Assembly (NCBI RefSeq): GCF_025717515.1
Contig: NZ_JAJIRN010000010.1
Coordinates: 186,001 to 250,000, forward strand
Source: Roseateles oligotrophus
GTDB lineage: Bacteria; Pseudomonadota; Gammaproteobacteria; Burkholderiales; Burkholderiaceae_C
Direction of reading: 5' to 3'
DNA: 64,000 nt
Shown: in pieces, positions 1 to 64,000 of the stretch
Numbering within the stretch: position 1 is the first letter of the stretch
How the letters are laid out: each line of letters starts with the position of its first letter
Program-made: the position numbers and the translations under genes
The notes under the pieces: generated by a model
Databases searched by the model: none
What the model was told of the DNA's origin: nothing
What the model saw: only the letters and a program-made list of their open reading frames with translations

Positions 1-910
1 CGCTCAGCATCGTGCCCCAGGAGACCTGATCCACGCCGACACCCAGGCCCAGATAGGACAGGATCACTTCGCTCTTGATGAAGCCCACCACATGCAAGGA
101 CAGCTGCACCAGCGCCACATGCGAGACGTTGGGCAGGATGTGCTTGAACATGCGCGAGTAACGCGAAGCGCCGATGGCCTCCGCCGCGCGCACATATTCG
201 CGCACCGAATGCTTCATGAACTCGGCGCGGATCAAACGGTAAATGCCGGGCCAGCCGGCCAGACCCAGAATCATCACCACCGACATCACGCCGCGCCCGA
301 AGATCACCGCAAACGCGAAGATCAGCAAGATGCTCGGGATGGCGGTGAAGACGTTGTAAAGCCATTCCAGAAAGTCGCCCACGCGGCCGCCGAAAAAGCC
401 CGACAGCGCACCGAGCACGACGCCGATGATGGTGGCCACGACAGCCGCCAACACGCCGACCAGAATCGACACCTCGGCGCCCTTGATTGCCTTGGACATC
501 ACATCGCGACCCAGCCGGTCACCGCCCATCGGCAGCGTCTCGGCCTTGACCGTCACCTCGGTCTTGTAAGTCTTGGCGCGCTCTTCCCATTCCTTGTAGC
601 GGGGAGCCAGCGGATCGATATCGCTGAGGTCCACATTCGGACCCTTGGGCGTTTGAATAGCACCGGTTGCCTCGGCCGGAGCCGGGCCAACAAAGGTCGG
701 CGGCGCGTTCGGCACGCCGACTTCTTTTTGCCAGTTCTTGGCGATCAGGCCGCTGCTGGAGGCCGCCACCATCAAGAGGAAGAAGGCCACGATCACCATG
801 GACACCATGCCCACCTTGTCGGTGCGCAAGCGGCGCCAGGAAGCCGCCCAGACGCCCTCTGATTTGCCACCCTTGGCGGGCACACTTGAACTCGAAATCA
901 CTGCACTCAT
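1..910 (-). CDS. Peptide ABC transporter permease, OppC/DppC type (3' end outside window)
   Basis: Second inner-membrane permease of a peptide/nickel-type ABC importer. The start ATG (908-910) overlaps the TGA of the upstream oppB-type gene as ATGA, so the two are translationally coupled. The translation begins MSAVISSSSVPAKGGKSEG, has one N-terminal membrane helix, then an unusually long periplasmic stretch of roughly 80 residues with KEWEERAKTYKTEVTVKAE. A multi-helix BPD_transp_1 domain follows with the coupling loop around EYIRAAEAIGASRYSRMFKHI. The C-terminus lies off the left edge, where the ATPase genes would be expected. It faces away from the SBP array and probably forms the heterodimeric channel used by one or more of those binding proteins. 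That partnership is inferred from position only. Confidence 0.9.
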   Translation of the reverse strand, partial: MSAVISSSSVPAKGGKSEGVWAASWRRLRTDKVGMVSMVIVAFFLLMVAASSSGLIAKNWQKEVGVPNAPPTFVGPAPAEATGAIQTPKGPNVDLSDIDPLAPRYKEWEERAKTYKTEVTVKAETLPMGGDRLGRDVMSKAIKGAEVSILVGVLAAVVATIIGVVLGALSGFFGGRVGDFLEWLYNVFTAIPSILLIFAFAVIFGRGVMSVVMILGLAGWPGIYRLIRAEFMKHSVREYVRAAEAIGASRYSRMFKHILPNVSHVALVQLSLHVVGFIKSEVILSYLGLGVGVDQVSWGTMLS

Positions 911-1845
911 TTCAGCACCACCCGCGGATCCACCAGCTTGTAGAGCAGGTCGGTAATCAAATTCACCACCATGGTCAGGAAGGCGATATAGATCGCAAAG
1001 GCCTGAATGACCGGGTAGTCGCTGCGGTTCACGGCCAACAGAATCTCGCGACCCAGGCCAGGGATCGAGAAGAACACCTCGAGCAAGAAGCTGCCGACGA
1101 AGACGCCCGGCAGCGCCACCGAGATATTCGTCATGATCGGGATCATCGCGTTGCGCAACACATGCTTGAGCAGAATCGTGCCCTCGGTCATGCCCTTGGC
1201 GCGCGCTGTGCGCACATAGTCATGGCCGATCTCGTCGAGGAAGAAGGTCCGGTACAAGCGCGTGTACGGCGCAATCGCCACGGCAACGGCCACCATCACC
1301 GGCAGCGGCGCATAGGTGGTCAGGTTGGTCCAGACGCTGTCGGTCCAGCCCTGCACCGGGAACCAGCCCAGGCGGAAGGCGAACACATATTGGCCGACGA
1401 TCACATAGACCAGCAGCGAGATCGACACCGCCACCGTGCTCAGAATCATCACCGTGCGGTCGGTCAGGCTGCCGCGCACCGAGGCGACGGCCAAGGCAAA
1501 GGGGATCGCCAACAAAATCTCCAGAAACAGAATCGGCAGCATCACGGTCAGCGTGGCCGGCAAGCGGCTGCTGAAGAGGCTGGCCACCGACTCATTGGTC
1601 GCCCAGCTCTTGCCCCAGTCGAAGGTGATGATCTGCTTGATGAAGATCCACAGCTGCTCCAGCACCGGCTTGTTCAGGCCGAGCTGCTCGCGGATCGCGT
1701 CAATCTGTTCGGCACTGGCGTTCAGGCCACCGAGGATTTCGGCGGGATCACCACCGAAGAACTTGAAGAGAAAAAACACCAGCAGCACGACGCCGAGCAA
1801 GGTCGGGATCATTTGCCACAAGCGTCTGAATAGGTAGGCCAGCAT
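907..1845 (-). CDS. Peptide ABC transporter permease, OppB/DppB type
   Basis: First permease subunit of a peptide importer, 312 residues, the normal size for OppB/DppB. It opens with the family hallmark MLAYLFRRLWQMIPTLLGVV, has an oligopeptide-permease-type periplasmic loop (LGLNKPVLEQLWIFIKQI) and six predicted helices. The ABC coupling loop reads EIGHDYVRTARAKGMTEGTI, and the end is LYKLVDPRVVLK, as in OppB. The gene is divergent from the first SBP gene across a 310-bp spacer and overlaps the downstream OppC-type gene by 4 bp. Substrate cannot be read from the permease itself. Dipeptides or oligopeptides are the likely cargo by family. Confidence 0.93.
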   Translation of the reverse strand: MLAYLFRRLWQMIPTLLGVVLLVFFLFKFFGGDPAEILGGLNASAEQIDAIREQLGLNKPVLEQLWIFIKQIITFDWGKSWATNESVASLFSSRLPATLTVMLPILFLEILLAIPFALAVASVRGSLTDRTVMILSTVAVSISLLVYVIVGQYVFAFRLGWFPVQGWTDSVWTNLTTYAPLPVMVAVAVAIAPYTRLYRTFFLDEIGHDYVRTARAKGMTEGTILLKHVLRNAMIPIMTNISVALPGVFVGSFLLEVFFSIPGLGREILLAVNRSDYPVIQAFAIYIAFLTMVVNLITDLLYKLVDPRVVLK

Positions 1846-2155
1846 CGCTGTTGGTTCTCCGTAAAGATAGACGTCGCAGATTCGACAAAAATGCTGCCCG
1901 GCGGGCTGATGGCCCGCAAGGCTTGCGAAAAGAAAAACTGGCGCGAGTCTAGTCGCTTTGGACCCCCTTGCTTACCGGGTTTTGCCCTTGGCTGCCACCC
2001 AATTGAGGGGCGGATTCGAGTAAAACTGACTCACACTTCGAGAATTCATGGGGCTTCTAGCCCATGTCGCCTAAGCCAATGCAATTTGGGCATAAGCCCG
2101 GCAAGACGCAGGCACTAGACTGCGCCCCTCCCCGTGGAAGTGAAGAAAATAAGCG
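1846..2155. promoter_or_regulatory. Divergent intergenic region between the permease operon and the SBP array
   Basis: This 310-bp spacer must hold the promoters for the minus-strand permease pair and the plus-strand SBP array. I found no gene in it. A short inverted repeat, ATGGGGCT/AGCCCAT, lies at 2048-2065, about 90 bp upstream of the first SBP start, and may be a leader hairpin or operator half-sites. No convincing sigma-70 hexamer pair stands out. Confidence 0.4.
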
Positions 2156-4000
2156 ATGCGATCGACCCTGATACGAGCCGCCACATACCTGATTGGCCTG
2201 CTCGGCTTGACCAGCCTGCCTTTGCTGGCCCAAGAAACGAACAGTACTTCCGAGACCAAGGTACTGCCGAAAGTTCTTCGTTACGCCTTCCGCGCCTCCG
2301 AGACCGGCTTCGATCCGGCACAGATCTCCGACAGTTATTCCAAGGCGGTGGCGGCCGGCATCTTCGATGCGCCGCTGGAGTTTGAATACCACCGCCGCCC
2401 GGCCAAGCTGCGCCCGAATACCTTGGTGGCCATGCCCGAGGTGTCGGCCGATTTCAAGACCCTGACCTTCGAGCTCAAGCCCGGCATCTTCTTCGGTGAC
2501 GACCCCGCCTTCGGCGGCAAGAAGCGCGAACTGGTCGCCGCCGATTACATCTACTCGATCAAGCGCCATTACGACCCGCAGTGGAAGAGCCCCAATCTCT
2601 ACCTGCTGGAGAACGTCAAGATTCTGGGCGCATCGGAGTTGCGCCGCGAGCTGATGGCGGCGAAGAAGCCGTTTGACTACGACCGCCCGTTGGAAGGCCT
2701 GCAAGTTCTGAGTCGCTATAAGTTCCAACTCAAACTCGGCGTCGGCGACCCGCGCTTCATCAACCAGTTTGCCGACGCGGGCTTCCTCGGCGCGGTGGCG
2801 CGCGAGGTGGTGGAGATGTATGGCGACAAGATCATGGAACACCCGGTCGGCACCAATGCATGGCGCCTGGGCGAATGGCGCCGCAGCTCGCAGATCGTGC
2901 TGGAGAAGAACCCCAATTTCCGCGAAGTTCGTTATGCCGAGAGCCCGCCCGCCGACAACCCGGCCCTGGCCGCTCAGGTCGCCATGCTGCAGGGCCGGCG
3001 CCTGCCGATGGTGGACCGCGTCGTGATCGCCATCATCGAGGAGCCGCAGCCGCGCTGGCTGTCCTTCCTGAATGGCGAAAAGGATGTGATCGAGGAGGTG
3101 CCGGCCGACTTCGCCACCATCGCGATGCCGAACAACAAGTTGGCACCGAATCTGGCCAAGCGCGGCATCCAGATGACCCGCTACCCGCGCGCCGATGTGG
3201 CCTTCACCTATTTCAATATGGAAGATCCGGTGGTGGGCGGCTACACGCCGGAAAAGATCGCGCTGCGCCGCGCAATCTCGCTGGGTTCCGACATCGACAA
3301 GCAAATCCGCCTGGCGCGCCGTGGCCAGGCCGTGCCTTCGAATGGCCCGATCGCGCCGGGCACCTTTGGCTTCGATGCCAATTTCAAATCCGAGATGGGC
3401 GAGTACAACCTGGCCAAGGCCAAGAGCCTGCTCGACCTCTACGGCTATGTCGACCAAGACGGCGACGGCTGGCGCGACCAGCCCGATGGCTCGGCGTTAA
3501 AGCTGGAATATGCGACCCAGCCCGACAGCACCAACCGCCAGCTTAATGAGCAATGGCAGCAGACCATGAATGGGCTGAAGATCCGCATCAAGTTCAAGAC
3601 CGCCAAATGGCCGGAAAACCTGAAGTCTGCCAACGCCGGCAAGCTGCAGATGTGGGGGGTGTCCTGGGTTGCCACCGCGCCGGACGGTGACACCTTCCTG
3701 GCGCTCGGTGACGGCGGCGCCAAGGGCAAGGCCAACAAGGCACGCTTCGACCTGCCGGCCTTCAATGCGCTGTACAACAAACAAAAAGCATTGCCCGATG
3801 GACCCGAGCGCGAGGCGGTGATGGCCGAGGCGCAAAAGCTCTTGGTGGCCTATATGCCTTACAAGATGGAGGTGCACCGCGTCTTCACCGACATGGCCCA
3901 ACCCTGGGTGATGGGCTACAACCGCAACGTTTTCGTGCGCGACTTCTGGAAGTATATTGATGTCGATCGGGACACCTTGGACCGATTGTCGAAGAACTAA
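2156..4000 (+). CDS. Family-5 peptide-type ABC substrate-binding protein, paralogue 1 of 7
   Basis: Periplasmic receptor of a peptide-type ABC importer (SBP_bac_5), 614 residues. A Sec signal peptide (MRSTLIRAATYLIGLLGL, cleavage near LLA|QE) precedes the family core: VLRYAFRASETGFDPAQISD, PEVSADFKTLTF, PVGTNAWRLGEWRRSSQIV and, near the end, QPWVMGYNRNVFVRDFW. Residues 433-441 carry a calcium-loop-like DxDGDGxxD. It shares FEY in the N-terminal lobe and an NPNFR motif with paralogue 2, so these two form one subgroup. It is the first of seven tandem paralogues and is divergent from the permease genes. No strong Shine-Dalgarno precedes the ATG. The ligand is unknown; peptides are likely by family. 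Confidence 0.92.
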   Translation: MRSTLIRAATYLIGLLGLTSLPLLAQETNSTSETKVLPKVLRYAFRASETGFDPAQISDSYSKAVAAGIFDAPLEFEYHRRPAKLRPNTLVAMPEVSADFKTLTFELKPGIFFGDDPAFGGKKRELVAADYIYSIKRHYDPQWKSPNLYLLENVKILGASELRRELMAAKKPFDYDRPLEGLQVLSRYKFQLKLGVGDPRFINQFADAGFLGAVAREVVEMYGDKIMEHPVGTNAWRLGEWRRSSQIVLEKNPNFREVRYAESPPADNPALAAQVAMLQGRRLPMVDRVVIAIIEEPQPRWLSFLNGEKDVIEEVPADFATIAMPNNKLAPNLAKRGIQMTRYPRADVAFTYFNMEDPVVGGYTPEKIALRRAISLGSDIDKQIRLARRGQAVPSNGPIAPGTFGFDANFKSEMGEYNLAKAKSLLDLYGYVDQDGDGWRDQPDGSALKLEYATQPDSTNRQLNEQWQQTMNGLKIRIKFKTAKWPENLKSANAGKLQMWGVSWVATAPDGDTFLALGDGGAKGKANKARFDLPAFNALYNKQKALPDGPEREAVMAEAQKLLVAYMPYKMEVHRVFTDMAQPWVMGYNRNVFVRDFWKYIDVDRDTLDRLSKN

Positions 4001-4047
4001 ACACAGGCCCGGGCTTCGCTTGCCGAGCCGGCGATCGGGAGCCAGGC

Positions 4048-5607
4048 GTGGGAATTCGGTTCAAGTTGTTGCTGACCTTTGTTCTGAGCTTTGGCCTGCT
4101 GGGGCTGATCAGCCTTGGCTTGCTGCAGCGCAGCCTGAATGCCAGTTACGCCACGATCGAACGCAACGAGCTGGCCTCGCATATGAGCCGCATCGTGCAG
4201 AGCATCGAGGCCGAGCTCGAACATCTGAACAGCCTGACGCGCGACTGGGCGGTCTGGACCGAGATGTACCGCCATGTCATGCAACCCGATGCCGCCTGGG
4301 AGTCCGACAACATCGGGCCACTGGCGCTGGACACGGCCGGTCTGGCGCTGGTGATGGTGTACGACCAACAAGGGCAATTGGTGTCATTCAGCAGCAGCGC
4401 CAAATCAGCCTCGCCCGCCAGCGGCCCGCCTCTGGCGCGCCTGCAATCCAGCCCCTATGCCGCCTTGGCCGGCGGCGCCAAGCTCGACCCCGGCTGCGGC
4501 TTGATGAGAAGCGAGGCCGGCCTGATGCTGACCTGTTTGGCCCGCATCAGCCGCAGCGACTCCAGCGGAGACTTCGCCGGCAACTTGATACTGGCAAGAA
4601 TGTTTGACGACGCGATGCTCACCAAGCTGAGGCATCAGACCCAGTTGGCCATCAAGCTGATAGCTCGCAGCGAAGCGACGCCGGGCATGGAATTCTGGCC
4701 GGACTTTCTGCCGGACAGCAAGCTGGGGCCGGGGAATGTCTGGCATACCCAAGAGCCCAAGCTCTACCATCTCGAGTTCCTCGCGCAGGATAGGCTCAAG
4801 CGCAACGTCGCCCTGCTGGGCGTTTCGGTCTCCCGCGATGTGCATGAGCAGGGCATCTTGGTCTTTCAGCAGGTGCGCCGCCAACTGATCTGGGCGGGCG
4901 CGTTCACGGCCAGCCTGCTGGCTCTGGCCGTTCACCTGCTACTGGTTCGGCGATTGCGCCGCTTCACCCGGCAGTTGGTCGAGTTGGCCGACGCGCAAAC
5001 CTGGAATACCCGCATCAAGGTCAAGGGCAAGGATGAACTCGGCCTCTTGTCGGGCCATGTCAATCACCTGCTTAGTCTGATCGAAACCCAGGTTCAGGCC
5101 TTGCAGCGCTTGAGCCTGACCGACGCCCTGACCGGCCTGAGCAACCGACGCGGCTTTGACGAACGGATCGCCCAGGAACTCGCGACCAAGAGCCGTGGTG
5201 AGCGCAAGCTGGCTCTGCTGACCATCGATGTGGACTGCTTCAAGCGCTACAACGACCGCTACGGCCACCCCGCCGGCGACAGGGCATTGGCAGCGGTGGC
5301 GCAGGTGCTTGGATCGGCGCGCGGCCGGGAGGGCGACATGGCGGCTCGCATCGGCGGCGAGGAATTTGCCCTGCTGCTGCCGGAGACCGATGCGGCGGGC
5401 GCCTTGGTGATGGCAGAGCGCATCCGCAGCCTGATGCACGAACTGGCTTTGCCGCATGAAGATTCGCCGATTGCGCCCATCCTCACCTTGAGCATAGGCA
5501 TTGCCATTGCGGCCGCCGACACGCCGTCGACCTTGATCGCCCGGGCCGACCAGGCGCTCTACCAAGCCAAGGAGCAGGGGCGAGACCGCGCCGTCCTGCT
5601 CGCTTGA
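4048..5607 (+). CDS. Membrane diguanylate cyclase with periplasmic CHASE4-like sensor, HAMP and GGDEF
   Basis: Makes cyclic di-GMP from two GTP. The GTG start at 4048 follows GGGAG at 4037-4041. The order is: an N-terminal helix (about residues 5-28), a periplasmic region of roughly 240 residues that looks like CHASE4 (ELASHMSRIVQSIEAEL, then LTRDWAVWTEMYRHV), a second helix near 280-300, a HAMP linker, and GGDEF. The active site GGEEF is at residues 436-440, and an intact inhibitory I-site RxxD (REGD) lies five residues before it, so activity with product inhibition is expected. It lies 47 bp after SBP paralogue 1 and before paralogue 2 on the same strand, which suggests co-regulation with peptide uptake. 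Confidence 0.93.
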   Translation: MGIRFKLLLTFVLSFGLLGLISLGLLQRSLNASYATIERNELASHMSRIVQSIEAELEHLNSLTRDWAVWTEMYRHVMQPDAAWESDNIGPLALDTAGLALVMVYDQQGQLVSFSSSAKSASPASGPPLARLQSSPYAALAGGAKLDPGCGLMRSEAGLMLTCLARISRSDSSGDFAGNLILARMFDDAMLTKLRHQTQLAIKLIARSEATPGMEFWPDFLPDSKLGPGNVWHTQEPKLYHLEFLAQDRLKRNVALLGVSVSRDVHEQGILVFQQVRRQLIWAGAFTASLLALAVHLLLVRRLRRFTRQLVELADAQTWNTRIKVKGKDELGLLSGHVNHLLSLIETQVQALQRLSLTDALTGLSNRRGFDERIAQELATKSRGERKLALLTIDVDCFKRYNDRYGHPAGDRALAAVAQVLGSARGREGDMAARIGGEEFALLLPETDAAGALVMAERIRSLMHELALPHEDSPIAPILTLSIGIAIAAADTPSTLIARADQALYQAKEQGRDRAVLLA

Positions 5608-5769
5608 TGCGCCCAGGGTCGAGCAAAGATCCCCGACCTGGGGTTCGACTGCATGGCGGCGAGGCAGTGCAGGCCGTAGACTCCGTACCTGCGTCTTGCT
5701 GTCAGCGATCTGAACGGCAAGACCTGTCCAAATTTCTGTCGCGCCGGGGCCAAAAGCCTGCAGGCGCGT

Positions 5770-5785
5770 TTGTTTGTTCAAACAA
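5770..5785. promoter_or_regulatory. Palindromic operator candidate upstream of SBP paralogue 2
   Basis: The 16-bp sequence TTGTTTGTTCAAACAA has perfect 7-bp arms around a central TT. It sits just 5' of the ribosome-binding site AAGGA (5784-5788) and of the preferred TTG start at 5798. It could be a repressor site controlling the downstream SBP run, or a small RNA hairpin overlapping the SD. No bound protein is known. Confidence 0.45.
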
Positions 5786-5797
5786 GGATGTGCGATC

Positions 5798-7639
5798 TTG
5801 CTGCGAGCCCGGATCAAAGCCCTGCTGCTGATATCTGCCGCGCTGGCCATGCTGCAGGCGGCGGGCTTGGCGCGTGCCGACGAGGCCGCCCAGTCGCAGT
5901 CTGGGGCCAAGCCCAAGGTGCTGCGCTACGCCTTTCGGATCGCCGAGACCGGCTTCGACCCGGCGCAGATCTCCGATCTCTATTCGCGCATCATTGCCGC
6001 CGGCATCTTTGAAGCGCCGCTGCAATTCGAGTACCTGGCCCGCCCGGTACGGCTGCGTGCGGCCACGGCCGACGCGCTGCCCGAGGTCTCGGCCGACTTC
6101 AAGACGCTGACCTTCACCATCAAGCCCGGTATCTACTTCAATGATGATCCGGCCTTCGAAGGCAAAAAGCGCGAACTCACCGCCGCCGACTATGTCTATT
6201 CGCTGAAACGCCATTTCGACCCGCGCTGGAAGAGCCCCAATCTCTATCTGTTCGAGAACGCCCGCATTCCCGGGCTGAACGAGTTGCGCCGCGAAGCCCT
6301 CAAGAACAAGACCGCATTTGATTACAAGCGCCCTGTCGCCGGACTGACTGCGCTGGATCGTTACCGCTTCCAGGTCCGCACCGAGGCCGGCGACCCTCGC
6401 TTCGTCAATCATTTTGCCGACCCCTCCACCATGGGTGCCGTCGCGCATGAGGTGGTCGAGCGCTATGGCGACAAGATCATGGACCATCCGGTCGGCACCG
6501 GGGCCTGGGCCTTGACCGAATGGCGGCGCAGCTCGCGCATGGTGTTGGAGAAGAACCCGAATTTCCGCGATCTGCGTTACGACGAGCAGCCGCCCGCCGA
6601 CAACGCCCGCCTGGTGGCGCAGGCGGCGCAGCTGCAGGGCCGCAAGCTGCCGATGCTGGACCGGGTCGAGATCGCCATCATCGAAGAGAACCAGCCGCGC
6701 TGGCTGTCGTTTTTGCAGCGCGAGGCCGATATGGTCGAAGAGGTGCCGGCCGAGTACGCGCCGATTGCCTTCCCGAACAACAAGCTGGCGCCCAATCTGG
6801 CCAAGATGGGCCTGCAAATGGTGCGTTATGCACGTGCAGACGTGGCGATCTCCTACTTCAATATGGAGGACCCGGTAGTCGGCGGCTACACGCCGAACAA
6901 GATTGCGCTGCGCCGCGCGATCGCGCTGGCCATCGATGTCGACAAGGAAATCCGCTTGCCAAGGCGCGGTCAGGCTGTCCCTGCGCAAGGCCCAATCAGC
7001 CCCGGCGTGTTTGGCTTCGAGCCGACCTTGAAAACGACCATGAGCGAACACGACATTGCTCGCGCCAAGGCCCTCCTTGATCTGTATGGCTATGTCGATG
7101 CCGATGGCGACGGCTGGCGCGATCAGCCGGACGGCAGCCCGCTGACGATCGAATACGCGACCGAGCAAGACGGCGAGAAGCGCGCGCTGGCCGAGCTGTG
7201 GCAAAAGGCAATGGATTCGATCAATGTGCGCATCAAGTTCCGCCACGCCAAATGGCCGGAGAACCTGAAGGCCTCTACCGCCGGCAAGCTGATGATGTGG
7301 GGTGTCGGCTGGAGCGCGGCCGCACCCGATGGCGACACCTTTTTGGCCTTGGGCTATGGGCCCAACAAGGGCCAGTCCAACAAGGCCCGCTTTGACCTGC
7401 CGGCCTACAACGCCTTGTACGAAGCCCAGAAAAAACTGCCCAATGGCCCCGAACGATTGGAGCTGATGACCGAAGCACAGAAGCTGCTCGTCGCCTATAT
7501 GCCGATCAAGCTGCATGTGCACCGCGTCTACACCGACATCGCCCAGCCCTGGGTATTGGGCTATGGGCGCAACACCTTTGTGCGCGACTTCTGGAAATAC
7601 ATCGACATCGACCCCGAGGTCTTGGACGCGACCAAATAG
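5798..7639 (+). CDS. Family-5 peptide-type ABC substrate-binding protein, paralogue 2 of 7
   Basis: Peptide-type periplasmic receptor, about 613 residues. I prefer the TTG at 5798, which gives the signal peptide MLRARIKALLLISAALAMLQ and has AAGGA 9 bp upstream; an in-frame TTG at 5774 is also open. The core carries VLRYAFRIAETGFDPAQISD, PVGTGAWALTEWRRSSRMV, IIEENQPRWLSF and the DADGDGWRD loop. The end resembles paralogue 1 (QPWVLGYGRNTFVRDFWKYI), more so than the later copies. It is separated from paralogue 1 by the diguanylate cyclase and from paralogue 3 by 47 bp. Product specificity is not readable, but the ligand-facing segments differ clearly from its neighbours. Confidence 0.9.
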   Translation: MLRARIKALLLISAALAMLQAAGLARADEAAQSQSGAKPKVLRYAFRIAETGFDPAQISDLYSRIIAAGIFEAPLQFEYLARPVRLRAATADALPEVSADFKTLTFTIKPGIYFNDDPAFEGKKRELTAADYVYSLKRHFDPRWKSPNLYLFENARIPGLNELRREALKNKTAFDYKRPVAGLTALDRYRFQVRTEAGDPRFVNHFADPSTMGAVAHEVVERYGDKIMDHPVGTGAWALTEWRRSSRMVLEKNPNFRDLRYDEQPPADNARLVAQAAQLQGRKLPMLDRVEIAIIEENQPRWLSFLQREADMVEEVPAEYAPIAFPNNKLAPNLAKMGLQMVRYARADVAISYFNMEDPVVGGYTPNKIALRRAIALAIDVDKEIRLPRRGQAVPAQGPISPGVFGFEPTLKTTMSEHDIARAKALLDLYGYVDADGDGWRDQPDGSPLTIEYATEQDGEKRALAELWQKAMDSINVRIKFRHAKWPENLKASTAGKLMMWGVGWSAAAPDGDTFLALGYGPNKGQSNKARFDLPAYNALYEAQKKLPNGPERLELMTEAQKLLVAYMPIKLHVHRVYTDIAQPWVLGYGRNTFVRDFWKYIDIDPEVLDATK

Positions 7640-7686
7640 ACAACCAAGCCATCCAAGCCCACCCAGCTTCTTGTTTCTTCCTTCCT

Positions 7687-9507
7687 ATGAACGCATATTT
7701 CTCCTTTCGTCGCCGAGCCTTGCTGCTGCTATGCCTGCTGAGCAGCGCAAGTCTCGCGGCGCCTGAAGCCGGTGACGCCAACCCCAAGGTCTTGCGCTAT
7801 GCCTTTCGCGTCGCCGAGACCGGCTTTGATCCGGCCAAGATCACCGACCTCTATTCGCGCATCATCACCTCGCATATCTTCGAGGGCCTCTACACCTATG
7901 ACCATCTGGCACGGCCGGCCAAGCTCAAGCCCTTGACGGCGGCCGCGCTGCCCGAGGTCAGCGCCGACTTCAAGACCTGGACGATCCGCATCCAACCCGG
8001 CATCTACTTTGCCGACGACCCGGCCTTCAAGGGCAAGCGCCGCGAGTTGACCGCCGCCGACTATGTCTATTCCTTCAAGCGCTTTGCCGACCCGCTGACC
8101 AATAGCCCGACCTGGGACGGGCTGGAGGAGAACCATCTGCTCGGTCTGAACGAATACCGGGCCGAGATCCAGAAGAGCAAGAAGCCCTTTGATTACGACA
8201 AAACTATCGAAGGCCTGCGCGCGCTGGATCGCTACACGCTGCAAATCAAACTCGGCAAATCCCGGCCGCGCTTTGACCAGAGCCTGGCCGACGGCAGCTT
8301 GCTCGGCGCGGTCGCGCGTGAGGTGATCGAGGCCTACCCGGAGCGCAGCACCGAGCACCCGGTCGGCACCGGGCCATTCAAGCTCGCCACTTGGCGGCGC
8401 AGCTCGCAAATCAATCTGGAGAAAAACCCCGACTATCGGGAGCGTTATTACGACGCAGAGCCCAACGCCGACGATGCCGAGGGTCAGGCCTTGCTGGCGA
8501 ACTTCAAGAGCCGGCGCATCCCGATGATTGACCGGGTCGAAATCTCCATCATCGAAGAAAACCAGCCGCGCTGGCTGTCCTTCCTGGATGGCCAATTTGA
8601 TCTGCTGGACCGCACGCCGGAAGACTTCATCAACCAGGCCATGCCGGGCGGCAAGCTGGCTCCCAACCTCGCCAAGATGGGCTTGCGCGCCTTTCGCGTC
8701 GTGACCTCGGATGTCTTGTTCACCGTCTTCAATCTGGAAGACCCGGTGATTGGCGGCTATACGCCGGAGCGCATCGCGCTGCGCCGCGCGATCTCGCTGG
8801 GCACCGACTCGGCGCGTGAAATCCGCATCGTGCGGCGCGGCCAGGCGATCAGCGCGCAGTCCATCATGCTGCCGCACACGACCGGCTATGACGCCAATTT
8901 CAAAAGCGAAAGTGGCGAATACGACCCTGCCAAGGCCAAGGCCTTGCTCGACCTGTACGGCTATATCGACCGCGACGGTGACGGCTTTCGCGAGCAGCCC
9001 GACGGCAGCCCGCTGGTGCTGGAAAGCCTGACCACGCCCGAGCAGTTCCAGCGCCAGATCGACGAAATCTGGCAAAAGGCGCAAGCCGCGATCGGCATCA
9101 AGGTGCAGTTCAAGACCGCCAAATGGCCGGAGAACCTCAAGTCCATGCGCGCCGGCAAGTTCCAGATCTGGTCCTTGGCCAGTTCGGCGTCGGCGCCGGA
9201 CGGGCAGGATGCGCTGGGCTTCTTCTACAGCGAGCGCATCGGCGGGCAGAACTACGCGCGCGTCAATTTGAAGGCCTTCGATGAGCTGTACGAGCGCACC
9301 AACGCCTTGCCCGATGGCCCGGAGCGCTTAGGCCTGTTCACCGAACTCAAGCGCCTGGGCGCGGCCTACGCGCCTTACCGCCCACGCGGCCATCGCATCA
9401 TTACCGACCTTGCCCATGCGCAACTGCTCGGCTATAGGCGGCCGCAGTTTTGGCTGAATTTTTGGGAATATGTGGATATCGACGAGAGCCGTCGCTTGAA
9501 CAAATGA
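7687..9507 (+). CDS. Family-5 peptide-type ABC substrate-binding protein, paralogue 3 of 7
   Basis: Periplasmic SBP_bac_5 receptor of 606 residues. The signal peptide MNAYFSFRRRALLLLCLLSS contains RRR before a short hydrophobic stretch, so Sec or Tat export is possible. The core motifs are VLRYAFRVAETGFDPAKITD, YSRIITSHIFEGLYTYD, PVGTGPFKLATWRRSSQIN and the calcium-like DRDGDGFRE loop. It belongs to the paralogue 3-6 subgroup (IFE-LY-YD, DYRERYYDAE). Its start is preceded by a pyrimidine-rich stretch with no recognisable SD. Its TGA overlaps the ATG of paralogue 4 (ATGA), starting a chain of coupled genes. Confidence 0.92.
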   Translation: MNAYFSFRRRALLLLCLLSSASLAAPEAGDANPKVLRYAFRVAETGFDPAKITDLYSRIITSHIFEGLYTYDHLARPAKLKPLTAAALPEVSADFKTWTIRIQPGIYFADDPAFKGKRRELTAADYVYSFKRFADPLTNSPTWDGLEENHLLGLNEYRAEIQKSKKPFDYDKTIEGLRALDRYTLQIKLGKSRPRFDQSLADGSLLGAVAREVIEAYPERSTEHPVGTGPFKLATWRRSSQINLEKNPDYRERYYDAEPNADDAEGQALLANFKSRRIPMIDRVEISIIEENQPRWLSFLDGQFDLLDRTPEDFINQAMPGGKLAPNLAKMGLRAFRVVTSDVLFTVFNLEDPVIGGYTPERIALRRAISLGTDSAREIRIVRRGQAISAQSIMLPHTTGYDANFKSESGEYDPAKAKALLDLYGYIDRDGDGFREQPDGSPLVLESLTTPEQFQRQIDEIWQKAQAAIGIKVQFKTAKWPENLKSMRAGKFQIWSLASSASAPDGQDALGFFYSERIGGQNYARVNLKAFDELYERTNALPDGPERLGLFTELKRLGAAYAPYRPRGHRIITDLAHAQLLGYRRPQFWLNFWEYVDIDESRRLNK

Positions 9508-11309
9508 AGAAGAAACTACTCAGCCTTTTATTCAGCGGCTTGCTGGCCTTGTCAGCGCAAGCCGAAACCGACGCGGTGCAGCCGAAAGTGCTGCGCTACG
9601 CGTTTCCGGTTGCCGAGACCAATTTTGATCCGAGCCAGATCAATGACCTCTATTCGCGCACCATCACCGGCGCGATCTTCGAAGCGCTATACCGTTACGA
9701 CCACCTGGCCCGGCCGGTGCAAATCAAGCCGCTGATCGCCGCTGCGATGCCGGAGGTTTCGCCCGACTCTCGCCAGTTCACGATCAAGATCCAGCCCGGC
9801 ATTTACTTTGCCGATGACCCCGCCTTCAAAGGTAAAAAGCGCGAGCTGACCGCGGCCGATTTCGTCTATATGTATAAACGCTTCGCCGACCCCGCGCTGA
9901 AAAGCCCCGGCTGGAGCAGCATGGAAGAAGCCGGCGTGATCGGGCTCTTGGCCTTGCGCAAGCAGGGCCTGGCGAACAAGAAGCCCTTCGATTACGACCA
10001 GGAAATTGAAGGTCTGCGTGCGCTCGACCGCTATACCTTGCAGATCAAGCTGGAGCAGTCGCGCCCGCGCTTGCTTGAAAAAATCCTCACCGGCAGCGAT
10101 TTGTACGGGCCCTTGGCACGCGAGGTGGTTGAACATTACGGCGCCAAGGTCGGCGAACATCCGGTCGGCACCGGACCGTTCAAGCTGGCGGCCTGGCGGC
10201 GCAGCTCGCAGATCGTGCTGGAGAAAAACCCCGATTATCGTGAGCGTTACTACGACGCCGAGGCGCTGCCCGGGGACGCCGAAGGATTGGCCTTGCAGTC
10301 GCGCTTCAAAGGCCGCCGCATCCCGATGATCGATAGGATCGAGGTCGCCATCATCGAGGAGGCGCAGCCGCGCTGGCTGTCTTTTCTGAACGGCGAAAAG
10401 GACTTTGCCGAGCGGGTGCCGGCCGAGTTCATCAGCCAGGCGATGCCCAATGGCCATGTCGCGCCCAATCTGGCCAAGAAAGGGATTCAAGGCTTTCGAA
10501 CCTTGGCGCCCGATGCGGCCATCACGGTCTACAACATGGAAGACCCGGTGATTGGCGGCATGGAGCCGGCCAAGATTGCGCTGCGTCGCGCGGTCGGTCT
10601 GGCCATCGATGTGCAGCGCGAGATTCGCTTGGCCCGGCGTGGCCAGGCGGTGCAGGCGCAGAGCCCGCTGGTGCCACACACGACCGGCTATGACGCCGAA
10701 TTCAAGTCTGAAATCGGCGACTACGATCTGGCTCGTGCCAAGGCCTTGCTTGATCTCTATGGCTATGTCGACCAAGACGGTGACGGCTGGCGCGATCAAC
10801 CCGACGGCAGCCCCTTGATCTTGGTTCGCAAGACCCAGCCGGACAGCGTCAACCGCCAACTTGATGAGTTGTGGCAAAAGAATTTGACTGCCCTCGGCAT
10901 CAAGATCGAAATCCAGACCGCCAAATGGCCGGAGAACATGAAGAGCGTGCGCGGCGGCAAATTCATGATCTGGGGCGTTGGCTCCTCGGCCTCCGATCCC
11001 GATGGACAGGGCTCTTTGCAGCGTTTGTACGGCCCATCGATCGGTGGACAGAACCTGGCGCGGTTTCGGCTGCCGGCCTATGACAAGCTCTACGACCAAC
11101 TGTCCATGCTGCCCGATGGCCCCGAGCGCGAGGCACTTTTCCTGGAGGCCAAACGCCTCGCGACCGTCTACAGCCCTTACAAACAACATGTGCACCGCAT
11201 CATCACCGACCTCGCCCAGCCCTGGCTGATCGGCTATAGACGCGCGCTGTTCTGGCAGGACTGGTGGCAGTATGTCGACATTGACGAGAGCAAGAGGCCA
11301 GGGCGATGA
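9504..11309 (+). CDS. Family-5 peptide-type ABC substrate-binding protein, paralogue 4 of 7
   Basis: Periplasmic receptor of 601 residues. The ATG at 9504 overlaps the previous stop as ATGA and gives a clean signal peptide (MKKKLLSLLFSGLLALSAQA). An in-frame start 54 bp further upstream would lie inside paralogue 3 and lose that signal. Motifs are VLRYAFPVAETNFDPSQIND, PVGTGPFKLAAWRRSSQIV and a DQDGDGWRD loop. The C-terminus matches paralogue 5 over about 28 identical residues beginning DLAQPWLIGYRR, so 4 and 5 look like the most recent duplication in the array. It is translationally coupled at both ends. Confidence 0.93.
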   Translation: MKKKLLSLLFSGLLALSAQAETDAVQPKVLRYAFPVAETNFDPSQINDLYSRTITGAIFEALYRYDHLARPVQIKPLIAAAMPEVSPDSRQFTIKIQPGIYFADDPAFKGKKRELTAADFVYMYKRFADPALKSPGWSSMEEAGVIGLLALRKQGLANKKPFDYDQEIEGLRALDRYTLQIKLEQSRPRLLEKILTGSDLYGPLAREVVEHYGAKVGEHPVGTGPFKLAAWRRSSQIVLEKNPDYRERYYDAEALPGDAEGLALQSRFKGRRIPMIDRIEVAIIEEAQPRWLSFLNGEKDFAERVPAEFISQAMPNGHVAPNLAKKGIQGFRTLAPDAAITVYNMEDPVIGGMEPAKIALRRAVGLAIDVQREIRLARRGQAVQAQSPLVPHTTGYDAEFKSEIGDYDLARAKALLDLYGYVDQDGDGWRDQPDGSPLILVRKTQPDSVNRQLDELWQKNLTALGIKIEIQTAKWPENMKSVRGGKFMIWGVGSSASDPDGQGSLQRLYGPSIGGQNLARFRLPAYDKLYDQLSMLPDGPEREALFLEAKRLATVYSPYKQHVHRIITDLAQPWLIGYRRALFWQDWWQYVDIDESKRPGR

Positions 11310-13102
11310 AATCAGCTCGCTTGGTTTTAGCGCTTTGCTTGAGCTTGCAGGCGGCGCTGGCTCCGGCAGCAGAGCCCGCCAAGGTGCTGCGTTATGCCTT
11401 CCCGATCGCCGAGACCGGCTTTGACCCGGCGCAAATCGACGACATCTATTCCCGCACCATCACGGCGGCCATCTTCGAGTCGCTGTATCGCTATGACCAT
11501 CTGGCCAGGCCGGTCAAGGTGTTGCCGCTGGTGGCCGCAGCAATGCCGGAGGTGGCCAGCGATTTCAAGACCTTCACGGTGCGCATCAAGCCCGGCATTT
11601 ACTTCGCCGCCGACCCCGCCTTCAAAGACAAGAAGCGTGAGTTGACCGCCGCTGATTTCGTCTACAGCTACAAGCGTTTTGCCGACCCGGCCATCAAAAG
11701 CCCTGGCTGGAGCACTTTCGAGGAGGCTGGCCTCTTAGGGTTGGCGGCGCAACGCAACTTGGCGCTGAAGGGCAAGAAGCCGTTTGATTACGAGCATGAG
11801 GTCGAGGGCCTGCGCGCGCTCGACCGCTACACGATCCAATTCAAGGTCGAGCAGGCCAGGCCGCGCCTGGTCGAGATGATCATGACCGGCAACGACATCG
11901 TTGGCGCGGTCGCGCGCGAGGTGGTCGAGGCCTATGGTGACAAATTGAATGAACACCCGGTCGGCACCGGCCCGTTCAAATTGGGCGTTTGGCGGCGCAG
12001 CTCCAAAATCGAGCTGTTGCGCAACCCCGACTACCGCGAGCGTTTTTACGATGCCGAGCCTGGCGCCGAAGACAAAGAGGCGCAGGCTTTGCTGGCACAT
12101 TTCAAGGGCCGGCGTCTGCCGATGCTGGACCGCGTCGAGGTCGACATCATCGAAGAGGTGCAGCCGCGCTGGTTGGCTTTTCTGAACGCCGAACATGATT
12201 TATTGGAGCGCGTGCCGCCGGACTTCATCAGCCAGGCAATGCCCAATGGCAAGCTGGCACCCAATCTGGCCAAACGGGGCGTGCAGGCCTTTCGCACCAT
12301 CGGGCCGGATGCTTCCTTGACCGTCTTCAATATGGAAGACCCTGTCATCGGCGGCATGGCGCCCGAGAAGATCGCCTTGCGCCGCGCCATCAGCTTGGGG
12401 ATAGATGTACCGCGCGAGATCAACCTGGTGCGCCGAGGCCAGGCGGTGCCCGCACAAAGCCAGGTGGTGCCACATACCACCGGCTACAGGGCCGAATTCA
12501 AGTCCGAGATGGGCGATTACGACCCGGTGCGTGCCAAGGCCTTGCTCGATCTCTATGGCTATATCGACCGCGACGGCGATGGCTGGCGCGAGCAGCCCGA
12601 TGGTCAGAAATTGGTGCTGGTGCGCAATACCGAGCCGACCAATGCGAGTCGGCAGATGGATGAATTGCTGTTGAAAAACATGAGCGCCATCGGCCTCAAG
12701 ATCGAGTTCAAGACCGCCAAATGGCCGGAGAACATGAAGAGCGCCCGCGGCGGCAAATACATGATCTGGTTTTTCGGCTCCAGCGCCTCCGACCCTGACG
12801 GCCTGGGCGCTTTGCAGCGTCTGTACGGCCCCGCCATCGACGGGCAAAACCTGTCCCGCTTCAAGAGCCCCGAGTTCGACCGGCTCTATGACCAGATGCA
12901 AGGCATGGCCGACGGCCCCGAACGCGAGGCCTTGCTCTTGCAGGCCAAGCGTCTGGCCGTCTCCTATATGCCCAGCAAGGCCCATGTCCACCGTATCTAT
13001 ACAGACCTGGCACAGCCCTGGCTGATTGGCTACCGGCGTGCGCTGTTCTGGCAGGACTGGTGGCAGTATGTGGACATTGACGAGAGTAAAAAGCCGAAGT
13101 GA
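11306..13102 (+). CDS. Family-5 peptide-type ABC substrate-binding protein, paralogue 5 of 7
   Basis: Periplasmic receptor of 598 residues, starting at an ATG that overlaps the stop of paralogue 4. It has the signal peptide MKSARLVLALCLSLQAALA and the core VLRYAFPIAETGFDPAQIDD, PVGTGPFKLGVWRRSSKIE, VVPHTTGY and DRDGDGWRE. It is the closest relative of paralogue 4 by eye. The two differ in the middle lobe (FKVEQARPRLVEMIMTGNDI against the equivalent stretch of paralogue 4), the sort of difference expected if the binding pocket has diverged. Its stop overlaps the GTG start of paralogue 6. Confidence 0.93.
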   Translation: MKSARLVLALCLSLQAALAPAAEPAKVLRYAFPIAETGFDPAQIDDIYSRTITAAIFESLYRYDHLARPVKVLPLVAAAMPEVASDFKTFTVRIKPGIYFAADPAFKDKKRELTAADFVYSYKRFADPAIKSPGWSTFEEAGLLGLAAQRNLALKGKKPFDYEHEVEGLRALDRYTIQFKVEQARPRLVEMIMTGNDIVGAVAREVVEAYGDKLNEHPVGTGPFKLGVWRRSSKIELLRNPDYRERFYDAEPGAEDKEAQALLAHFKGRRLPMLDRVEVDIIEEVQPRWLAFLNAEHDLLERVPPDFISQAMPNGKLAPNLAKRGVQAFRTIGPDASLTVFNMEDPVIGGMAPEKIALRRAISLGIDVPREINLVRRGQAVPAQSQVVPHTTGYRAEFKSEMGDYDPVRAKALLDLYGYIDRDGDGWREQPDGQKLVLVRNTEPTNASRQMDELLLKNMSAIGLKIEFKTAKWPENMKSARGGKYMIWFFGSSASDPDGLGALQRLYGPAIDGQNLSRFKSPEFDRLYDQMQGMADGPEREALLLQAKRLAVSYMPSKAHVHRIYTDLAQPWLIGYRRALFWQDWWQYVDIDESKKPK

Positions 13103-14907
13103 AGACAATAGTCCATTTCTTACTCCAAGCCGCACTGCTGATGATTTGCTTGCCGCTGCAAGCAAGCCAAAGCGCCGCGCCTCCCAAGGTACTCAAATAC
13201 GCTTTCCTGGTGGCCGAGACCGGCTTCGACCCGGCCCAGACCAGTGACACCTATTCGCAGACCGTCACCGCGCATATCTTCGAGGCGCTCTATGCCTATG
13301 ACTATCTGGCCGAGCCGGCCAAGGTCAGGCCGCTGACCGCAGCCGCCATGCCTGAGGTGTCGGCCGACTTCAAGACATGGACGGTCAAAATCAAGCCGGG
13401 CATCTTTTTCACCGCTGACCCCGCCTTCATGAGCAAGCCGCGCGAGTTGGTCGCGGCCGACTATGTCTACACCTTCAAGCGCTTTGCCGACCCGGCAACC
13501 AAGAGCCCGACCTGGAATGCGATCGAAGAGATGGGGCTGGTGGGCTTGAAGGAGTTGCGCGAACAAGCGCTCAAGTCGAAAAAGCCGTTTGATTACGGGC
13601 ACGAGATCGAAGGGCTGCGTGCGCTCGACCGCTACACGATTCAGTTCAAACTCAAGCACAGCCGGCCACGCTTTGTGTATGGCCTGGCGCAAAGTGCCCG
13701 TTCCGGTGCGGTGGCGCGCGAGGTGATGGAGGCCTACGCCGGCAACACCATGGCGCACCCGGTCGGCACCGGCCCTTTTGTGCTGAAGGACTGGCGCCGC
13801 AGCTCGCGCATCGTGCTGGAGAAGAACCCCGCTTACCGCGAGCGTTACTACGAGGCCGAGCCAGCAGCGGAAGATGCCGAGGGTCAGGCCTTGCTGGCGC
13901 GCTTCAAGGGCCAGCGCATCCCGATGATTGACCGGGTCGAGATCGCCATCATCGAAGAATCGCAGCCGCGTTGGCTGAGCTTTGTCGGCGGCGAGCATGA
14001 CTTTCTCGACCGCGTGCCGCCCGACTTTGTCAACGTTGCGCTGCCCAAGGGCCGGGTCGCGCCCAATCTGGCCAAGCAGGGCATTCAGCTTTTCCGCGTG
14101 ATGGGCGCCGAGAGCGCCTTCACTTTTTTCAATATGGAGGACAAGACGCTTGGCGGCTATGGCGCCGACAAGGTCGCGCTGCGCCGCGCGATCTCTCTGG
14201 CCACCGACATCAAGCGCGAGATCAGCAGCGTACGGCGCGGCCAAGCGGTGCCGGCGCAGTCGATGATAGTGCCGCACACCTCGGGTTTTGATGCAAGCTA
14301 CAAGAGCACGAACAGCGATTTCGACCTGCCGCGCGCGCTGGCCCTGCTCGACCTTTACGGCTATGTGGACAAGGACGGTGATGGCTGGCGCGATATGCCC
14401 GATGGTTCGCCCTTGGTGATCGAGATAGCGAATCAACCGGATGCCTTGTCACGTCAATATGACGAGTTATGGCAGCGCAACCTCAACAGCATGAAGATCC
14501 GCAGCAGATTCGTCCACGGCCAATGGCCGGAGCAATTGAAGCAGGCGCGCGCCGGCAAGCTGATGCTGTGGACGCTGGCCGACACCGCCAACTCGCCCGA
14601 TGGCATCGACCAGATGCTGCGTTTCTACAGCCCGGCCATCGGGGCGCGCAATTACGCGCGCTTCCGGTCGGCCGAGTTCGACGCGATCTACGATCAATTG
14701 CAGATCTTGCCCGATGGCCCAGAGCGTGAGGCCTTGTTCCTGCAAGCCAAACGCATTCAAGCGGCCATCGTGCCGGAAAAAACCACTGTGCACCGCATCG
14801 TCAATGACATGGCTCAGCCCTGGTTGATCGGTTATCGCCGGCCGCTGTTCCGTTACGAGTTCTGGCATTTTGTGGACATTGACGAGAGTCTGAGGAAGCA
14901 GCGATGA
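13099..14907 (+). CDS. Family-5 peptide-type ABC substrate-binding protein, paralogue 6 of 7
   Basis: Periplasmic receptor of 602 residues. It starts at a GTG overlapping the upstream TGA (GTGA), with signal peptide MKTIVHFLLQAALLMICLPL. The core carries VLKYAFLVAETGFDPAQTSD, PVGTGPFVLKDWRRSSRIV and a DKDGDGWRD loop. Compared with the 3-5 subgroup it has replaced the usual AKWPENLK segment with GQWPEQLK and lacks the usual QNLARF motif near the end (it has ARNYARF). It is coupled to paralogue 7 by ATGA. The substrate is unknown. Confidence 0.92.
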   Translation: MKTIVHFLLQAALLMICLPLQASQSAAPPKVLKYAFLVAETGFDPAQTSDTYSQTVTAHIFEALYAYDYLAEPAKVRPLTAAAMPEVSADFKTWTVKIKPGIFFTADPAFMSKPRELVAADYVYTFKRFADPATKSPTWNAIEEMGLVGLKELREQALKSKKPFDYGHEIEGLRALDRYTIQFKLKHSRPRFVYGLAQSARSGAVAREVMEAYAGNTMAHPVGTGPFVLKDWRRSSRIVLEKNPAYRERYYEAEPAAEDAEGQALLARFKGQRIPMIDRVEIAIIEESQPRWLSFVGGEHDFLDRVPPDFVNVALPKGRVAPNLAKQGIQLFRVMGAESAFTFFNMEDKTLGGYGADKVALRRAISLATDIKREISSVRRGQAVPAQSMIVPHTSGFDASYKSTNSDFDLPRALALLDLYGYVDKDGDGWRDMPDGSPLVIEIANQPDALSRQYDELWQRNLNSMKIRSRFVHGQWPEQLKQARAGKLMLWTLADTANSPDGIDQMLRFYSPAIGARNYARFRSAEFDAIYDQLQILPDGPEREALFLQAKRIQAAIVPEKTTVHRIVNDMAQPWLIGYRRPLFRYEFWHFVDIDESLRKQR

Positions 14908-16712
14908 GAGCCAAGCAACGGCGTGCCTTCTTGACCCGGGCTGCGGCCATGGCCGGGGCTTGTTGGCTGCACGCGCCGGCGCAAGCCGCCACTGCTGGCC
15001 GCAAGAAAGTTCTGCGGACCGCCTTTGCAACGGCCGAGGTCGGGTTTGATTTGCCGCAGGTATCGGACCAGACCTCGGTCGTGGTGGCGTCGAACATTTT
15101 TGAGCCGCTGCTGAGCTATGACTATCTGGCCCGGCCGGCGGTACTGATACCGTTGACCGCTGCCGGCCTGCCCGAGGTTTCAGCCGACTTCAAGCATTTC
15201 GTCTTCACGCTTCGGCCCGGCATTTTCTTCGCTGACGATGGCGCCTTCAAGGGCAGGAAGCGCGAACTGGTCGCCGAAGACTATGTCTACAGCATCAAAC
15301 GCTATTACGACCCGCGCATCAAGACCGAGCATCTCTATCAGTTCGAGACCGCCAAGGTTCTGGGCCTCTCGGAGCTGCGCAACGAGGCGCTGAAGAGCAA
15401 ACAACCGTTCAACTACGATAAGCCGGCCGCCGGTTTGCGCGCGCTCGATCGCTACCGCTTCGAGGTCCGCCTGGCCGAGCCGGACCCGCGCTTTCCGCAT
15501 CTCTTTGCCAACGCCAACTACAGCGCCGCAGTGGCCCGCGAAGTGATCGAGGCCTATGGCGATGACATCTCGGCCCACCCAGTGGGAACGGGGCCGTTTC
15601 GGCTCAAAAGCTGGCGGCGCAGTTCGCAGATCGTGCTGGAACGCAATCCGAACTTTCGCGAACAGGTTTTCGAGAGCCTGGGCGCGGCGGCAGGCCATAC
15701 TCAAGCCGAGGAAGTGGGGCGTTACCTTACCGGCAAGAAGCTGCCACTGCTGGACGAAGTGCACATCAGCATCATCACCGAAAGCCAGCCGCGCTGGTTG
15801 GCGTTTGCCGGCGGCGACCTCGATCTGGTGGAGATGCCCACCGCAGTCGCGCGCCTGGCCGTGCCGAACGGCCGGCTGGCACCGAACCTGAAAAAGCAGG
15901 GCGTGCAAGTCTTCCAGTCGCATGGCTCCGACATCACCTTCAGCTACTTCAATCTGGAGGATGCGCAAGTCGGCGGCTACTCGCCCGAACGAGTGGCATT
16001 GCGGCGCGCCATCGTGCTGGCCTATGACAACGCCGAAGAAACGCGGCTTGTCTACCAGGGTCAAGCCTTGCCTGCGCAGTCCATGCTGCCGTCGCTGATC
16101 TATGGCCATGAAGCGGATTTGCGCAGCGAAGCGGGCCAGCCCGATCTGGCGCGCGCCCAGGCACTGCTGGACCTGTATGGCTATGACAAGCGCGATGCCG
16201 AGGGCTACCGCCTGCACCCGGATGGCAGCGCCTTGAGGCTGAGGCGCGCCGGCGGCGAAACCGCGCGCGAACGCCAAATTCAGGAGCTTTGGAAAAAGCG
16301 CATGGACGCGGTCGGCCTGCGCATGGAGTTCGAGACCGCCACCTTCGGCGAGCTGATCAAAAAGGCCTTGGCCGGGCAGCTGATGATCTGGGGCTATGTG
16401 TGGGATCTGGGCTCACCCGACGGCGACTTTTTGCTCGGCATGGGCTATGGGCCGAACGCCGGCCAGTCCAACGACGCGCGCTTCCAGCTGGCCGCTTTTG
16501 ACCGCTTGTACGAGCGTCAGCGCTTGCTGCCCGATGGCCCCGAGCGTCTGGCCTTGATGCACCAAGCCACCCGCTTGATGTTGGCCTATCTGCCCTACCA
16601 TCCGCACAACTATCCGATCCGGATTGATATGAGCAGCGCCCGGGTGCGCGGCTTTTTGCGCCACCCGTTCACGCGTGACCGCTGGCGCTATTTGGACATG
16701 GACGAAAAATGA
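14904..16712 (+). CDS. Family-5 peptide-type ABC substrate-binding protein, paralogue 7 of 7, Tat-type signal
   Basis: Periplasmic receptor of 602 residues and the most divergent of the array. The N-terminus MRAKQRRAFLTRAAAMAGA has the twin-arginine motif RRAFLT, so export folded through Tat is likely, unlike its Sec-type neighbours. It keeps VGTGPFRLKSWRRSSQIV, SQPRWLAF and PDGPERL. The calcium-loop-like segment is degraded (DKRDAEGYR in place of DxDGDGWR), and the C-terminal membrane-proximal motif is HPFTRDRWRYLDMDE. Its ATG overlaps the stop of paralogue 6 and its TGA overlaps the ATG of the GNAT gene. The Tat signal plus loss of the loop suggests a different folding or ligand requirement. 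Confidence 0.9.
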   Translation: MRAKQRRAFLTRAAAMAGACWLHAPAQAATAGRKKVLRTAFATAEVGFDLPQVSDQTSVVVASNIFEPLLSYDYLARPAVLIPLTAAGLPEVSADFKHFVFTLRPGIFFADDGAFKGRKRELVAEDYVYSIKRYYDPRIKTEHLYQFETAKVLGLSELRNEALKSKQPFNYDKPAAGLRALDRYRFEVRLAEPDPRFPHLFANANYSAAVAREVIEAYGDDISAHPVGTGPFRLKSWRRSSQIVLERNPNFREQVFESLGAAAGHTQAEEVGRYLTGKKLPLLDEVHISIITESQPRWLAFAGGDLDLVEMPTAVARLAVPNGRLAPNLKKQGVQVFQSHGSDITFSYFNLEDAQVGGYSPERVALRRAIVLAYDNAEETRLVYQGQALPAQSMLPSLIYGHEADLRSEAGQPDLARAQALLDLYGYDKRDAEGYRLHPDGSALRLRRAGGETARERQIQELWKKRMDAVGLRMEFETATFGELIKKALAGQLMIWGYVWDLGSPDGDFLLGMGYGPNAGQSNDARFQLAAFDRLYERQRLLPDGPERLALMHQATRLMLAYLPYHPHNYPIRIDMSSARVRGFLRHPFTRDRWRYLDMDEK

Positions 16713-17239
16713 CTCCCACTCAAAAGCGGGTGCGCCTGCGCCACGTCACCGAGGCCGACCTGCCACTCTTGTGCCTGCGGGCCGCAGCGATGGAACAGCG
16801 CGGCGAGTTCGAGTCGACGCGCATGAGCAGCCCGAAGTCGATCCACAAGCGTTTTGCCGAGGACGATTTCTCCAGCGATGACTCGGAACGCCTGCTGGTC
16901 TGCGCCGAGGGTGGCGAGGTGATCGGCGATGTATCGCATTTCCTCGCCCACCGCTATGCCACCGCGCGCGAGCTCGGCTGGAGCATCTTTGACCCGGCCC
17001 TGCGCGGCCAAGGTTTCGGCACGGCGGCCGCACAGGCGCTCGTCAACTACCTGTTCAATAACTTCAACATCAACCGGGTTTGTTGCAGCGTGTCTCCCGG
17101 CAATATCGCCTCGCGCCGCATCGCCGAGAAAGCGGGCCTGCGCTACGAGGGCTGTTTGCGCGGGGTGGTCTTCATTCGCGGCGAATATGTGGACAGCGAG
17201 GTGTTTGGTCTGCTGCGCGCCGACTGGCAGCGCGGCTAA
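16709..17239 (+). CDS. GNAT-family N-acetyltransferase, RimJ/RimL-like
   Basis: Transfers an acetyl group from acetyl-CoA to an amine, 176 residues, Acetyltransf_3 type. The acetyl-CoA loop is seen as RGQGFGTAAAQAL, followed by the family-typical VSPGNIASRRIAEKAGLRYE. The ATG overlaps the stop of SBP paralogue 7, so it is the last gene of that transcript and should be made together with the SBPs. RimJ/RimL relatives modify protein N-termini, and some relatives acetylate small molecules or peptide antibiotics. In this setting an activity on imported peptides or their products is possible but not shown. It converges with the histidine phosphatase gene 3 bp downstream. Confidence 0.88.
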   Translation: MTPTQKRVRLRHVTEADLPLLCLRAAAMEQRGEFESTRMSSPKSIHKRFAEDDFSSDDSERLLVCAEGGEVIGDVSHFLAHRYATARELGWSIFDPALRGQGFGTAAAQALVNYLFNNFNINRVCCSVSPGNIASRRIAEKAGLRYEGCLRGVVFIRGEYVDSEVFGLLRADWQRG

Positions 17240-17242
17240 AAC

Positions 17243-17800
17243 CTACTGGCAGTTCGCCGTCGCACCAGCGCCGGGCACTTCATCGGCCGCCCCATAGCGC
17301 AGGCGCAGCAGCTGCGCCGATTCCTCCTGCGCCTGCGGACGAAGCACCCACAAATGGTTGAAGCTGCTTTCGCAAAAATCCTGCAGGCGCGGTGCGCCCA
17401 AGGCGGCGGCAATCGCCGGCACGGTATTGCTGTGGCCCACCACCAAGACCACGCCGTTGTGCCGGCGCACGGCTGCGGCAACTGCGGCGATATGCGCGAC
17501 CGTGTCGCTGCCGCGAGCGGCAATCACCTCGGGCGCCAGACCCAAAGCTTGCGCAGACGGGGCGGCGGTTTCGGCACTGCGTTTGAACTCGGTGGTGATG
17601 ATGGCCGTGACCCCGGCATGCGCGAGCGCTGCCGCCAAGGCTCGGGCACGCAGCTGGCCGGCCGGGCTGAGGGCGGGATCGCCGACGGGCTCCGCGGCCC
17701 GCTCGGCATGCCTGACCAGCAGCACCTGCGCCGGCTCGGCGAGCGCGGCCGTCAGCGTCGACAAGCTCAACGCGGCAAGCAGAAATAGGCTCTTGCTCAT
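17243..17800 (-). CDS. Periplasmic histidine phosphatase family protein
   Basis: Branch-1 histidine phosphatase superfamily member, 185 residues from the ATG at 17800. I chose this start because it gives a clean signal peptide (MSKSLFLLAALSLSTLTAAL); an in-frame ATG lies 27 bp upstream. The catalytic RH signature is at residues 30-31 (LLVRHAERA), and a second catalytic region reads VVGHSNTVP. The signal peptide and short length suggest a periplasmic phosphatase of the SixA/phosphoglycerate-mutase-like group rather than a glycolytic enzyme. It is followed on the same strand upstream by a periplasmic binding protein with a 56-bp gap. Substrate unknown. Confidence 0.85.
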   Translation of the reverse strand: MSKSLFLLAALSLSTLTAALAEPAQVLLVRHAERAAEPVGDPALSPAGQLRARALAAALAHAGVTAIITTEFKRSAETAAPSAQALGLAPEVIAARGSDTVAHIAAVAAAVRRHNGVVLVVGHSNTVPAIAAALGAPRLQDFCESSFNHLWVLRPQAQEESAQLLRLRYGAADEVPGAGATANCQ

Positions 17801-17856
17801 GGATTCAACTCTCGAAAACTTATCCAAGCGCCGGGGTGAAGCGCAGTTTTGTGACG

Positions 17857-18603
17857 CTATTTCAGCTCGCGGACAACTTGCAAAATGGCTTTATCGAGGC
17901 GCGCCATGGTGTCGGGCCCGACCCGCTTGCTGCACATCAGGTAACGCTTTAGCCCCGCAGGCATGTCGGCAAACTCGAATGGTGTCATTTCTTCTGCATC
18001 CAGCTCGCCTTTCTGATTCAGGAATTCGTAATCCTCCTGGTCTATCAGCATGTAGTCGGCGCGCTGGCGTTTGATCATTTTGGCGAGCAACACCGGCGTG
18101 ACAGTCGGATCGATCGGTGTTTGAGCGGCACGGCTGATCAAGGCGTCAAGGTCTGCTCCATAGGACACACCGGACACTTTGCCGAGTTTCAACTCGGGAT
18201 CGGCGAGCAGCGCCCGCAAGGTCTTTATGGTTCTTACCTTGTTCACCGCGTGCATACCGACCAACACCAGATGCGGCTTGTCTTCATGGATGGGCAGCGA
18301 GAAGCGGGCATACAGCTCACGCTCCGGCAGCTTGTACCAGCTCGGCGAGCAGATCGGACTCAGGTCGGACTGGATGTCGCGAAGAATGCGTTTGAGCGGG
18401 ATCTCTTCGTAAATCGCGTTGACCTTGGCCAGCCTGAAGATCTCGATGGTGCGTTCGATCAAGAAACCGCTCGGCCGCCCTTCCTTGGTGTAGCTATAGG
18501 GCGGTTTGTCGCGGTACTCGACCATCACAGTAGGTTCGTCGGCCCAGGCCACTCCAGTTAGCAAAATTGATCCGACCAGGCTCAGCAGCCTTGATTTCAT
18601 CAT
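17857..18603 (-). CDS. Periplasmic solute-binding protein, family-3-like
   Basis: Secreted PBP-like protein of 248 residues. Signal peptide MMKSRLLSLVGSILLTGVAWA with probable cleavage after AWA at residue 21. The start of the mature part, VMVEYRDKPPYSYTKEGRPS, is the common opening of family-3 amino-acid-type binding proteins (xxKPPYSYxxxGxxxGF). No permease or ATPase gene is next to it, so it may be an orphan receptor. Many orphan family-3 proteins in this bacterial group act as sensors rather than transporter parts. It lies upstream of the histidine phosphatase gene on the same strand and is divergent from the wax ester synthase operon. Confidence 0.75.
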   Translation of the reverse strand: MMKSRLLSLVGSILLTGVAWADEPTVMVEYRDKPPYSYTKEGRPSGFLIERTIEIFRLAKVNAIYEEIPLKRILRDIQSDLSPICSPSWYKLPERELYARFSLPIHEDKPHLVLVGMHAVNKVRTIKTLRALLADPELKLGKVSGVSYGADLDALISRAAQTPIDPTVTPVLLAKMIKRQRADYMLIDQEDYEFLNQKGELDAEEMTPFEFADMPAGLKRYLMCSKRVGPDTMARLDKAILQVVRELK

Positions 18604-18862
18604 TGATTTCCCCGAGCGGTCGGCACCACCCGAAAGAGATCCGGCGCACCGACTTATTGACTGAATTGTTGCCGCGCAGAATACGCTAATTCGTGAGCCG
18701 AAGCGGCCAATGCTGAGCGTTCTCAGTCTTTACGCAGTCGCTGTAGTTGCGCAGCGTCGGCAACATCATCATCGGACGCCAGCGCAAGGACGCGAGTATG
18801 CTTTCATTCGTCAGGTTTGAAGCAGCGCATGAACATCAATCAGCACGCAAGGACTGCCGCCA

Positions 18863-20398
18863 ATGAAACAACTCGCCGGCCTCGACGCCGCCTTCTTGCA
18901 TCTGGAAACCGCCGAGATGCCTATGCATGTCGGCGCCCTGCATCTGCTGGAGCTACCGGCCCATTACAGCGGTGACTATCTGCAGGACCTGCGCTCCCAT
19001 ATGGCCAGCCGTTTGCCCTTGGCGCCGGTCTTGCGCCGGCGCTTGGAGAACGTGCCGCTGAACCTCGCCAACCCGACTTGGGTCGAGGCGGAGCCGGACC
19101 TGGATCTGCATATCGTCGGCTACGACATGCCGCCAGGTAGCGGCTTGGCGGCGCTGGAGAGCCAAGTTGGCCTGCTGCATCCGCAACTGTTGGACCGCAG
19201 CCTGCCGCTGTGGAAGTTCCACGTCTTTCTGGGGCTGGAGCCGGGGCCAGAGGGGCAACAGCAAGTGGGGCTTTATTCGCAACTGCACCATGCGGCCGTG
19301 GATGGGCAAGCGGCGGTGGCGCTGGCCGCAGTAATTCTGGATCTGAGCCCGCAGCCGCAGCAGCGCCTGCTGCCAGCGGCGCGCGCGCGGCGGGTGCAGT
19401 TAGGCGCGGCCGGCATGCTGCGCGGAGCGATCGCTCATCAGTGGCAGCAGACCGTCAAATTGGCGAAGGCTCTGCCCGGCGCGGCCGGCACGCTCAGCAT
19501 GATGGCCGCGCGGACCGCCGTGGAGGCCGCCGGCAGCAGCCTTAAAAACTGGCTGAGCAGTGAAGGCGAGGCGACCGAGCGGGTCAGCAACTTAGGCCTG
19601 GCGCCGCGCACGCGGCTCAACACCAGCTTGTCGGCGGAGCGCAGCTTTTCGACCGTCAGCCTGCCGCTGCTGGCGCTGAACCGAACGCGGCGCCTGCACG
19701 GTGCCAGCCTCAATGATGCCGTCCTGTTCATCTGCGGCGGGGCGCTGCGGCGCCTGTTTGCCAAGCATGGGCCGCTGCCGCGCAAGTCGCTGGTGGCGGC
19801 GGTGCCGGTGTCGATGCGGGCCGGCGGCGACACCACGGCCAATACGCAGGCCACGATGAGCCTGGTCAGCCTGGGCACCCATCTGGCCGAACCGGCCAAG
19901 CGCCTGGCTCATGTGCTGGCGGCAACTGCCGCGATGAAGGGCGAGCTGGACCGGGTCAAGGACCTGATGCCGAGCGACTACCCCTCGCTGGGTGTGCCCT
20001 GGCTGATGCAGGCCGGCGCGCTGCTCTATGGCCGGCTGCGCGCAGCCGACAAGCTGCCGGTGCTGGCCAATCTGGTGATCTCCAATGTGCCGGGGCCTAC
20101 CGTACCGCTGTATCTGGCCGGCGCCCGCATGTTGACCAATTACCCGGCCTCCATCATCGTGCACGGCATGGCGCTGAACATCACCGTGCAGACCTTTGAC
20201 GCCTCGCTGGACATCGGCATCATGGCCTGCGGCCAGGCGCTGCCCGAGACCGCCGCGCTGGCGGCCTATATCGAGACCGCCTTCATGGAATTTTTGGCGC
20301 TGCCGGTGGCCGAAGAACCGGAGCCCGCCGTGAAAAAGTCAAAACAAGCGGCCAAACCAAGGGCAAGTTCGCGTAAACGCGCCGCGGCGAGTCGCTAA
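18863..20398 (+). CDS. Wax ester synthase / diacylglycerol acyltransferase (WS/DGAT)
   Basis: Bifunctional acyltransferase that esterifies fatty alcohols or diacylglycerol with acyl-CoA for neutral lipid storage, 511 residues. The catalytic HHxxxDG motif is at residues 142-148 (HHAAVDG), and the N-terminus LAGLDAAFLHLETAEMPMHV and the VSNVPGP motif are typical of the family. The last 25 residues form a Lys/Arg/Ala-rich basic tail (KKSKQAAKPRASSRKRAAAS) that the usual enzymes lack and that could bind nucleic acid or the lipid-body surface. Two alpha/beta hydrolases follow with gaps of 36 and 21 bp, suggesting a storage and mobilisation operon. Confidence 0.93.
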   Translation: MKQLAGLDAAFLHLETAEMPMHVGALHLLELPAHYSGDYLQDLRSHMASRLPLAPVLRRRLENVPLNLANPTWVEAEPDLDLHIVGYDMPPGSGLAALESQVGLLHPQLLDRSLPLWKFHVFLGLEPGPEGQQQVGLYSQLHHAAVDGQAAVALAAVILDLSPQPQQRLLPAARARRVQLGAAGMLRGAIAHQWQQTVKLAKALPGAAGTLSMMAARTAVEAAGSSLKNWLSSEGEATERVSNLGLAPRTRLNTSLSAERSFSTVSLPLLALNRTRRLHGASLNDAVLFICGGALRRLFAKHGPLPRKSLVAAVPVSMRAGGDTTANTQATMSLVSLGTHLAEPAKRLAHVLAATAAMKGELDRVKDLMPSDYPSLGVPWLMQAGALLYGRLRAADKLPVLANLVISNVPGPTVPLYLAGARMLTNYPASIIVHGMALNITVQTFDASLDIGIMACGQALPETAALAAYIETAFMEFLALPVAEEPEPAVKKSKQAAKPRASSRKRAAASR

Positions 20399-20434
20399 TA
20401 TCTGCCTTGGTCTTATCAAGTTTTCGGCCTCTGC

Positions 20435-21301
20435 ATGCGATCCACTAACCGCCCCGCCTCCAAGAAATCTGCGCCAGCACGCGCCTCAACGGAATCCGCT
20501 CCGGAAACAGCCGAAGCCGCCGAGCCGAGCTACAGCCTGCCCGACTTCCCAGCCCCGAACGCCTTCTTGATGATGCTGGAAGGGCGCGCGCCCTGGGAAT
20601 ACGCGGCGCTGCTGGCGGCCACGCCCTGGCTGCGCAAGCTGCCGCGCGGGGACGGCCACCCGGTCATCGTCTTCCCCGGCCTGGGCGCCAATGATGTGAC
20701 GACGCAGCCGCTGCGGCGCTTTCTCGACGGTCTCGGCTACGAAACCCACCCCTGGCACCAAGGCTTCAACTTCGGCCCGCGCCAAGGCGTGCTGGAGCAA
20801 TGCAGCGCCGACGTCAAAGCGCTGTTCAAGCGCCATGCGCGGCCGGTCAGCCTGGTCGGCTGGAGCTTGGGCGGCATCTATGCACGCGAGTTGGCCAAGG
20901 AGTTGCCCGATCACACCCGCTGCGTGGTCACGCTGGGCACGCCGTTCACCGGCCACCCCCGGGCGACCAATGCCTGGCGCTTTTTCGAGCTGATGAATGG
21001 CCGCCATGTCGGTGACCCCACGATGCTGGCGCAGATCCGCCAAACGCCGCCGGTGCCGACCACCTCGATCTACTCGCGCACCGACGGCATCGTCTCCTGG
21101 CGCTGCAGCGTGATCGAGCCCGACCCACAAATTGGTCACAGCGAAAACATCGAGGTCCATGCCAGCCATCTCGGCCTGGGGCTGAACCCGCTGGCGCTGT
21201 ATGCGCTGGCCGACCGGCTGACGCAAGACCCGCAGCAATGGGCGCCGTTCGACCCGCAGGGCGCGAAGCGCTGGTTCTTCCGCACGCCGGTCATGATCTG
21301 A
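20435..21301 (+). CDS. Alpha/beta hydrolase, lipase-like
   Basis: Cytoplasmic alpha/beta hydrolase of 288 residues. The nucleophile elbow GWSLGG places Ser144, the acid is probably Asp217 (SRTDGIV) and the base His245 (ASHLGLGLNP), so the triad is complete. About 40 Ala/Ser/Pro-rich residues form a low-complexity N-terminal extension with no signal peptide. The fold with VIVFPGLGANDVTTQPL resembles PGAP1/lipase-like hydrolases. Its position between a WS/DGAT and another hydrolase makes acylglycerol or wax ester hydrolysis a reasonable guess. Confidence 0.85.
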   Translation: MRSTNRPASKKSAPARASTESAPETAEAAEPSYSLPDFPAPNAFLMMLEGRAPWEYAALLAATPWLRKLPRGDGHPVIVFPGLGANDVTTQPLRRFLDGLGYETHPWHQGFNFGPRQGVLEQCSADVKALFKRHARPVSLVGWSLGGIYARELAKELPDHTRCVVTLGTPFTGHPRATNAWRFFELMNGRHVGDPTMLAQIRQTPPVPTTSIYSRTDGIVSWRCSVIEPDPQIGHSENIEVHASHLGLGLNPLALYALADRLTQDPQQWAPFDPQGAKRWFFRTPVMI

Positions 21302-21322
21302 GCGGCGGGCCCAAAGCTTCAC

Positions 21323-22210
21323 ATGCAAATTTCCGCCAATGGCCTCGCCATCGAGATAGACGATCAGGGGCCAGCTAACGCCGAGCCGCTGCTGATGATC
21401 ATGGGTCTGGGCATGCAGCTGATTGCCTGGCCCGACGGCTTGGTGCAGCGCTTGCTGGCGGAGGGCTTCCGGGTCATACGCTTTGACAACCGCGATGCCG
21501 GCCTGAGCCAGCAATTCGACCATTTGGGCGTGCCCAATATCGCCCTCGCCTCGGTCCAGCATCTGCTGCATCTGCCGGTGCGCAGCCCCTACAGCTTGGC
21601 CGATATGGCGCGCGATGCGCTCGGCGTACTGGATGCCTTGGGCCTGCAGCGCGCCCATATTTGCGGCGCGTCCATGGGTGGCATGATCGCCCAACAGCTG
21701 GCGCTGCAGGCGCCCGAGCGGGTCAAGAGCCTGACTCTGATCATGACCAGCAGCGGCAGCCGCCGGTTGCCCGGCCCGGCGATGCGGGTGCGCAGCGCCT
21801 TGCTCAGCCGGCCCGCTGATCCGCATGATTTCGCGGCCTTGGCCGAGCGCAATTACAAACTATTCCGCCTGATCGGCAGCCCCGCCTACCCGGCCCCCGA
21901 GGCGGAACTGCGGCAGCGCATCGCGGCCTCGCTGCGGCGCAGCAATCGACCGCAGGGCGTGCTGCGCCAACTCGCGGCCATAGCCGCCGACAACCGCCGC
22001 GCCGGCCAGCTCGGCCGCATCAAGGCGCCGACGCTGATTCAACATGGCGACCAAGACCCCCTGATCCCGGTCGCCGCCGCCCATGATCTGGCGCGGCGAA
22101 TTCCCGGCGCCCATTTAGACATCATCAAAGGCATGGGGCATGACTTGCCCGAGCAGTTGTGGCCGAGGTTTGTGGCGGGGATCAAAAGCGTGGCGGAGCT
22201 GGGCGTTTGA
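21323..22210 (+). CDS. Alpha/beta-fold hydrolase (esterase-type)
   Basis: Cytoplasmic hydrolase of 295 residues. The fold opens with LLMIMGLGMQLIAWPDGLV and the oxyanion and cap region RFDNRDAGLSQQF; the nucleophile is Ser117 in GASMGG. The acid and base lie in HGDQDPLIPV and GMGHDLP. This RFDNRDxGLS subgroup is found in many actinobacteria and proteobacteria and is often annotated as enol-lactonase-like or esterase. It is the third gene of the WS/DGAT operon (21-bp gap). Substrate unproven. Confidence 0.85.
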   Translation: MQISANGLAIEIDDQGPANAEPLLMIMGLGMQLIAWPDGLVQRLLAEGFRVIRFDNRDAGLSQQFDHLGVPNIALASVQHLLHLPVRSPYSLADMARDALGVLDALGLQRAHICGASMGGMIAQQLALQAPERVKSLTLIMTSSGSRRLPGPAMRVRSALLSRPADPHDFAALAERNYKLFRLIGSPAYPAPEAELRQRIAASLRRSNRPQGVLRQLAAIAADNRRAGQLGRIKAPTLIQHGDQDPLIPVAAAHDLARRIPGAHLDIIKGMGHDLPEQLWPRFVAGIKSVAELGV

Positions 22211-22263
22211 GGGCATTTATTGGCCCACTTATTTATTCATTCCTTCATTCATTCGCCCAATAG

Positions 22264-22290
22264 AAAAAAGCGCCGGTGAAGGCGCTTTTC
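22264..22290 (-). terminator. Rho-independent terminator of the pilin gene
   Basis: Stem AAAAGCGCC/GGCGCTTTT with loop GGTGAA. On the minus strand it ends in a run of six U, placing it about 65 nt after the pilin stop. On the plus strand the U-run is four, so it may also stop read-through from the hydrolase operon. Confidence 0.75.
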
Positions 22291-22354
22291 GGGGTTTGGC
22301 TTGGCTCGGTGAAGCGGTTGGAGTTCGTTACCTCACTCCATACCTACCCTGTTT

Positions 22355-22732
22355 TTATGGGGCGGCGGTTTCGCAACCGGTAATACTGATGCCGTTAGCT
22401 CCACTTGCCACGCAAACCCAAGTAATTCCAGTTGCAGCCGCCGTTGGGGTGATGGTAGCAGTAGCACCGTCGTAAGTGAACGTAAGAGCGGCTGTATCCG
22501 CATCGCATCTAGCTGCCGGAATTTCACCGCACCCTAGTGCGCCGGTTGTGCTGTAAATCTCGGCTACCTTAATCTTTTCGCCCGCGAGAGACGCAACAGC
22601 ATTTGCTGTCTTCGCCTTCTTGGTGTAATTCGAATACGCCGGCAGCGCCACCGCCGCCAAAATACCAATGATCGCCACGACGATCATCAGTTCGATCAGG
22701 GTGAAACCTTGTTGTGCGCGCTTCATGTTCAT
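22355..22732 (-). CDS. pilA: Type IV major pilin-like protein
   Basis: Structural subunit of a type IV pilus, 125 residues. The prepilin leader MNMKRAQQG is cut before Phe by PilD; the N-terminal helix [20 protein letters not shown] has the conserved Glu5. The mature domain is short and ends with a disulfide loop between Cys residues in the C-terminal part (VCVASG...GCETAAP). AGGAG lies 7 bp before the start. The gene stands alone, as pilA often does, between a terminator and a sigma-54 promoter. The short globular part suggests a Group IVa pilin of modest size. Confidence 0.92.
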
Positions 22733-22782
22733 GATGAGACTCCTGGAGGGGGTAAATAAAGGGTAGAGGCACCCCCCCTGAA

Positions 22783-22799
22783 TGCAGGGGTCGTGCCAG
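22783..22799 (-). promoter_or_regulatory. Sigma-54 promoter of the pilin gene
   Basis: The minus strand reads CTGGCACGACCCCTGCA, which matches the -24/-12 consensus YTGGCACGRNNNTTGCW at every fixed position except the first T of the -12 element. It lies 51 bp upstream of the pilin start codon. PilR-type activators drive pilA from such promoters in many proteobacteria. No PilR gene is in the window. Confidence 0.85.
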
Positions 22800-23106
22800 G
22801 TACTTTTACCCGAATTTCCGTGCGCTTTCTCACACTTGACCCGTCAAGCCCGACCAGAGCTGACAAAAATTGTCACTTCGATGGGCGCGATTCGGTCGGC
22901 GGGTTTGTGATGTGACCATTTTTGTCGGATCAGGCGTTTCGCTATCTGAATTCTTCCAAACGGTCCGCCAAGGCATTGGAAGCATTCAGTGGGGTCCGAA
23001 GTAGGCCTGTCCCCCGGTTCCCTCCCAGCAAAGAAAAAGCGCCAATCAAGGCGCTCATTGCTTTGTGGCCGGGCTCATTTCCCTGCCTCTACCGCTCGAT
23101 CGGCTC
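22800..23106. other. Intergenic stretch between the pilin promoter and the phosphodiesterase gene
   Basis: About 300 bp upstream of the pilin promoter, AT-richer than its surroundings. PilR-type activator sites would be expected here but no repeat is convincing. It ends with the terminator of the phosphodiesterase gene at 23034-23055. I see no gene in it. Confidence 0.4.
23034..23055 (-). terminator. Rho-independent terminator after the phosphodiesterase gene
   Basis: Stem AGCGCC/GGCGCT with loop AATCAA; on the minus strand it is followed by a short U-run. It is about 50 nt downstream of the stop at 23107. Confidence 0.65.
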
Positions 23107-23895
23107 CTAAAACACCATCTCATCCCCCGCCCGCAGCGCGCTGATGCGGTGCGGCGTGATCAGCGCGGCGACGGCGCCCATCACCGCTTCGTCTTCACCC
23201 GGCTTGATATGCGTGATGCGGACCTCGACGCTGCCGCCGAGTTGGGCCAGCTCCAGGCTCAGCGCCGATGGGCAGAGATGGCGGCTGACATGGGCGAGGC
23301 GCTGTTCGTCATCGCCAAAGGCGGTTTCGATCACCAGATGCGCGAGCGGCATGTCGGCCAAGCGCTTCCAGAGCAGCGGGTTCGGGCCGGTGTCACCGGT
23401 GAAAACCCAATTACCCTCGGCCCCGCTTACCGCGAAACCCACCGCCGGCACCGTGTGGGCCGCCGTGATGACCTCAATTTCTCGCGTTTGTTGATCCGCA
23501 CCGACCAAGCGCAGGCGCTGACCCAGCTCGAACGGGTGCAGGCTGAGCACCGGATGCGCGGCGCTGGGCAGGCGGGTGAAGTCCGGCCAGATGATGCCGT
23601 TGAAGATGTGCTGGCGCAGCGCCTGCAGCGTCTCGGGCAGCGCATGGACCTGGATCGGCGGCCGCCCGGCCACTTCGCGCATGCGCAACACGGCATCGGC
23701 CAGCAGCGGGATCGCCAGGATGTGATCCAGATGGGAATGGCTGACCAGGATATGGTCGATGCGCGCCATTGCCTCCAGCGGCAAATCGCCAACGCCTGTG
23801 CCGGCGTCGATCAAGATGTCGTCGTCGAGCAAAAAGGCGGTGGTCTTGTAGCCGGACGCGATCGCACCGGAACAACCAAGGACGCGTATTTTCAT
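23107..23895 (-). CDS. Metallo-beta-lactamase-fold phosphodiesterase, class II cyclic-nucleotide type
   Basis: Likely hydrolyses 3',5'-cyclic nucleotides, 262 residues from the ATG at 23895. The metal site HxHxDH is seen at residues 53-58 (SHSHLDH), with later ligands in AAHTVPAVG, FTGDTG and ITHIKPGEDE. The opening MKIRVLGCSGAIASGYKTTA and the short length fit the class II cAMP phosphodiesterase (PDEase_II) group better than RNase Z. The reading frame stays open far upstream, but that extension runs antisense through the helicase gene and is not real. It is divergent from the SNF2 gene. Confidence 0.85.
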   Translation of the reverse strand: MKIRVLGCSGAIASGYKTTAFLLDDDILIDAGTGVGDLPLEAMARIDHILVSHSHLDHILAIPLLADAVLRMREVAGRPPIQVHALPETLQALRQHIFNGIIWPDFTRLPSAAHPVLSLHPFELGQRLRLVGADQQTREIEVITAAHTVPAVGFAVSGAEGNWVFTGDTGPNPLLWKRLADMPLAHLVIETAFGDDEQRLAHVSRHLCPSALSLELAQLGGSVEVRITHIKPGEDEAVMGAVAALITPHRISALRAGDEMVF

Positions 23896-24129
23896 GGGCG
23901 GGTCGAATATTGATTTTGCACTGCGGGGATGATGAAGAAAACGGTCGCAGCGCCTGACTGCAATGTACGGTGCCCAGCGACCAAAGCAAGTGAGCATTAC
24001 CGGCTTTGTGCATGCAATTGATGCTAGAGCGCGACGACTGGAATCCCCCGTGACTTGCATCACGCGGCAAAGCAGACCAAATAAACCCGCGCGTATAGGC
24101 ATACTGCGCGCTTCAACCTCCCAAGCATC

Positions 24130-27100
24130 ATGAACAAGAAGATTCCGCCGCCGCTGCATGCCGACGATGAACAACAGGTGTTCGACGCCTTGCTGCTGAG
24201 CGGTGGCACGCGCGGGGCACAAGGCGTACAGCAATGGTTGAATGCCAGCGGCGCGGTGGATCGCGCCTGCGGCCAGCCGTTCGAGCCGGCGCAGTTGGGG
24301 CTGTGTCTTCAATCGCTGCAGCGGCGCGGGCTGATTGAATTGCTGCCTGGGCGCGGCTACGTGATCGACCTGCTGGCGCATGGCGATCGCCTGCAAAGTT
24401 TGCTGCTGAAGCCTGAGGCCAAACAATATTGGCGTTGGCTGGCCTGGGTGTTTGGCGGCGGCTATGGTGATGTGAAGCGCGAGATCGCCTGGATCAGCTT
24501 TCGCAACCGGATCGAAATGCAGACGCTGCTGCGCCTGTTTATCTACTCCGGGATTAGCCGGGCAGACTTCGAAAAAAGCCTCAATGGCGCGCTGATGGAA
24601 CTGCGCGACCCGATTCTTTTGATGGAAGCCTTGACACTGCCCTGGATGCCGCAGGCGCTGGGCAATATGGCGCCCGAGCTGCGTGGCAGCTTGCTGAGTC
24701 AGGCGCTGGCCGTCTTGCCCAACATCGACCCGCGCGCGAAGTTGATGGCGCAATGGTTGGAGGCGCGCTTCAAAGCGGAGCCGCTGTCGGTGGCGCCGGA
24801 GCTGCGCGCGCAACTGGCATCGGCTCGCGTTCAAGCGCTGGACTTTGCGGGCATGCGCGAACTTTTGAGCGGTCTGTCCGGCCCCAGCATGCCGATGTTT
24901 GACGCGGCCGAGTTGGCGGCGCGCGGCGATTGGGCGCCGGCCGCCGCCGCTTTCGAGGCCGCGATGAAGGAGATCCGCAAGGCCACCGGCGCACGCCGTG
25001 ACGCCTTGCAGCCGGACATGGCGCGCATCTATGTGATGTGCTTGCTGGCGCAAGACGAGCCCAAGGCCTGGAGCGCGGCGCGCAAGTTCTGTATCGCCGA
25101 ATCGGGCTCGCGCAGCCCCTCGCCCTACGAGGGCTGGGGCCGCTGGGCCCATGTGATCGGCACTCGCTTGGGTGAAGACAGTCTGGACGAAAACTGCCTG
25201 GCCTATCTGCCCGCCCTGGAGTCGCGCGAGCACAGCCTCGGCCCCGCCAGCGAGCGCCTGCTGCTGGCGGCCTGGGCCGGCAAACCGGCGCCGGAATGGC
25301 AGGTGCCCGCCGTGCAAGCGATCGTGCAACGCCTGCAGAGCAGCGGCCAGCTCTGGTTGGCGGCCTGGGTGGCGGCGGCGGCCGAGCGGCTGGAGCTGGG
25401 CACCATAACGGTTAACCTGCAGGGGCAAAAAGCGCCGGCCAGTTTCATCGGCGCGCCGCGCGAGGCCTGGCGCGATGCGCTAGCCGCCATAGCGTCGCTG
25501 GGCGACGAAAAAGCCGCCACCAAGCCGGCCGGCAGCACGACCGAGCTGGCTTGGCAGCTCACGCTGGACGCGCAAGGCCGGGTCCAGGATGTGGAGCCGC
25601 TGGAACGCAGCGTCAGCGCGCGCGGTGTGGCCAAGCTCAAGCCCATCACCCTGACCAAGCTGAAGAAGAACGGTGCGGCGGACGCCCGCGACAACGCGGT
25701 GCTGCGCCATATCGAGCGCAGCGTCTACGGCGGCGCCAACAGCTTTCAGATTGACGGCCCGCAAGCGGCGGTGGCCTTGATCGGCCACCCGGCGCTGATG
25801 TTTGCCGACGCCCCCGGCCAATGGGTAGAGCTGGTCGAGGCGCAGCCCGAGCTGGAAGTGCTGAAGCGCCCGCGCAAAGACGCAGCGGGCAAGGAAACCG
25901 GCGAGCAGCAATTCGAATTCCGCATTCACCCGGCCTTGGTCGGCATCGAGCCGCCCCGCTTGTTTGGCTGGTTTGGCAGCAACCATGAGGCCGAAGCCGC
26001 GCGCCGCGATTCGCTGCGGATTCTGCGTGACGGCCCGCAGCGCGCACGGCTGATCCGCATCAGCAGCGCGCAGCGTCGTGTCGCCGAGTTGGTGGCGCAG
26101 GGCTGGACGGTGCCGGTCAGCGCGACAGCCGAGTTAGGCGCCGCCTTGCAGGTCTTGAGCGGCCTGTTCCAACTGCACAGCGACGCCGAGGCCGGCCAGA
26201 TGGTGACCGGCGACAGTCGCCTGCACGCCCGCCTGTTCCCGCTCGGCGATGGCCTGCAGCTGCAATTGGTCGCGCAACCGTTCGGTGGCTTCGGCCCCGC
26301 CGTCACCCCGGGCCAGGGGCGCGGCCGCCTGATGTGCATGCATGAGGGCGTTAGCCTGGCGACCGAGCGCGACCTCGGCGCCGAGCATGCGGCCCGATTG
26401 GCGGTGCTGGAGGCGCTGCCCTTCCTCGACCCCGAGCTGGGCCCGGAGTCGCCCTGGATGCTGACCGATGCGGAAGAAGCGCTGCGCGCCGTCGAGGTTT
26501 TGCCCGGCCTGCCCGGCATTGCTGCGCTCGATTGGCCCAAAGGCAAACCGCTGCGCGTGACGCCGGTGGCCAGCCAGAGCCTGACCGTGCAGGTCAGCAG
26601 CGGCCGTGACTGGCTCGCACTGAACGGCGAGGCGCAATTGGATGAGGGCCGCGTGATCGGCCTGCAAGAATTGCTGACGCTGGCGCGCGCCTCGCGCAGC
26701 CGCTTTGTGCGCCTGGGCGAGGGAGAGTACCTGGCGCTGAGCGAGCAATTGCGCCAACAGCTGCGCGATCTCGACGCGCTCGGCCAGGTCAAGAAAGACC
26801 AGCTGCAACTGCCGCACGCGGTGGCCAGTTGGCTGGATGACACCTTGATCGATATGGCGGTCGACGGCGACAAGTCCTGGCATACGCGCATGGACGCGCT
26901 GGCCGGCGCAGCCGCCTTGCAACCCGCTTTGCCGGCGGGTCTGCGGGCCGAGCTGCGCGGCTACCAGATGGAAGGTTTTGTCTGGATGACGCGGCTGGCG
27001 CAGGCCGGCCTGGGCGCTTGTTTGGCCGACGATATGGGCTTGGGCAAGACGGTGCAGACGCTGGCGCTGCTCATAGACCGCGCCGAGCTGGGGCCGGCGC

Positions 27101-28323
27101 TGGTGCTGGCGCCGACCTCGGTTTGTGGCAACTGGCTGGAGGAAACGGCGACCTTCGCACCCGGCCTGCGCGCCACCATCTACGGTGAAGACGCCGACCG
27201 CGCCGGCCTGATCGCAGCGGCCGGCCCTGGCGACGTCTTGGTGGTCAGTTATGCCTTGGCGCAAATCGACGCCGAGTTATTCGCCGACAAGCCATGGGCG
27301 ACGCTGGTGATGGACGAGGCGCAGGCGCTGAAGAATGCGGCCACCAAGCGAGCGAAGTCGGTGGCCGAGTTCAAGGCCGATTTCCGGCTGGCACTATCGG
27401 GCACGCCGGTCGAGAACCGGCTGGCCGATCTGTGGTCCATCATGAATCTGATCAATCCCGGGCTTTTGGGCAGCGCGGCGCAGTTCGGCGAGCGCTTCGC
27501 CACGCCGATCGAGAAGCATCAGGACGCGCCGGCCCGCCAGCGCCTGCGCCGCCTGGTCTCGCCGTTTTTGCTGCGCCGGACCAAGACGCAAGTGCTGCAA
27601 GACCTGCCCCCGCGCACCGAAATCGTCCATCTGGTCCAGCCGAGCAGCGAGGAAAAGAGTTTTCTCGAAGCGCTGCGCCGCTCGGCGCAAGAGGCGGTGG
27701 CCAGCGCCGCCAAAAACGGCCAGGCCGCGCCAATGCAGGTCTTGGCCGAGCTGATGCGGCTGCGCCGTGCCGCTTGTGACCCGCGCCTAGTGGCACCCGA
27801 ACTCGGGCTGGTGGGCTCGAAGTTAGGCGAGTTCGAACGCATCGTGCGCGAGTTGGTCGATGGCTCGCACAAGGCCTTGGTGTTCAGCCAGTTCACCGAT
27901 TTTTTGAAGCTGCTGGCCGAGCGCCTCGACAGCATGGGGGTCAAGTACCAGTACCTGGACGGCGGCACGCCGGCGGCGGAGCGCACGAAACGCGTGGCGG
28001 CCTTCCAGCGCGGCGAGGGCGAGGTCTTTTTGATCAGCCTGAAGGCGGGTGGATTTGGCCTCAATCTGACCATGGCCGACTATGTCTTGATCGTCGACCC
28101 CTGGTGGAACCCGGCCGCCGAAGACCAGGCCACCGGCCGCGCCCACCGGATGGGTCAAAAGCGCCCGGTGACCGTCTACCGACTGGTGACAGCCGGCTCG
28201 GTCGAGGAGCGCATCATCGACCTGCACCGTGACAAACGCGGCCTCGCCGATGGCATTCTGGAAGGGCAGGAAGAAGCGACGGTGCTGGACGCGCAGGCGC
28301 TGGCTGCACTCTTGCGCGGCTAG
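24130..28323 (+). CDS. Large SNF2-family ATPase/helicase
   Basis: ATP-driven double-stranded DNA translocase of the SNF2/Rad54 superfamily, 1397 residues. The motor occupies the C-terminal third: Walker A DDMGLGKT around residues 967-974, Walker B DEAQ at 1062-1065, motif III LSGTPVENRL, and the second RecA domain with QATGRAHRMGQ near 1333. The first 900 residues have no motif I recognise beyond an all-helical look and repeated Leu-rich stretches; this part probably chooses partners or DNA. Bacterial HepA/RapA-like proteins are shorter. It stands alone and is followed by the FMN riboswitch. No defence genes lie beside it. Confidence 0.92.
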   Translation: MNKKIPPPLHADDEQQVFDALLLSGGTRGAQGVQQWLNASGAVDRACGQPFEPAQLGLCLQSLQRRGLIELLPGRGYVIDLLAHGDRLQSLLLKPEAKQYWRWLAWVFGGGYGDVKREIAWISFRNRIEMQTLLRLFIYSGISRADFEKSLNGALMELRDPILLMEALTLPWMPQALGNMAPELRGSLLSQALAVLPNIDPRAKLMAQWLEARFKAEPLSVAPELRAQLASARVQALDFAGMRELLSGLSGPSMPMFDAAELAARGDWAPAAAAFEAAMKEIRKATGARRDALQPDMARIYVMCLLAQDEPKAWSAARKFCIAESGSRSPSPYEGWGRWAHVIGTRLGEDSLDENCLAYLPALESREHSLGPASERLLLAAWAGKPAPEWQVPAVQAIVQRLQSSGQLWLAAWVAAAAERLELGTITVNLQGQKAPASFIGAPREAWRDALAAIASLGDEKAATKPAGSTTELAWQLTLDAQGRVQDVEPLERSVSARGVAKLKPITLTKLKKNGAADARDNAVLRHIERSVYGGANSFQIDGPQAAVALIGHPALMFADAPGQWVELVEAQPELEVLKRPRKDAAGKETGEQQFEFRIHPALVGIEPPRLFGWFGSNHEAEAARRDSLRILRDGPQRARLIRISSAQRRVAELVAQGWTVPVSATAELGAALQVLSGLFQLHSDAEAGQMVTGDSRLHARLFPLGDGLQLQLVAQPFGGFGPAVTPGQGRGRLMCMHEGVSLATERDLGAEHAARLAVLEALPFLDPELGPESPWMLTDAEEALRAVEVLPGLPGIAALDWPKGKPLRVTPVASQSLTVQVSSGRDWLALNGEAQLDEGRVIGLQELLTLARASRSRFVRLGEGEYLALSEQLRQQLRDLDALGQVKKDQLQLPHAVASWLDDTLIDMAVDGDKSWHTRMDALAGAAALQPALPAGLRAELRGYQMEGFVWMTRLAQAGLGACLADDMGLGKTVQTLALLIDRAELGPALVLAPTSVCGNWLEETATFAPGLRATIYGEDADRAGLIAAAGPGDVLVVSYALAQIDAELFADKPWATLVMDEAQALKNAATKRAKSVAEFKADFRLALSGTPVENRLADLWSIMNLINPGLLGSAAQFGERFATPIEKHQDAPARQRLRRLVSPFLLRRTKTQVLQDLPPRTEIVHLVQPSSEEKSFLEALRRSAQEAVASAAKNGQAAPMQVLAELMRLRRAACDPRLVAPELGLVGSKLGEFERIVRELVDGSHKALVFSQFTDFLKLLAERLDSMGVKYQYLDGGTPAAERTKRVAAFQRGEGEVFLISLKAGGFGLNLTMADYVLIVDPWWNPAAEDQATGRAHRMGQKRPVTVYRLVTAGSVEERIIDLHRDKRGLADGILEGQEEATVLDAQALAALLRG

Positions 28324-28355
28324 AATCGCCCGGCCCTCACCGCAAGGCGGGGGCA

Positions 28356-28652
28356 GCGTTCTCAGGGCGGGGTGTAATTCCCCACCGGCGGTATATGGGC
28401 TTAGGCCCATGAGCCCGCGAGCAACCGCAACAATTTTTGTGCGGGGTTTGAGGCTTAGAACTTTTGTAGCGAGCGGCCGTCAGGCTAGGCGGACGGAGCG
28501 CAGAAACCGGAACGTACTTCCTGTACGTGAGGATTTCGAGCATCCGGCCAACGACGCATGGCGGTTGCGCAGTAAAAAGTTCTCAGCCTCTCAGCAGATC
28601 TGGTGCGATGCCAGGGCCGACGGTCATAGTCCGGATGAAAGAGATCGCGATG
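28356..28652 (+). promoter_or_regulatory. FMN riboswitch (RFN element) controlling ribH
   Basis: Senses flavin mononucleotide and controls the lumazine synthase gene downstream. The conserved blocks are GTTCTCAGGGCGGGGT, CCCCACCGGCGGT, GAGCCCGCGAGC at 28411-28422, AGCAGATCTGGTGCGATGCC at 28593-28612, then GGGCCGACGGTCATAGTCCGGATG and GAAAGAGA. The conserved core is complete. Between the GAGCCCGCGAGC block and the AGCAGATCTGG block lie 170 nt, unusually many, because a 141-bp element is inserted there. Two ordinary bacterial outcomes are possible: transcription termination or hiding of the SD. The downstream hairpins favour the second. Confidence 0.93.
28450..28590. repeat. 141-bp inverted-repeat element inside the riboswitch variable arm
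   Basis: The ends pair over 16 bp with one mismatch: GAGGCTTAGAACTTTT at 28450-28465 and its near-complement at 28575-28590. Inside is a perfect hairpin ACGTAC-TTCCT-GTACGT (28512-28528) and further GC-rich complementarity, so the whole can fold as one long stem. It carries no reading frame of note. The compact size and paired ends look like a non-autonomous mobile element or REP-type dispersed repeat that landed in the variable stem without harming the FMN core. No second copy is evident in this window. Confidence 0.75.
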
Positions 28653-28690
28653 AACTCGGCAACGCCGTTGTGACTTTTTTTCGAAAAGGC

Positions 28691-28708
28691 CGCAGCGGCG
28701 CCGCTGCG
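28691..28708. promoter_or_regulatory. Perfect 18-bp palindrome in the riboswitch expression platform
   Basis: CGCAGCGGC followed directly by its complement GCCGCTGCG lies between the aptamer and the ribH SD. A U-run (28674-28681) precedes it. A second small stem ACCT-ATCG-AGGT (28745-28756) covers the SD GAGG. These stems are the likely switching parts. Confidence 0.55.
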
Positions 28709-28761
28709 TTCGCCTTCGCGCGCTTGCCCTGATTTATGTGTCCAACCTATCGAGGTCCACC

Positions 28762-29274
28762 ATGAATCAGCGATTCAACAGCAATACCCGCAACACCATC
28801 CCGGCGCAACTTTTGCCGACTCTCCGAGTCGCCCTTGTTTCGGCGGGCTGGCATGCCGACATCGTCGGCCAATCCCGCGAGGCCTGCCTGGTCGAGCTGC
28901 AAGCCCATGGCCTGCCACCCGACCGGATCGAATGCTTCGAGGTGCCCGGCGCTTTCGAAATTCCGCTGCACGCGCAGACGCTGGCCACCAGCGGGCGCTT
29001 TGATGCGATCCTGGCCTGCGCCCTGGTCGTCGACGGCGGGATCTACCGGCATGACTTTGTCGCTACGGCCGTCATCGACGGCCTGATGCGCGTACAACTT
29101 GACAGCGGCGTGCCGGTGTTCTCGGCCGTGCTGACGCCGCATCACTTTCATGAGCACGATGAACACAGTCGTTACTTCAGCGAGCATTTCGTCAAGAAGG
29201 GTCGTGAGCTGGCGCAGGCCTGTCTGCAGACGCTGGGCGCCAGACTGGCGCTGAAGGACTTGCTGGCCGCTTAA
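28762..29274 (+). CDS. ribH2: 6,7-dimethyl-8-ribityllumazine synthase, RibH2 type
   Basis: Condenses 5-amino-6-ribitylaminouracil with dihydroxybutanone phosphate in riboflavin synthesis. I start at the ATG at 28762, which has GAGG six bases upstream; an in-frame GTG at 28738 is less likely. The 170-residue protein has the features of the RibH2 (type II, decameric) lumazine synthases of Brucella and rhizobia: SAGWHADIVGQSREACL, VPGAFEIPLHA, DGGIYRHDFVATAVIDGLM and VLTPHHFHE, rather than the common icosahedral enzyme. It follows the FMN riboswitch directly and is convergent with the pseudouridine synthase gene by a 4-bp overlap of the ends. A housekeeping ribH is expected elsewhere in the genome. 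Confidence 0.93.
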   Translation: MNQRFNSNTRNTIPAQLLPTLRVALVSAGWHADIVGQSREACLVELQAHGLPPDRIECFEVPGAFEIPLHAQTLATSGRFDAILACALVVDGGIYRHDFVATAVIDGLMRVQLDSGVPVFSAVLTPHHFHEHDEHSRYFSEHFVKKGRELAQACLQTLGARLALKDLLAA

Positions 29275-30203
29275 ACGCCCGCAGCAACGCTCAGCCGCAG
29301 CCCGCTCTCGAAGTGGCGCGGCTGACCGCTCAGTGGGTCAACGAAGCGCAGCTCGCGCGCCAGCAATTGCAGCGGCCGGCCAAAATCGGCCTCGTCTTGA
29401 TGGGGCAATAGCTCCGGGTAGATGCTGTCGCCCACAATCGGCAGGCCCAGCGCGTTCATATGCACACGCAGCTGATGGCGCTGGCCGGTGCTGGGGTGCA
29501 AGGCATAACGCGCCAAATTGGCGTCACTGACCAAGCGCTCCAGCAGCTCGATACGGGTTTCCGCGTTGACCTCGCCGGCCACCTCGATCGACTGCATAAA
29601 AGCCGCCGCGCTCTCTTGCATGCGGCTGCGGCGGATCAAGGGCAGCTGCAGATCGGGGCGAAACGGCGCGACCGCTTCGTAGACCTTGCTGACCTGCCGG
29701 TCGCGAAACAGGTTCTGATAGAGGCCTCGATGCTGCGGCTGCAGCGTGAACATCACCAGCCCGGCGGTCTCGCGGTCGATGCGGTGGACCGGGCTCAAAT
29801 CATGCAATCCGGTACGCTGCTTGAGCCTGGTCAGCAAGGTCTCCCGGACATAGCGTCCGCCGGGCGTGACCGGCAGAAAATGCGGTTTGTCGGCGATCAG
29901 GAGCCGATCGTCCTGAAACAAAATTTGCTCGGTGAAGGGGATAGCGCTTTCAGCGGCCAGCTCGCGGTAATAGAACATCCGCCCGCCGCCCTGATAGCGT
30001 GCATCTGCTGGCAAGGCCTGACCCTGTTCGCCAAAAACGCTGGCGCTCTCCATCCGGGCCAGCCAGACGGCGCGTGTCACCTGCGGCATGCGCTGGTCCA
30101 GAAAATCCAGCATCAGCGGCCAAGGCCCGCTCTGTGGCAGGGCCACGGCGCTGGCGCAGACGCCCTCGCGCAAGGGCAAGTCCGGCATCCGGGCACGGCT
30201 CAT
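29271..30203 (-). CDS. RluA-family RNA pseudouridine synthase
   Basis: Converts uridine to pseudouridine in rRNA or tRNA, 310 residues. The catalytic aspartate is Asp143 in the motif HRIDRETAGL, and LIADKPHFLPVTPGG and LHPSTGQRHQLRVHMNALGL are typical of RluA/TruC-like enzymes. No S4 domain is visible. An N-terminal region of about 90 residues precedes the core. The start overlaps the stop of the upstream binding protein gene (ATGA), so it is the last gene of the MurA-like operon. The RNA target cannot be told from sequence. Confidence 0.9.
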   Translation of the reverse strand: MSRARMPDLPLREGVCASAVALPQSGPWPLMLDFLDQRMPQVTRAVWLARMESASVFGEQGQALPADARYQGGGRMFYYRELAAESAIPFTEQILFQDDRLLIADKPHFLPVTPGGRYVRETLLTRLKQRTGLHDLSPVHRIDRETAGLVMFTLQPQHRGLYQNLFRDRQVSKVYEAVAPFRPDLQLPLIRRSRMQESAAAFMQSIEVAGEVNAETRIELLERLVSDANLARYALHPSTGQRHQLRVHMNALGLPIVGDSIYPELLPHQDEADFGRPLQLLARELRFVDPLSGQPRHFESGLRLSVAAGV

Positions 30204-31132
30204 TCGATCTGCGCGCCGCCCTTGGCGCGTTCGTCCATATAGCGTTTCAAACGCAAGCGCTCCTGCGCGTCCTGTTCGCCACGCCAGGCGCGTATCCAGG
30301 CCTCGCGCTGCGGGTCTTGCGCCAGCTTGCGTACGGCCTGATCAATCGCTTCGATCAGCTTGCGGCCCTGCGGGTTGCGGCTGCAGGCAAAGGTGGCCTG
30401 ATTGGCGCTGCGGCTCTCGGCCACCGGCAGCTTGACGAAGTCCTGCTTGCTGCCGGTGCTGCGCAGATACTCGTCCACGGTGGACGGGTACTCCAGCGTG
30501 TAATCCATGCGGCCGGCACCCAGCATCGCCAGCAAATGCATATTGCGGCCGGTGACGATGGTCTTGGGGGCCAAGTCGCCACGCTCTTTCAGCAAGGGGT
30601 CGATCTTGACGCCAAAGGAGCGATCCCGAGGCAGCAACCCGATCAGGTCATTGCGCTGCAAGACCTCGGCCAAGGCCGGCACCGCGCCGAAGGACTCGAA
30701 CTTTGCCAGCGATTCACGCCGCACGATCAGGTGAACCTGACGCGACAGCAGCGGCGGATGCACATGGGTGAAGTAGAGCCATTCCAGGCGCTCGGGTGTG
30801 ACCACATGCAGGGGCGAGCAGAGCGCCTGGCCTTGATGCACCAGCGCCTCGAAGCGCGGAAAACCGGCGTCAAGGAACTCATGCCGGTACTGCGGCAACT
30901 GCTTGATCAACTGGCGCAAGAAGCCATCGATCTCGCCGTTAGCCAGGTCCTCGGGGCGCTGTGGTGCTTTTCCGCCGGGGTAGCTGAAATAGGGCGGCAC
31001 GTCACGAACCAGCCAGGTCAGGACCTCGGGCCTGGCTTCGGGCACAGGCTGCGCTCTCGCCGCGCCCGCCAGCAAGGCCAGACCGAGCAAGGCAGTAGCC
31101 CGCCACCCCAACGCCCGCCACATCGGCTTCAT
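30200..31132 (-). CDS. Periplasmic binding-fold protein, TIGR02285-like
   Basis: Secreted protein of 310 residues. The ATG at 31132 overlaps the stop of the MurA-like gene as TGATG and gives a good signal peptide (MKPMWRALGWRATALLGLAL, cleavage near ARA|QP). The mature part begins VLTWLVRDVPPYFSYPG, a common opening of PBP-type-II domain proteins related to family-3 binding proteins, and later has CSPLHVVTPERLEWLYFTHV, which fits the TIGR02285 conserved hypothetical group. Function of that group is not established. It is the middle gene of a three-gene operon with a MurA-like enzyme and a pseudouridine synthase. Confidence 0.75.
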   Translation of the reverse strand: MKPMWRALGWRATALLGLALLAGAARAQPVPEARPEVLTWLVRDVPPYFSYPGGKAPQRPEDLANGEIDGFLRQLIKQLPQYRHEFLDAGFPRFEALVHQGQALCSPLHVVTPERLEWLYFTHVHPPLLSRQVHLIVRRESLAKFESFGAVPALAEVLQRNDLIGLLPRDRSFGVKIDPLLKERGDLAPKTIVTGRNMHLLAMLGAGRMDYTLEYPSTVDEYLRSTGSKQDFVKLPVAESRSANQATFACSRNPQGRKLIEAIDQAVRKLAQDPQREAWIRAWRGEQDAQERLRLKRYMDERAKGGAQIE

Positions 31133-32433
31133 CAGTCGCCTTCGACCCACTCGATACGAGCGCCCAAGCCGCAGATGTTTTCGACAAAGCGCGGATGCGC
31201 GCGGCGGATCGGCGTCGCGTTGCGAATCACCGAGCGGCCGGGAATGCTGGCCGCCACCATCAGCAAAGCGATCGCCACCCGGATGATGTAGGGGCTCTCG
31301 ACCTCGGCCGCGTGCAGCGGCTTGCCGCCGAAGGTGACCATGCGGTGCGGGTCGGACAAAAACGCATGGCCGCCGAACTTGCTCAGCTCCGAGGTCCAGC
31401 CCATCGCGCCGTCATAGATCTTGTTCCAGAACATCACGCTGCCCTCGGCGCGCACGCCCAGCGCGACGAAGATCGGCAACAGATCAACCGGCAGATAGGG
31501 CCAGGGCGCCGCCTCGACCTTTTGCAGGATGTTGCGGGTGAACGGCTCTTTGACCTTCAGCGGGCCATGGGTGACCGAGCGCGACCAGCCGTTTTCGTGA
31601 ATGATCTGCACGCCGAATTTCGCGAAGGTGCGGTCGATCAGCGGAAACTGCTCGGGCACCGAGTTACGTACCTCGACCTGGCCGCCGGTGATGGCGCCCA
31701 GCGCCAAAAAGGTGACGATCTCGTGGAAGTCTTCGGCAAAGGTGAACTCGCCGCCGCCCAGGCGCTCGACGCCGTGAATCGTCAGTTTGGACGTGCCCTG
31801 GCCTTCGATCTTGGCGCCCAGCATTTGCAAAAAGGCACAGAACTCCTGCACATGCGGCTCGGAGGCGGCGTTCATCAGCGTCGAGCGGCCATTCGCCAGC
31901 GCCGCGCAGAGCACGAAGTTCTCGGTCGTGGTGACGGAGGCGTAATCGGTCCAATGGTCATTGGCCTGCAGTTGGCCGTCGACCTTGAGCACCAGGCCGT
32001 CGCTGTGGCGTTCGACCGCAGCACCGAAGCGCTGGAACACCTCCACATGCGGGTCGATCTCGCGCACGCCCAGCGTGCAGCCGGTCACATCGTCTTCAAT
32101 GCGGGCCGCGCCGAAGCGTGCCATCAGGCCCGGCACCAGCATGATGCTGGAGCGCATCTCCTCGGGCAATCTGTCCTTGGCCGCGTCGAAACAGGTGGCT
32201 CGGTGGTGCACATCCAGCACGCCGGTCGCATAGTCGATCTCGACCGAACTGCCCAGGTTGCGGAAGACCTCGAGGATTTTCTTCACGTCGGTGATCTCGG
32301 TGACGCCGCGCAGCCGCACCGGCTCGGCCGTCAACAAGGTAGCGCACAAAATCGGCAGAACAGCGTTCTTGTTGGCGGACGGAATGATGCGACCCGCCAA
32401 AGGCGTGCCACCGTGAACAATCAGATTCGACAT
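31132..32433 (-). CDS. UDP-N-acetylglucosamine 1-carboxyvinyltransferase-like enzyme, MurA paralogue
   Basis: EPSP-synthase superfamily protein of 433 residues, MurA-like. The residues that carry out enolpyruvyl transfer are present: Lys22-Asn23 (SANKNAVLP), the fosfomycin-target cysteine at Cys119 (GCTLGVREIDPH), an Asp in LPVDLLPI and an Arg in the C-terminal VESPYIIRVAIALLM. Several stretches differ from ordinary MurA, such as SVPEQFPLIDRTFAKFG and VEAAPWPYLPVDL. In betaproteobacteria the housekeeping murA normally sits in the his operon; here the neighbours are a binding protein and a pseudouridine synthase. I think it is a second, specialised MurA family member. Confidence 0.82.
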   Translation of the reverse strand: MSNLIVHGGTPLAGRIIPSANKNAVLPILCATLLTAEPVRLRGVTEITDVKKILEVFRNLGSSVEIDYATGVLDVHHRATCFDAAKDRLPEEMRSSIMLVPGLMARFGAARIEDDVTGCTLGVREIDPHVEVFQRFGAAVERHSDGLVLKVDGQLQANDHWTDYASVTTTENFVLCAALANGRSTLMNAASEPHVQEFCAFLQMLGAKIEGQGTSKLTIHGVERLGGGEFTFAEDFHEIVTFLALGAITGGQVEVRNSVPEQFPLIDRTFAKFGVQIIHENGWSRSVTHGPLKVKEPFTRNILQKVEAAPWPYLPVDLLPIFVALGVRAEGSVMFWNKIYDGAMGWTSELSKFGGHAFLSDPHRMVTFGGKPLHAAEVESPYIIRVAIALLMVAASIPGRSVIRNATPIRRAHPRFVENICGLGARIEWVEGD

Positions 32434-32613
32434 GGGCTGGAGAGCAAGAATGCGTGTGCGCGAGATGAGAGGACGGAGAGGACGCGGGAAAGAAAGCGGT
32501 GATTATCGACGCTGGCGTGGCTTTGCCCGGCGATCAGGGAAAAAGCCCTGCGCCGCCGGCACCCGAACTGCTAACCTCAGCCACTTCTCGGGACCCGCTG
32601 CGCCACCACACCC

Positions 32614-33699
32614 ATGAGTACGCTTTGCCGCCTGCTGATTTCGATGAGCTTGCTCAGTTGGCAAGCCGCTTTCGCTGCCGATGCGGTGCCGCTCGCGACC
32701 ATCAGCGAAGACGCAAGGCTGGCTGCGGCGGCCCGCAAAGAAGCAAAGCTTCAGAGCGCCGGCATGCCCGACCATTGGGCCAATTGGCAAGCCACCTGGG
32801 CCGATCTCAAGAGGCTACACGGCATTGCCCATGTGGACGAAAGCATGAATAGCGCGGAAATCATCGAGCGGATGGCTGCCGAAGGCGCGCAGGCCAGCCT
32901 GGACATCGGTGACGTGGGCTTCGAATGGGGCGCCATCGCCCGCGGGCGCGCTGTCAGCCGGCCGCACAAGCCCGCCACTTGGGCGCAAATCCCCGCCTGG
33001 GCCAAGGATGAAGAAGGTTACTGGGCATTGGCCTATACCGGCACCATCGCCTTCCTGGTCAACACCGGCCGCACAGGCGGGCGAATCCCGCAGAGCTGGA
33101 AGGACTTGTTTGCCGGCGGCTACAAGGTCGGTATCGGCGAGGTCGGCTCTGCGGCGCAGTCCAGCGCCAGCGTCTTGGCAGCGGCCATCGCACTGGGTGG
33201 CGACGAGTCCAATCTGCAGCCGGCCTTGCTGCAGTTTGCGCAGCTGGCCAAGCAAGGGCGCCTGGTGTTCAAGAACCCGGGGCCGGCCAAAGCCGAGCAG
33301 GCCAGCGTCGATGTGTTCTTGATGTGGGACTTTTTGGCGCTGTCGCAGCGCAGCAGGCTGCCCAATTCGGCCCAGTACCGGGTCTTGATCCCGTCCGACG
33401 GCTCGGTCACCAGCGGCTACACCACCATCATCAACCGCCATGCACCCCACCCCCATGCGGCCGAGTTGGTGCGCGAATTCATCTTCAGCGATGCCGGCCA
33501 GCTGAATCTGGCCCATGGCTTCGCACGGCCGATCCGGATCGATCATCTGCACCTGCCGGACGCCCTGCGGCAGCGGCTTTTGGATGGCGCCCAGTACAAG
33601 AACGCACGCGTGATCAAGCCTTTTGTCTGGGCCTGGGAGGTCAAGAAGCTGCCTCTGGTCTGGCAGCGCGAGGTGCTGCAGCGAGCCGCCGCACCTTGA
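32614..33699 (+). CDS. ABC-type periplasmic solute-binding protein, iron/polyamine-like
   Basis: PBP type II binding protein of 361 residues with signal peptide MSTLCRLLISMSLLSWQAAFA. The ARKEAKLQSAGMPDHWANW opening, the DVGFEWGAIARGRAVS and VNTGRTGGRIPQSWKDLFAG segments fit the AfuA/PotD-like (SBP_bac_6/8) group that binds ferric ions, thiamine or polyamines. It lies 46 bp before modA on the same strand, with no permease of its own, so it may be read from the same promoter as the molybdate genes. Whether it uses ModBC is unknown. Confidence 0.75.
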   Translation: MSTLCRLLISMSLLSWQAAFAADAVPLATISEDARLAAAARKEAKLQSAGMPDHWANWQATWADLKRLHGIAHVDESMNSAEIIERMAAEGAQASLDIGDVGFEWGAIARGRAVSRPHKPATWAQIPAWAKDEEGYWALAYTGTIAFLVNTGRTGGRIPQSWKDLFAGGYKVGIGEVGSAAQSSASVLAAAIALGGDESNLQPALLQFAQLAKQGRLVFKNPGPAKAEQASVDVFLMWDFLALSQRSRLPNSAQYRVLIPSDGSVTSGYTTIINRHAPHPHAAELVREFIFSDAGQLNLAHGFARPIRIDHLHLPDALRQRLLDGAQYKNARVIKPFVWAWEVKKLPLVWQREVLQRAAAP

Positions 33700-33745
33700 T
33701 CAAGCTACTATCTACGCCTGTCATTTTTCATGCCCTCTCGCCTCC

Positions 33746-34522
33746 ATGGTCAAAGCCTTGTTTGCAGCTCTGTTGCTGGCCCTGTTCGGAGGGGCTGGCG
33801 CGCAAACAAACCAAGAGGCGCCCGCCATTGCCGCCGCTTCCGACCTCAAGTTCGCGCTTGACGAGGCGGCAAGGGCCTTCAAGCAGCAGACCGGCCTGGG
33901 CCTGCGCCTCAGTTACGGCTCCTCGGGCAATTTCTACGCCCAAATCGCGCAAGGCGCGCCGTTCCAGCTATTTTTATCGGCCGATGAAGGCCTTGTGTTC
34001 AAGCTGGCCGAGCAAGGCCTGACCCTCGACCGTGGCCAGCTCTATGGCCTCGGTCGGCTGGTGCTGTTTGCGCCCAGCGACTCCAAGCTCAAACCCGATG
34101 CCGAGTTGGCGGATCTGCGCCTGGCGCTGAATGACGGGCGCCTGCGCAAGCTGGCCATCGCCAACCCGGAGCATGCGCCCTATGGCCGGGCCGCCAAACA
34201 AGCGCTGCAAAGCGCCGGCCTGTGGGCCGCCCTGGCGCCCAAGCTGGTGCTGGGCGAGAACGTGTCGCAGGCGGCGCAATTCGCGGTTTCCGGCTCGACC
34301 CAGGGCGGACTGTTTGCCTATTCGCTGGCCTTGGCGCCTCAGTTCGCCCAGGCCGGCCGCTATGTCTTGATCCCCGAGGCCCTGCATGAGCCGCTGCGCC
34401 AGCGCATGGTTTTGACCCAAAAAGCCGGCCCGGCGGCGCGCCAGTTCTATGCCTATTTGCAAGCGCCGGCCGGGCGGGCGATTTTGCAGCGCCATGGCTT
34501 TGACTTGCCGGCAGGGCCTTGA
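33746..34522 (+). CDS. modA: Molybdate ABC transporter substrate-binding protein
   Basis: Periplasmic molybdate or tungstate receptor, 258 residues. The ATG at 33746 gives a signal peptide (MVKALFAALLLALFGGAGA); the open frame reaches further upstream but into the preceding gene. ModA motifs are clear: AAASDLKFALDEAARAF, SYGSSGNFYAQIAQGAPF and FLSADEGLVFKLAEQGL; the oxyanion-contacting serines lie in the first two. It is upstream of modB but parted from it by 162 bp holding an inverted-repeat element. No ModE gene is present. Confidence 0.92.
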   Translation: MVKALFAALLLALFGGAGAQTNQEAPAIAAASDLKFALDEAARAFKQQTGLGLRLSYGSSGNFYAQIAQGAPFQLFLSADEGLVFKLAEQGLTLDRGQLYGLGRLVLFAPSDSKLKPDAELADLRLALNDGRLRKLAIANPEHAPYGRAAKQALQSAGLWAALAPKLVLGENVSQAAQFAVSGSTQGGLFAYSLALAPQFAQAGRYVLIPEALHEPLRQRMVLTQKAGPAARQFYAYLQAPAGRAILQRHGFDLPAGP

Positions 34523-34682
34523 ACCTAAATCCGGCAGTTGACCACTCGCCAATGCCCACAAACATCGATGAATGCTGAAAACTGTCGCATCGACGAACTT
34601 CACCAAACGGGTGAGAACGCTTCACGCCCGCCTGAGCTTCCCCGAGGCTCAGGCGGGCGCGTTCAACTGCCGGATCTAGGTT
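34522..34682. repeat. 161-bp inverted-repeat element between modA and modB
   Basis: The ends are a 20-bp inverted repeat with one mismatch: AACCTAAATCCGGCAGTTGA at 34522-34541 and its complement at 34663-34682. Inside is a second perfect stem, CGCCCGCCTGAGC/GCTCAGGCGGGCG (34625-34637 and 34647-34659, loop of nine). The left end overlaps the last base of the modA stop and the right end lies 2 bp before the modB ATG. The closed geometry resembles a MITE-like insertion. The inner stem lacks a U-run, so it is not a standard terminator, though it may lower modB/modC expression relative to modA. Confidence 0.75.
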
Positions 34683-34684
34683 GA

Positions 34685-35344
34685 ATGGACTGGACCGCCT
34701 TGCGCCTGTCGGCCTTGCTGGCCGTCGCCACCGCGCTGCTTTTGTTGCCGCTGGGCATTTTTGCGGGCCGCTGGCTGGCGCGCAGCCGGCACCCGCTGCG
34801 CCCCGTGGCCGAAGCCGCGCTGGCGCTGCCGCTGGTCTTGCCGCCGACCGTCTTGGGGTTTTATCTGCTGATCTGGATGGGCGGCGGGTCGGCCTTGGGC
34901 GCCTGGTACCAGGGTTTGAGCGGGCGCAGCCTGGCCTTCTCATTCGAGGGTCTGCTGCTGGCCAGCTTGATCTTCAACATCCCGTTCGCGGTGATGCCGA
35001 TGCAGCGCGCCTTCGAGGCGATACCGGCCGAGCTGTTCGACGCCGCCCGCACCTGCGGGCTGTCGAGTTGGCGCACCTTGTGGCTGATCGAACTGCCGCT
35101 GGCCTGGCGCGGCATCTTGAGCGGCCTGATCATGACGGCGGCGCACACGCTGGGCGAGTTCGGCGTGGTGCTGATGGTGGGCGGCAATATCGTCGGCGAG
35201 ACGCAGACGATCTCGATTGCCATCTATGACCGGGTGCAGGCCTTTGATATGCAGGCGGCGGGCGCGATGTCAGCGACGCTGTTGGCGGTGGCTATGTTGA
35301 CCTTGTTGGCCAGCAGCTGGCTGAGCCGATCGAAGCGAGGCTGA
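34685..35344 (+). CDS. modB: Molybdate ABC transporter permease
   Basis: Inner-membrane channel of the molybdate importer, 219 residues, about the usual ModB length, with five predicted helices. The ModB hallmark LPLVLPPTVLGFYLL and the coupling loop AARTCGLSSWRTLWLIELPLA are present, as is HTLGEFGVVLMVGGNIVGET. The start lies directly after the right arm of the inverted-repeat element; only a weak AGG (34678-34680) precedes it. modC follows 4 bp after the stop. Confidence 0.93.
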   Translation: MDWTALRLSALLAVATALLLLPLGIFAGRWLARSRHPLRPVAEAALALPLVLPPTVLGFYLLIWMGGGSALGAWYQGLSGRSLAFSFEGLLLASLIFNIPFAVMPMQRAFEAIPAELFDAARTCGLSSWRTLWLIELPLAWRGILSGLIMTAAHTLGEFGVVLMVGGNIVGETQTISIAIYDRVQAFDMQAAGAMSATLLAVAMLTLLASSWLSRSKRG

Positions 35345-35348
35345 GCCT

Positions 35349-36461
35349 ATGCTGCAAGCGAGTCTGCATCAGACCGGGCCGATTCCATTGGCGCTGGACC
35401 TGCGCTGCGCGAATGGCGAGTTACTTGCGCTGGTCGGCCCCTCGGGCAGCGGCAAGACCAGCGTGTTGCGCAGCTTGGCCGGCTTGTTGAGGGTGAGCCG
35501 CGGCCGCATCACGCTGAATGAAGAGCTCTGGTTCGACAGCGAGCAAGGCATCAATGTGGCGGCCGAGCGGCGCGGCGTCGGCATGGTGTTTCAGCATTAC
35601 GCCTTGTTCCCGCATTTGAGCGCTTTGGACAATGTCGGCCTGGCCATTCCCGGCGGCAGCAAGCTGCAGCGCCGCGAGCAAGCGCAGCAATTGCTGGCGG
35701 ACATGCAGCTTGACGGCTTGGCCACGCGCCGGCCTGAGCAGCTGTCCGGCGGCCAGCGCCAGCGCGTGGCCTTGGCGCGAGCGCTGGCCCGCAGCCCCAA
35801 ATTGCTGCTGCTGGATGAGGCCTTTTCCGCCGTCGATCAACCGACCCGCTACGCCTTGTGGGAGGAGCTGGTGAAGCTGCGCGAGCGCCTGACCTTGCCC
35901 ATCATCATGGTCACGCATGATTTGCGCGAGGCCCGCATGCTGGCCGACCGCCTGTGCATTCTTGAGGCCGGTACGGCCCTGCAGGACGGCCCGCCCGAAC
36001 GAGTCTTGGCAAGGCCGCGCAATGCGCGCGTGGCGGCGCTGGTGGGGCTGCGCGACATCCACTGCGGCGTTTTCCGCAAGAGCGACATTGGGGCGCTGCT
36101 GCAATGGGGCGAGGGTGAATCGGCGGTGCTGCTGCAGATCATCGACAAGGGCCGCATCGAAGACGGCACGCCGGTGCGCTGGGTCATCAGTGGTGAATAT
36201 ATTCAATGCCATAGCCAAGCACCTTCATCCGGCGCCATCAATCTGATCGCCGCCGAACTGCTTGAACTGCGCAGCCTGGGTGAAACGTCCACGCTCAAGC
36301 TAGCCATCCAGGGCGCGGCGGGCGCCCAAGTCCATCTGGACATCGGCACCCGTCAGCTCAAGCAGTCGGACTGGCGCAAGGGTCAGGTCTTGCTGCTGGA
36401 GCTGGACCCGGCCGGCATTCATGTGATGCCGGTGCGAAGCTCAATTCGAACAAATCCATAA
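35349..36461 (+). CDS. modC: Molybdate ABC transporter ATP-binding protein
   Basis: Cytoplasmic ATPase powering ModB, 370 residues. Walker A GPSGSGKT is at residues 30-37; GVGMVFQHYALFPHLS (Q loop), LSGGQRQRVALARAL (signature), LLLDEAF (Walker B) and the switch His in MVTHDLREA follow. The C-terminal 130 residues include MOP/TOBE-like segments that bind molybdate in ModC and MopI proteins. The stop lies 18 bp before arsR, in the same direction, so read-through into the arsenic operon is possible. Confidence 0.93.
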   Translation: MLQASLHQTGPIPLALDLRCANGELLALVGPSGSGKTSVLRSLAGLLRVSRGRITLNEELWFDSEQGINVAAERRGVGMVFQHYALFPHLSALDNVGLAIPGGSKLQRREQAQQLLADMQLDGLATRRPEQLSGGQRQRVALARALARSPKLLLLDEAFSAVDQPTRYALWEELVKLRERLTLPIIMVTHDLREARMLADRLCILEAGTALQDGPPERVLARPRNARVAALVGLRDIHCGVFRKSDIGALLQWGEGESAVLLQIIDKGRIEDGTPVRWVISGEYIQCHSQAPSSGAINLIAAELLELRSLGETSTLKLAIQGAAGAQVHLDIGTRQLKQSDWRKGQVLLLELDPAGIHVMPVRSSIRTNP

Positions 36462-36477
36462 TTCCACTAGAATGGAA
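36445..36477 (+). promoter_or_regulatory. arsR promoter with overlapping ArsR operator
   Basis: A TAGAAT -10 box (36468-36473) and a weak TTCGAA -35 (36445-36450) are separated by 17 bp. Over the -10 lies an inverted repeat TTCCA-CTAGAA-TGGAA (36462-36477). RNA would start at about 36480, which is the A of the arsR start codon, so arsR mRNA is probably leaderless. A repressor bound to the repeat would block the promoter. Confidence 0.6.
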
Positions 36478-36479
36478 AT

Positions 36480-36809
36480 ATGGATGAACAACAAATCGTC
36501 AAGGCCTTGGCGGCGCTGGCGCAGACGGCTAGGTTGCAATTGTTCCGCACCTTGGTCGTTGCGGGGCCGCTAGGGCTGACGCCGAGCGCTTTGGCGCAGG
36601 CCTTGGGCGTGCCGGCCTCGACGCTGTCATTCCATTTGAAAGAACTGTTCAATGCCGGGCTGGTCAGTCAGGAGCGCGACGGCCGCAACCTGATCTACCG
36701 CGCCGCCTTCGCGCAGATGAATGACTTGTTGGCCTATCTGACCGCCAATTGCTGCCAGGGCGAGGCCTGCTTGATGACGGCCGCTGCCCCGGCTTGCGCA
36801 AACTGCTGA
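36480..36809 (+). CDS. arsR: ArsR-family arsenic-responsive repressor
   Basis: Winged-helix repressor of the arsenic operon, 109 residues. The DNA-binding helix region reads SALAQALGVPASTLSFHLKE. Unlike the E. coli type there is no Cys pair in the first helix; the arsenite site is probably the C-terminal Cys set: NCCQGEAC followed by CANC (Cys in positions around 95-109). This C-terminal placing resembles the AfArsR/Acidithiobacillus-like group. No SD stands before the ATG and the -10 box is only 7 bp upstream, in keeping with a leaderless transcript. Confidence 0.88.
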   Translation: MDEQQIVKALAALAQTARLQLFRTLVVAGPLGLTPSALAQALGVPASTLSFHLKELFNAGLVSQERDGRNLIYRAAFAQMNDLLAYLTANCCQGEACLMTAAAPACANC

Positions 36810-36842
36810 CCCCCTTTTTTTGACCCCAGCGATAGCTCCCCC

Positions 36843-37346
36843 ATGACCACCCATGTCCTGATTCTTTGCACCCATAACTCGGCCCGCAGTGTCTTGTCCG
36901 AGGGCATGCTGAACCATCTCGCCGCAAAGCTGGGCAAGGATGTACGCGCCCATAGCGCCGGCAGTGCGCCGAGCGGGCGGCTCAACCCGTTCGCACTGGC
37001 GGCCTTGACGAACGCCGGCGTCGATGTGGCCGGCTATCGCAGCAAGAGCTGGGATGAATTCACCGGATCTGACGCACCGCCACTGTCCATCGTCATCACC
37101 GTCTGCGACAGCGCGGCGGCCGAGACTTGTCCGGTCTTCTTCGGCGGCCCGAATCAGCCGGTCAAGGTCCATTGGGGCTACCCCGACCCCAGCAATGCCG
37201 AGGGCGGCGATGAAGGCAAACGCCGCGCCTTCGAGCTAACGCGCCAAGCCATTGGCTACCGGATGTTGCAGTTGCTGGCCTTGCCGCTGCAGACCATGAC
37301 GGCGGATCAGCTGCGGGCCGCGCTGACGGACATCGGCCGCTCATGA
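36843..37346 (+). CDS. arsC: Arsenate reductase, low-molecular-weight phosphatase type
   Basis: Reduces arsenate to arsenite using thioredoxin or mycothiol-like partners, 167 residues. The P-loop is at LCTHNSARS with catalytic Cys9; the two further redox cysteines are Cys88 and Cys96 (VCDSAAAETCPVF), as in the S. aureus ArsC trio of three cysteines. It also has HWGYPDPS, the acid/base Asp region of this family. It follows arsR by 33 bp and overlaps the aquaporin gene by 4 bp. Confidence 0.92.
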   Translation: MTTHVLILCTHNSARSVLSEGMLNHLAAKLGKDVRAHSAGSAPSGRLNPFALAALTNAGVDVAGYRSKSWDEFTGSDAPPLSIVITVCDSAAAETCPVFFGGPNQPVKVHWGYPDPSNAEGGDEGKRRAFELTRQAIGYRMLQLLALPLQTMTADQLRAALTDIGRS

Positions 37347-38005
37347 GCGGTCAATCGGTGACGCTGCGCCAGCGCCTGCTGGCCGAGGGTCTGGGCACCG
37401 CCCTACTGCTGGCGATCGTGGTCGGGTCCGGCATCATGGCCGAGCGCCTGAGCGGCGGCAATGTGGCCGTCGCCCTGCTCGCCAACACCCTCGCCACCGT
37501 CTGGGGCCTGTATGTGCTGATCGAGATCTTCGGTCCCTTGAGCGGCGCGCATTTCAACCCGGCGGTCAGCCTGGCGATGACGGCGCGCGGCGAGTTGGCG
37601 CCGTCGCTGGCCTTGCCCTATATCGCCGCGCAACTGCTGGGCGCCCTGCTCGGGGCCTGGCTTGCTAACGCGATGTTCGAGCTGCCGCTGCTGCAATATT
37701 CGACCAAGCTGCGCGGCGGCACGGGCCAGTACTTGGCCGAAGGTGTCGCCACCGCCGGCCTGCTTTTGGTGATTTTGCGCGCCCCGGCCGGCCGGGCCAG
37801 CAGCTTGGTGGCGAGCTATATCGGTGCCGCTTATTGGTTCACCTCATCGACCTCGTTTGCCAATCCGGCGGCCGTTTTTGGCCGCATGTTCAGCGACTCC
37901 TTTGCCGGCATTGCGCCACTCAGTGCGGCCGGTTTTGTGATCGCACAACTGCTCGGCGCGGCGGCCGGTTTGGGCTTGCATCAACTATTGGGACGAAGCA
38001 AATGA
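37343..38005 (+). CDS. aqpS: Aquaglyceroporin-like channel of an arsenic operon (AqpS type)
   Basis: MIP-family channel of 220 residues with six predicted helices. Both pore loops carry the NPA motif: NPA at 72-74 (HFNPAVS) and at 174-176 (FANPAAV), with the constriction Arg near 181. In Sinorhizobium, AqpS in the ars operon lets arsenite made by ArsC flow out down its gradient; the same job is likely here, since the operon has no ArsB or Acr3 pump. The gene order arsR-arsC-aqpS-arsH differs from the rhizobial arsR-aqpS-arsC-arsH. It overlaps arsC and arsH by 4 bp each. Confidence 0.9.
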
Positions 38006-38715
38006 CAGCTCTTCCGAACTTGGACGCCGCGCTGTTCAAGCGCCCCCTAACTCGCGACTTCGCCGCCATCGGCAGCCAAATCACCCACCCGCCGCGCGTG
38101 CTGCTGCTGTACGGCTCGCTGCGCGAACGCAGCTATAGCAAGCTCTGCACGCTGGAGGCCGAGCGGCTATTGCAAGCGATGGGGGCCGAGACGCGAGTCT
38201 TCAACCCGAGCGGCCTGCCGCTGGTCGACGACGCGCCGGAAAGCCACCCCAAGGTGCAAGAGCTGCGCGAGCTGGTGCAATGGTCGGAGGCGATGGTCTG
38301 GTGCTCGCCCGAGCGGCATGGCGCGATGACGGGCTTGATGAAGACGCAGATCGACTGGATCCCGCTCAGCGTCGGCGCGGTGCGGCCGACCCAGGGCAAG
38401 ACGCTGGCCGTGATGCAGGTGTCGGGCGGCTCGCAGTCCTTCAATGCGGTCAACCAGATGCGCATCCTGGGCCGCTGGATGCGCATGCTGACGATCCCGA
38501 ATCAAAGCTCGGTGGCCAAGGCCTTTCTGGAATTCGACGAAGCTGGCCGCATGAAGCCGTCGAGCTACTACGACCGCATCGTCGATGTGATGGAAGAGCT
38601 GATCAAGTTCACGCTACTAACGCGCAATTCAGCCGCCTACCTGGTCGACCGCTACAGCGAGCGCAAGGAAAGCGCAGCCGAGCTGAGCCGCAGGGTGAAT
38701 CAGGCGGGCATTTAG
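38002..38715 (+). CDS. arsH: ArsH, NADPH-dependent FMN oxidoreductase
   Basis: ArsH oxidises trivalent organoarsenicals such as methylarsenite to the less toxic pentavalent form, using FMN and NADPH. The ATG at 38002 overlaps the aqpS stop, and the product has 237 residues. The flavin-binding [13 protein letters not shown] and the [21 protein letters not shown] and [15 protein letters not shown] stretches are highly characteristic of ArsH. It ends the arsenic operon. A small frame starting further upstream lies inside aqpS and is not real. Confidence 0.93.
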
Positions 38716-38765
38716 AGGCTGCTATTTGCAGCGGGCAGCCTCGGATTCATGCTCATCTAGCTTAG

Positions 38766-38789
38766 TGGAATATTTTCCAGTAAACTGGA
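38766..38789. promoter_or_regulatory. Overlapping palindromes upstream of the XRE-cupin regulator
   Basis: Two perfect inverted repeats overlap: TGGAA-TATT-TTCCA (38766-38779) and TCCAG-TAAA-CTGGA (38776-38789). The second ends 4 bp before the start codon, so a protein bound there would block transcription or translation. Autoregulation by the XRE-cupin protein is the simplest reading. Confidence 0.55.
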
Positions 38790-38793
38790 CGAC

Positions 38794-39384
38794 ATGGAAT
38801 CAAACCCGGTCAATCAACACATCGCCAGCCGCGTGCGGGCCTTGCGAGCCGCCTGCGGCTTGTCGCTTGAGGCCTTGGCCTTGAAAACAGGCGTCAGCCG
38901 GTCGACGCTGTCGCTGATCGAACGGGCGGAAACCAGCCCCACGGCGGCCTTGCTCGACAAGCTTGCCGCCGGCCTGGGTGTCACTCTGTCGTCCTTGTTT
39001 GAGGACCCGGCCCGCCGGGCTTCAGCGCCCCAGCCCTTGGCGCGTTTGGCCGAGCAGCCGATTTGGGTTGACCCGCTCAGCGGCTACCGGCGCCGCAGCG
39101 TCTCGCCCGCCGGCGCGGATTCGCCCTTGCAGATCGTCGAGGTGGACTTCCCGCCCGGCGCAAGGGTGCTGATGGAAAACCCGCCGCGCGACTTTGTTCA
39201 GCACCAGCAGATTTGGCTGCTGGCCGGTGCTATGGACATCGGGGTGGGGGCCCAGACCTACCGCTTGCAGGCCGGTGACTGCCTAGCCTTTCGGCTCGAT
39301 CAGCCGACCCAGTTCCACAACCCCGGCAGCGAGCCCGCCCGTTATGCGGTGATGGTCGTGGCCGAAGCGTTCTTCAGGAGATGA
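38794..39384 (+). CDS. XRE-family transcriptional regulator with cupin domain
   Basis: DNA-binding regulator of 196 residues. The N-terminal HTH_3 is at about residues 12-65 (LSLEALALKTGVSRSTLSLI). The C-terminal cupin_2 domain follows, with ARVLMENPPRDFVQHQQIWL and CLAFRLDQPTQFHNPG, ending with a probable small-molecule or metal site. XRE-cupin proteins often control amino-acid or polyamine genes. It precedes a GNAT gene by only 7 bp, so the two make an operon, and overlapping palindromes cover its start region. It is not part of the arsenic operon. Confidence 0.9.
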   Translation: MESNPVNQHIASRVRALRAACGLSLEALALKTGVSRSTLSLIERAETSPTAALLDKLAAGLGVTLSSLFEDPARRASAPQPLARLAEQPIWVDPLSGYRRRSVSPAGADSPLQIVEVDFPPGARVLMENPPRDFVQHQQIWLLAGAMDIGVGAQTYRLQAGDCLAFRLDQPTQFHNPGSEPARYAVMVVAEAFFRR

Positions 39385-39391
39385 AAGAGCC

Positions 39392-39934
39392 ATGAGCGCA
39401 ACCAATTTTGAACGCAGCCCAATGCCGACGATTCGCCGTCTAAGCAGTCTGGATGAGGCCCAGATCGCCGGCCTGGCCAATTTGCTGATCGACTGCGTCG
39501 AAGGCGGCGCCTCGGTTGGCTTCATGCTGCCACTGACGCAAGAACAGGCCCTGGCTTTCTGGCGGCGCATTGGCGAGGGCGTTCATGAAGGTGAGCGCAC
39601 ACTACTTATCGCCGAAGACGAGCAAGGCATCGTCGGCACCGTGCACTTGCTGCTGGCCCAGCCAGACAATCAGCCGCACCGGGCCGATCTTTCCAAAATG
39701 CTGGTGCACCGGCGCGCCCGCCGCCTGGGGCTGGGCGCCGCCCTGATGCTGGCCGCCGAAGATCTGGGCCGCGCTTGCGGCAAAACCCTGGCGGTGCTCG
39801 ACACCGCCACCGGCGGTGACGCCGAGCGGCTTTACGCCCGTTTGGGCTGGACGCCGGTCGGACAGATTCCCGACTACGCGCTCTGGCCGCAGGGCGGCTA
39901 TTGCAGCACCAGCCTGTTTTACAAGGCGCTTTGA
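39392..39934 (+). CDS. GNAT-family N-acetyltransferase
   Basis: Acetyltransferase of 180 residues. The acetyl-CoA site is the RARRLGLGAALML motif (Q/RxxGxG/A), preceded by the beta strand KMLVHR and followed by LAVLDTATGGDAERLYARLGWTPV. The pairing with an XRE-cupin regulator recurs in many proteobacteria and suggests the regulator controls this enzyme. The substrate is unknown; it may be a small toxic amine or an amino-acid analogue. The ATG is 7 bp after the regulator stop. Confidence 0.88.
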   Translation: MSATNFERSPMPTIRRLSSLDEAQIAGLANLLIDCVEGGASVGFMLPLTQEQALAFWRRIGEGVHEGERTLLIAEDEQGIVGTVHLLLAQPDNQPHRADLSKMLVHRRARRLGLGAALMLAAEDLGRACGKTLAVLDTATGGDAERLYARLGWTPVGQIPDYALWPQGGYCSTSLFYKAL

Positions 39935-39980
39935 GCTTTCCCAAGGTTGCATGTCCGGTCCTCCGCCCGCCGATTTCGAT

Positions 39981-40028
39981 GCATGCGGGAACGGTTTGAC
40001 GACCCGATTCTCCCGTTTCGCCGCATGC
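39981..40028. repeat. Imperfect hairpin upstream of the PEP-CTERM gene
   Basis: Arms GCATGCGG (39981-39988) and CCGCATGC (40021-40028) are perfect and are continued inward by GAACGG against CCGTTTC with a bulge. It lies in the 261-bp spacer between the GNAT and PEP-CTERM genes, about 170 bp before the latter. It may be a leader structure or operator; no U-run follows. Confidence 0.5.
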
Positions 40029-40195
40029 CAATTGTTTCCAGGCGGGCCAGACCACAAACTGGCGGCGCTGGACAACAAAGGCCGAAGCAGGCGGATGTCG
40101 TCAGCACGCAAGATCATCCAAAGCCCACCGCCTCGCGGCGTCCCGGTGACTGCTTGTGAGCCTCTTGCCTACCCAACCCAAATTCAGGAATTTCC

Positions 40196-41239
40196 ATGTT
40201 CAAGATTGCCAAAGCACCGTTCCAAGCCAGTCAGTTGGTCCTCGCCGCCGCCCTGGCGTTCGCCAGCCTCGGCGCACAAGCGGAGGTGACGGTTGAGTCG
40301 GTCGAGGTGCAGGGCTCCTACAAGCTGGGTGCGCAAGCGGTACAGAGCTTGAGCAGCAGCAATCGGCAATGAGGTGTTGTACAAAACTTCTCCAATGAAG
40401 GCTCGAACAGCACCGGCCCGAACACCTGGGGCTCGGGCTATGGCTATTTCGGCAGCCGCTCCTCGGGCGCCGGTGTCTACGATGTGCAGGGCAGTTTCCG
40501 CATCACCGAGACCATCTTGAACGACGGCCCGACGGCCCAGAACGCCAGCTTCAACTTCTATATCGCGCCGGGCTTTATCGACAATGTGATCGCCACGCCA
40601 TTGACGGGCAGCAACTTCGTCAGCGCCGGCCTCAATTTCGACATCCGGCGCAACGGCAGCACGGTCTGGGGCAGTTCGGCCAGCTTGAGCAGCGATGTGA
40701 CCGGGACGAGCTATGCCGCCAGCGGCGACACCGCGCTGTATGTCGGCACGGACGCTTATCGCGCCGTGCCGGGTGGCTACCGCTCGGTCGATCTGGGTCT
40801 GATCCAAGCCGGCGAATCCATCACGCTGAGCTACGAAATGTCCAGCTTCGCCCGCGGCAGCAGCAGCGCAGGCGCGGGGCGCTGGGTGGCCGAGACGAAT
40901 AACTATGTGCCGGGTCAGTGGATTGATCTGTGTTCGGGCGAATGCGGCACGCCCAATATGTACTTCTCCGCCGGACATACGGTGACCGTGCCGGCCCACT
41001 TCGTCGAGGGCGGCGTGAGCCGCTCGCACGCCAGTTCCGGCGACCCCTTCGAGATCGACCTTGGCTACAACGGCGGCAACCCCTATTTCACCGGCGTGCG
41101 TGCGCTGCCCGATGACTTTGCCGCCAGCGTGACGTTCACGACGGCCGTGCCCGAACCCAAGACCAACGCGCTGTTGCTGGCCGGTCTGGCGCTGATGGGC
41201 GCATTCGTACGGCGCCGGCAGGCACATATCGGCCGCTAG
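40196..41239 (+). pseudogene. PEP-CTERM protein gene with in-frame stop at codon 59
   Basis: A surface or secreted protein sorted by exosortase would be made here. The signal peptide (MFKIAKAPFQASQLVLAAAL) is followed by AEVTVESVEVQGSYKLGAQ, then codon 59 is TGA at 40370-40372, while the same frame continues without stop to 41239. The rest has a beta-rich body with FRITETILNDGPTAQNASFN, and ends with the sorting signal AVPEPKTNALLLAGLALMGA and a basic RRRQ tail. So the frame is intact except for one nonsense codon. Either the gene is disrupted, the stop is read through, or compensating indels or a base error lie near 40365-40380. No exosortase is in the window. Confidence 0.8.
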
Positions 41240-41397
41240 GAGCCTGGGCGCGGGCCGAAGGGCGCTGCAGAATGGGGCGCCCGTTGAAGATATCGTGCTA
41301 CATTTTTCCGCGGTTGCGAAGCCATGATGGCAAGCGCGATTCAACGGTATCGTGCGGCGCCCCCGCCCGTCCGAAGCGGGAGCGGTTAATAGCGAAA

Positions 41398-42937
41398 ATG
41401 AGGTACCACATCAGCGTGTCGCCGTTGGTGGCGCAGGGGCTGCTGGTGCTGGGTTTGGTGTTCTTGATCGGCCTTTGGTCCGTCGGCAGCAGCAGGACGG
41501 AAGAGACCTTCACCGATGACATCGGGCTCAGGTTGATTGCGGCCTCGAATGTCATCGCCACGCGCATTGCCGACTGGGATGACACCAATATCCGGGTGCT
41601 CAACCAGGTCGTGCGTCTGCCCGATATGGTGTCGATGGAGGGGCCGCGTCAAGTGCCCTTGCTCAAATCGATCAGCGACAGCTACGACTGGATCTTTCTG
41701 TCATTGACCACCACGCCCACTGGCGAGAACGTGGCGCGCAACGATGGCCAGCCGCTGCGCCCCTACGACGACAGGGCCTGGTTCCAAAGCGTGATCGGCG
41801 GCGCCCCGTTTGCCCGCCAGCTCCTGATCAGCAAGACCACCGGCAAACCCGCCTTGGTGCTCGCGCGCCCCATCCGCGACGGCGCGGGCCGGCTGATCGG
41901 TGTGGTCTGCATCAGCATGTTCCTGACCGAGATTTCAAAGGCGATCTCGACCGCCAAGATCGGCGAGACCGGCTATGCGGTCTTGCTGGATGAGAAGAAT
42001 ATGGTGATCGCCCACGGCAATCCGGCCAATGTGCGGGCCGCGCTGGAAGACTTCGGCGACCATCCCGCCCTCGCCGCGGTCGGCGCCGATGCGCGGCCCG
42101 CCGTCTACAGCCTGGCCGACAAGAAGGTCGTGGCCTTTGCCCGCAAGCGGCCACAAGGCTGGAGCCTGCTGGTGGAGCAGGACTACCAGGAGGCGTTTTC
42201 CCCAGCTCGAGGTGGTTGAAACCAACGCCCGCACGCTGATGCTGATTTCCGTCGTGCTGTTCATTGCCATCGGGTTTTTCTACAAGCGCGGCAAGATCGC
42301 CTTTCTTGGCGAGCAGGCCGCGCGTGCGTCGGCGCGGGCCGAAGCGGTCAAGCGGCAGGCGATGCAGGCGCAAATCGAACCGCACATGATGTTCAACACC
42401 CTGGCCAACCTGAAGTCCTTGATTCGCTTCGACCCGGCCGAAGCGGGCCGCATGCTCGACCTCTTCATCGTCTACCTGAGAGCCACGCTGAGTTCCTCGC
42501 GAGCCGAAACAACCACGCTGGAGCATGAGTTCGCGCTGCTCAAAGCCTACCTCGGCCTGACGCAGGTGCGGATGGCCGACCGACTGAGCTTCGCGCTCGA
42601 GTTGCCGGCCGCATTGCGCGAGACGGTCGTGCCGCCGATGCTGCTGCAACCGCTGGTAGAGAACGCAATCGTGCATGGGCTGGAGTCCAAGCTTGAGGGC
42701 AGGCGGATCGACGTCAGCGCGAGTTGCGAAGGCGGCTTCCTGACCCTGATCGTTGCCGACGATGGCCTGGGCCTGGACCGACCCGATGCCGAGCCGGGCG
42801 CTCGTCTGGCGCTCGGCAATATTCGTGCGCGGCTGGCATCGCTGTATGGCGAGGCGGCCTCGCTCACGCTGACGCCACACCAGCCACATGGTGCCTTGGC
42901 CCGCATCGTGCTGCCGCTCGCAGCAGCAGCAACATGA
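41398..42937 (+). pseudogene. LytS-type sensor histidine kinase with a frameshift in a T4C4 run
   Basis: Membrane sensor kinase paired with the LytTR regulator downstream. The first part (41398-42219) has a membrane helix, a Cache-type periplasmic sensor (RIADWDDTNIRVLNQVVRLP, later MVIAHGNPANV) and stops in TGA. The kinase part lies in the next frame: a second membrane helix, then IEPHMMFNTLANLK with the phosphorylated His, and an ATP-binding LVENAIVHGLESK and DDGLGLD. The join is at 42196-42203, TTTTCCCC. Removing one T makes DYQEAFPQLEVVETNARTL, a smooth link. A true single-base insertion, or a homopolymer sequencing error, are both possible. The kinase stop overlaps the regulator start. 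Confidence 0.85.
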
Positions 42938-43782
42938 GCAGCATTGCGCCGAAACGGCCACGCGCCCTGATCGCCGAGGATGAGCCTTTGCTGGTCCGAT
43001 TGCTCAAGGAGGCGCTAGGTCGACTCTGGCCGGAACTGGAGATCGTCGCGACCTGCTTGAACGGAATCGACGCGCTGGCGAAGGCGCTAGTGACCTTGCC
43101 CGATGTCATCTTTCTGGACATCAAGATGCCGGGCAAGAACGGCCTGAAGGTCGCCGAGGAGCTTGGCGCGCAATGGCCTGCCGGCAGCGAGCGGCCGCTG
43201 ATTGTCTTCCTCACCGCCTACGACGAGTTTGCGGTCGACGCCTTCGTTCACGCCGCGGCAGACTACCTGGTCAAGCCGGTCGATGAAGACAGGCTGATGC
43301 AGACGGCGGCCCGTCTGCGCGAACGGCTGGCGCCGCGCTTGGCGCCCGCGCCGACCGACGGCGCGGGGGCTGCCGAGCTGACGCGCTTGCTGGCGCGCCT
43401 GGAGGTGCTGGTGCCCGAGCCGCCGATGCCGGTGCCGGCCATCGCGGCGCCGACGGGCGCAAACCTCACGCTGATCCGCGCCGCAGTTGGCAACGAGGTG
43501 CGCATAATCCCGATCGACGAGGTGTTCTACTTCGAGGCGCTGGATCGTTATGTCAACGTCGTCACGCGCGACACCGAGGCGCTGATCCGCATGAGCCTGA
43601 AGGAGCTGCTGCCGCAACTCGACGGCAACAAGTTCTGGCAAATCCACCGTGGCACCATCGTCTGCGCCCTGCGCATAGAAAGCGCGATCCGCGACGAGCG
43701 CGGCCTGGTTCTCAAGCTGAGCGGGCGTGCCGAGCGGCTGCGCGTCGGGCCGCTCTACACGCATCTGTTTCGCCAGATGTAG
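42934..43782 (+). CDS. LytTR-family response regulator
   Basis: Two-component regulator of 282 residues. The ATG at 42934 overlaps the kinase stop (ATGA). The receiver domain has the acidic pair in AEDEPLL, phosphoacceptor Asp62 (FLDIKMPGKNG) and the switch residues Thr/Tyr and Lys of FLTAYDEF and DYLVKPVD. A linker of about 30 residues rich in Ala/Pro leads to a LytTR DNA-binding domain (VRIIPIDEVFYFEALDRYVN, FWQIHRGTIV). The regulator is intact while its kinase is frameshifted. Confidence 0.92.
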   Translation: MSSIAPKRPRALIAEDEPLLVRLLKEALGRLWPELEIVATCLNGIDALAKALVTLPDVIFLDIKMPGKNGLKVAEELGAQWPAGSERPLIVFLTAYDEFAVDAFVHAAADYLVKPVDEDRLMQTAARLRERLAPRLAPAPTDGAGAAELTRLLARLEVLVPEPPMPVPAIAAPTGANLTLIRAAVGNEVRIIPIDEVFYFEALDRYVNVVTRDTEALIRMSLKELLPQLDGNKFWQIHRGTIVCALRIESAIRDERGLVLKLSGRAERLRVGPLYTHLFRQM

Positions 43783-43897
43783 TAGTGCCGGCCCGCTTGT
43801 AGTTCAACACCTCGGCGCTACCGTTCGTCGCAGCTTGCAAACATGCCGTACAGGCCTCACGTTAAGCTGTGCACATCAATCTCCCGAGGAGCAAACC

Positions 43898-44242
43898 ATG
43901 TCTGACAGCACCGAACTTGAAAAGCTGGCCGAACTACAGCAACGCGGCGTGTTGACGGCCGAAGAGTTCGCGCGCGCCAAAGAGCGCCTGCTGGGCGGCG
44001 CAGCCGCAGGCCCAGCTGGCTCGCAGCACCGCCCGGCATATTCGTCTTCGGCCGGCGGCATCAACGAGCTGCGCCGCAGCCGCGATGACCGCTGGATCGG
44101 CGGCGTTTGCGGTGGCATCGCCAAGCTCACCGGCATCGAGTCCTGGCTGTGCCGCCTGCTCTTGACGGTGCTGGCGCTGTTTGCCGGCTCGGGCGTGTTG
44201 GTCTACATCCTCTTGTGGATATTCGTACCCGAAGAAGATTGA
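43898..44242 (+). CDS. PspC-domain membrane protein with N-terminal SHOCT motif
   Basis: Small membrane protein of 114 residues. GAGGA lies 8 bases before the ATG. The N-terminal 30 residues (LEKLAELQQRGVLTAEEFAR) form a SHOCT oligomerisation motif. The C-terminal PspC domain reads RSRDDRWIGGVCGGIAK, then two membrane helices ending LWIFVPEED. PspC proteins take part in envelope stress responses, but no other psp gene lies here. It converges with the exporter ATPase gene 24 bp away. Confidence 0.88.
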   Translation: MSDSTELEKLAELQQRGVLTAEEFARAKERLLGGAAAGPAGSQHRPAYSSSAGGINELRRSRDDRWIGGVCGGIAKLTGIESWLCRLLLTVLALFAGSGVLVYILLWIFVPEED

Positions 44243-44266
44243 TTTGGCGCGGCCAGAACTCGATTT

Positions 44267-44977
44267 TCAACCGCTCAGCAAGCCATCGATCACCTCGATC
44301 TTGCGGTCGCAGCGCGCCGCCAAGGCCGGGTTGTGGGTCACAAACAGGATGGCGGTGCCTTGCTCCAGGTTGACCCGGCGCAGCAGGTCGAAGACGGCGG
44401 TGGCGCTTTTGCTGTCCAGATTGCCGGTCGGCTCGTCGGCCAGCAGCAGCGCCGGGCGCATGGCCAGCGCGCGGGCCACGGCGACTCTTTGTTGCTGACC
44501 TCCGCTCAAATTACCCGCTAGCTTGTGCTGCCATTCGCTCAGGCCGACGCTGGCCATCAGCGCCTGAGCGCGCTCATACATCGCCGCGTTGGGGAAGCCG
44601 GCCGCGCCCAGCATCGGCATCATCACGTTCTCCAGCGCGGTGAAGGCGGTGATCAGGTGGTGGTACTGGAACACGAAGCCGATGTTGTGACCGCGCAGCC
44701 GGGTCAGCGCGCGGTCGTCCAACTGGGCGGTTTCTTCGCCACAAATCGCCAGCCCTCCGCTGCTCGGGCGGTCCAGCAGCCCGACGATATTGAGCAAGGT
44801 GCTTTTGCCCGAGCCCGAGGGCCCCATCACCGCGCAGAACTCGCCCTGACGCAGGGTCAGGTCGATGCCATGCAGGACTTCGGTCGCAATCGCCGTGCCG
44901 GGATTGAACACCTTGCGCACGCCGTTCAACTGCACGACCACATCGCGGCGCGGGCTTGAGGGATCGAACTCAGCCAC
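44267..44977 (-). CDS. ABC exporter ATP-binding protein, MacB/LolD type
   Basis: ATPase of an exporter with a FtsX-type permease, 236 residues. I use the GTG at 44977, which overlaps the upstream stop; the frame is open further but that part would be inside the permease gene. Walker A GPSGSGKS is at about residues 52-59, the family LolD/MacB insert [18 protein letters not shown] is present, then [27 protein letters not shown] and VTHNPALA. It is the third gene of a minus-strand operon adaptor-permease-ATPase. Substrate unknown: lipoprotein, antibiotic or peptide are family options. Confidence 0.9.
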
Positions 44978-46244
44978 GGATCGCCACCACGGGGTCAAGT
45001 CTTGCCGCGCGCAAGGCCGGCGCAAAAGCGGCGATCAAGCCGGTCAGCGTGGCCAGCAACAGCGCGAGCGCGAACAGCTTGGGATCAAACACCAAGGGGA
45101 ACAGCGGCGTGCCGTCGGCATTGCGCGCATAGCGTTGCCAGAGCAGCAGCGCGAGCGCACCGATGGCGCTGCCGACCAGCGAGCCGCCCATCCCCAGCAG
45201 CCCGCCTTGCAGCAGGAAGATGCGCAGGATCTGCCCTTGCGAAATCCCCATCGCGCGCAGAATGCCGATCTCGCGCGACTTCTGCACCACCACCACCACC
45301 AAAACGCTGGCGATGCCGAAGGCCACCGACAGGCCGACGAAGAAGCGGATCGCCGTATTGGCCGTGGTCTGGGCGCTGATGGCCGAAAAGAATTGCGCGC
45401 TGGACTTGATCCAACTGTCGGCCTCGACCTCGTTGCTGGCCGCGATCGCTTGCGCAATACGCTCGGCCGCGTACACATCGCGCACGGTCACTTCCAGGCT
45501 GCTGACGCCGCCGGGCAGGCCCAAGAGGCTTTGCGCGGTGTGCAGCGTCACAAAGCTGCTGCGCTGGTTGGCGCCCTTATTACCGAGGTCGAAGACGCCC
45601 ACAATGCTCAGCGTGCTGACGCCTGCGGCTCCTGCACCGCCGGCCACCGTGTTGGCCGTCGTCACCCGGAGTTTGTCGCCCACGTCGACACCGAAATCCT
45701 TGGCCAACTCGCTGCCGATCAGGATGTCGCCTCCGCTGATATTGGCGTGACCGCGCAGCATCTTGTCGCGCAGATCCACGATCCGGTAGTACAGCTCGGG
45801 CTCGATGCCATTGAGCGAAATCGCCCGGCTCGCATTGCCGCGCAGCACCAGCGCCGAGCCGCTTGCCAGCGGCGACACCACCAGCACCTCGGGCTTGGCG
45901 CGCACCTGCGCGGCCACCGCCTGCCATTGGTCGATCGACTTGATCCGCTGCTGTGGCGCCTGCGTGATCGCACCCGGCTGCTCGGTCGGCGTGCCGGGGC
46001 GCAGCGCACGGGTCAGCTGCTGCGGCGGCAGCAATTGGATATGCGCTTGCGCCGACAGCACGCGCCGGATGAAGTTGCCTTGCAGGCCGGCCAACAAGGC
46101 CGACATGAACACAATCACGCCGACACCGATGGCCACGCCGACGATGATGAACAACGTTTGCAGCCGCCCTTCGTGCAATAAGCGCAGCGCCACGATCCAT
46201 TCAAAGGGCAGCCAGGGCGGTAACTTTCTGGGCATAGGTTTCAA
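44970..46244 (-). CDS. ABC exporter permease, FtsX/MacB-LolE type
   Basis: Inner-membrane permease of 424 residues. One N-terminal helix ([20 protein letters not shown]) precedes a large periplasmic MacB_PCD domain, then three C-terminal helices with [20 protein letters not shown], the hallmark FtsX segment. Its ends overlap both neighbours: the ATPase GTG downstream and the adaptor stop upstream. With the adaptor it should form a tripartite pump with an outer-membrane factor encoded elsewhere. Confidence 0.92.
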
Positions 46245-47491
46245 CGCTTTGCTGGGCCGACAGCGCCTGGCTTGATGCGCACATGGGCGCCGGGCTCGAC
46301 CGCCTCACTGGCCAACAGCAGCCGGTCGCCCTCGGCCAGCCCGTCCAGCAGCTCGGCATGGCCGCCGCTGCGCAAGCCCAGGCGCAGTTCGCGCCGCGTG
46401 GCGCGGCCCGATTCGTCAATGCGCAGCGCCCAAGGTGCCATGCCCGGCGCTTCATGCAGCGTACTCAAGGGCAGCAACAAGGCCTGCGGTTTGCGCGCCA
46501 CCTCGATGTCCACCGAGACCGTCATGTCCTGGCTCAGATAGGCCGGCGGCGCGGCCACATCGAGCTTGACCTCGACCGCGCCGGTCTGCGCGTTGACGCC
46601 CGGGTTGATGAAGGCGAGCGTGGCCGGGAAGCGCTGATCCGGGTAGGCGTCGGCCGAGGCCAAGGCCTTTTGCCCCAGTGCAATCAGGTGCAGATTGCGC
46701 TCGTCAATGTTCAGGACCAGCTGGGTACGCCCACTCGGTGACAGCGTCATCAGCTGCTTGCCGGCCTGCACGACATCACCGACCTCGACATTGCGGCCGA
46801 TCAGCGTGCCGTCGGCCGGGGCGCTGATGCGGGCATAGCGGGCGCGGGCGCGGGCCGCTTCGGCGCTGGCGCGGGCTTGTGCCAACGCAGCCTCGGCCAA
46901 CGCGTGATCGCTGCCCTGTGGGCGCAGCGATTCGGTCTGCTTTTGGGTCAAGCGCCATTGGGCATCGCTCAATTCCAGCGCGTTGCGGGCCTGATCGAGC
47001 GCGGCCTCGCCGATAAAGCCTTGCGCGAACAGCGCCTGCTGGCGGCTCAGCTGCGCCTTGGCGTTATTCAGGTTCGACAGCGCTTGGCGCTGCTGCTGCT
47101 CGGCGACCGGCAGCTGCAAATCCGTCACCTGGCGCAAACGGGCCTGGGCCTGCTGCAGCGCCATCTCGGCCTGGCGCAGGCCGGCTTGCAGCTCGCTGGC
47201 CTCCAGCTCGATCAGCAGGTCGCCGGCGCGCACCACCTGACCCTCGACGACCGGCACGCGCAACACGGTGGCGGTGATCTGCGCGGCAATATCGACCCGG
47301 TGCGGCGCTTCCACCCGTCCGCTGGCCACCACCGACTGGACAAAATCGCGCCGCATCACCGTCTCGGCCTCGATCTCCGGCCCCTGCCAATGGCGCCAAG
47401 CCACCCCGGCAAGCAACAGCGTCGGGGCGAGCAAGGCAAGCTTTGATTTCCAGCCGAGTTTGTGCAGTATTGCGGGCAGGAACGGTTTCAT
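46241..47491 (-). CDS. Periplasmic adaptor (membrane fusion) protein, MacA/HlyD type
   Basis: Adaptor joining the exporter to an outer-membrane channel, 416 residues. An N-terminal membrane anchor (LALLAPTLLLAGVAWRHW) is followed by a beta-barrel and lipoyl half (VVASGRVEAPHRVDIAAQIT, VVEGQVVRAGDLLIELEASE), a long coiled-coil hairpin of Ala/Gln-rich repeats around residues 95-220, then the second lipoyl half SAPADGTLIGRNVEVGDVV. It is the first gene of the exporter operon. The hairpin length suggests a MacA-like fit. Confidence 0.92.
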   Translation of the reverse strand: MKPFLPAILHKLGWKSKLALLAPTLLLAGVAWRHWQGPEIEAETVMRRDFVQSVVASGRVEAPHRVDIAAQITATVLRVPVVEGQVVRAGDLLIELEASELQAGLRQAEMALQQAQARLRQVTDLQLPVAEQQQRQALSNLNNAKAQLSRQQALFAQGFIGEAALDQARNALELSDAQWRLTQKQTESLRPQGSDHALAEAALAQARASAEAARARARYARISAPADGTLIGRNVEVGDVVQAGKQLMTLSPSGRTQLVLNIDERNLHLIALGQKALASADAYPDQRFPATLAFINPGVNAQTGAVEVKLDVAAPPAYLSQDMTVSVDIEVARKPQALLLPLSTLHEAPGMAPWALRIDESGRATRRELRLGLRSGGHAELLDGLAEGDRLLLASEAVEPGAHVRIKPGAVGPAKR

Positions 47492-47695
47492 GCGGGGGAG
47501 GACTCAAGGCTTGGGGCGATGCCTCAGTCTCGGTCGCCAGGGCGGCGGCGGCCTTGCGCTATGTCAAGCAGCAGGCGCGCAGGGCTTGTGCTGATTGGGG
47601 CGATCGCTAGCCCAAGCCAAATAGGTCCGTGCCATGCGGGTTAATCCAATTCGGGGTAGGCTTTGCGGTCTTTCAACCCGTGAGGAACAATGGTT

Positions 47696-48304
47696 ATGAA
47701 GCTCTATTACAGCCCCGGCGCCTGTTCGTTGTCGCCGCATATTGCGCTGCTTGAGGCGGGCCTGAAGTTCGACCTCGTGCTGGCCAGCACCAAGACCAAG
47801 AAGCTGGCCGACGGCAGCGACTTCATGCTGATCAACCCCAAGGGCTCGGTGCCGGTCCTGGAGCTGGACAACGGCGAGCGCCTGACCGAAGGCCCGGCCA
47901 TCGTCCAGTACATCGCCGATCAGGCGCCCGCCAAGCAGCTGGCGCCGGCCAACGGCTCGATGGCGCGCTACCGGCTGCAGGAATGGCTGAACTTCATCAC
48001 CTCCGAGCTGCACAAAGGCTTCTCGCCGCTGTTCAACCCGGCCACCACGGAAGAATACAAACCGCAGGTGCGCGCCAAGCTGGCCGAGCGTTTCGCCTGG
48101 GTCAATGAGCAGCTCGAAGGCAAGCAGTATCTGATGGGCGAGCAGTTCAGCGTCGCCGACGCCTACTTGTTCGTGGTCAGCAACTGGGGCCAATATGTGG
48201 GCGTGGATGTTGCCGGCTACCCCAACTTGGTCGCCTTCCGTGCCCGTGTCGCGGCGCGCCCGGCGGTGATCGCGGCGATGACCGCCGAAGGTCTGCTGAA
48301 GTAA
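47696..48304 (+). CDS. gstA: Glutathione S-transferase, beta class
   Basis: Conjugates glutathione to electrophiles, about 202 residues. MKLYYSPGACSLSPHIALLE is the standard opening of bacterial beta-class GSTs, including the Cys10 that binds glutathione. A second in-frame ATG lies 6 bp upstream (47690) and is nearer the GAGG (47682-47685). I choose 47696 because it matches the family start and has better SD spacing. The C-terminal helical domain has FSVADAYLFVVSNW. A bidirectional terminator follows. Confidence 0.93.
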   Translation: MKLYYSPGACSLSPHIALLEAGLKFDLVLASTKTKKLADGSDFMLINPKGSVPVLELDNGERLTEGPAIVQYIADQAPAKQLAPANGSMARYRLQEWLNFITSELHKGFSPLFNPATTEEYKPQVRAKLAERFAWVNEQLEGKQYLMGEQFSVADAYLFVVSNWGQYVGVDVAGYPNLVAFRARVAARPAVIAAMTAEGLLK

Positions 48305-48331
48305 GCCGTCACTCGCGTGAGCCGGCCCTGA

Positions 48332-48353
48332 AAAACGCGCTTCGGCGCGTTTT
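48332..48353. terminator. Bidirectional Rho-independent terminator
   Basis: Stem AAAACGCGC/GCGCGTTTT closed by a TTCG tetraloop (very stable), ending in four U on either strand. It stands between the converging glutathione transferase and lipoprotein genes, and serves both. Confidence 0.85.
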
Positions 48354-48369
48354 CATTTGCCGGCCCTTA

Positions 48370-50400
48370 TCACTGCGTCGCCAAGGCGTAGCGCGTGTAG
48401 TAACGCCGCCCCGCAGCGTCTTGCGCGCCGAGCCAGAATTCGACCGTCATGGTGGCCGAGCTTGGCCACGCGACCGGCGCCAAAACCAAGGCGGTCTTGC
48501 CGCCGCTTGGCGGCTCGTAGTCAACATACAAAGGCAAGACGAAGCCGTCCAGCAAGGCCCGCACGCTGATCAAACGCATGTCTGGATTGGCGGCCGCCCA
48601 GTTGGAGAAATTGATTGTCAGACCGGCGCGCAGGGCCGCCGTCGTGAGCGGCTGACTGCTGCTCAGGCCATCGATGGCGGGGAAGCGTGCCACCGGCGTG
48701 ACGGCGGGTACATCGGCTAACAAATAGGCCGAACGGGTCTCCGTCAAGGGCTTGTCATCGAGCGTAAAGCTGGCGCTGTACTTCGCGCCGCGCTGGCTCT
48801 CGGCGCTGCCCAGCCAGCCGAGGGCCGATTGCCGCAAGACCAGTTCGGCAATACTGCCGGTTGGTTTGACCAGCTTCGCGCCCGGCGTGTCGGAGATGCA
48901 CAGCAGCGGCCGGCCGCAATAGGCAAACGGAATGCTGTAGCCGCTCTGCAGTTGCACGGTGGCGGTGTCCATGATCTTGGCCGGCGTGGCGGTGTTTGAC
49001 ATCCCTTGAATCGCCACCTGTATGCCGACCCAGGGATTGGGCGCGGGGCTGGCGGCAGTGACGTTGGCATCCGGCCCCAGGTGAATGACGTTGACCGGGT
49101 AGACGTGCATGGCGAAATTTCGGCCATTGCCGACCAGGCCCCATAGGCCCGGCGTGCTCGCTGAGGCGCCCTTGGTGAAGGAGGCGGCATCGCTGAACTG
49201 ACCCAGCAGGGCGCCGCTGGAATCGGTGACGTTGGCCGATATCAGCACCTTTTTGCACAGCCCTGCCACCAGCGCGTCATCGGCACAACCGGTCACCATG
49301 AAGCGGCCGAGCTGACCCTTCTTGACCGCAAAATCGGCCAGTTTGGCGGCCATCGCGTCCTTGTCGGCGCTGTCGTGCTGGCTGTAGGCGGCGAGCTGAG
49401 TGGCGGCCTTGAAGTCGGCCGCTGTTTTGCCTTGCGCGATCAAGCTGTTCAAGCCGGCTGCCAACTCATCCAGCAAGGGCAAGTTGTCCAGCGTCGCCTT
49501 GGCGGTCGAGGCCAGCTTCAGCGTCGAGGTAATGGCCGTGGCCGGCGCCGCGCCGGTGCTCTTGAGCAACTCGGTTTGCGCCGCGCCCAAACTGACCTGA
49601 ACCTCGGGGTTGGCGCTGTTGATCAGCTTGTTGCTGATCAGCAATTGTTCGACGCCCTTGCTGTTCTTGCTCAGCTGAACGCGCAGGGATTCCAGCAACA
49701 GATCCTGCGCACTCTTGTTGGCCGTAAAACTGGCATCACCGAGCAGGTCCAGGGCGGCCGTGTTGGTGATCTTCAGATCGCTCAACTGGGTCTTGATCAG
49801 GGTCTTGACGAACTCGCCGGCGGCGCTGGCGGCCGAGGCTGCCGGTGCGGCCATGGCTGCGGCGCTGGCGGCGGAACTGGCAAACGCCGGCTGCGGGTCG
49901 CTGCCCATGGCCAGCGCGACGATGGCGTTGCTGAGTGGCGTGATGTTGGCGACCATCGCGGGCTTGGCCGCGTCAAGCACCGGCACCGCCGAATGCAGCA
50001 CCTGCGGGTTGCCGCTGGCGTCAATGCCGGTGGCCTGGATCAGCAGGGGCAGCTTCAAGACCTTGTTGCTCAGGCTCAGGCTGTAGGAGCCATCGGCCGG
50101 CTTGGTGGTGGCCGTGCCAAGCGGAGCGCCGCTGCCGTCAATCACCTTGACCAAGGCATTGGTCAGGGGTGCACCCACGGCCGCCACACCGCTGAGTGTT
50201 GGCGTCACTGCGAAGGTGGTGACACCGGACGCGGCGCTGTCCGGCGGTGTGGTGGAGCCGGTGTCGGAGCCGCCGCCGCCGCAGGCCGCGAGGGCCAAGG
50301 CGAAGAACGCGGCCAAGGTGATGTTGCGCACGGAGCTGAACAGCGATGCTCCCGCCCACGCTCCTGGCAGGCTGGACGTGGTGAATTTGGGGCTTGGCAT
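48370..50400 (-). CDS. Large lipoprotein of unknown function with N-terminal Ig-like domain
   Basis: Predicted lipoprotein of 676 residues. The signal peptide ends in the lipobox LAAC with Cys40, followed by GGGGSDTGS. The next 100 residues (LSGVAAVGAPLTNALVKVID, ATTKPADGSYSLSLSN) look like a carboxypeptidase-regulatory-like or Ig-like module common in Burkholderiales surface proteins. The rest, with GQLGRFMVTGCADD and SAYLLADVPAV, is not a family I recognise. Its role is unknown. It has no enzyme motif. The +2 Gly residue does not signal inner-membrane retention, so the outer membrane is likely. Confidence 0.8.
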   Translation of the reverse strand: MPSPKFTTSSLPGAWAGASLFSSVRNITLAAFFALALAACGGGGSDTGSTTPPDSAASGVTTFAVTPTLSGVAAVGAPLTNALVKVIDGSGAPLGTATTKPADGSYSLSLSNKVLKLPLLIQATGIDASGNPQVLHSAVPVLDAAKPAMVANITPLSNAIVALAMGSDPQPAFASSAASAAAMAAPAASAASAAGEFVKTLIKTQLSDLKITNTAALDLLGDASFTANKSAQDLLLESLRVQLSKNSKGVEQLLISNKLINSANPEVQVSLGAAQTELLKSTGAAPATAITSTLKLASTAKATLDNLPLLDELAAGLNSLIAQGKTAADFKAATQLAAYSQHDSADKDAMAAKLADFAVKKGQLGRFMVTGCADDALVAGLCKKVLISANVTDSSGALLGQFSDAASFTKGASASTPGLWGLVGNGRNFAMHVYPVNVIHLGPDANVTAASPAPNPWVGIQVAIQGMSNTATPAKIMDTATVQLQSGYSIPFAYCGRPLLCISDTPGAKLVKPTGSIAELVLRQSALGWLGSAESQRGAKYSASFTLDDKPLTETRSAYLLADVPAVTPVARFPAIDGLSSSQPLTTAALRAGLTINFSNWAAANPDMRLISVRALLDGFVLPLYVDYEPPSGGKTALVLAPVAWPSSATMTVEFWLGAQDAAGRRYYTRYALATQ

Positions 50401-50500
50401 GGCTGCGTTCTATTGAGCGGAAGTTCCCAACATGATAGGGAGCCTGCGCAGCGCCGAAACGCCGAAGAGCCGGGGCTTTAGGCCGGATATCGCAGGCCGC

Positions 50501-51688
50501 TCAGTACGCCCGCTCGACCCGGTTGCGCCCTTCGCGCTTGGCCTTGTAGAGCGCCGCGTCGGCGCGGCCAAGCAGGTCGTCGAGCGCTTCCTCCTGGCCG
50601 CGCGGCATCGCGATGCCGATGCTGACGGTGCATTGAATGGCGCCAAATTCGCTGCCGAAGAGCTCATCCTCGACGCTTTGGCGCAACCGCTCGGCCAGCT
50701 TGACCGCATCCTCGGCGCTGACGTCTTGCCACACGACGGCAAACTCCTCGCCGCCCATGCGCACGGCCAGGTCATTCGGCCGCACATGGTTGAGCAATAG
50801 TCGGCCCAAGCCGCGCAGCACGGCGTCGCCGGCGGCATGGCCGTGGCGATCATTGATCTGTTTGAAATGATCAAAGTCGATCATGGCGACCACCACGCTG
50901 GGTGCGGCCTTGGCGACAAGACCGCGTTGGCGCAGGCGGCCGATGCGGTTCTTCATGCCGCGCCGGTTGAGCAGGCTCGTCAAGGGGTCGATCTCGACCA
51001 TCGACCAAAGGCTGCGCTGCAATTCGCTATTGACCAGCAAGAGCACGGCGAAGGCCTGGCCTGTCAGCAAAACGATGAAGAGCAGCAACCACAGCCCGTT
51101 GACCGTGACCGCCTGCTCGAGCGAACCGGCAAAGGCGGGTGTCACGGTGATTGCGCGCAGCGCATAGGCTGCCACCGACAAGGACAAATCGACCAGCATC
51201 AGGCCGAGCGCGAAACCACCCCGGCTGTTCCATGAGCGGATGATGGGCGGCAGCGCGAAACCGCGCAGCAGCGCGCTGGCGGCCAGGGTCAGCGGCAGTG
51301 ACAGCAAACTCCACTGCGGCTGCCCCGTGCTCACCACCAGCACCGAAGCCAAGCAGGCCAGTCCGGTGAACAAGATCACCGGCAGCCTGTGCAGGCGCAG
51401 GCCCAGAAAACTGCGCACCGCCAGCAGCACCAAAGCGCTGGAAATCACGCCGCCGATATGGCCGATGCTGAGCCAGGGTGTGGGCGCGCCGAAGGACACC
51501 AGCAGCGCGCGCAACAGTTGCGCCAGCGCGATGACACCAAAGGCGCCGGCCCAGAGCCACAGCCCATGGCGGCCACGCGCGCTCCAGGCGCCTCCGAGGG
51601 TGACCACTGCCATCAGCATCGCCACCACCTGATAGACGATCAGCAGCGTGGGGATATCCAGCGTGGGGAGGTGGAAAGGCGTCTGCAT
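50501..51688 (-). CDS. Membrane diguanylate cyclase (7TM-like sensor, GGDEF)
   Basis: Makes cyclic di-GMP, 395 residues. About the first 220 residues form six to seven hydrophobic helices (LLIVYQVVAMLMAVVTLGGA onward) with no periplasmic domain, a 7TM/MASE-like sensor. The catalytic GGEEF is at residues 312-316 and the I-site RPND lies 5 residues before it, so both activity and feedback control should work. No EAL partner is next to it. It is divergent from a periplasmic binding protein gene. Confidence 0.92.
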   Translation of the reverse strand: MQTPFHLPTLDIPTLLIVYQVVAMLMAVVTLGGAWSARGRHGLWLWAGAFGVIALAQLLRALLVSFGAPTPWLSIGHIGGVISSALVLLAVRSFLGLRLHRLPVILFTGLACLASVLVVSTGQPQWSLLSLPLTLAASALLRGFALPPIIRSWNSRGGFALGLMLVDLSLSVAAYALRAITVTPAFAGSLEQAVTVNGLWLLLFIVLLTGQAFAVLLLVNSELQRSLWSMVEIDPLTSLLNRRGMKNRIGRLRQRGLVAKAAPSVVVAMIDFDHFKQINDRHGHAAGDAVLRGLGRLLLNHVRPNDLAVRMGGEEFAVVWQDVSAEDAVKLAERLRQSVEDELFGSEFGAIQCTVSIGIAMPRGQEEALDDLLGRADAALYKAKREGRNRVERAY

Positions 51689-51795
51689 GGGGGTCCATTG
51701 TCCATGCCGCGCAGCTCACCTCCACTTTGCTCGCCACGCCGCTGCTGCCAGGTGCTGGACTGCGGTATGGTTGCACATCGTTGGAGTGCAAACAG

Positions 51796-52575
51796 ATGTC
51801 CCCATCAAGCCCGCCCGGTCGCGACCGGCTCTGCCGCCGCCGCCGCCGCTTGCTGCTTGCCGGCTTGGCCGCGCTGACCCCGCCGGCCCGGGCACTGGAG
51901 CCGATAGCATTGGCCAGCACCGAGTTTCCGCCCTACACCGGAGAGAGTTTGCTTAGCGGGGGCTTCCTGACCCGTGCGATCGCGATGGCTTTTGAGTACT
52001 CGGGCTACGCGGCACAGACCAGCTTCTACCCCTGGAACCGCGCGCTCCAATTGACCCAGACCGGCAAGGTCGATGGCATCACCGCCATTTGGCGCACCGC
52101 CGAACGCGAGCAATGGCTGGCCTTCTCCGACCCCATCGTCAATAACGAGCTCGGCTTCTATGCGCTTGCCGAACGAGGGCCCTTGTTACTCAAGCTATCG
52201 GACATCAAGGACCGCAAGCTGAAGGTCGGCGTCGTGCGCGGCTACGCCCTACCCAAGGCCTTGCTTGATCTGAAGCCACAGTTAGAGGAAACGCTGAATG
52301 ACGCGACCGGCTTGCGCATGCTGGCCGCCCAGCGCATGGACCTGATGCTGATCGACCGGGCCGTGGGCCACCACATCCTGACCGAACAAGTGCCGGGCTC
52401 GCGGGCGAGCCTGGTCTGGCAGAACATTGTGGTGGAGGCCATGCCCTTGCACATGGCCTTGCGGCGCGACTCGCCCCGGCAGGTTCAACAACTGACCGCT
52501 TTCAATGCCGGCCTGGCCGCCATCACCGCAGATGGCTCACTCACCAGACTCAAGAAGGAATACGGTTTGGCTTAG
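51796..52575 (+). CDS. Periplasmic solute-binding protein, family-3-like
   Basis: Secreted binding-fold protein of 259 residues. The ATG at 51796 has GGAG at 51783-51786. The N-terminus has five successive arginines before a hydrophobic stretch (RRRRRLLLAGLAAL), a possible Tat-like signal. The mature domain begins LASTEFPPYTGESLLSGGF and has FYPWNRALQLTQTGKVDGI and ATGLRMLAAQRMDLML, as in the family-3 proteins often found as orphans in this group. No transporter genes lie beside it. It is convergent with the nitroreductase gene. Confidence 0.78.
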   Translation: MSPSSPPGRDRLCRRRRRLLLAGLAALTPPARALEPIALASTEFPPYTGESLLSGGFLTRAIAMAFEYSGYAAQTSFYPWNRALQLTQTGKVDGITAIWRTAEREQWLAFSDPIVNNELGFYALAERGPLLLKLSDIKDRKLKVGVVRGYALPKALLDLKPQLEETLNDATGLRMLAAQRMDLMLIDRAVGHHILTEQVPGSRASLVWQNIVVEAMPLHMALRRDSPRQVQQLTAFNAGLAAITADGSLTRLKKEYGLA

Positions 52576-52583
52576 CTGCCGAG

Positions 52584-53267
52584 TTACAGCCAGCTGCTGA
52601 TCGCCTCCAGCGGCTTCTTGATACCGCCATGCACCGGCACTTGACAGCCGGCCTTGGGGTAGCCGACGACCAGCAGAATGACCGCCTTCTCGGCCTCGGG
52701 CCGGCCACACAGCTTGCTCAAGAAGCCCATCGGGCTGGGCGTGTGGGTCAAGGTGGCAAGGCCGGCGTCATGCAGCGCACTGATCAAGAAGCCGGTGGCG
52801 ATGCCGACCGACTCGGGCACGTAGTAATGGCTGAAGCGCTCGCCTTGTGCATCGATGCCGTATTTCTGCGCAAAGATCGCGATCAAGACCGGCGCTTCTT
52901 CCAGAAAGGGCTTGCTGGCGTCGGTGCCCAGCGGAGCCAGCGCGCGCAGCCATTCTTCGGGCGCGCGGCCGCTATAAAAAGTGCGCTCTTCTTCCTCGGC
53001 GGCGGCGCGAATCTGCGCCTTGCGATCGGCGTCGGTGATAACGACGAAATGCCAGGGCTGCTGGTTGGCACCCGAAGGCGCGGTGCCGGCGGCGAGCAGG
53101 CATTGCTCGATCACCGCGCGGTCCACGGGCCGGCTGTCATAGTCGCGCACGGTACGGCGGCGCAACAGATTCTGGTAGTTGGCCTGAGCGTGCTCCAGCA
53201 TGGTCTGGCTGGGCAGTTCGCGGTAGCCCGTCAAGGGCTCCATGGCGGGGGCGGGCATTGTGTGCAT
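52584..53267 (-). CDS. Nitroreductase-family protein, iodotyrosine deiodinase-like
   Basis: FMN-dependent enzyme of 227 residues. The FMN-binding RRRTVRDY and [13 protein letters not shown] are present. The segment [11 protein letters not shown] (residues 91-101), and K119 in [10 protein letters not shown] align by eye with the Glu-Tyr-Lys lid that holds the halotyrosine zwitterion in iodotyrosine deiodinase: Glu94, Tyr98 and Lys119. HTPSPMGFL and [12 protein letters not shown] also fit that subfamily. Reductive dehalogenation of halotyrosine is therefore plausible. I use the ATG at 53267; another lies 9 bp on. The frame is open 56 codons further upstream, but that part is not coding-like. 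Confidence 0.85.
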
Positions 53268-53406
53268 GAAACGGCAATCGAGTGAAGTTGCAGGAGACGC
53301 TTTGGGGTGGGCGGCCCAAGATCGGCACCCGGGTTGGGTGAGGCGCCAGCATAACGCCGACATGTGACGCATTAAATCGGGCCTGACCCCAGCATGCCGG
53401 GCCGCC

Positions 53407-54213
53407 TCATTGAATGCCGGGCAGCCAGGCCGCAATGCCGTAAATGGCCATCTCCTGCAACTGGTTCATCAGCGCAAAGCCGAACAGGCAGGCCGCCACA
53501 ACCCGCAGCAGCGTCCAGGGTTTGAACCCCAGCCAGGCCAGGTAGTAGGCGATGGTAATCAGCAGCAACATCGCATCGGTGATGATTTGCAGCCGCAGCA
53601 TCGGCATTCGGGCCCATTGACCCAGGGCGCTGACAGCCAAGTCGAACAACATGGCCATGGCGATGCCGTACAGGCCTACCGCCCAAGCCTCGGCGACGGT
53701 AAAGCCGCGCTTCGGGAACAATGCTCGCATCAAGCCGGCGGTGGGCAAGGTGAAGACCAGCATCCAGTAAGGCATGGCCAGGCTGAGCCACAAATTGAGC
53801 TGCGCATAAAGGGCAGCGCGAGCCGGCGACAAACTGCCCCGTACCTGCTGCAGCAACTTGGCCCGGTACACGTCGAAGTAGGCGTCACCGTAGAAATGGC
53901 TCAGCAGCACGGAGAGCGTGGCAATCGCCACCAAAAAGGGCAGGGGATGGGTGTAGCTGAGGCGCTGGCCCTGCAGAAAGGCCTTGAAGACCGCTTGCGG
54001 CTGCCAGCACAGATGGCCGACCGTGCGCTTGAGACTTTTCTCGATATGCAGCACCCGTTCGCTGAAGTCTTGCCACATGCCGGCCAGCGTCAGCGGCAGA
54101 TGCGGCGCCTTGATGCCACAGACATGGCAGAAGGGGCCTTGCAGAGGCGCTGCGCAGGAGCGGCAAGACGGGTGCACGATGGGTGTCGAGCCGCGTGCGG
54201 TGTCGTGGGGCAT
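53407..54213 (-). CDS. DUF3667-like membrane protein with zinc ribbon
   Basis: Membrane protein of 268 residues. The N-terminus has a zinc ribbon: Cys17, Cys20, Cys29 and Cys32 (CRSCAAP, CHVCG). A DUF3667 segment then reads [19 protein letters not shown], followed by four to five hydrophobic helices. Function is unknown for the family. The start is 139 bp after the nitroreductase start region on the same strand, but they need not be one transcript. The stretch after its start (upstream, 54214 on) has poor coding content. Confidence 0.82.
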
Positions 54214-55061
54214 GGGTCAAGTCCGGGAGAGTTGCCGGAGCATTTTCGGCAGGGCTAACCATAACATCCACATCCGGCTGAGCGCCGGGCGCGCCGAAAG
54301 CGAGCGAGCACCTCCAGATGCAAGATCTGACCTCAAGCCCTGCATCGGTGTTGAATGGCTCCGATGTGCCCATAGCCGTCAGTCGGTTCAAACCTTCAGC
54401 GGACACTGGTCACCCAGACTGCTGGCGACGCAGAAATGGGTTCGCGTACCAGCTCCGGGCTTCCAGTCTAAACCGTTCTTTATGTGCGGGACCGTACCGA
54501 CGACTTGGGGCACCTAGCTGTCATCAAAGTCACCCAGTTCCCTAGCGTCGGGACCTGGCCGTCTTGGTAAAGATGAACTCGACCGGGAGACACGTACAGG
54601 GAAGCGATTCACGATTCATTGATCTCTAGGCGGCACAACGTACTGTCGGCACGGGCCAAACGGATAGGTTCAACTGATTTTTGAGGGGCTGCACCGCGCG
54701 CGCCGCGCAAACGGACCGGTTTGGCGGCAGATCAAACCACGGCCGGCCAGACCAGCCCATTCATGTCGCCATGCGACGATTACTCGGGCGGAACGAGCTT
54801 CGCAAGCCCCGACATAGCGTCAAAAAAATGTGGCAATATATGCCGGCCTTGGGCCCCTGGGCGGCTGTTTTTATCGGTGGTCGAAGTTGTTCTAGGCGTG
54901 ACTTTTTTCGGCGGGTTTATGGCCTACGGCAGAGCTGCAAATGACGTATAGAAATCAAATGCATAAAACACTTGCAGTACCGAGCCGAGAAGCTGTTAGC
55001 GCACGGGATTTGGTCTCTCAAAAACGCCTACAGGGCACCTAACGAACGAGGTTGGATCCGC
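54214..55061. other. Gene-poor 848-bp region, possible remnant DNA
   Basis: No frame here shows convincing coding content. Codon usage and base composition change: it is AT-richer and lacks the strong third-position GC of the rest. A short plus-strand frame, about 54721-54951, ends with LFLSVVEVVLGVTFFGGFMA, which looks like the last helix of an ion-channel-type membrane protein, so this may be a decayed gene end. The region precedes a lipoprotein hydrolase with its own codon usage. Confidence 0.4.
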
Positions 55062-56072
55062 ATGACCATCTACCGCAGATTGGCTTCGCCTCAGCTTAGA
55101 ACGCTCTATGCGGGCGGCATCCTACTCGGTGCACTCCTTGCGAGCCTGCTTGCCGGTTGCGCACTCCCGCGACCGTCGGATTTCGACCCCACGCCCCTGG
55201 ATGCCAGCGGCCTCCCTACGCCCGACATGAGCGTCCAACTCCCACAGTTGGGCCCCTGCACCGATGCGTCGGAACAGGCCTTCTCCCTCGACTCGTCGAA
55301 ACCGGTGACCGTGCTGGTACACGGTTGCAATGGGTCAGCGGGGCGGTTCCGGTCGCTCGCGCAGCTCTACGCGTTCCACGGCCAGCAGGCGGTCTGCTTC
55401 AGCTATGACGACCGGGCCAGCATGGTGCAGAGCTCCGCGCAACTGGCCGCTGCAGTCGGGGCACTGACGGAACGAATGCGCAATCGCGACATCACCATCA
55501 TCGGCCACAGCATGGGTGGGCTGATCGCGAGGAAGGCGCTGGAGGGCGAGCGCCGCATTGACTGGGAGCGCGACGGCGTGAATTTGAACCTGGTGACGGT
55601 CTCGGCGCCGGTCTCAGGCATCGCGGTCGCGAACACATGCGGCTATCGCAGTCTGCACTGGGCGAGCCTAGGCATGGTGCCGCTCACCTGCTGGGCCATC
55701 ACCGGCGACAACTGGCATGAAATCACCGGCTCGTCCGATTTCATCCGCCGCCCTGGCCCGCTGCTTGCCTCGGTGCGGCACTACGTCAAGGTCGTCACTG
55801 ATGAGCGCGGGGCCTGCCGCCGTCGCGACGCGAAGGGCACTTGCCTGGAGAGCGACGACATCTTCAGCCTCGCGGAACAGTACCAGCCGATCATCGATGG
55901 GTACCCGCGCCTTGCCAACGTCCAAGTCGCGGCGGGGCATGTGGCGATCGTGGGCTACCAGGGTGTCGCGCCGCGCCAGCTGATCTCGATCCTGCAGCAG
56001 CAGGGCTTGCTCGCCGCCACAGCAGCGGGACGCGAGGATGCGCTCGAGCGGCTGATGGCGAAGCTTTACTGA
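55062..56072 (+). CDS. Lipoprotein alpha/beta hydrolase
   Basis: Membrane-anchored hydrolase of 336 residues. The ATG at 55062 has GAGG 10 bases upstream. A lipobox LAGC sets Cys33 as the acylated residue. The oxyanion region is TVLVHGCNGSAGRFRSLAQ; the nucleophile is Ser150 in GHSMGG; the likely acid and base are in the second half (VVTDERGACRRR, QVAAGHVAIVG). Six or more Cys in the mature part, such as CRRRDAKGTC, suggest disulfides in the periplasm. Leucines use CTC and CTG more than TTG, unlike neighbouring genes. Lipase or esterase activity is likely. Confidence 0.85.
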   Translation: MTIYRRLASPQLRTLYAGGILLGALLASLLAGCALPRPSDFDPTPLDASGLPTPDMSVQLPQLGPCTDASEQAFSLDSSKPVTVLVHGCNGSAGRFRSLAQLYAFHGQQAVCFSYDDRASMVQSSAQLAAAVGALTERMRNRDITIIGHSMGGLIARKALEGERRIDWERDGVNLNLVTVSAPVSGIAVANTCGYRSLHWASLGMVPLTCWAITGDNWHEITGSSDFIRRPGPLLASVRHYVKVVTDERGACRRRDAKGTCLESDDIFSLAEQYQPIIDGYPRLANVQVAAGHVAIVGYQGVAPRQLISILQQQGLLAATAAGREDALERLMAKLY

Positions 56073-56546
56073 TGCCAAGTCGCCCGTGAATATGCGCTCG
56101 GCCAAATAAGACTGGTGAGGGCCAACAAAATCGAACAGAAGGACGCGCAAAGCTCACGAAGGAACACGGCAGCGAAATCCCCGTCACTTTCTTCGCGCTC
56201 TACGCGCTCTTCGCGTCCTTCTGTTCAAAATCTGTGCGTCAGGTCAATCCGTCCTTGCTTCGGTGAACAAGGGATAGGAAATTCAACCGCCCCACAGCGA
56301 ATATGACGACGCTGGAACGGTTGACCCATCCGGAATTCCCCCTTGGCAAGGCCAGCGTCGCTTGGCTGAGGCGCTTGGCGCGCCGCCAGCATCAACTCTT
56401 GACGCTCATTCGGGCTGAATCATGCTGGAAGTGGCCTGTATGGGCACATCCCGGACGTTTCAAAATCATTGACACAGGAACAAGGACAGCGATTCTCGGC
56501 TGGCTTGACTCGCACCGAATGCTTGACCGTTTTGGCGGGCCCCGGC
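56073..56546. other. Intergenic region with a 94-bp inverted-repeat element
   Basis: The 474-bp spacer lies between the hydrolase and the convergent LytTR regulator gene. It contains the inverted repeat at 56133-56226. A plus-strand frame of 85 codons at 56303-56560 shows no family signature, no SD and overlaps the end of the regulator gene, so I do not call it. Confidence 0.5.
56133..56226. repeat. 94-bp inverted-repeat element with internal 9-bp repeats
   Basis: The perfect 15-bp ends GAACAGAAGGACGCG (56133-56147) and its complement (56212-56226) enclose 64 bp. The right half holds three near-copies of a 9-bp unit, CTTCGCGCT, CTACGCGCT and CTTCGCGTC. This resembles the small palindromic elements scattered in intergenic regions of many environmental bacteria. 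No gene lies inside. Confidence 0.7.
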
Positions 56547-57317
56547 CTACATTTCCTTGAAGAACTGCAAATAACTGCGGCTCACCGGCAGGCGCTCGCT
56601 GCGGCCTTTGAGCTCGATGTCGGCGGTTTCGTTCTCGCCCCTCGTGACGCGGCGAATCGAGCGCAGATTGACGACGACCGAGCGATGCACCTGGGCAAAC
56701 TGCTGTGGGTCGAGCTGCGCAATCAGCTCCTTCAGTGGCATCCGTATCAGCGCCTCGGCGGCCTGACCCTCATCGCGGTAGGCGACCAAGGTGTATTTCG
56801 TGTCGCTCTTCAGGTAATCGATGTCGTCGACCGGAATCATCCGCAAGGAGCTGCCGACCGTGGCGCGCACCCAGCGCATCGGCTCGGGTTGATCGAGCTT
56901 GAGCCGCTCGGCCAGCTGCGCCAATAGCGCCTCGGTGTGCACGGCCGGTTGCGCCGTTTGCAAGCGCGCTTGCAGGCGACCCACCGTCTCGGCCAGGCGG
57001 GCGGCGGTGACCGGCTTGACAAGATAGTCGAGCACACCATGCTCAAAAGCGTCCAACGCGTACTGGTCAAAGGCGGTCACGAAGACCAGGTGCGAGCGCT
57101 TGCCGATCTGCCGCGCCACCTCGATGCCGCTCAGGCCCGGCATATGCACGTCCAGAAAGCAGATCGTCGGCTGATGCTGCTCGAACAGCTCAAGCGCTTG
57201 CCGGCCATTGCGTGCTTGCGCGACGATTTGCAGTTCCGGCCAGGCGGCGGCCAGGCGCGCCTCCAGGATTTCGCGCAGCAGCGGTTCGTCGTCGGCAATC
57301 AGGGCAGTCATTGTCAT
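56547..57317 (-). CDS. LytTR-family response regulator (AlgR-like)
   Basis: Two-component regulator of 256 residues. Receiver: acidic pair ADDEPLL, phosphoacceptor Asp56 (FLDVHMPGLSG), then FVTAFDQYALDAFEHG and YLVKPV. The C-terminal LytTR DNA-binding domain has RMIPVDDIDYLKSDTKYT and FAQVHRSVVVNLRSI. It overlaps the kinase gene upstream by 4 bp (57314-57317). The nearest named relatives are AlgR/LytR, which often govern pili, exopolysaccharide or autolysis. Its target genes are unknown. Confidence 0.93.
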   Translation of the reverse strand: MTMTALIADDEPLLREILEARLAAAWPELQIVAQARNGRQALELFEQHQPTICFLDVHMPGLSGIEVARQIGKRSHLVFVTAFDQYALDAFEHGVLDYLVKPVTAARLAETVGRLQARLQTAQPAVHTEALLAQLAERLKLDQPEPMRWVRATVGSSLRMIPVDDIDYLKSDTKYTLVAYRDEGQAAEALIRMPLKELIAQLDPQQFAQVHRSVVVNLRSIRRVTRGENETADIELKGRSERLPVSRSYLQFFKEM

Positions 57318-58417
57318 AGGGGCTCGATCTTGAATTCAATCGTCACTTGCACGCCATGCGGCTCCACCTCGTTCAAGTTCAGCGCCGCGCTGCCGCCATA
57401 GGCCCACAGCAGCCGTTCGCGCAGCGCCGCCAGCCCGGTGCCGAGGCCGCGCCCGGTCGCCTGCAGGCCGACGCCGGTATCGGTGACGCTCAAGCGGCAG
57501 CGGCCGTCACCAAGCAACTCGGCGCGAACATCGATGCGCCCGCCTTCTTCGCTCGGGTCGATGCCATGCTGGACCGCATTTTCCACCAAGGTCAGCAGCG
57601 TCATCGGCGGGCAACGCAGCAGGTGCACGCCGCTGCCAACCTGCAAGTCAAAGGCGAGGCGGTCGGGCATGCGCATCTGCATCAGCTCCAGATAGGCACG
57701 CACCAGCTCCAACTCCTGGCCCAGCGTATTGGCCGAGCCGTCCAGGCGGGGCACGGCGGCGCGCAGATAGGACGTTAGACTTTGCAACAATTGCGGCGCG
57801 CGCGGCGAGCCGGCCTCCACCAAGGCCTGCACATTGGCCAGCGTGTTGAACAAAAAGTGCGGCTGGGCCTGCGCGGTCAGTAGGCGCATGCGGGCGTCCA
57901 GGGCCTGGCGGGCCATTTCGCTGCGCTCGAGTTCGAAGTCGATCGCCTGCTCCTCTACCTTGGCCTCGCGCTGGCGCAACAAGGCCGCCAGCGCTGTCCA
58001 AGGCGCCACCAGCATGCCAAGAAAGGTGAAGGTCATGTAGGCTACTAGACGTTTGGGCTCGTTCCAGAACATCGGCGCGCCCGTTTTTGTGGTCCACAGA
58101 AAGGCGATGAAGAGGGCGATAGGCACCGCCACCCCGACAGCCGCCACTTGCAATGCCCAACGCGCCAACCACTTGGGCAAACGGCGCGGCCATTGCTCGA
58201 ACAAGCCAAACACCAGCAGCAGCGCAAGCCCTACGCCGTACACCCGCGCGACCAGCAGCCACATCGATGGTTTCCAGCCAAAGCTGTACAGCAGAACGAA
58301 CAGCGCGCAAATGATGGCGACTGTCCGCACGCGGCGCCAGCCGAACAGGGCTCGCCAATTGAATGACGGAGGTGTTGGCGTAGCGTCGATAGTGGTCTTG
58401 GTGGGCGGTGACATCAC
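57314..58417 (-). CDS. LytS/AlgZ-type sensor histidine kinase
   Basis: Membrane kinase of 367 residues. Four hydrophobic helices (residues 30-155) form the sensor, with no large periplasmic domain. The His_kinase domain carries the phosphorylated His in QAQPHFLFNTLANVQ, and the ATP site TLVENAVQHGIDP and VTDTGVGL. The gene is complete and overlaps its regulator. Unlike the pair at 41398-43782, this one has no frameshift. Confidence 0.93.
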   Translation of the reverse strand: MMSPPTKTTIDATPTPPSFNWRALFGWRRVRTVAIICALFVLLYSFGWKPSMWLLVARVYGVGLALLLVFGLFEQWPRRLPKWLARWALQVAAVGVAVPIALFIAFLWTTKTGAPMFWNEPKRLVAYMTFTFLGMLVAPWTALAALLRQREAKVEEQAIDFELERSEMARQALDARMRLLTAQAQPHFLFNTLANVQALVEAGSPRAPQLLQSLTSYLRAAVPRLDGSANTLGQELELVRAYLELMQMRMPDRLAFDLQVGSGVHLLRCPPMTLLTLVENAVQHGIDPSEEGGRIDVRAELLGDGRCRLSVTDTGVGLQATGRGLGTGLAALRERLLWAYGGSAALNLNEVEPHGVQVTIEFKIEPL

Positions 58418-58463
58418 GGCAGAATACTCGAGTGAATGGCGGGAAGGCTGGACCGACTGAGCG

Positions 58464-58886
58464 TCAGGCCCTCGGTTTGCGCCAGGGCTGAGCGGGCTTG
58501 CGGAAGTAGTGATGCGCGATATAGCGCCAAGGCAGCACCAGCGGCGTCAGCACCACCCCGGCCAAGCAGGCATAGAAGGACCCTTCAACGCCCGGCGTGA
58601 CCGCCCCGCCCAGCCACAGCGGGTAGGCGATGACCAAGATCCAGAGGGTCTTCCAGATCAGCTCAAAAATCAGCAAGGGCAACATCTGCAGCGGGTAGCG
58701 CAGCCCCCAGATGCAGAAGAAGGCCAAGCCGATCAACATCGCGCCCAGCTCACCCCGGCGCTGCGCCCAAAGGTCGGTGTGCTGCAACATGCTCGGCCCC
58801 CAGCTGCTTGCCAGCCCGACCGTGATCAGCAGATAAAAGGCGCGCAACAGATTCAGGCGCCAGAGGGGAAGGTCTTGGCCGGACAT
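58464..58886 (-). CDS. Small multipass membrane protein of unknown function
   Basis: Predicted protein of 140 residues with four hydrophobic helices: around 12-28, 45-62, 68-90 and 100-122. It ends with a basic, proline-rich tail (HHYFRKPAQPWRKPR). It starts 14 bp after the stop of the TPR gene on the same strand, so they probably share a transcript. I recognise no family and no motif that would say more. Confidence 0.65.
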   Translation of the reverse strand: MSGQDLPLWRLNLLRAFYLLITVGLASSWGPSMLQHTDLWAQRRGELGAMLIGLAFFCIWGLRYPLQMLPLLIFELIWKTLWILVIAYPLWLGGAVTPGVEGSFYACLAGVVLTPLVLPWRYIAHHYFRKPAQPWRKPRA

Positions 58887-58900
58887 TGGAATACCCTCCT

Positions 58901-59935
58901 TCAGCCGAGCTTGGCCAGGCTCTTGCGAGCGTCTTCGACATTGGCCGGGTTGGCCCGCTTGTTGGCGATGAAACGCTCGTAGGCGGCCTTGGCCTGCGCC
59001 TTGTCGCCCTTGGCCAGATAGGCGTCACCGAGGCGGTGGTCGACGGGCAATTCGTCGGCGCCGCTCAGCGTCCTAGCCCGCTCCAGATAGCGAATCGCCT
59101 CGTCCGTTTGGCCTTGCGCGGCGTAGACCCGGCTGAGCCCGTAGGCGCCGCTGGCCTTTGTGGGTTGATCGCGGTGCAGACCCTCGTACAAACTCTTGGC
59201 CTTGGCCAAGTCTTTGCTGTCCTTCAAATAGACCCGCGCCAATTGCAGCGTGGCTTCGCGGATTTCATCAAGCATGGCGCCATCTTTGCTCGGCTTGAGC
59301 GCTAGCAACTCGCTCTCCATCTCGGCCCATTTCTTGTCTTCGGCGGCAATATGGACGCGGATGATGCGCGCCGTTTCGGGCTGGCTGCTGCGCACGGCGG
59401 CCTCCAGCTCCTTGGCCTTGGACACGCTGCCGCCCATCATGCCGGGCACCGTCAGATAGAGCTTGGCCAACTGCACCCGGGCCGTAAAGCTGCTCGGCTC
59501 CAACTCCAGCGCGCGGATCCAGGTCTCTTTCAAGGTGCCAACGTTGCGCATGGCCTTGGCCATGCCCATGCTGATCATCTGCAAGCCGAGGTTCTGCGCC
59601 GAGGCCAGGTGGCAAACCGCCATGTTGGGGTGCTGCTCGACGCACAGCTTGGCTTGCTTGGCGCCGGCCTCGAGGCGCTTGCCGTCGCCGGCGTCGCTGA
59701 AGCTCAAGGCCAAGGACAAAGCCGCGCTAGCTTCGGCATCGGCAGCATTGGCCTTCAATCGTGTTTGGGCCTGCTGTTCCAGTTCGACAAACTTGCCGGC
59801 ATCTTGCAGCGACTCCAGCTGCGCATCTTTGAAGACGGCGGCCTGGACCGTGCCCAATGAACTCAACAAGGCCATTGCGGCGATAGCGCTGGCGATGGTC
59901 CGGCTGCGGCGAGGGGAGGTAAAAGGTGTTTTCAT
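58901..59935 (-). CDS. Secreted TPR-repeat protein
   Basis: Periplasmic or secreted helical-repeat protein of 344 residues. I choose the ATG at 59935 because it gives a signal peptide (SRTIASAIAAMALLSSLGTV, cleavage near QA|AV). The long open frame upstream codes for Arg/Pro-rich sequence and is unlikely. TPR-type helices are visible in TARVQLAKLYLTVPG, ATLQLARVYLKDSKDLAKAK and AYGLSRVYAAQGQTDEAIR, then DAYLAKGDKAQAKAAYERF. Such proteins hold complexes together; the partner is unknown. Confidence 0.85.
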   Translation of the reverse strand: MKTPFTSPRRSRTIASAIAAMALLSSLGTVQAAVFKDAQLESLQDAGKFVELEQQAQTRLKANAADAEASAALSLALSFSDAGDGKRLEAGAKQAKLCVEQHPNMAVCHLASAQNLGLQMISMGMAKAMRNVGTLKETWIRALELEPSSFTARVQLAKLYLTVPGMMGGSVSKAKELEAAVRSSQPETARIIRVHIAAEDKKWAEMESELLALKPSKDGAMLDEIREATLQLARVYLKDSKDLAKAKSLYEGLHRDQPTKASGAYGLSRVYAAQGQTDEAIRYLERARTLSGADELPVDHRLGDAYLAKGDKAQAKAAYERFIANKRANPANVEDARKSLAKLG

Positions 59936-60218
59936 GCTCGGGTTCCCGTTAGAGTGGGTGGTCAAATTTCTAAGGACAGGGCCATTGTGTTGAGCCGCCG
60001 GCTGAGCCGTAGGGGCTCTCGGACGAGCGACGACGCGCGGGCCTTTAAACACGATGCGGCGGGACGAGCGGCGCCCGAGGCGGATAAAACGGGGCCGGCG
60101 CCATTGGTCGTGGTCAGGCGTCGCTCGTCCCCGCAAGCGCGTCACCGATCCGGGATGGCTTGGCCGCGACCGGCCTGCAAGGGCACAGTCGACCCCGTCA
60201 CAACACGAATGCACCATC

Positions 60219-61205
60219 ATGAAGAGAGTTCTGCGTTTCCTGCTGCGAGGCCTCTTGGGCCTGATCGCCCTGCTGGCCGTGCTGGCCGGCGTGTTCGCTT
60301 ACTTTCTCTACACGCCCGATCCCGAAGTTCCTCAGCTGTCCGGCAGCTTGGTCAAGGGCGAGATCGACGTGGCCGGCGTCAAACGCGGTTACCGGACCTA
60401 TGTGCCCAAGGATCTGCCCAAAGGCGCGCCGCTGGTCTTGGTGATGCATGGTTCGGGCGAAGGCCCGGGCCGCATCCGCGTCGGCACCGGCTATGCCTTC
60501 GAGCGCCTGGCCGATCAGCATGGCTTCGCGCTGGTCTATCCCAAGTCCTTCGCGTCCGACTGGAACGACTGCAGCCGCATCGGTGACAAGGAGCTGAACG
60601 GCGTTAGAGGCGACGATGTCGGCTACTTGGCCGCGCTGGTCGATAAGCTGGTGGCCGATCTGTCGCTCGACCCGGCGCGCGTGTTTGCGACCGGCGTTTC
60701 CAACGGCGGCTCAATGGCGCTGCGCCTGGCGCTGGAGCAGCCGAACCGCTACAAGGCGGTGGCCGCCGTCGTCGCCAATGTGCCGGCGCCGCAGAACTTT
60801 CAATGCAAGCCGGCAGCAGCAAAAGCCACCTCGGTGATGATCATGAACGGCACGGAGGACCCGCTGGTGCCCTATGCCGGCGGCGAGATCAATCTGCTGG
60901 GCCTGTTCTACAAGGGCGGCGAGATCATTTCCTCCCGCGCATCGGCGCAGTATTTCGCCGATTGGGCTCACTTGGCCGGCCCACCCCAGACCAGCGAGAA
61001 AACCGTCGCCGAGGGTGTGCGCGTCGAGCAGAACCGCTGGCGCAATGAGGAAGGAAAGGCCGAGGTCGAGCTGGTAAGCATTCACGGCGGCGGACATGGC
61101 CTGCCGCAGCCCTACTCGAAGCGCCCGCGCCTGTTGGGTCCGTCCCCGATGGAACCCAATGGGCCGGCCATGATCTGGGCCTTTTTCGAGCGACAGCCGA
61201 AGTAG
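60219..61205 (+). CDS. PHB-depolymerase-like secreted esterase
   Basis: Alpha/beta hydrolase of the LpqC/polyhydroxybutyrate depolymerase family, 328 residues. The ATG at 60219 opens an N-terminal signal anchor (LLRGLLGLIALLAVLAGVFA). The oxyanion region is LVMHGSGEGPGR, the nucleophile is Ser161 (GVSNGGSMAL), the acid Asp in NGTEDPLVPY and the base His in HGGGHGLPQ. Two cysteines (DCSR and QCKP) may form the disulfide of this family. Extracellular or periplasmic breakdown of polyesters or esters such as feruloyl groups is likely. Confidence 0.9.
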   Translation: MKRVLRFLLRGLLGLIALLAVLAGVFAYFLYTPDPEVPQLSGSLVKGEIDVAGVKRGYRTYVPKDLPKGAPLVLVMHGSGEGPGRIRVGTGYAFERLADQHGFALVYPKSFASDWNDCSRIGDKELNGVRGDDVGYLAALVDKLVADLSLDPARVFATGVSNGGSMALRLALEQPNRYKAVAAVVANVPAPQNFQCKPAAAKATSVMIMNGTEDPLVPYAGGEINLLGLFYKGGEIISSRASAQYFADWAHLAGPPQTSEKTVAEGVRVEQNRWRNEEGKAEVELVSIHGGGHGLPQPYSKRPRLLGPSPMEPNGPAMIWAFFERQPK

Positions 61206-61249
61206 ACAGCGCCACAGACCCCATCCACTGAATTTCGGAGTTAAAGAAA

Positions 61250-61981
61250 ATGACCGTCCTCTACATCGCCCCCGAGAGCTCCGCCCTGGTTCACGCCGCC
61301 GCTGCGGCGGTGCTCTACCTGCACATCGGCGCCGGCAGCGTCGGCCTCTTGTCAGGCACGGCCGCCTTTGTATGCCGCAAGGGCACGCCGCTGCACCGCC
61401 TGATCGGCAAAATTTTTGTCGCTTCGATGCTGATCATGTCCGGCATCGGTGCCGTCGTGGCGCCGTTCCTGCCTACGCCTGAGCGCGCCTCGGTGATTGC
61501 CGGCATCCTGACTTTCTATCTGGTCTTGAGTTCCTGGATGGCGGTCAAACGCAAGCCGGGTCAGATCGGGCGCTTCGACTACGGCCTGCTCCTGACCTCC
61601 TTGAGCGTCATCGCCACTAGCGCCTACCTCTTCTGGCTGGCCTCGCAAAACCCGCGCGGCATGCTGGACGGCCAGCCGGGAGCCGCCTTTGTGATGTTCA
61701 TGATCATCGGCAGCTTGGCGGCGGTCGGAGACCTGCGTTTGATCTTGAAGCGCGGTGTCACGGGCGCCACCCGCCTGGCCCGCCATCTGTGGCGCATGAC
61801 GGTGGCCTTGTTCATCGCCGCCAATTCGCTCTTCCTGGGCCAGCCGCAAGTCTTTCCAAAGGCGGTGCAAAAGTCCGGCTTGCTGATGGTGCCGGCGCTG
61901 CTGATTCTGGCGCTGCTGCTGTTCTGGCTCGCCCATGTCGCCTGGGGCGCGCACAAGCGGCGCCGGGTGAGCCGCATTTAA
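61250..61981 (+). CDS. DUF2306-like membrane protein
   Basis: Seven-helix membrane protein of 243 residues with GGAG upstream of the ATG. The LHIGAGSVGLLSGTAAFVCRKG and LHRLIGKIFVASMLIMSG segments are typical of DUF2306 proteins, whose histidines may hold haem or metal. It lies 44 bp after the esterase gene and may share its transcript. Function is unknown for the family. Confidence 0.85.
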   Translation: MTVLYIAPESSALVHAAAAAVLYLHIGAGSVGLLSGTAAFVCRKGTPLHRLIGKIFVASMLIMSGIGAVVAPFLPTPERASVIAGILTFYLVLSSWMAVKRKPGQIGRFDYGLLLTSLSVIATSAYLFWLASQNPRGMLDGQPGAAFVMFMIIGSLAAVGDLRLILKRGVTGATRLARHLWRMTVALFIAANSLFLGQPQVFPKAVQKSGLLMVPALLILALLLFWLAHVAWGAHKRRRVSRI

Positions 61982-62083
61982 GCCGCCTTCGAGCTGGCGC
62001 TGTGTGGACACAAGCTTGGCAATCTGCTGTTGAGCTTGGATCAGAGCCGGGCCCGGCCGAGCCTGCTCGCCAAAACCTTGCGC

Positions 62084-64000
62084 TCAGGCCAGCCAGTCCG
62101 GCTTTTCAGACCAGGCGGCAACCCAGGCGGGCACGGCGGCGGCGGGCATGGGGCGGGCGATGCCATAACCCTGAGCCAGCTCGCAACCCAGGGCCAGCAG
62201 GCGCTCGCCATGCGCGGCGGTCTCCACGCCCTCGGCAATGACCTGGCGACCGAAGGCCTTGGCCAGGCCAATCACGCCGGTGACGATGGCCAGATCGTCG
62301 GGGTTGACCAGCATGTCACGGACAAAGGTCTGGTCGATCTTCAGCAGCTTGATCGGCAGGCGGCGCAAGTAAGTCAGCGATGAATAGCCGGTGCCAAAGT
62401 CATCGAGCGCGAAATGCACACCCAGGGTTTGGCAGGCGTGCATCAGCTTGGACATCTGAGCCATGTCTTCCAGGGCGCTCGTTTCCAGCACCTCCAACTG
62501 CAGGCCACAAGCCTGGTCACCCGCGGCGGGGAGCAGCAAGGCGGACAGGCGCGACACGAAATTGGCCTGTTGCAGTTGCATCGCGCAGACATTGACGCTG
62601 ACTTGCAAGTCCAGACCCTCGGCGCGCCAGAGGGTGATTTGCCGCAGGGCCTGCGCAATCACCCATTCCCCCAAGTCCACGCTGAGCGCTTGATCTTCGA
62701 TCAACGGTAGAAAAGCCGCCGGTGGCAGCTCGCCGCGCTGTGGGTGCTGCCAGCGAATCAGGGCCTCGACGCCGACCACGGCATTCGTGCGCATATTGAC
62801 CTTGGGCTGGTAGCAGAGCTTGAACTGGCCAAGGGCTAGGGCGCTGCGCATCTCCGCCAGGCCTTCGCGCTGCTGCGTGGCCGCAGTTTCATGCGCAATA
62901 TCGAACAGATGAAAGCGATTCTTGCCGGCTTGTTTGGCCAGATACATGGCTTGGTCGGCATGGCGGATCAGGCGGTCCGCATCGGCGCCATCTTGAGGAT
63001 AGATCGTGACGCCGATGCTGGTGGAAACCTCCAGGAGCAAGTCTCCCAGGGTGACCGGCGCACTGGCCGCCTGCAGCAGGCGCTCCAAGGCCTGCTCGCA
63101 ATCGCGCGGATGCGCCAGTTCGCTCAGCACCGCCACAAACTCATCGCCACCGATGCGTGCCAGCACGTCGCCATCCCGCAGCACCGACTGCATTCGATTG
63201 GCCACGGCAATCAACAGCTCGTCGCCGGTGGCATGACCATGCCGGTCGTTGATGCTTTTGAAACCGTCGAGATCCAGATAGGCCACCGCCAATGAAAGCT
63301 TGCGGCGTCGGCATTGCGCCATGGCGTGCTGCAGCCGCTCGGCCAACAGCACCCGGTTGGGCAGGCCGGTGAGCGCGTCAAAATGGGCGTTGCGCTCAAG
63401 TTGGCGCAGATGCTGCTTGGTCTGGGTGATGTCGGTGAACAGCGCGACAAAATTCTGCGTTTCACCCTTTTTGCCCTTGACCGCGCTGATGGTGAGCATG
63501 ATCGCCACGATGTCGCCCGCGCTGCGCCGAATCCACAGCTCGCCGCTCCAATAGCCGCCGGCCTGCAGATCGCGCCACAGCTGGGTATAGAAGCCGGGGG
63601 CTTGCGTCGAGGAGCGCAGCATCAGGGCGGCTCGGCCCAGCACAGCTTCTCGCGAGTAAGCGGTGATCAGGCTGAAGGTTTCATTGACATCGATGATGTT
63701 GCCGGCGGCGTCGGTGATGACGATGCCTTCGCGGGCATGCTTGAACACATTGGCGGCCAGCAGCAACTGCTCTTCGGCGAGCTTGCGGGCGGTGATGTCG
63801 GTGCTGGTGCCCGTCATGCGCAAGGCTTGGCCTTCGGCGTCGCGGCTTGCGACCATGCCGCGGGCCAGCAGCCAGCGCCATTTGCCGTCTTTGTGCATGC
63901 GCCGATGCTCGCTGACATAGCCGGGCGTTTGCCCTGCCAGATGGGCATGTACGGCTGCCCAGGCCGGGTCGAAGTCATCGGGGTGAATTTTGGGCGGTTC
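62084..64000 (-). CDS. PAS-PAS-GGDEF-EAL bifunctional c-di-GMP enzyme (5' end outside window)
   Basis: Signalling protein that can make and break cyclic di-GMP. The window holds about the last 639 residues; the N-terminus is beyond the right edge. The order is: a PAS domain (IHPDDFDPAWAAVHAHL, HRRMHKDGKWRWLLARG), a second PAS (LAANVFKHAREGIVITDA), GGDEF with intact GGDEF at 63137-63151, and EAL. The EAL triplet is at 62759-62767 (GVEALIRWQHP), and DDFGTGYSS and VIAEGVETA are intact too. Both halves therefore look active. No neighbour lies between it and the DUF2306 gene but a short 102-bp spacer. Redox or small-ligand input through PAS is possible. Confidence 0.93.
   Translation of the reverse strand, partial: EPPKIHPDDFDPAWAAVHAHLAGQTPGYVSEHRRMHKDGKWRWLLARGMVASRDAEGQALRMTGTSTDITARKLAEEQLLLAANVFKHAREGIVITDAAGNIIDVNETFSLITAYSREAVLGRAALMLRSSTQAPGFYTQLWRDLQAGGYWSGELWIRRSAGDIVAIMLTISAVKGKKGETQNFVALFTDITQTKQHLRQLERNAHFDALTGLPNRVLLAERLQHAMAQCRRRKLSLAVAYLDLDGFKSINDRHGHATGDELLIAVANRMQSVLRDGDVLARIGGDEFVAVLSELAHPRDCEQALERLLQAASAPVTLGDLLLEVSTSIGVTIYPQDGADADRLIRHADQAMYLAKQAGKNRFHLFDIAHETAATQQREGLAEMRSALALGQFKLCYQPKVNMRTNAVVGVEALIRWQHPQRGELPPAAFLPLIEDQALSVDLGEWVIAQALRQITLWRAEGLDLQVSVNVCAMQLQQANFVSRLSALLLPAAGDQACGLQLEVLETSALEDMAQMSKLMHACQTLGVHFALDDFGTGYSSLTYLRRLPIKLLKIDQTFVRDMLVNPDDLAIVTGVIGLAKAFGRQVIAEGVETAAHGERLLALGCELAQGYGIARPMPAAAVPAWVAAWSEKPDWLA

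Follow-up and report, generated by a model that had tools for sequence, protein, structure and literature searches.

The window, that is the whole 64-kb stretch of Roseateles oligotrophus DNA analysed here, carries an array of seven SBP_bac_5 receptor genes (S1-S7) next to a divergent importer that is complete, comprising permeases B and C and a fused double ATPase (Table 1). On balance, though not firmly, we favour a multi-receptor ABC importer in which S1-S7, differing in ligand preference, would all work with this one divergent importer, and in which the cargo would have shifted away from ordinary peptides. The most unusual features of the locus, overlooked in the preliminary description of this DNA, are, as read from alignments, a docking Asp that is missing in the receptors and a scoop-loop Lys that is missing in the permease.

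All seven receptor genes lie on the plus strand and none has an internal stop. Reading of the ORFs confirmed what had been described earlier, namely seven SBP_bac_5 genes in the same direction, six in a row, with ATGA/GTGA overlaps. The uninterrupted run is S2-S7, and S3-S7 together with the GNAT gene are chained by 4-base overlaps (ATGA for S3/S4, S4/S5, S6/S7 and S7/GNAT, GTGA for S5/S6). Protein identity to S1 was 68% for S2, 53% for both S3 and S4, 51% for S5, 52% for S6 and 49% for S7. The identical C-terminal run of S4 and S5, taken earlier as a sign of serial duplication, is real (about 30 residues in the alignment), but it is no evidence of recent duplication: third-position identity was 0.67 in the tail vs 0.62 when the codons of every residue shared by the two proteins were counted. 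The tail thus looks like conservation at the protein level and not the trace of a recent copy, and gene conversion was unsupported by the same figures. A scan for sigma-70-like promoters found 0 sites, the presumed control region included, vs 3.7 expected in shuffles. Terminator-like sites numbered 27 vs 14.8 expected, the majority of them within genes. Neither Rfam models nor a tRNA search had a match in the window.

S1-S7 belong to the SBP_bac_5 / cluster C solute-binding proteins. All seven matched PF00496 above the gathering score (E 2e-53 to 1e-62), and the AlphaFold2 models of two of the seven, S4 (pLDDT 94.1) and S7 (pLDDT 91.4), showed the cluster C fold and matched DppA/OppA-type structures with a TM to target of 0.82-0.87 for the two best per model. 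Three of the seven receptors (S1, S3 and S7) were scanned with NCBIfam and stayed under the cut-offs of the DppA equivalog (64-79 bits vs 1005), the OppA equivalog (41-73 bits vs 947) and GsiB (30.5-51.4 bits vs 594); the YejA model was absent among the NCBIfam matches. The importer parts were likewise under the cut-offs for GsiA (571.8 vs 1077 bits), GsiC (199.9 vs 463), GsiD (141.1 vs 484), YejB (135.5 vs 445), YejE (104 vs 439) and YejF (546 vs 834), and so were both the Opp4C (203 bits) and Opp3C (190 bits) matches of permease C. By E-value, the best NCBIfam match of the fused ATPase was GsiA, to which it is 47% identical (43% to YejF). The oppBC-type pair had been described as the only transporter genes in view. 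The divergent pair stands, but it is not the full set, since the permease C gene runs 142 bases past the left edge of the window and the ATPase gene lies just outside it.

Table 1. Features of the receptor array and its importer (window coordinates; negative numbers lie left of the window)
Feature	Coordinates	Strand	Basis
Double-ATPase ORF, 588 aa	-1847 to -81, left of window	-	directly after C gene
Permease C, OppC/DppC type	1..910, ORF -142..910	-	NCBIfam Opp4C 203 bits, Opp3C 190 bits
Permease B, OppB/GsiC type	907..1845	-	PF00528 6e-36; 35% to GsiC
Intergenic region, divergent importer genes / receptor array, presumed control region	1846..2155	.	
Receptor S1, SBP_bac_5, clade I	2156..4000	+	PF00496, alignment, tree
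CHASE4-HAMP-GGDEF protein, predicted membrane diguanylate cyclase, within array	4048..5607	+	domain search
Receptor S2, SBP_bac_5, clade I	5774..7639	+	PF00496, alignment, tree
Receptor S3, SBP_bac_5, clade II	7687..9507	+	PF00496, alignment, tree
Receptor S4, SBP_bac_5, clade II	9504..11309	+	PF00496, tree, AlphaFold2 model, ATGA overlap
Receptor S5, SBP_bac_5, clade II	11306..13102	+	PF00496, tree
Receptor S6, SBP_bac_5, clade II, GTG start, GTGA overlap	13099..14907	+	PF00496, tree
Receptor S7, SBP_bac_5, clade III, leader with twin-arginine-like RRAFL	14904..16712	+	PF00496, tree, AlphaFold2 model
GNAT acetyltransferase, ATGA overlap with S7	16709..17239	+	ORF reading, comparison with other arrays

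We found 89 related array loci (86 distinct), and the array with its divergent importer was present in records titled Roseateles, Paucibacter, Pelomonas, Rubrivivax, Mitsuaria, Rhizobacter and others. Permease B was divergent from the receptors in all 84 array loci where it was readable, and B, C and the ATPase were all present in the sequence of 72/89. One receptor-order grammar described 88 of the 89 loci (the last receptor being truncated in 7 of those 88), while receptor copy number among complete arrays ranged from 1 to 7. In a tree of 269 of the 288 receptors found, with truncated ones and exact duplicates left out, the subgroups S1-S2, S3-S6 and S7 of the preliminary description corresponded to clades I, II and III, respectively. 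The sole close orthologue of S5 in the tree came from genome G003, placed beside the S4 group. Growth of the array by serial duplication, as proposed earlier, is too simple, because clades I-III are common to several genera in a fixed order, with later copies arising inside I and II. In a phylum-wide sample, 7/299 genomes (the source genome among the 299) matched at E<=1e-100, all from the same order; copy counts in this sample are lower bounds, with at most 4 candidates scored per genome. Among the papers listed by searches of an open-access library, none showed the array or its receptor family. A GNAT gene also lies 3' of the arrays in G003 (82% identity) and G005 (81%). As a side observation, a loose RR-x-phi-phi leader pattern was seen in 25/31 receptors of clade III, 17/93 of clade I and 27/123 of clade II, and the strict RRxF pattern in 7/31, 2/93 and 4/123, respectively. 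Tat export as a hallmark of clade III was not adopted and is a mere lead, since the loose pattern also occurs in I and II and the strict one in only 7/31.

Judged by alignment with OppA, paralogues differ at ligand-contact positions more than orthologues of equal distance. At the 12 columns aligned with OppA contacts, which were transferred by sequence alone at 21-24% identity, identity was 0.889 within the S1-S7 orthologue sets and 0.268 between sets, as compared to 0.874 and 0.557 at the other columns; the share of 20,000 random 12-column sets as low between orthologue sets was 5e-5. At an overall identity of 0.55-0.60, orthologues shared 0.38-0.45 of the contact positions, and same-array paralogues of different clades 0.25. 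Strict specificity-determining columns showed no enrichment in the contact windows (2 seen vs 0.8 expected, p 0.19). Neither of the outcomes named beforehand as speaking against the earlier model appeared: the pockets are not identical at contact-aligned positions, and the array spans several genera. The earlier proposal of receptors of differing specificity beside one channel is backed by the recurrent array and by this divergence. As in multi-receptor peptide ABC importers, several paralogous receptors are genetically linked to one permease set. Taken together, the array, its divergent importer and the contact-position divergence suggest that one channel probably takes cargo from several receptors that differ in specificity, as is known for the DppA set of Pseudomonas and the OppA set of Borrelia.

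The docking Asp (Asp419 of mature OppA, Asp436 of full-length DppA) binds the alpha-amino group of the ligand. E. coli DppA and OppA carry D at this position in the same kind of alignment, whereas the residues found there in S1-S7 are T, A, S, S, S, N and G, Asp being absent from all seven. S7 was at one point taken for an Asp-bearing receptor, but when it was aligned with DppA, OppA and same-strand relatives its Asp lay two positions off and the docking residue was Gly. The docking Asp was missing in 242/261 receptors of the array clades, and was present in 6/94 of clade I, 12/124 of clade II, 0/31 of clade III, 0/8 of clade IIIb and 1/4 of clade IV. In E. coli, R383 and D436 of DppA are described as gripping the peptide and meeting E41 and R42 of DppB (PMC12136057). 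The scoop loop of our permease B reads GDPAEILGGLNAS, with Leu-Asn at the place of Glu41-Arg42, and the receptor alignment is gapped at the position of DppA Arg383, the C-terminal anchor. The scoop-loop Lys was replaced by Leu, Met or Gln in 88/88 divergent loci, of which 18 (17/85 without duplicates) nevertheless had one Asp receptor. The 26 same-strand operons all retained the Lys, together with one or more Asp receptors. Eight operons of family f23 with three receptors each showed Asp in the receptor adjoining B (8/8), no Asp in the first receptor (8/8) and Lys in the permease. The per-locus Asp/Lys counts take in full-length receptors and loci with a readable permease B, and leave out 14 loci of a 40-locus set, L114, L115 and five array loci; in those 14, 6/17 full receptors had Asp. 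On the tree, Asp loss traced mainly to a single event, basal to a clade of 283 sequences (support 0.991), with 11 inferred regains. Beyond the array clade, Asp was also lost in L157 and in 6 orphan receptors that group together, thus the docking residue can be lost independently. The loss of Asp and that of Lys each trace back to roughly a single event, so that their association is unreplicated by independent lineages. A contact of the Lys with the docking Asp is an assumption, as in the alignment the Lys falls on Glu41 rather than Arg42 of DppB from E. coli, a species whose GsiC carries Pro at this place.

Several receptors per peptide permease are already known in P. aeruginosa and Borrelia, so that calling the array an undescribed system was too strong. 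In P. aeruginosa, paralogous receptors DppA1-A5 with differing substrate profiles are reported to serve one ABC importer, DppBCDF, with DppA1-4 adjoining the permease genes and DppA5 encoded elsewhere (PMC4206461, PMC12728205). All five are described as keeping the Gly-Asp-Asn docking motif (PMC12728205), the Asp of which is gone from S1-S7, and the ATPases are encoded by separate genes there but fused here. Borrelia burgdorferi OppA1-OppA5, as described in PMC5736914, are also duplicated receptors, three in chromosomal tandem, with a shared ATPase pair; unlike in the array, all five have a docking acid (Asp in four, Glu in one), two of them are plasmid-borne, and there are two permease pairs. 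Streptococcus pneumoniae AmiA, AliA and AliB are described as several oligopeptide receptors for one Ami permease, with a proposed role in environmental sensing; this Gram-positive system is likened to the array by description. Its receptor genes are not known to lie in one array. E. coli YejABEF and GsiABCD share the fused double ATPase, and YejA and GsiB lack the docking Asp; unlike the array, each has a single receptor, to which the array receptors are 16-22% identical. Also close are same-strand operons of other Burkholderiales families (e.g. L108, L129 and L143), with the same receptor family and B-C-fused ATPase order. They differ in having 1-3 receptors, encoded on the same strand as B, and in keeping the scoop-loop Lys and the docking Asp of one receptor or more; some have an M3 oligopeptidase gene alongside. 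Three of their receptors (L107, L108 and L116) were 26-48% identical to array receptors.

Both Asp and Lys are gone here and kept in the same-strand relatives, which suggests that the cargo is probably other than ordinary free peptides. In the mechanism we propose, seven periplasmic receptors would alternate on one importer, giving a broader cargo range without extra channels. Their origin would be a branch, already without Asp, of a receptor family of Burkholderiales. The present lineage would have lost its Asp-bearing receptor, while the Asp-less receptors, now on the opposite strand, multiplied and the scoop-loop Lys changed to Leu. The cargo would probably be N-blocked, cyclic, longer or non-peptide compounds, and not short peptides gripped by a free N-terminus. 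Only tentatively do we extend this to a retooled peptide importer, with an Asp-less receptor recruited by an ancestral peptide permease, the peptide receptor lost, the permease gate facing the presumed place of the docking Asp changed and an ordered array formed in which each position might have its own non-classical ligand.

An ordinary multi-receptor peptide importer, which we regard as rather unlikely, would hold peptides along the chain, maybe long ones or with laxity in size, Asp and Lys being dispensable. The top structure matches of S4 and S7 are mainly peptide receptors (H. pylori DppA, MppA, OppA and DppA). Peptide binding without N-terminal docking is described for YejA, which holds an undecapeptide in its own mode with signs of extension at both ends (PMC10924461), and for L. 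lactis OppA, whose hydrophobic pocket takes the central part of the peptide (as told in PMC5736914). DppA5 is reported to have the docking Asp and yet to leave the di- and tripeptides tested unbound (PMC12728205). The M3 oligopeptidase gene of some same-strand operons also favours peptides, but this type was found in 0/18 array or divergent-locus genomes searched (best match in the source genome 33% identical), a weak objection as it is likewise absent from 14/21 same-strand genomes searched. Against this reading, the published multi-receptor permeases compared, as PMC12728205 and PMC5736914 present them, keep a docking acid in every receptor.

It is highly improbable that loaded receptors, instead of serving transport, signal via membrane receptors such as the CHASE4-GGDEF protein. 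Stimulation of transmembrane receptors by SBPs is a generally known phenomenon (PMC9602780), and a CHASE4-HAMP-GGDEF gene does lie within the array, between S1 and S2; however, it occurs in 2/89 arrays (G003 being the other, 65% identity), vs an importer in 84/84 loci with a readable permease B, leaving little support for the periplasmic sensors suggested earlier. Least probable of all, in our judgement, are duplicates without different ligands, retained through drift or dose. The variation from 1 to 7 copies and the restriction of the close S5 orthologue to G003 would suit such redundancy, but all seven frames are intact, the order of clades I, II and III is kept across genera, and contact-aligned positions diverge between paralogues above expectation.

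Use of one ABC permease by multiple receptors, and escape from an ancestral ligand, have mostly been studied protein by protein. Here, genomes offer a series, from one-receptor operons with Asp and Lys, through mixed three-receptor operons, to arrays mostly without either, so that whether the receptor pocket and the scoop loop of the permease changed together becomes directly testable by a few swaps. For ligand mapping, the arrays also provide as many as seven pockets built on a single scaffold, and the label 'oligopeptide-binding protein' may be incomplete or wrong for their receptors. If the importer has indeed been retooled, as many as seven classes of cargo would share one channel as their port, be they N-blocked, cyclic, modified or non-peptide.

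The receptor genes S1 to S7 (numbered 5' to 3') all have intact frames, and the products of S2-S7 are 49-68% identical to S1. A CHASE4-HAMP-GGDEF gene follows S1 after 47 bases and precedes S2 by 166 bases, and S3 follows S2 after another 47. S3 through S7 are joined by four 4-base overlaps (ATGA, ATGA, GTGA and ATGA in turn), which bears out the preliminary description of five receptors chained in this manner. Among the 89 array loci compared, a CHASE4-HAMP-GGDEF gene was found at the matching place only in genome G003 (locus L097; 65% identity), and the GNAT acetyltransferase was found also in G003 (82%) and G005 (81%). The divergent oppBC-type pair, earlier regarded as the only transporter genes in view, is indeed there, but the importer is complete, since permease B, permease C and a fused double-ATPase ORF just outside the window are all present divergently. 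Judged by their sequences, the ORFs beyond the ATPase are presumably recA and recX. Several models for the ATPases of peptide, nickel and opine importers have cut-offs that this ATPase exceeds; as several importer types match and the scores of its two domains add up, these model names do not fix the substrate. A wax ester synthase/diacylglycerol acyltransferase gene and/or a lipase-like gene, adjoining each other after the array here, also lies near the array in several relatives.

Features of the array region (window coordinates; negative values lie to the left of the window)
Feature	Coordinates	Strand	Remarks
Double-ATPase ORF, 588 aa	-1847 to -81		Outside window, after permease C; true start perhaps further in
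Permease C	extends to -142		Divergent from array
Permease B	907-1845		Divergent from array; overlaps permease C
Seven SBP_bac_5 receptor genes, S1-S7	2156-16712	+	Array
CHASE4-HAMP-GGDEF gene	4048-5607		Within array, between S1 and S2
Leader of S7	14904-15000		Twin-arginine-like
GNAT acetyltransferase	16709-17239		Fifth 4-base overlap (ATGA), with S7
Wax ester synthase/diacylglycerol acyltransferase and lipase-like genes	18863-21301		After array

A search for the same array elsewhere, as the preliminary description had advised, revealed that it recurs across genera. A genome scan gave at least 79 loci (best 80 matches); among the matches listed, most titles belonged to the Roseateles-Rubrivivax neighbourhood, and some matches were metagenome assemblies under other titles, for example Methylotenera, Rhodoferax or Bordetella, or Betaproteobacteria only. 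Members were present in all 17 other genomes searched from the window's genus (2-8 matches apiece, E<=1e-60), in 64 of 300 genomes drawn from the order Burkholderiales (E<=1e-80) and in 7 of 299 drawn from the phylum (E<=1e-100), all from the same order, the window's genome being included in both draws. The array set comprised 89 loci (L018-L105 and the window), or 86 distinct ones, as three regions occurred twice; among twenty further stretches added, five carry additional receptors from the genome to which the window belongs. Permease B was divergent in all 84 array loci whose stretch includes it, and B, C and ATPase all lay within the stretch in 72 of the 89. Four of the five array loci without B had less than 1.3 kb of upstream sequence, and L095 lacked B across 8.4 kb; the distance from B to the first receptor was about 2-8 kb in L036, L043, L084 and L088. 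Array size was counted in the 62 loci that include B and extend more than 2.5 kb past the last receptor, L025 and L100 covering a single region; there was one receptor in 4 loci, two in 17, three in 21, four in 12, five in 6, six in 1 and seven in the window; L097 and L098 of the same genus, outside this count, also have seven.

The receptor tree, built from 269 distinct full-length sequences and with low support at some deep nodes, gave clades I (94 sequences; S1, S2), II (124; S3-S6), III (31; S7), IIIb (8) and IV (4); one sequence stayed unplaced and 7 served as outgroup. In clade letters, the order (IIIb)-I(-I)-(IV)-II(0 to 4)-(III) fits 88 of the 89 arrays, seven of these with a truncated last receptor; the script matched 87, and the misfit of L057, which reads I-II-truncated, was a renaming artefact. 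The lone misfit is L038, whose last receptor is the unplaced sequence. Growth by serial duplication, proposed earlier, holds in so far as the tree places the origin of extra copies within clades I and II, but the array cannot be read as a series of recent copies, because clades I, II and III are common to several genera and keep their places. A close orthologue of S5 was found only in L097. Two genomes carry a clade II receptor with Asp at the docking position (L114 in G004, L115 in G009), and no importer gene was found in the 10 kb stretch of either.

Two residues of E. coli DppA, R383 and D436, bind the dipeptide ends through salt bridges, reversal of both charges abolishes binding, and in the assembled importer scoop-loop residues E41 and R42 of DppB touch this pair (accessible text of PMC12136057). 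The Asp that grips the peptide N-terminus (docking Asp; D436 of DppA) has been described as a hallmark of oligopeptide receptors in Gram-negative bacteria (excerpt of PMC5736914). The residues of S1-S7 at this position are T, A, S, S, S, N and G, respectively. Asp was found in 6/94 members of clade I, 12/124 of II, 0/31 of III, 0/8 of IIIb and 1/4 of IV (19/261 in total), and Glu in three members of clade II. The docking Asp is likewise absent from GsiB, NikA and YejA of E. coli. Parsimony on 334 sequences placed one main loss at the base of a 283-sequence clade (support 0.991). The window's genome encodes 13 SBP_bac_5 proteins, seven in the array and six elsewhere, and five of these six lack the Asp. 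Two such genes lie in tandem at L109 (C1, about 291500-294400), with W-G-V-x-T and no Asp at the docking site.

We compared the permeases of the array with those of related operons. Forty more loci were drawn from the order, two of them in the window's family; 14 had no permease B in the stretch, and the remaining 26 were compared together with four earlier loci (L106, L107, L108 and L116). In 26 of these 30, one to three receptors, B, C and mostly the ATPase lie on one strand; the other four are divergent, two of them (L126, L127; family f10) with one receptor. The residue aligned with DppB E41 is Lys in all 26 same-strand operons, each with at least one Asp-bearing receptor. In the 88 divergent loci (84 arrays and the four divergent loci) it is Leu in 82, Met in 4 and Gln in 2; an Asp-bearing full-length receptor is absent from 70 of these loci. 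Since the scoop-loop pair is Glu-Arg in E. coli DppB and Pro-Glu in GsiC, the Lys is a trait of this family.

Pairing of the scoop-loop Lys with the docking Asp is an assumption on our part. The observed change in the permease is as expected if its gate no longer meets a docking Asp, but it amounts to a single event and could have another cause. Strict coupling is spoken against by 18 of the 88 divergent loci (17/85 without duplicates), which have one Asp-bearing receptor despite a Lys-less permease; on the tree these receptors are regains, among 11 gains in total, mostly in single sequences. The eight three-receptor operons of family f23, with a Lys-bearing permease, look like an intermediate state: Asp is present in the receptor adjoining B in 8/8 and absent from the first in 8/8, and the middle one has Asp in five and Val in three. 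As the 88 Lys-less permeases share a clade of 96 (support 0.994) with the eight f23 permeases, Lys was probably lost once, after the split from f23.

Several same-strand operons carry an M3 peptidase gene, either between receptor and B or directly after the ATPase. The gene of L142 (7877-9649) is an M3 peptidase (PF01432 at 2e-102); by coordinates, the operons of G043, G165, G054, G029 and G104 have an M3 gene alongside, in G140 one adjoins the receptor (the part of the locus covered there), and in G166, G255 and G044 one follows the ATPase. In a search of 40 genomes (21 same-strand, 18 array/divergent-locus and G095, whose stretch includes no permease), this type was present in 7/21 same-strand genomes (48-100% identity to the query) and 4/18 array/divergent-locus genomes (G001, G008, G011 and G268; 42-44%), and none of the 18 had a copy beside the array. 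The best relative in the window's genome is 33% identical. The M3 oligopeptidase genes of L142, L143, L147, L106 and L140 are placed between the receptor and permease genes, and four of these five seem by eye to encode a signal peptide, which points to peptide trimming outside the cytoplasm ahead of import. The gene would fit a peptide importer as the parent system, and may, tentatively, be a lost partner.

AlphaFold2 models, from alignments of proteins of the window and loci L018-L096 only, had pLDDT 94.1 for S4 (97 sequences) and 91.4 for S7 (56 sequences). Both matched first H. pylori DppA with peptide and second a Mesorhizobium receptor with aminoserine, followed by glutathione- and peptide-binding proteins; the modelled fold does not identify the ligand. 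The leaders of S1-S6 look ordinary by eye. A twin-arginine-like motif is commoner in clade III leaders (25/31 by a loose pattern, 7/31 by a strict one) than in I and II, and the last receptor may leave the cytoplasm already folded.

Ligand-facing residues, whose comparison had also been advised, were compared by sequence alignment. The OppA contact list in the accessible text of PMC9967938 has 13 residues, 11 of whose letters match E. coli OppA, and 12 columns were usable after transfer by alignment. In orthologue sets of S1-S7 (window and up to six relatives; n=2 for S5), identity in these columns was 0.889 within sets and 0.268 between sets, as against 0.874 and 0.557 outside the contact windows. 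Among 20,000 random 12-column sets, a fraction of 5e-5 was as divergent between sets, and none was also as conserved within. To control for overall divergence, pairs at overall identity 0.55-0.60 were compared: the share of contact positions in common was 0.38 for clade I orthologues (64 pairs) and 0.45 for clade III orthologues (169 pairs), against 0.25 for paralogues from different clades within one array (81 pairs) and 0.31 for II/II pairs (6 pairs), and neighbouring bins trended likewise; this divergence is support rather than proof, because the pairs are non-independent and the OppA alignment is at 21-24% identity. A stricter count of specificity-determining columns gave no enrichment near contacts (2 columns observed against 0.8 expected, p 0.19).

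Several receptors per peptide permease are already known, as for DppA of P. aeruginosa (PMC4206461, PMC12728205) and OppA of Borrelia (PMC5736914), and MppA uses the Opp or Dpp permease (PMC6022919), according to the accessible parts of these reports. By its anatomy, with parts, linkage, order and divergence directly observed, the array is of this multi-receptor kind. All five Pseudomonas DppA proteins are described with a Gly-Asp-Asn motif, yet none of the di- and tripeptides tested bound to DppA5 (accessible text of PMC12728205), and all five Borrelia receptors with a docking Asp or Glu (excerpt of PMC5736914), whereas S1-S7 have neither. By the docking-Asp test the array receptors fall outside classical OppA/DppA. 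None of the array parts scanned (S1, S3 and S7 among the receptors) reached the curated scores of the tested DppA, OppA, Yej and Gsi parts, and a search of the open-access literature found no account of the array. We file it as a novel variant within the known multi-receptor permease type. The receptors would be exported, S7 with its twin-arginine-like leader, and each would close on its own ligand, different for different receptors; all seven would then dock in turn on the single B-C-ATPase importer, whose cargo we infer to have shifted away from free peptides, towards ligands that present no free N-terminus in the usual position.
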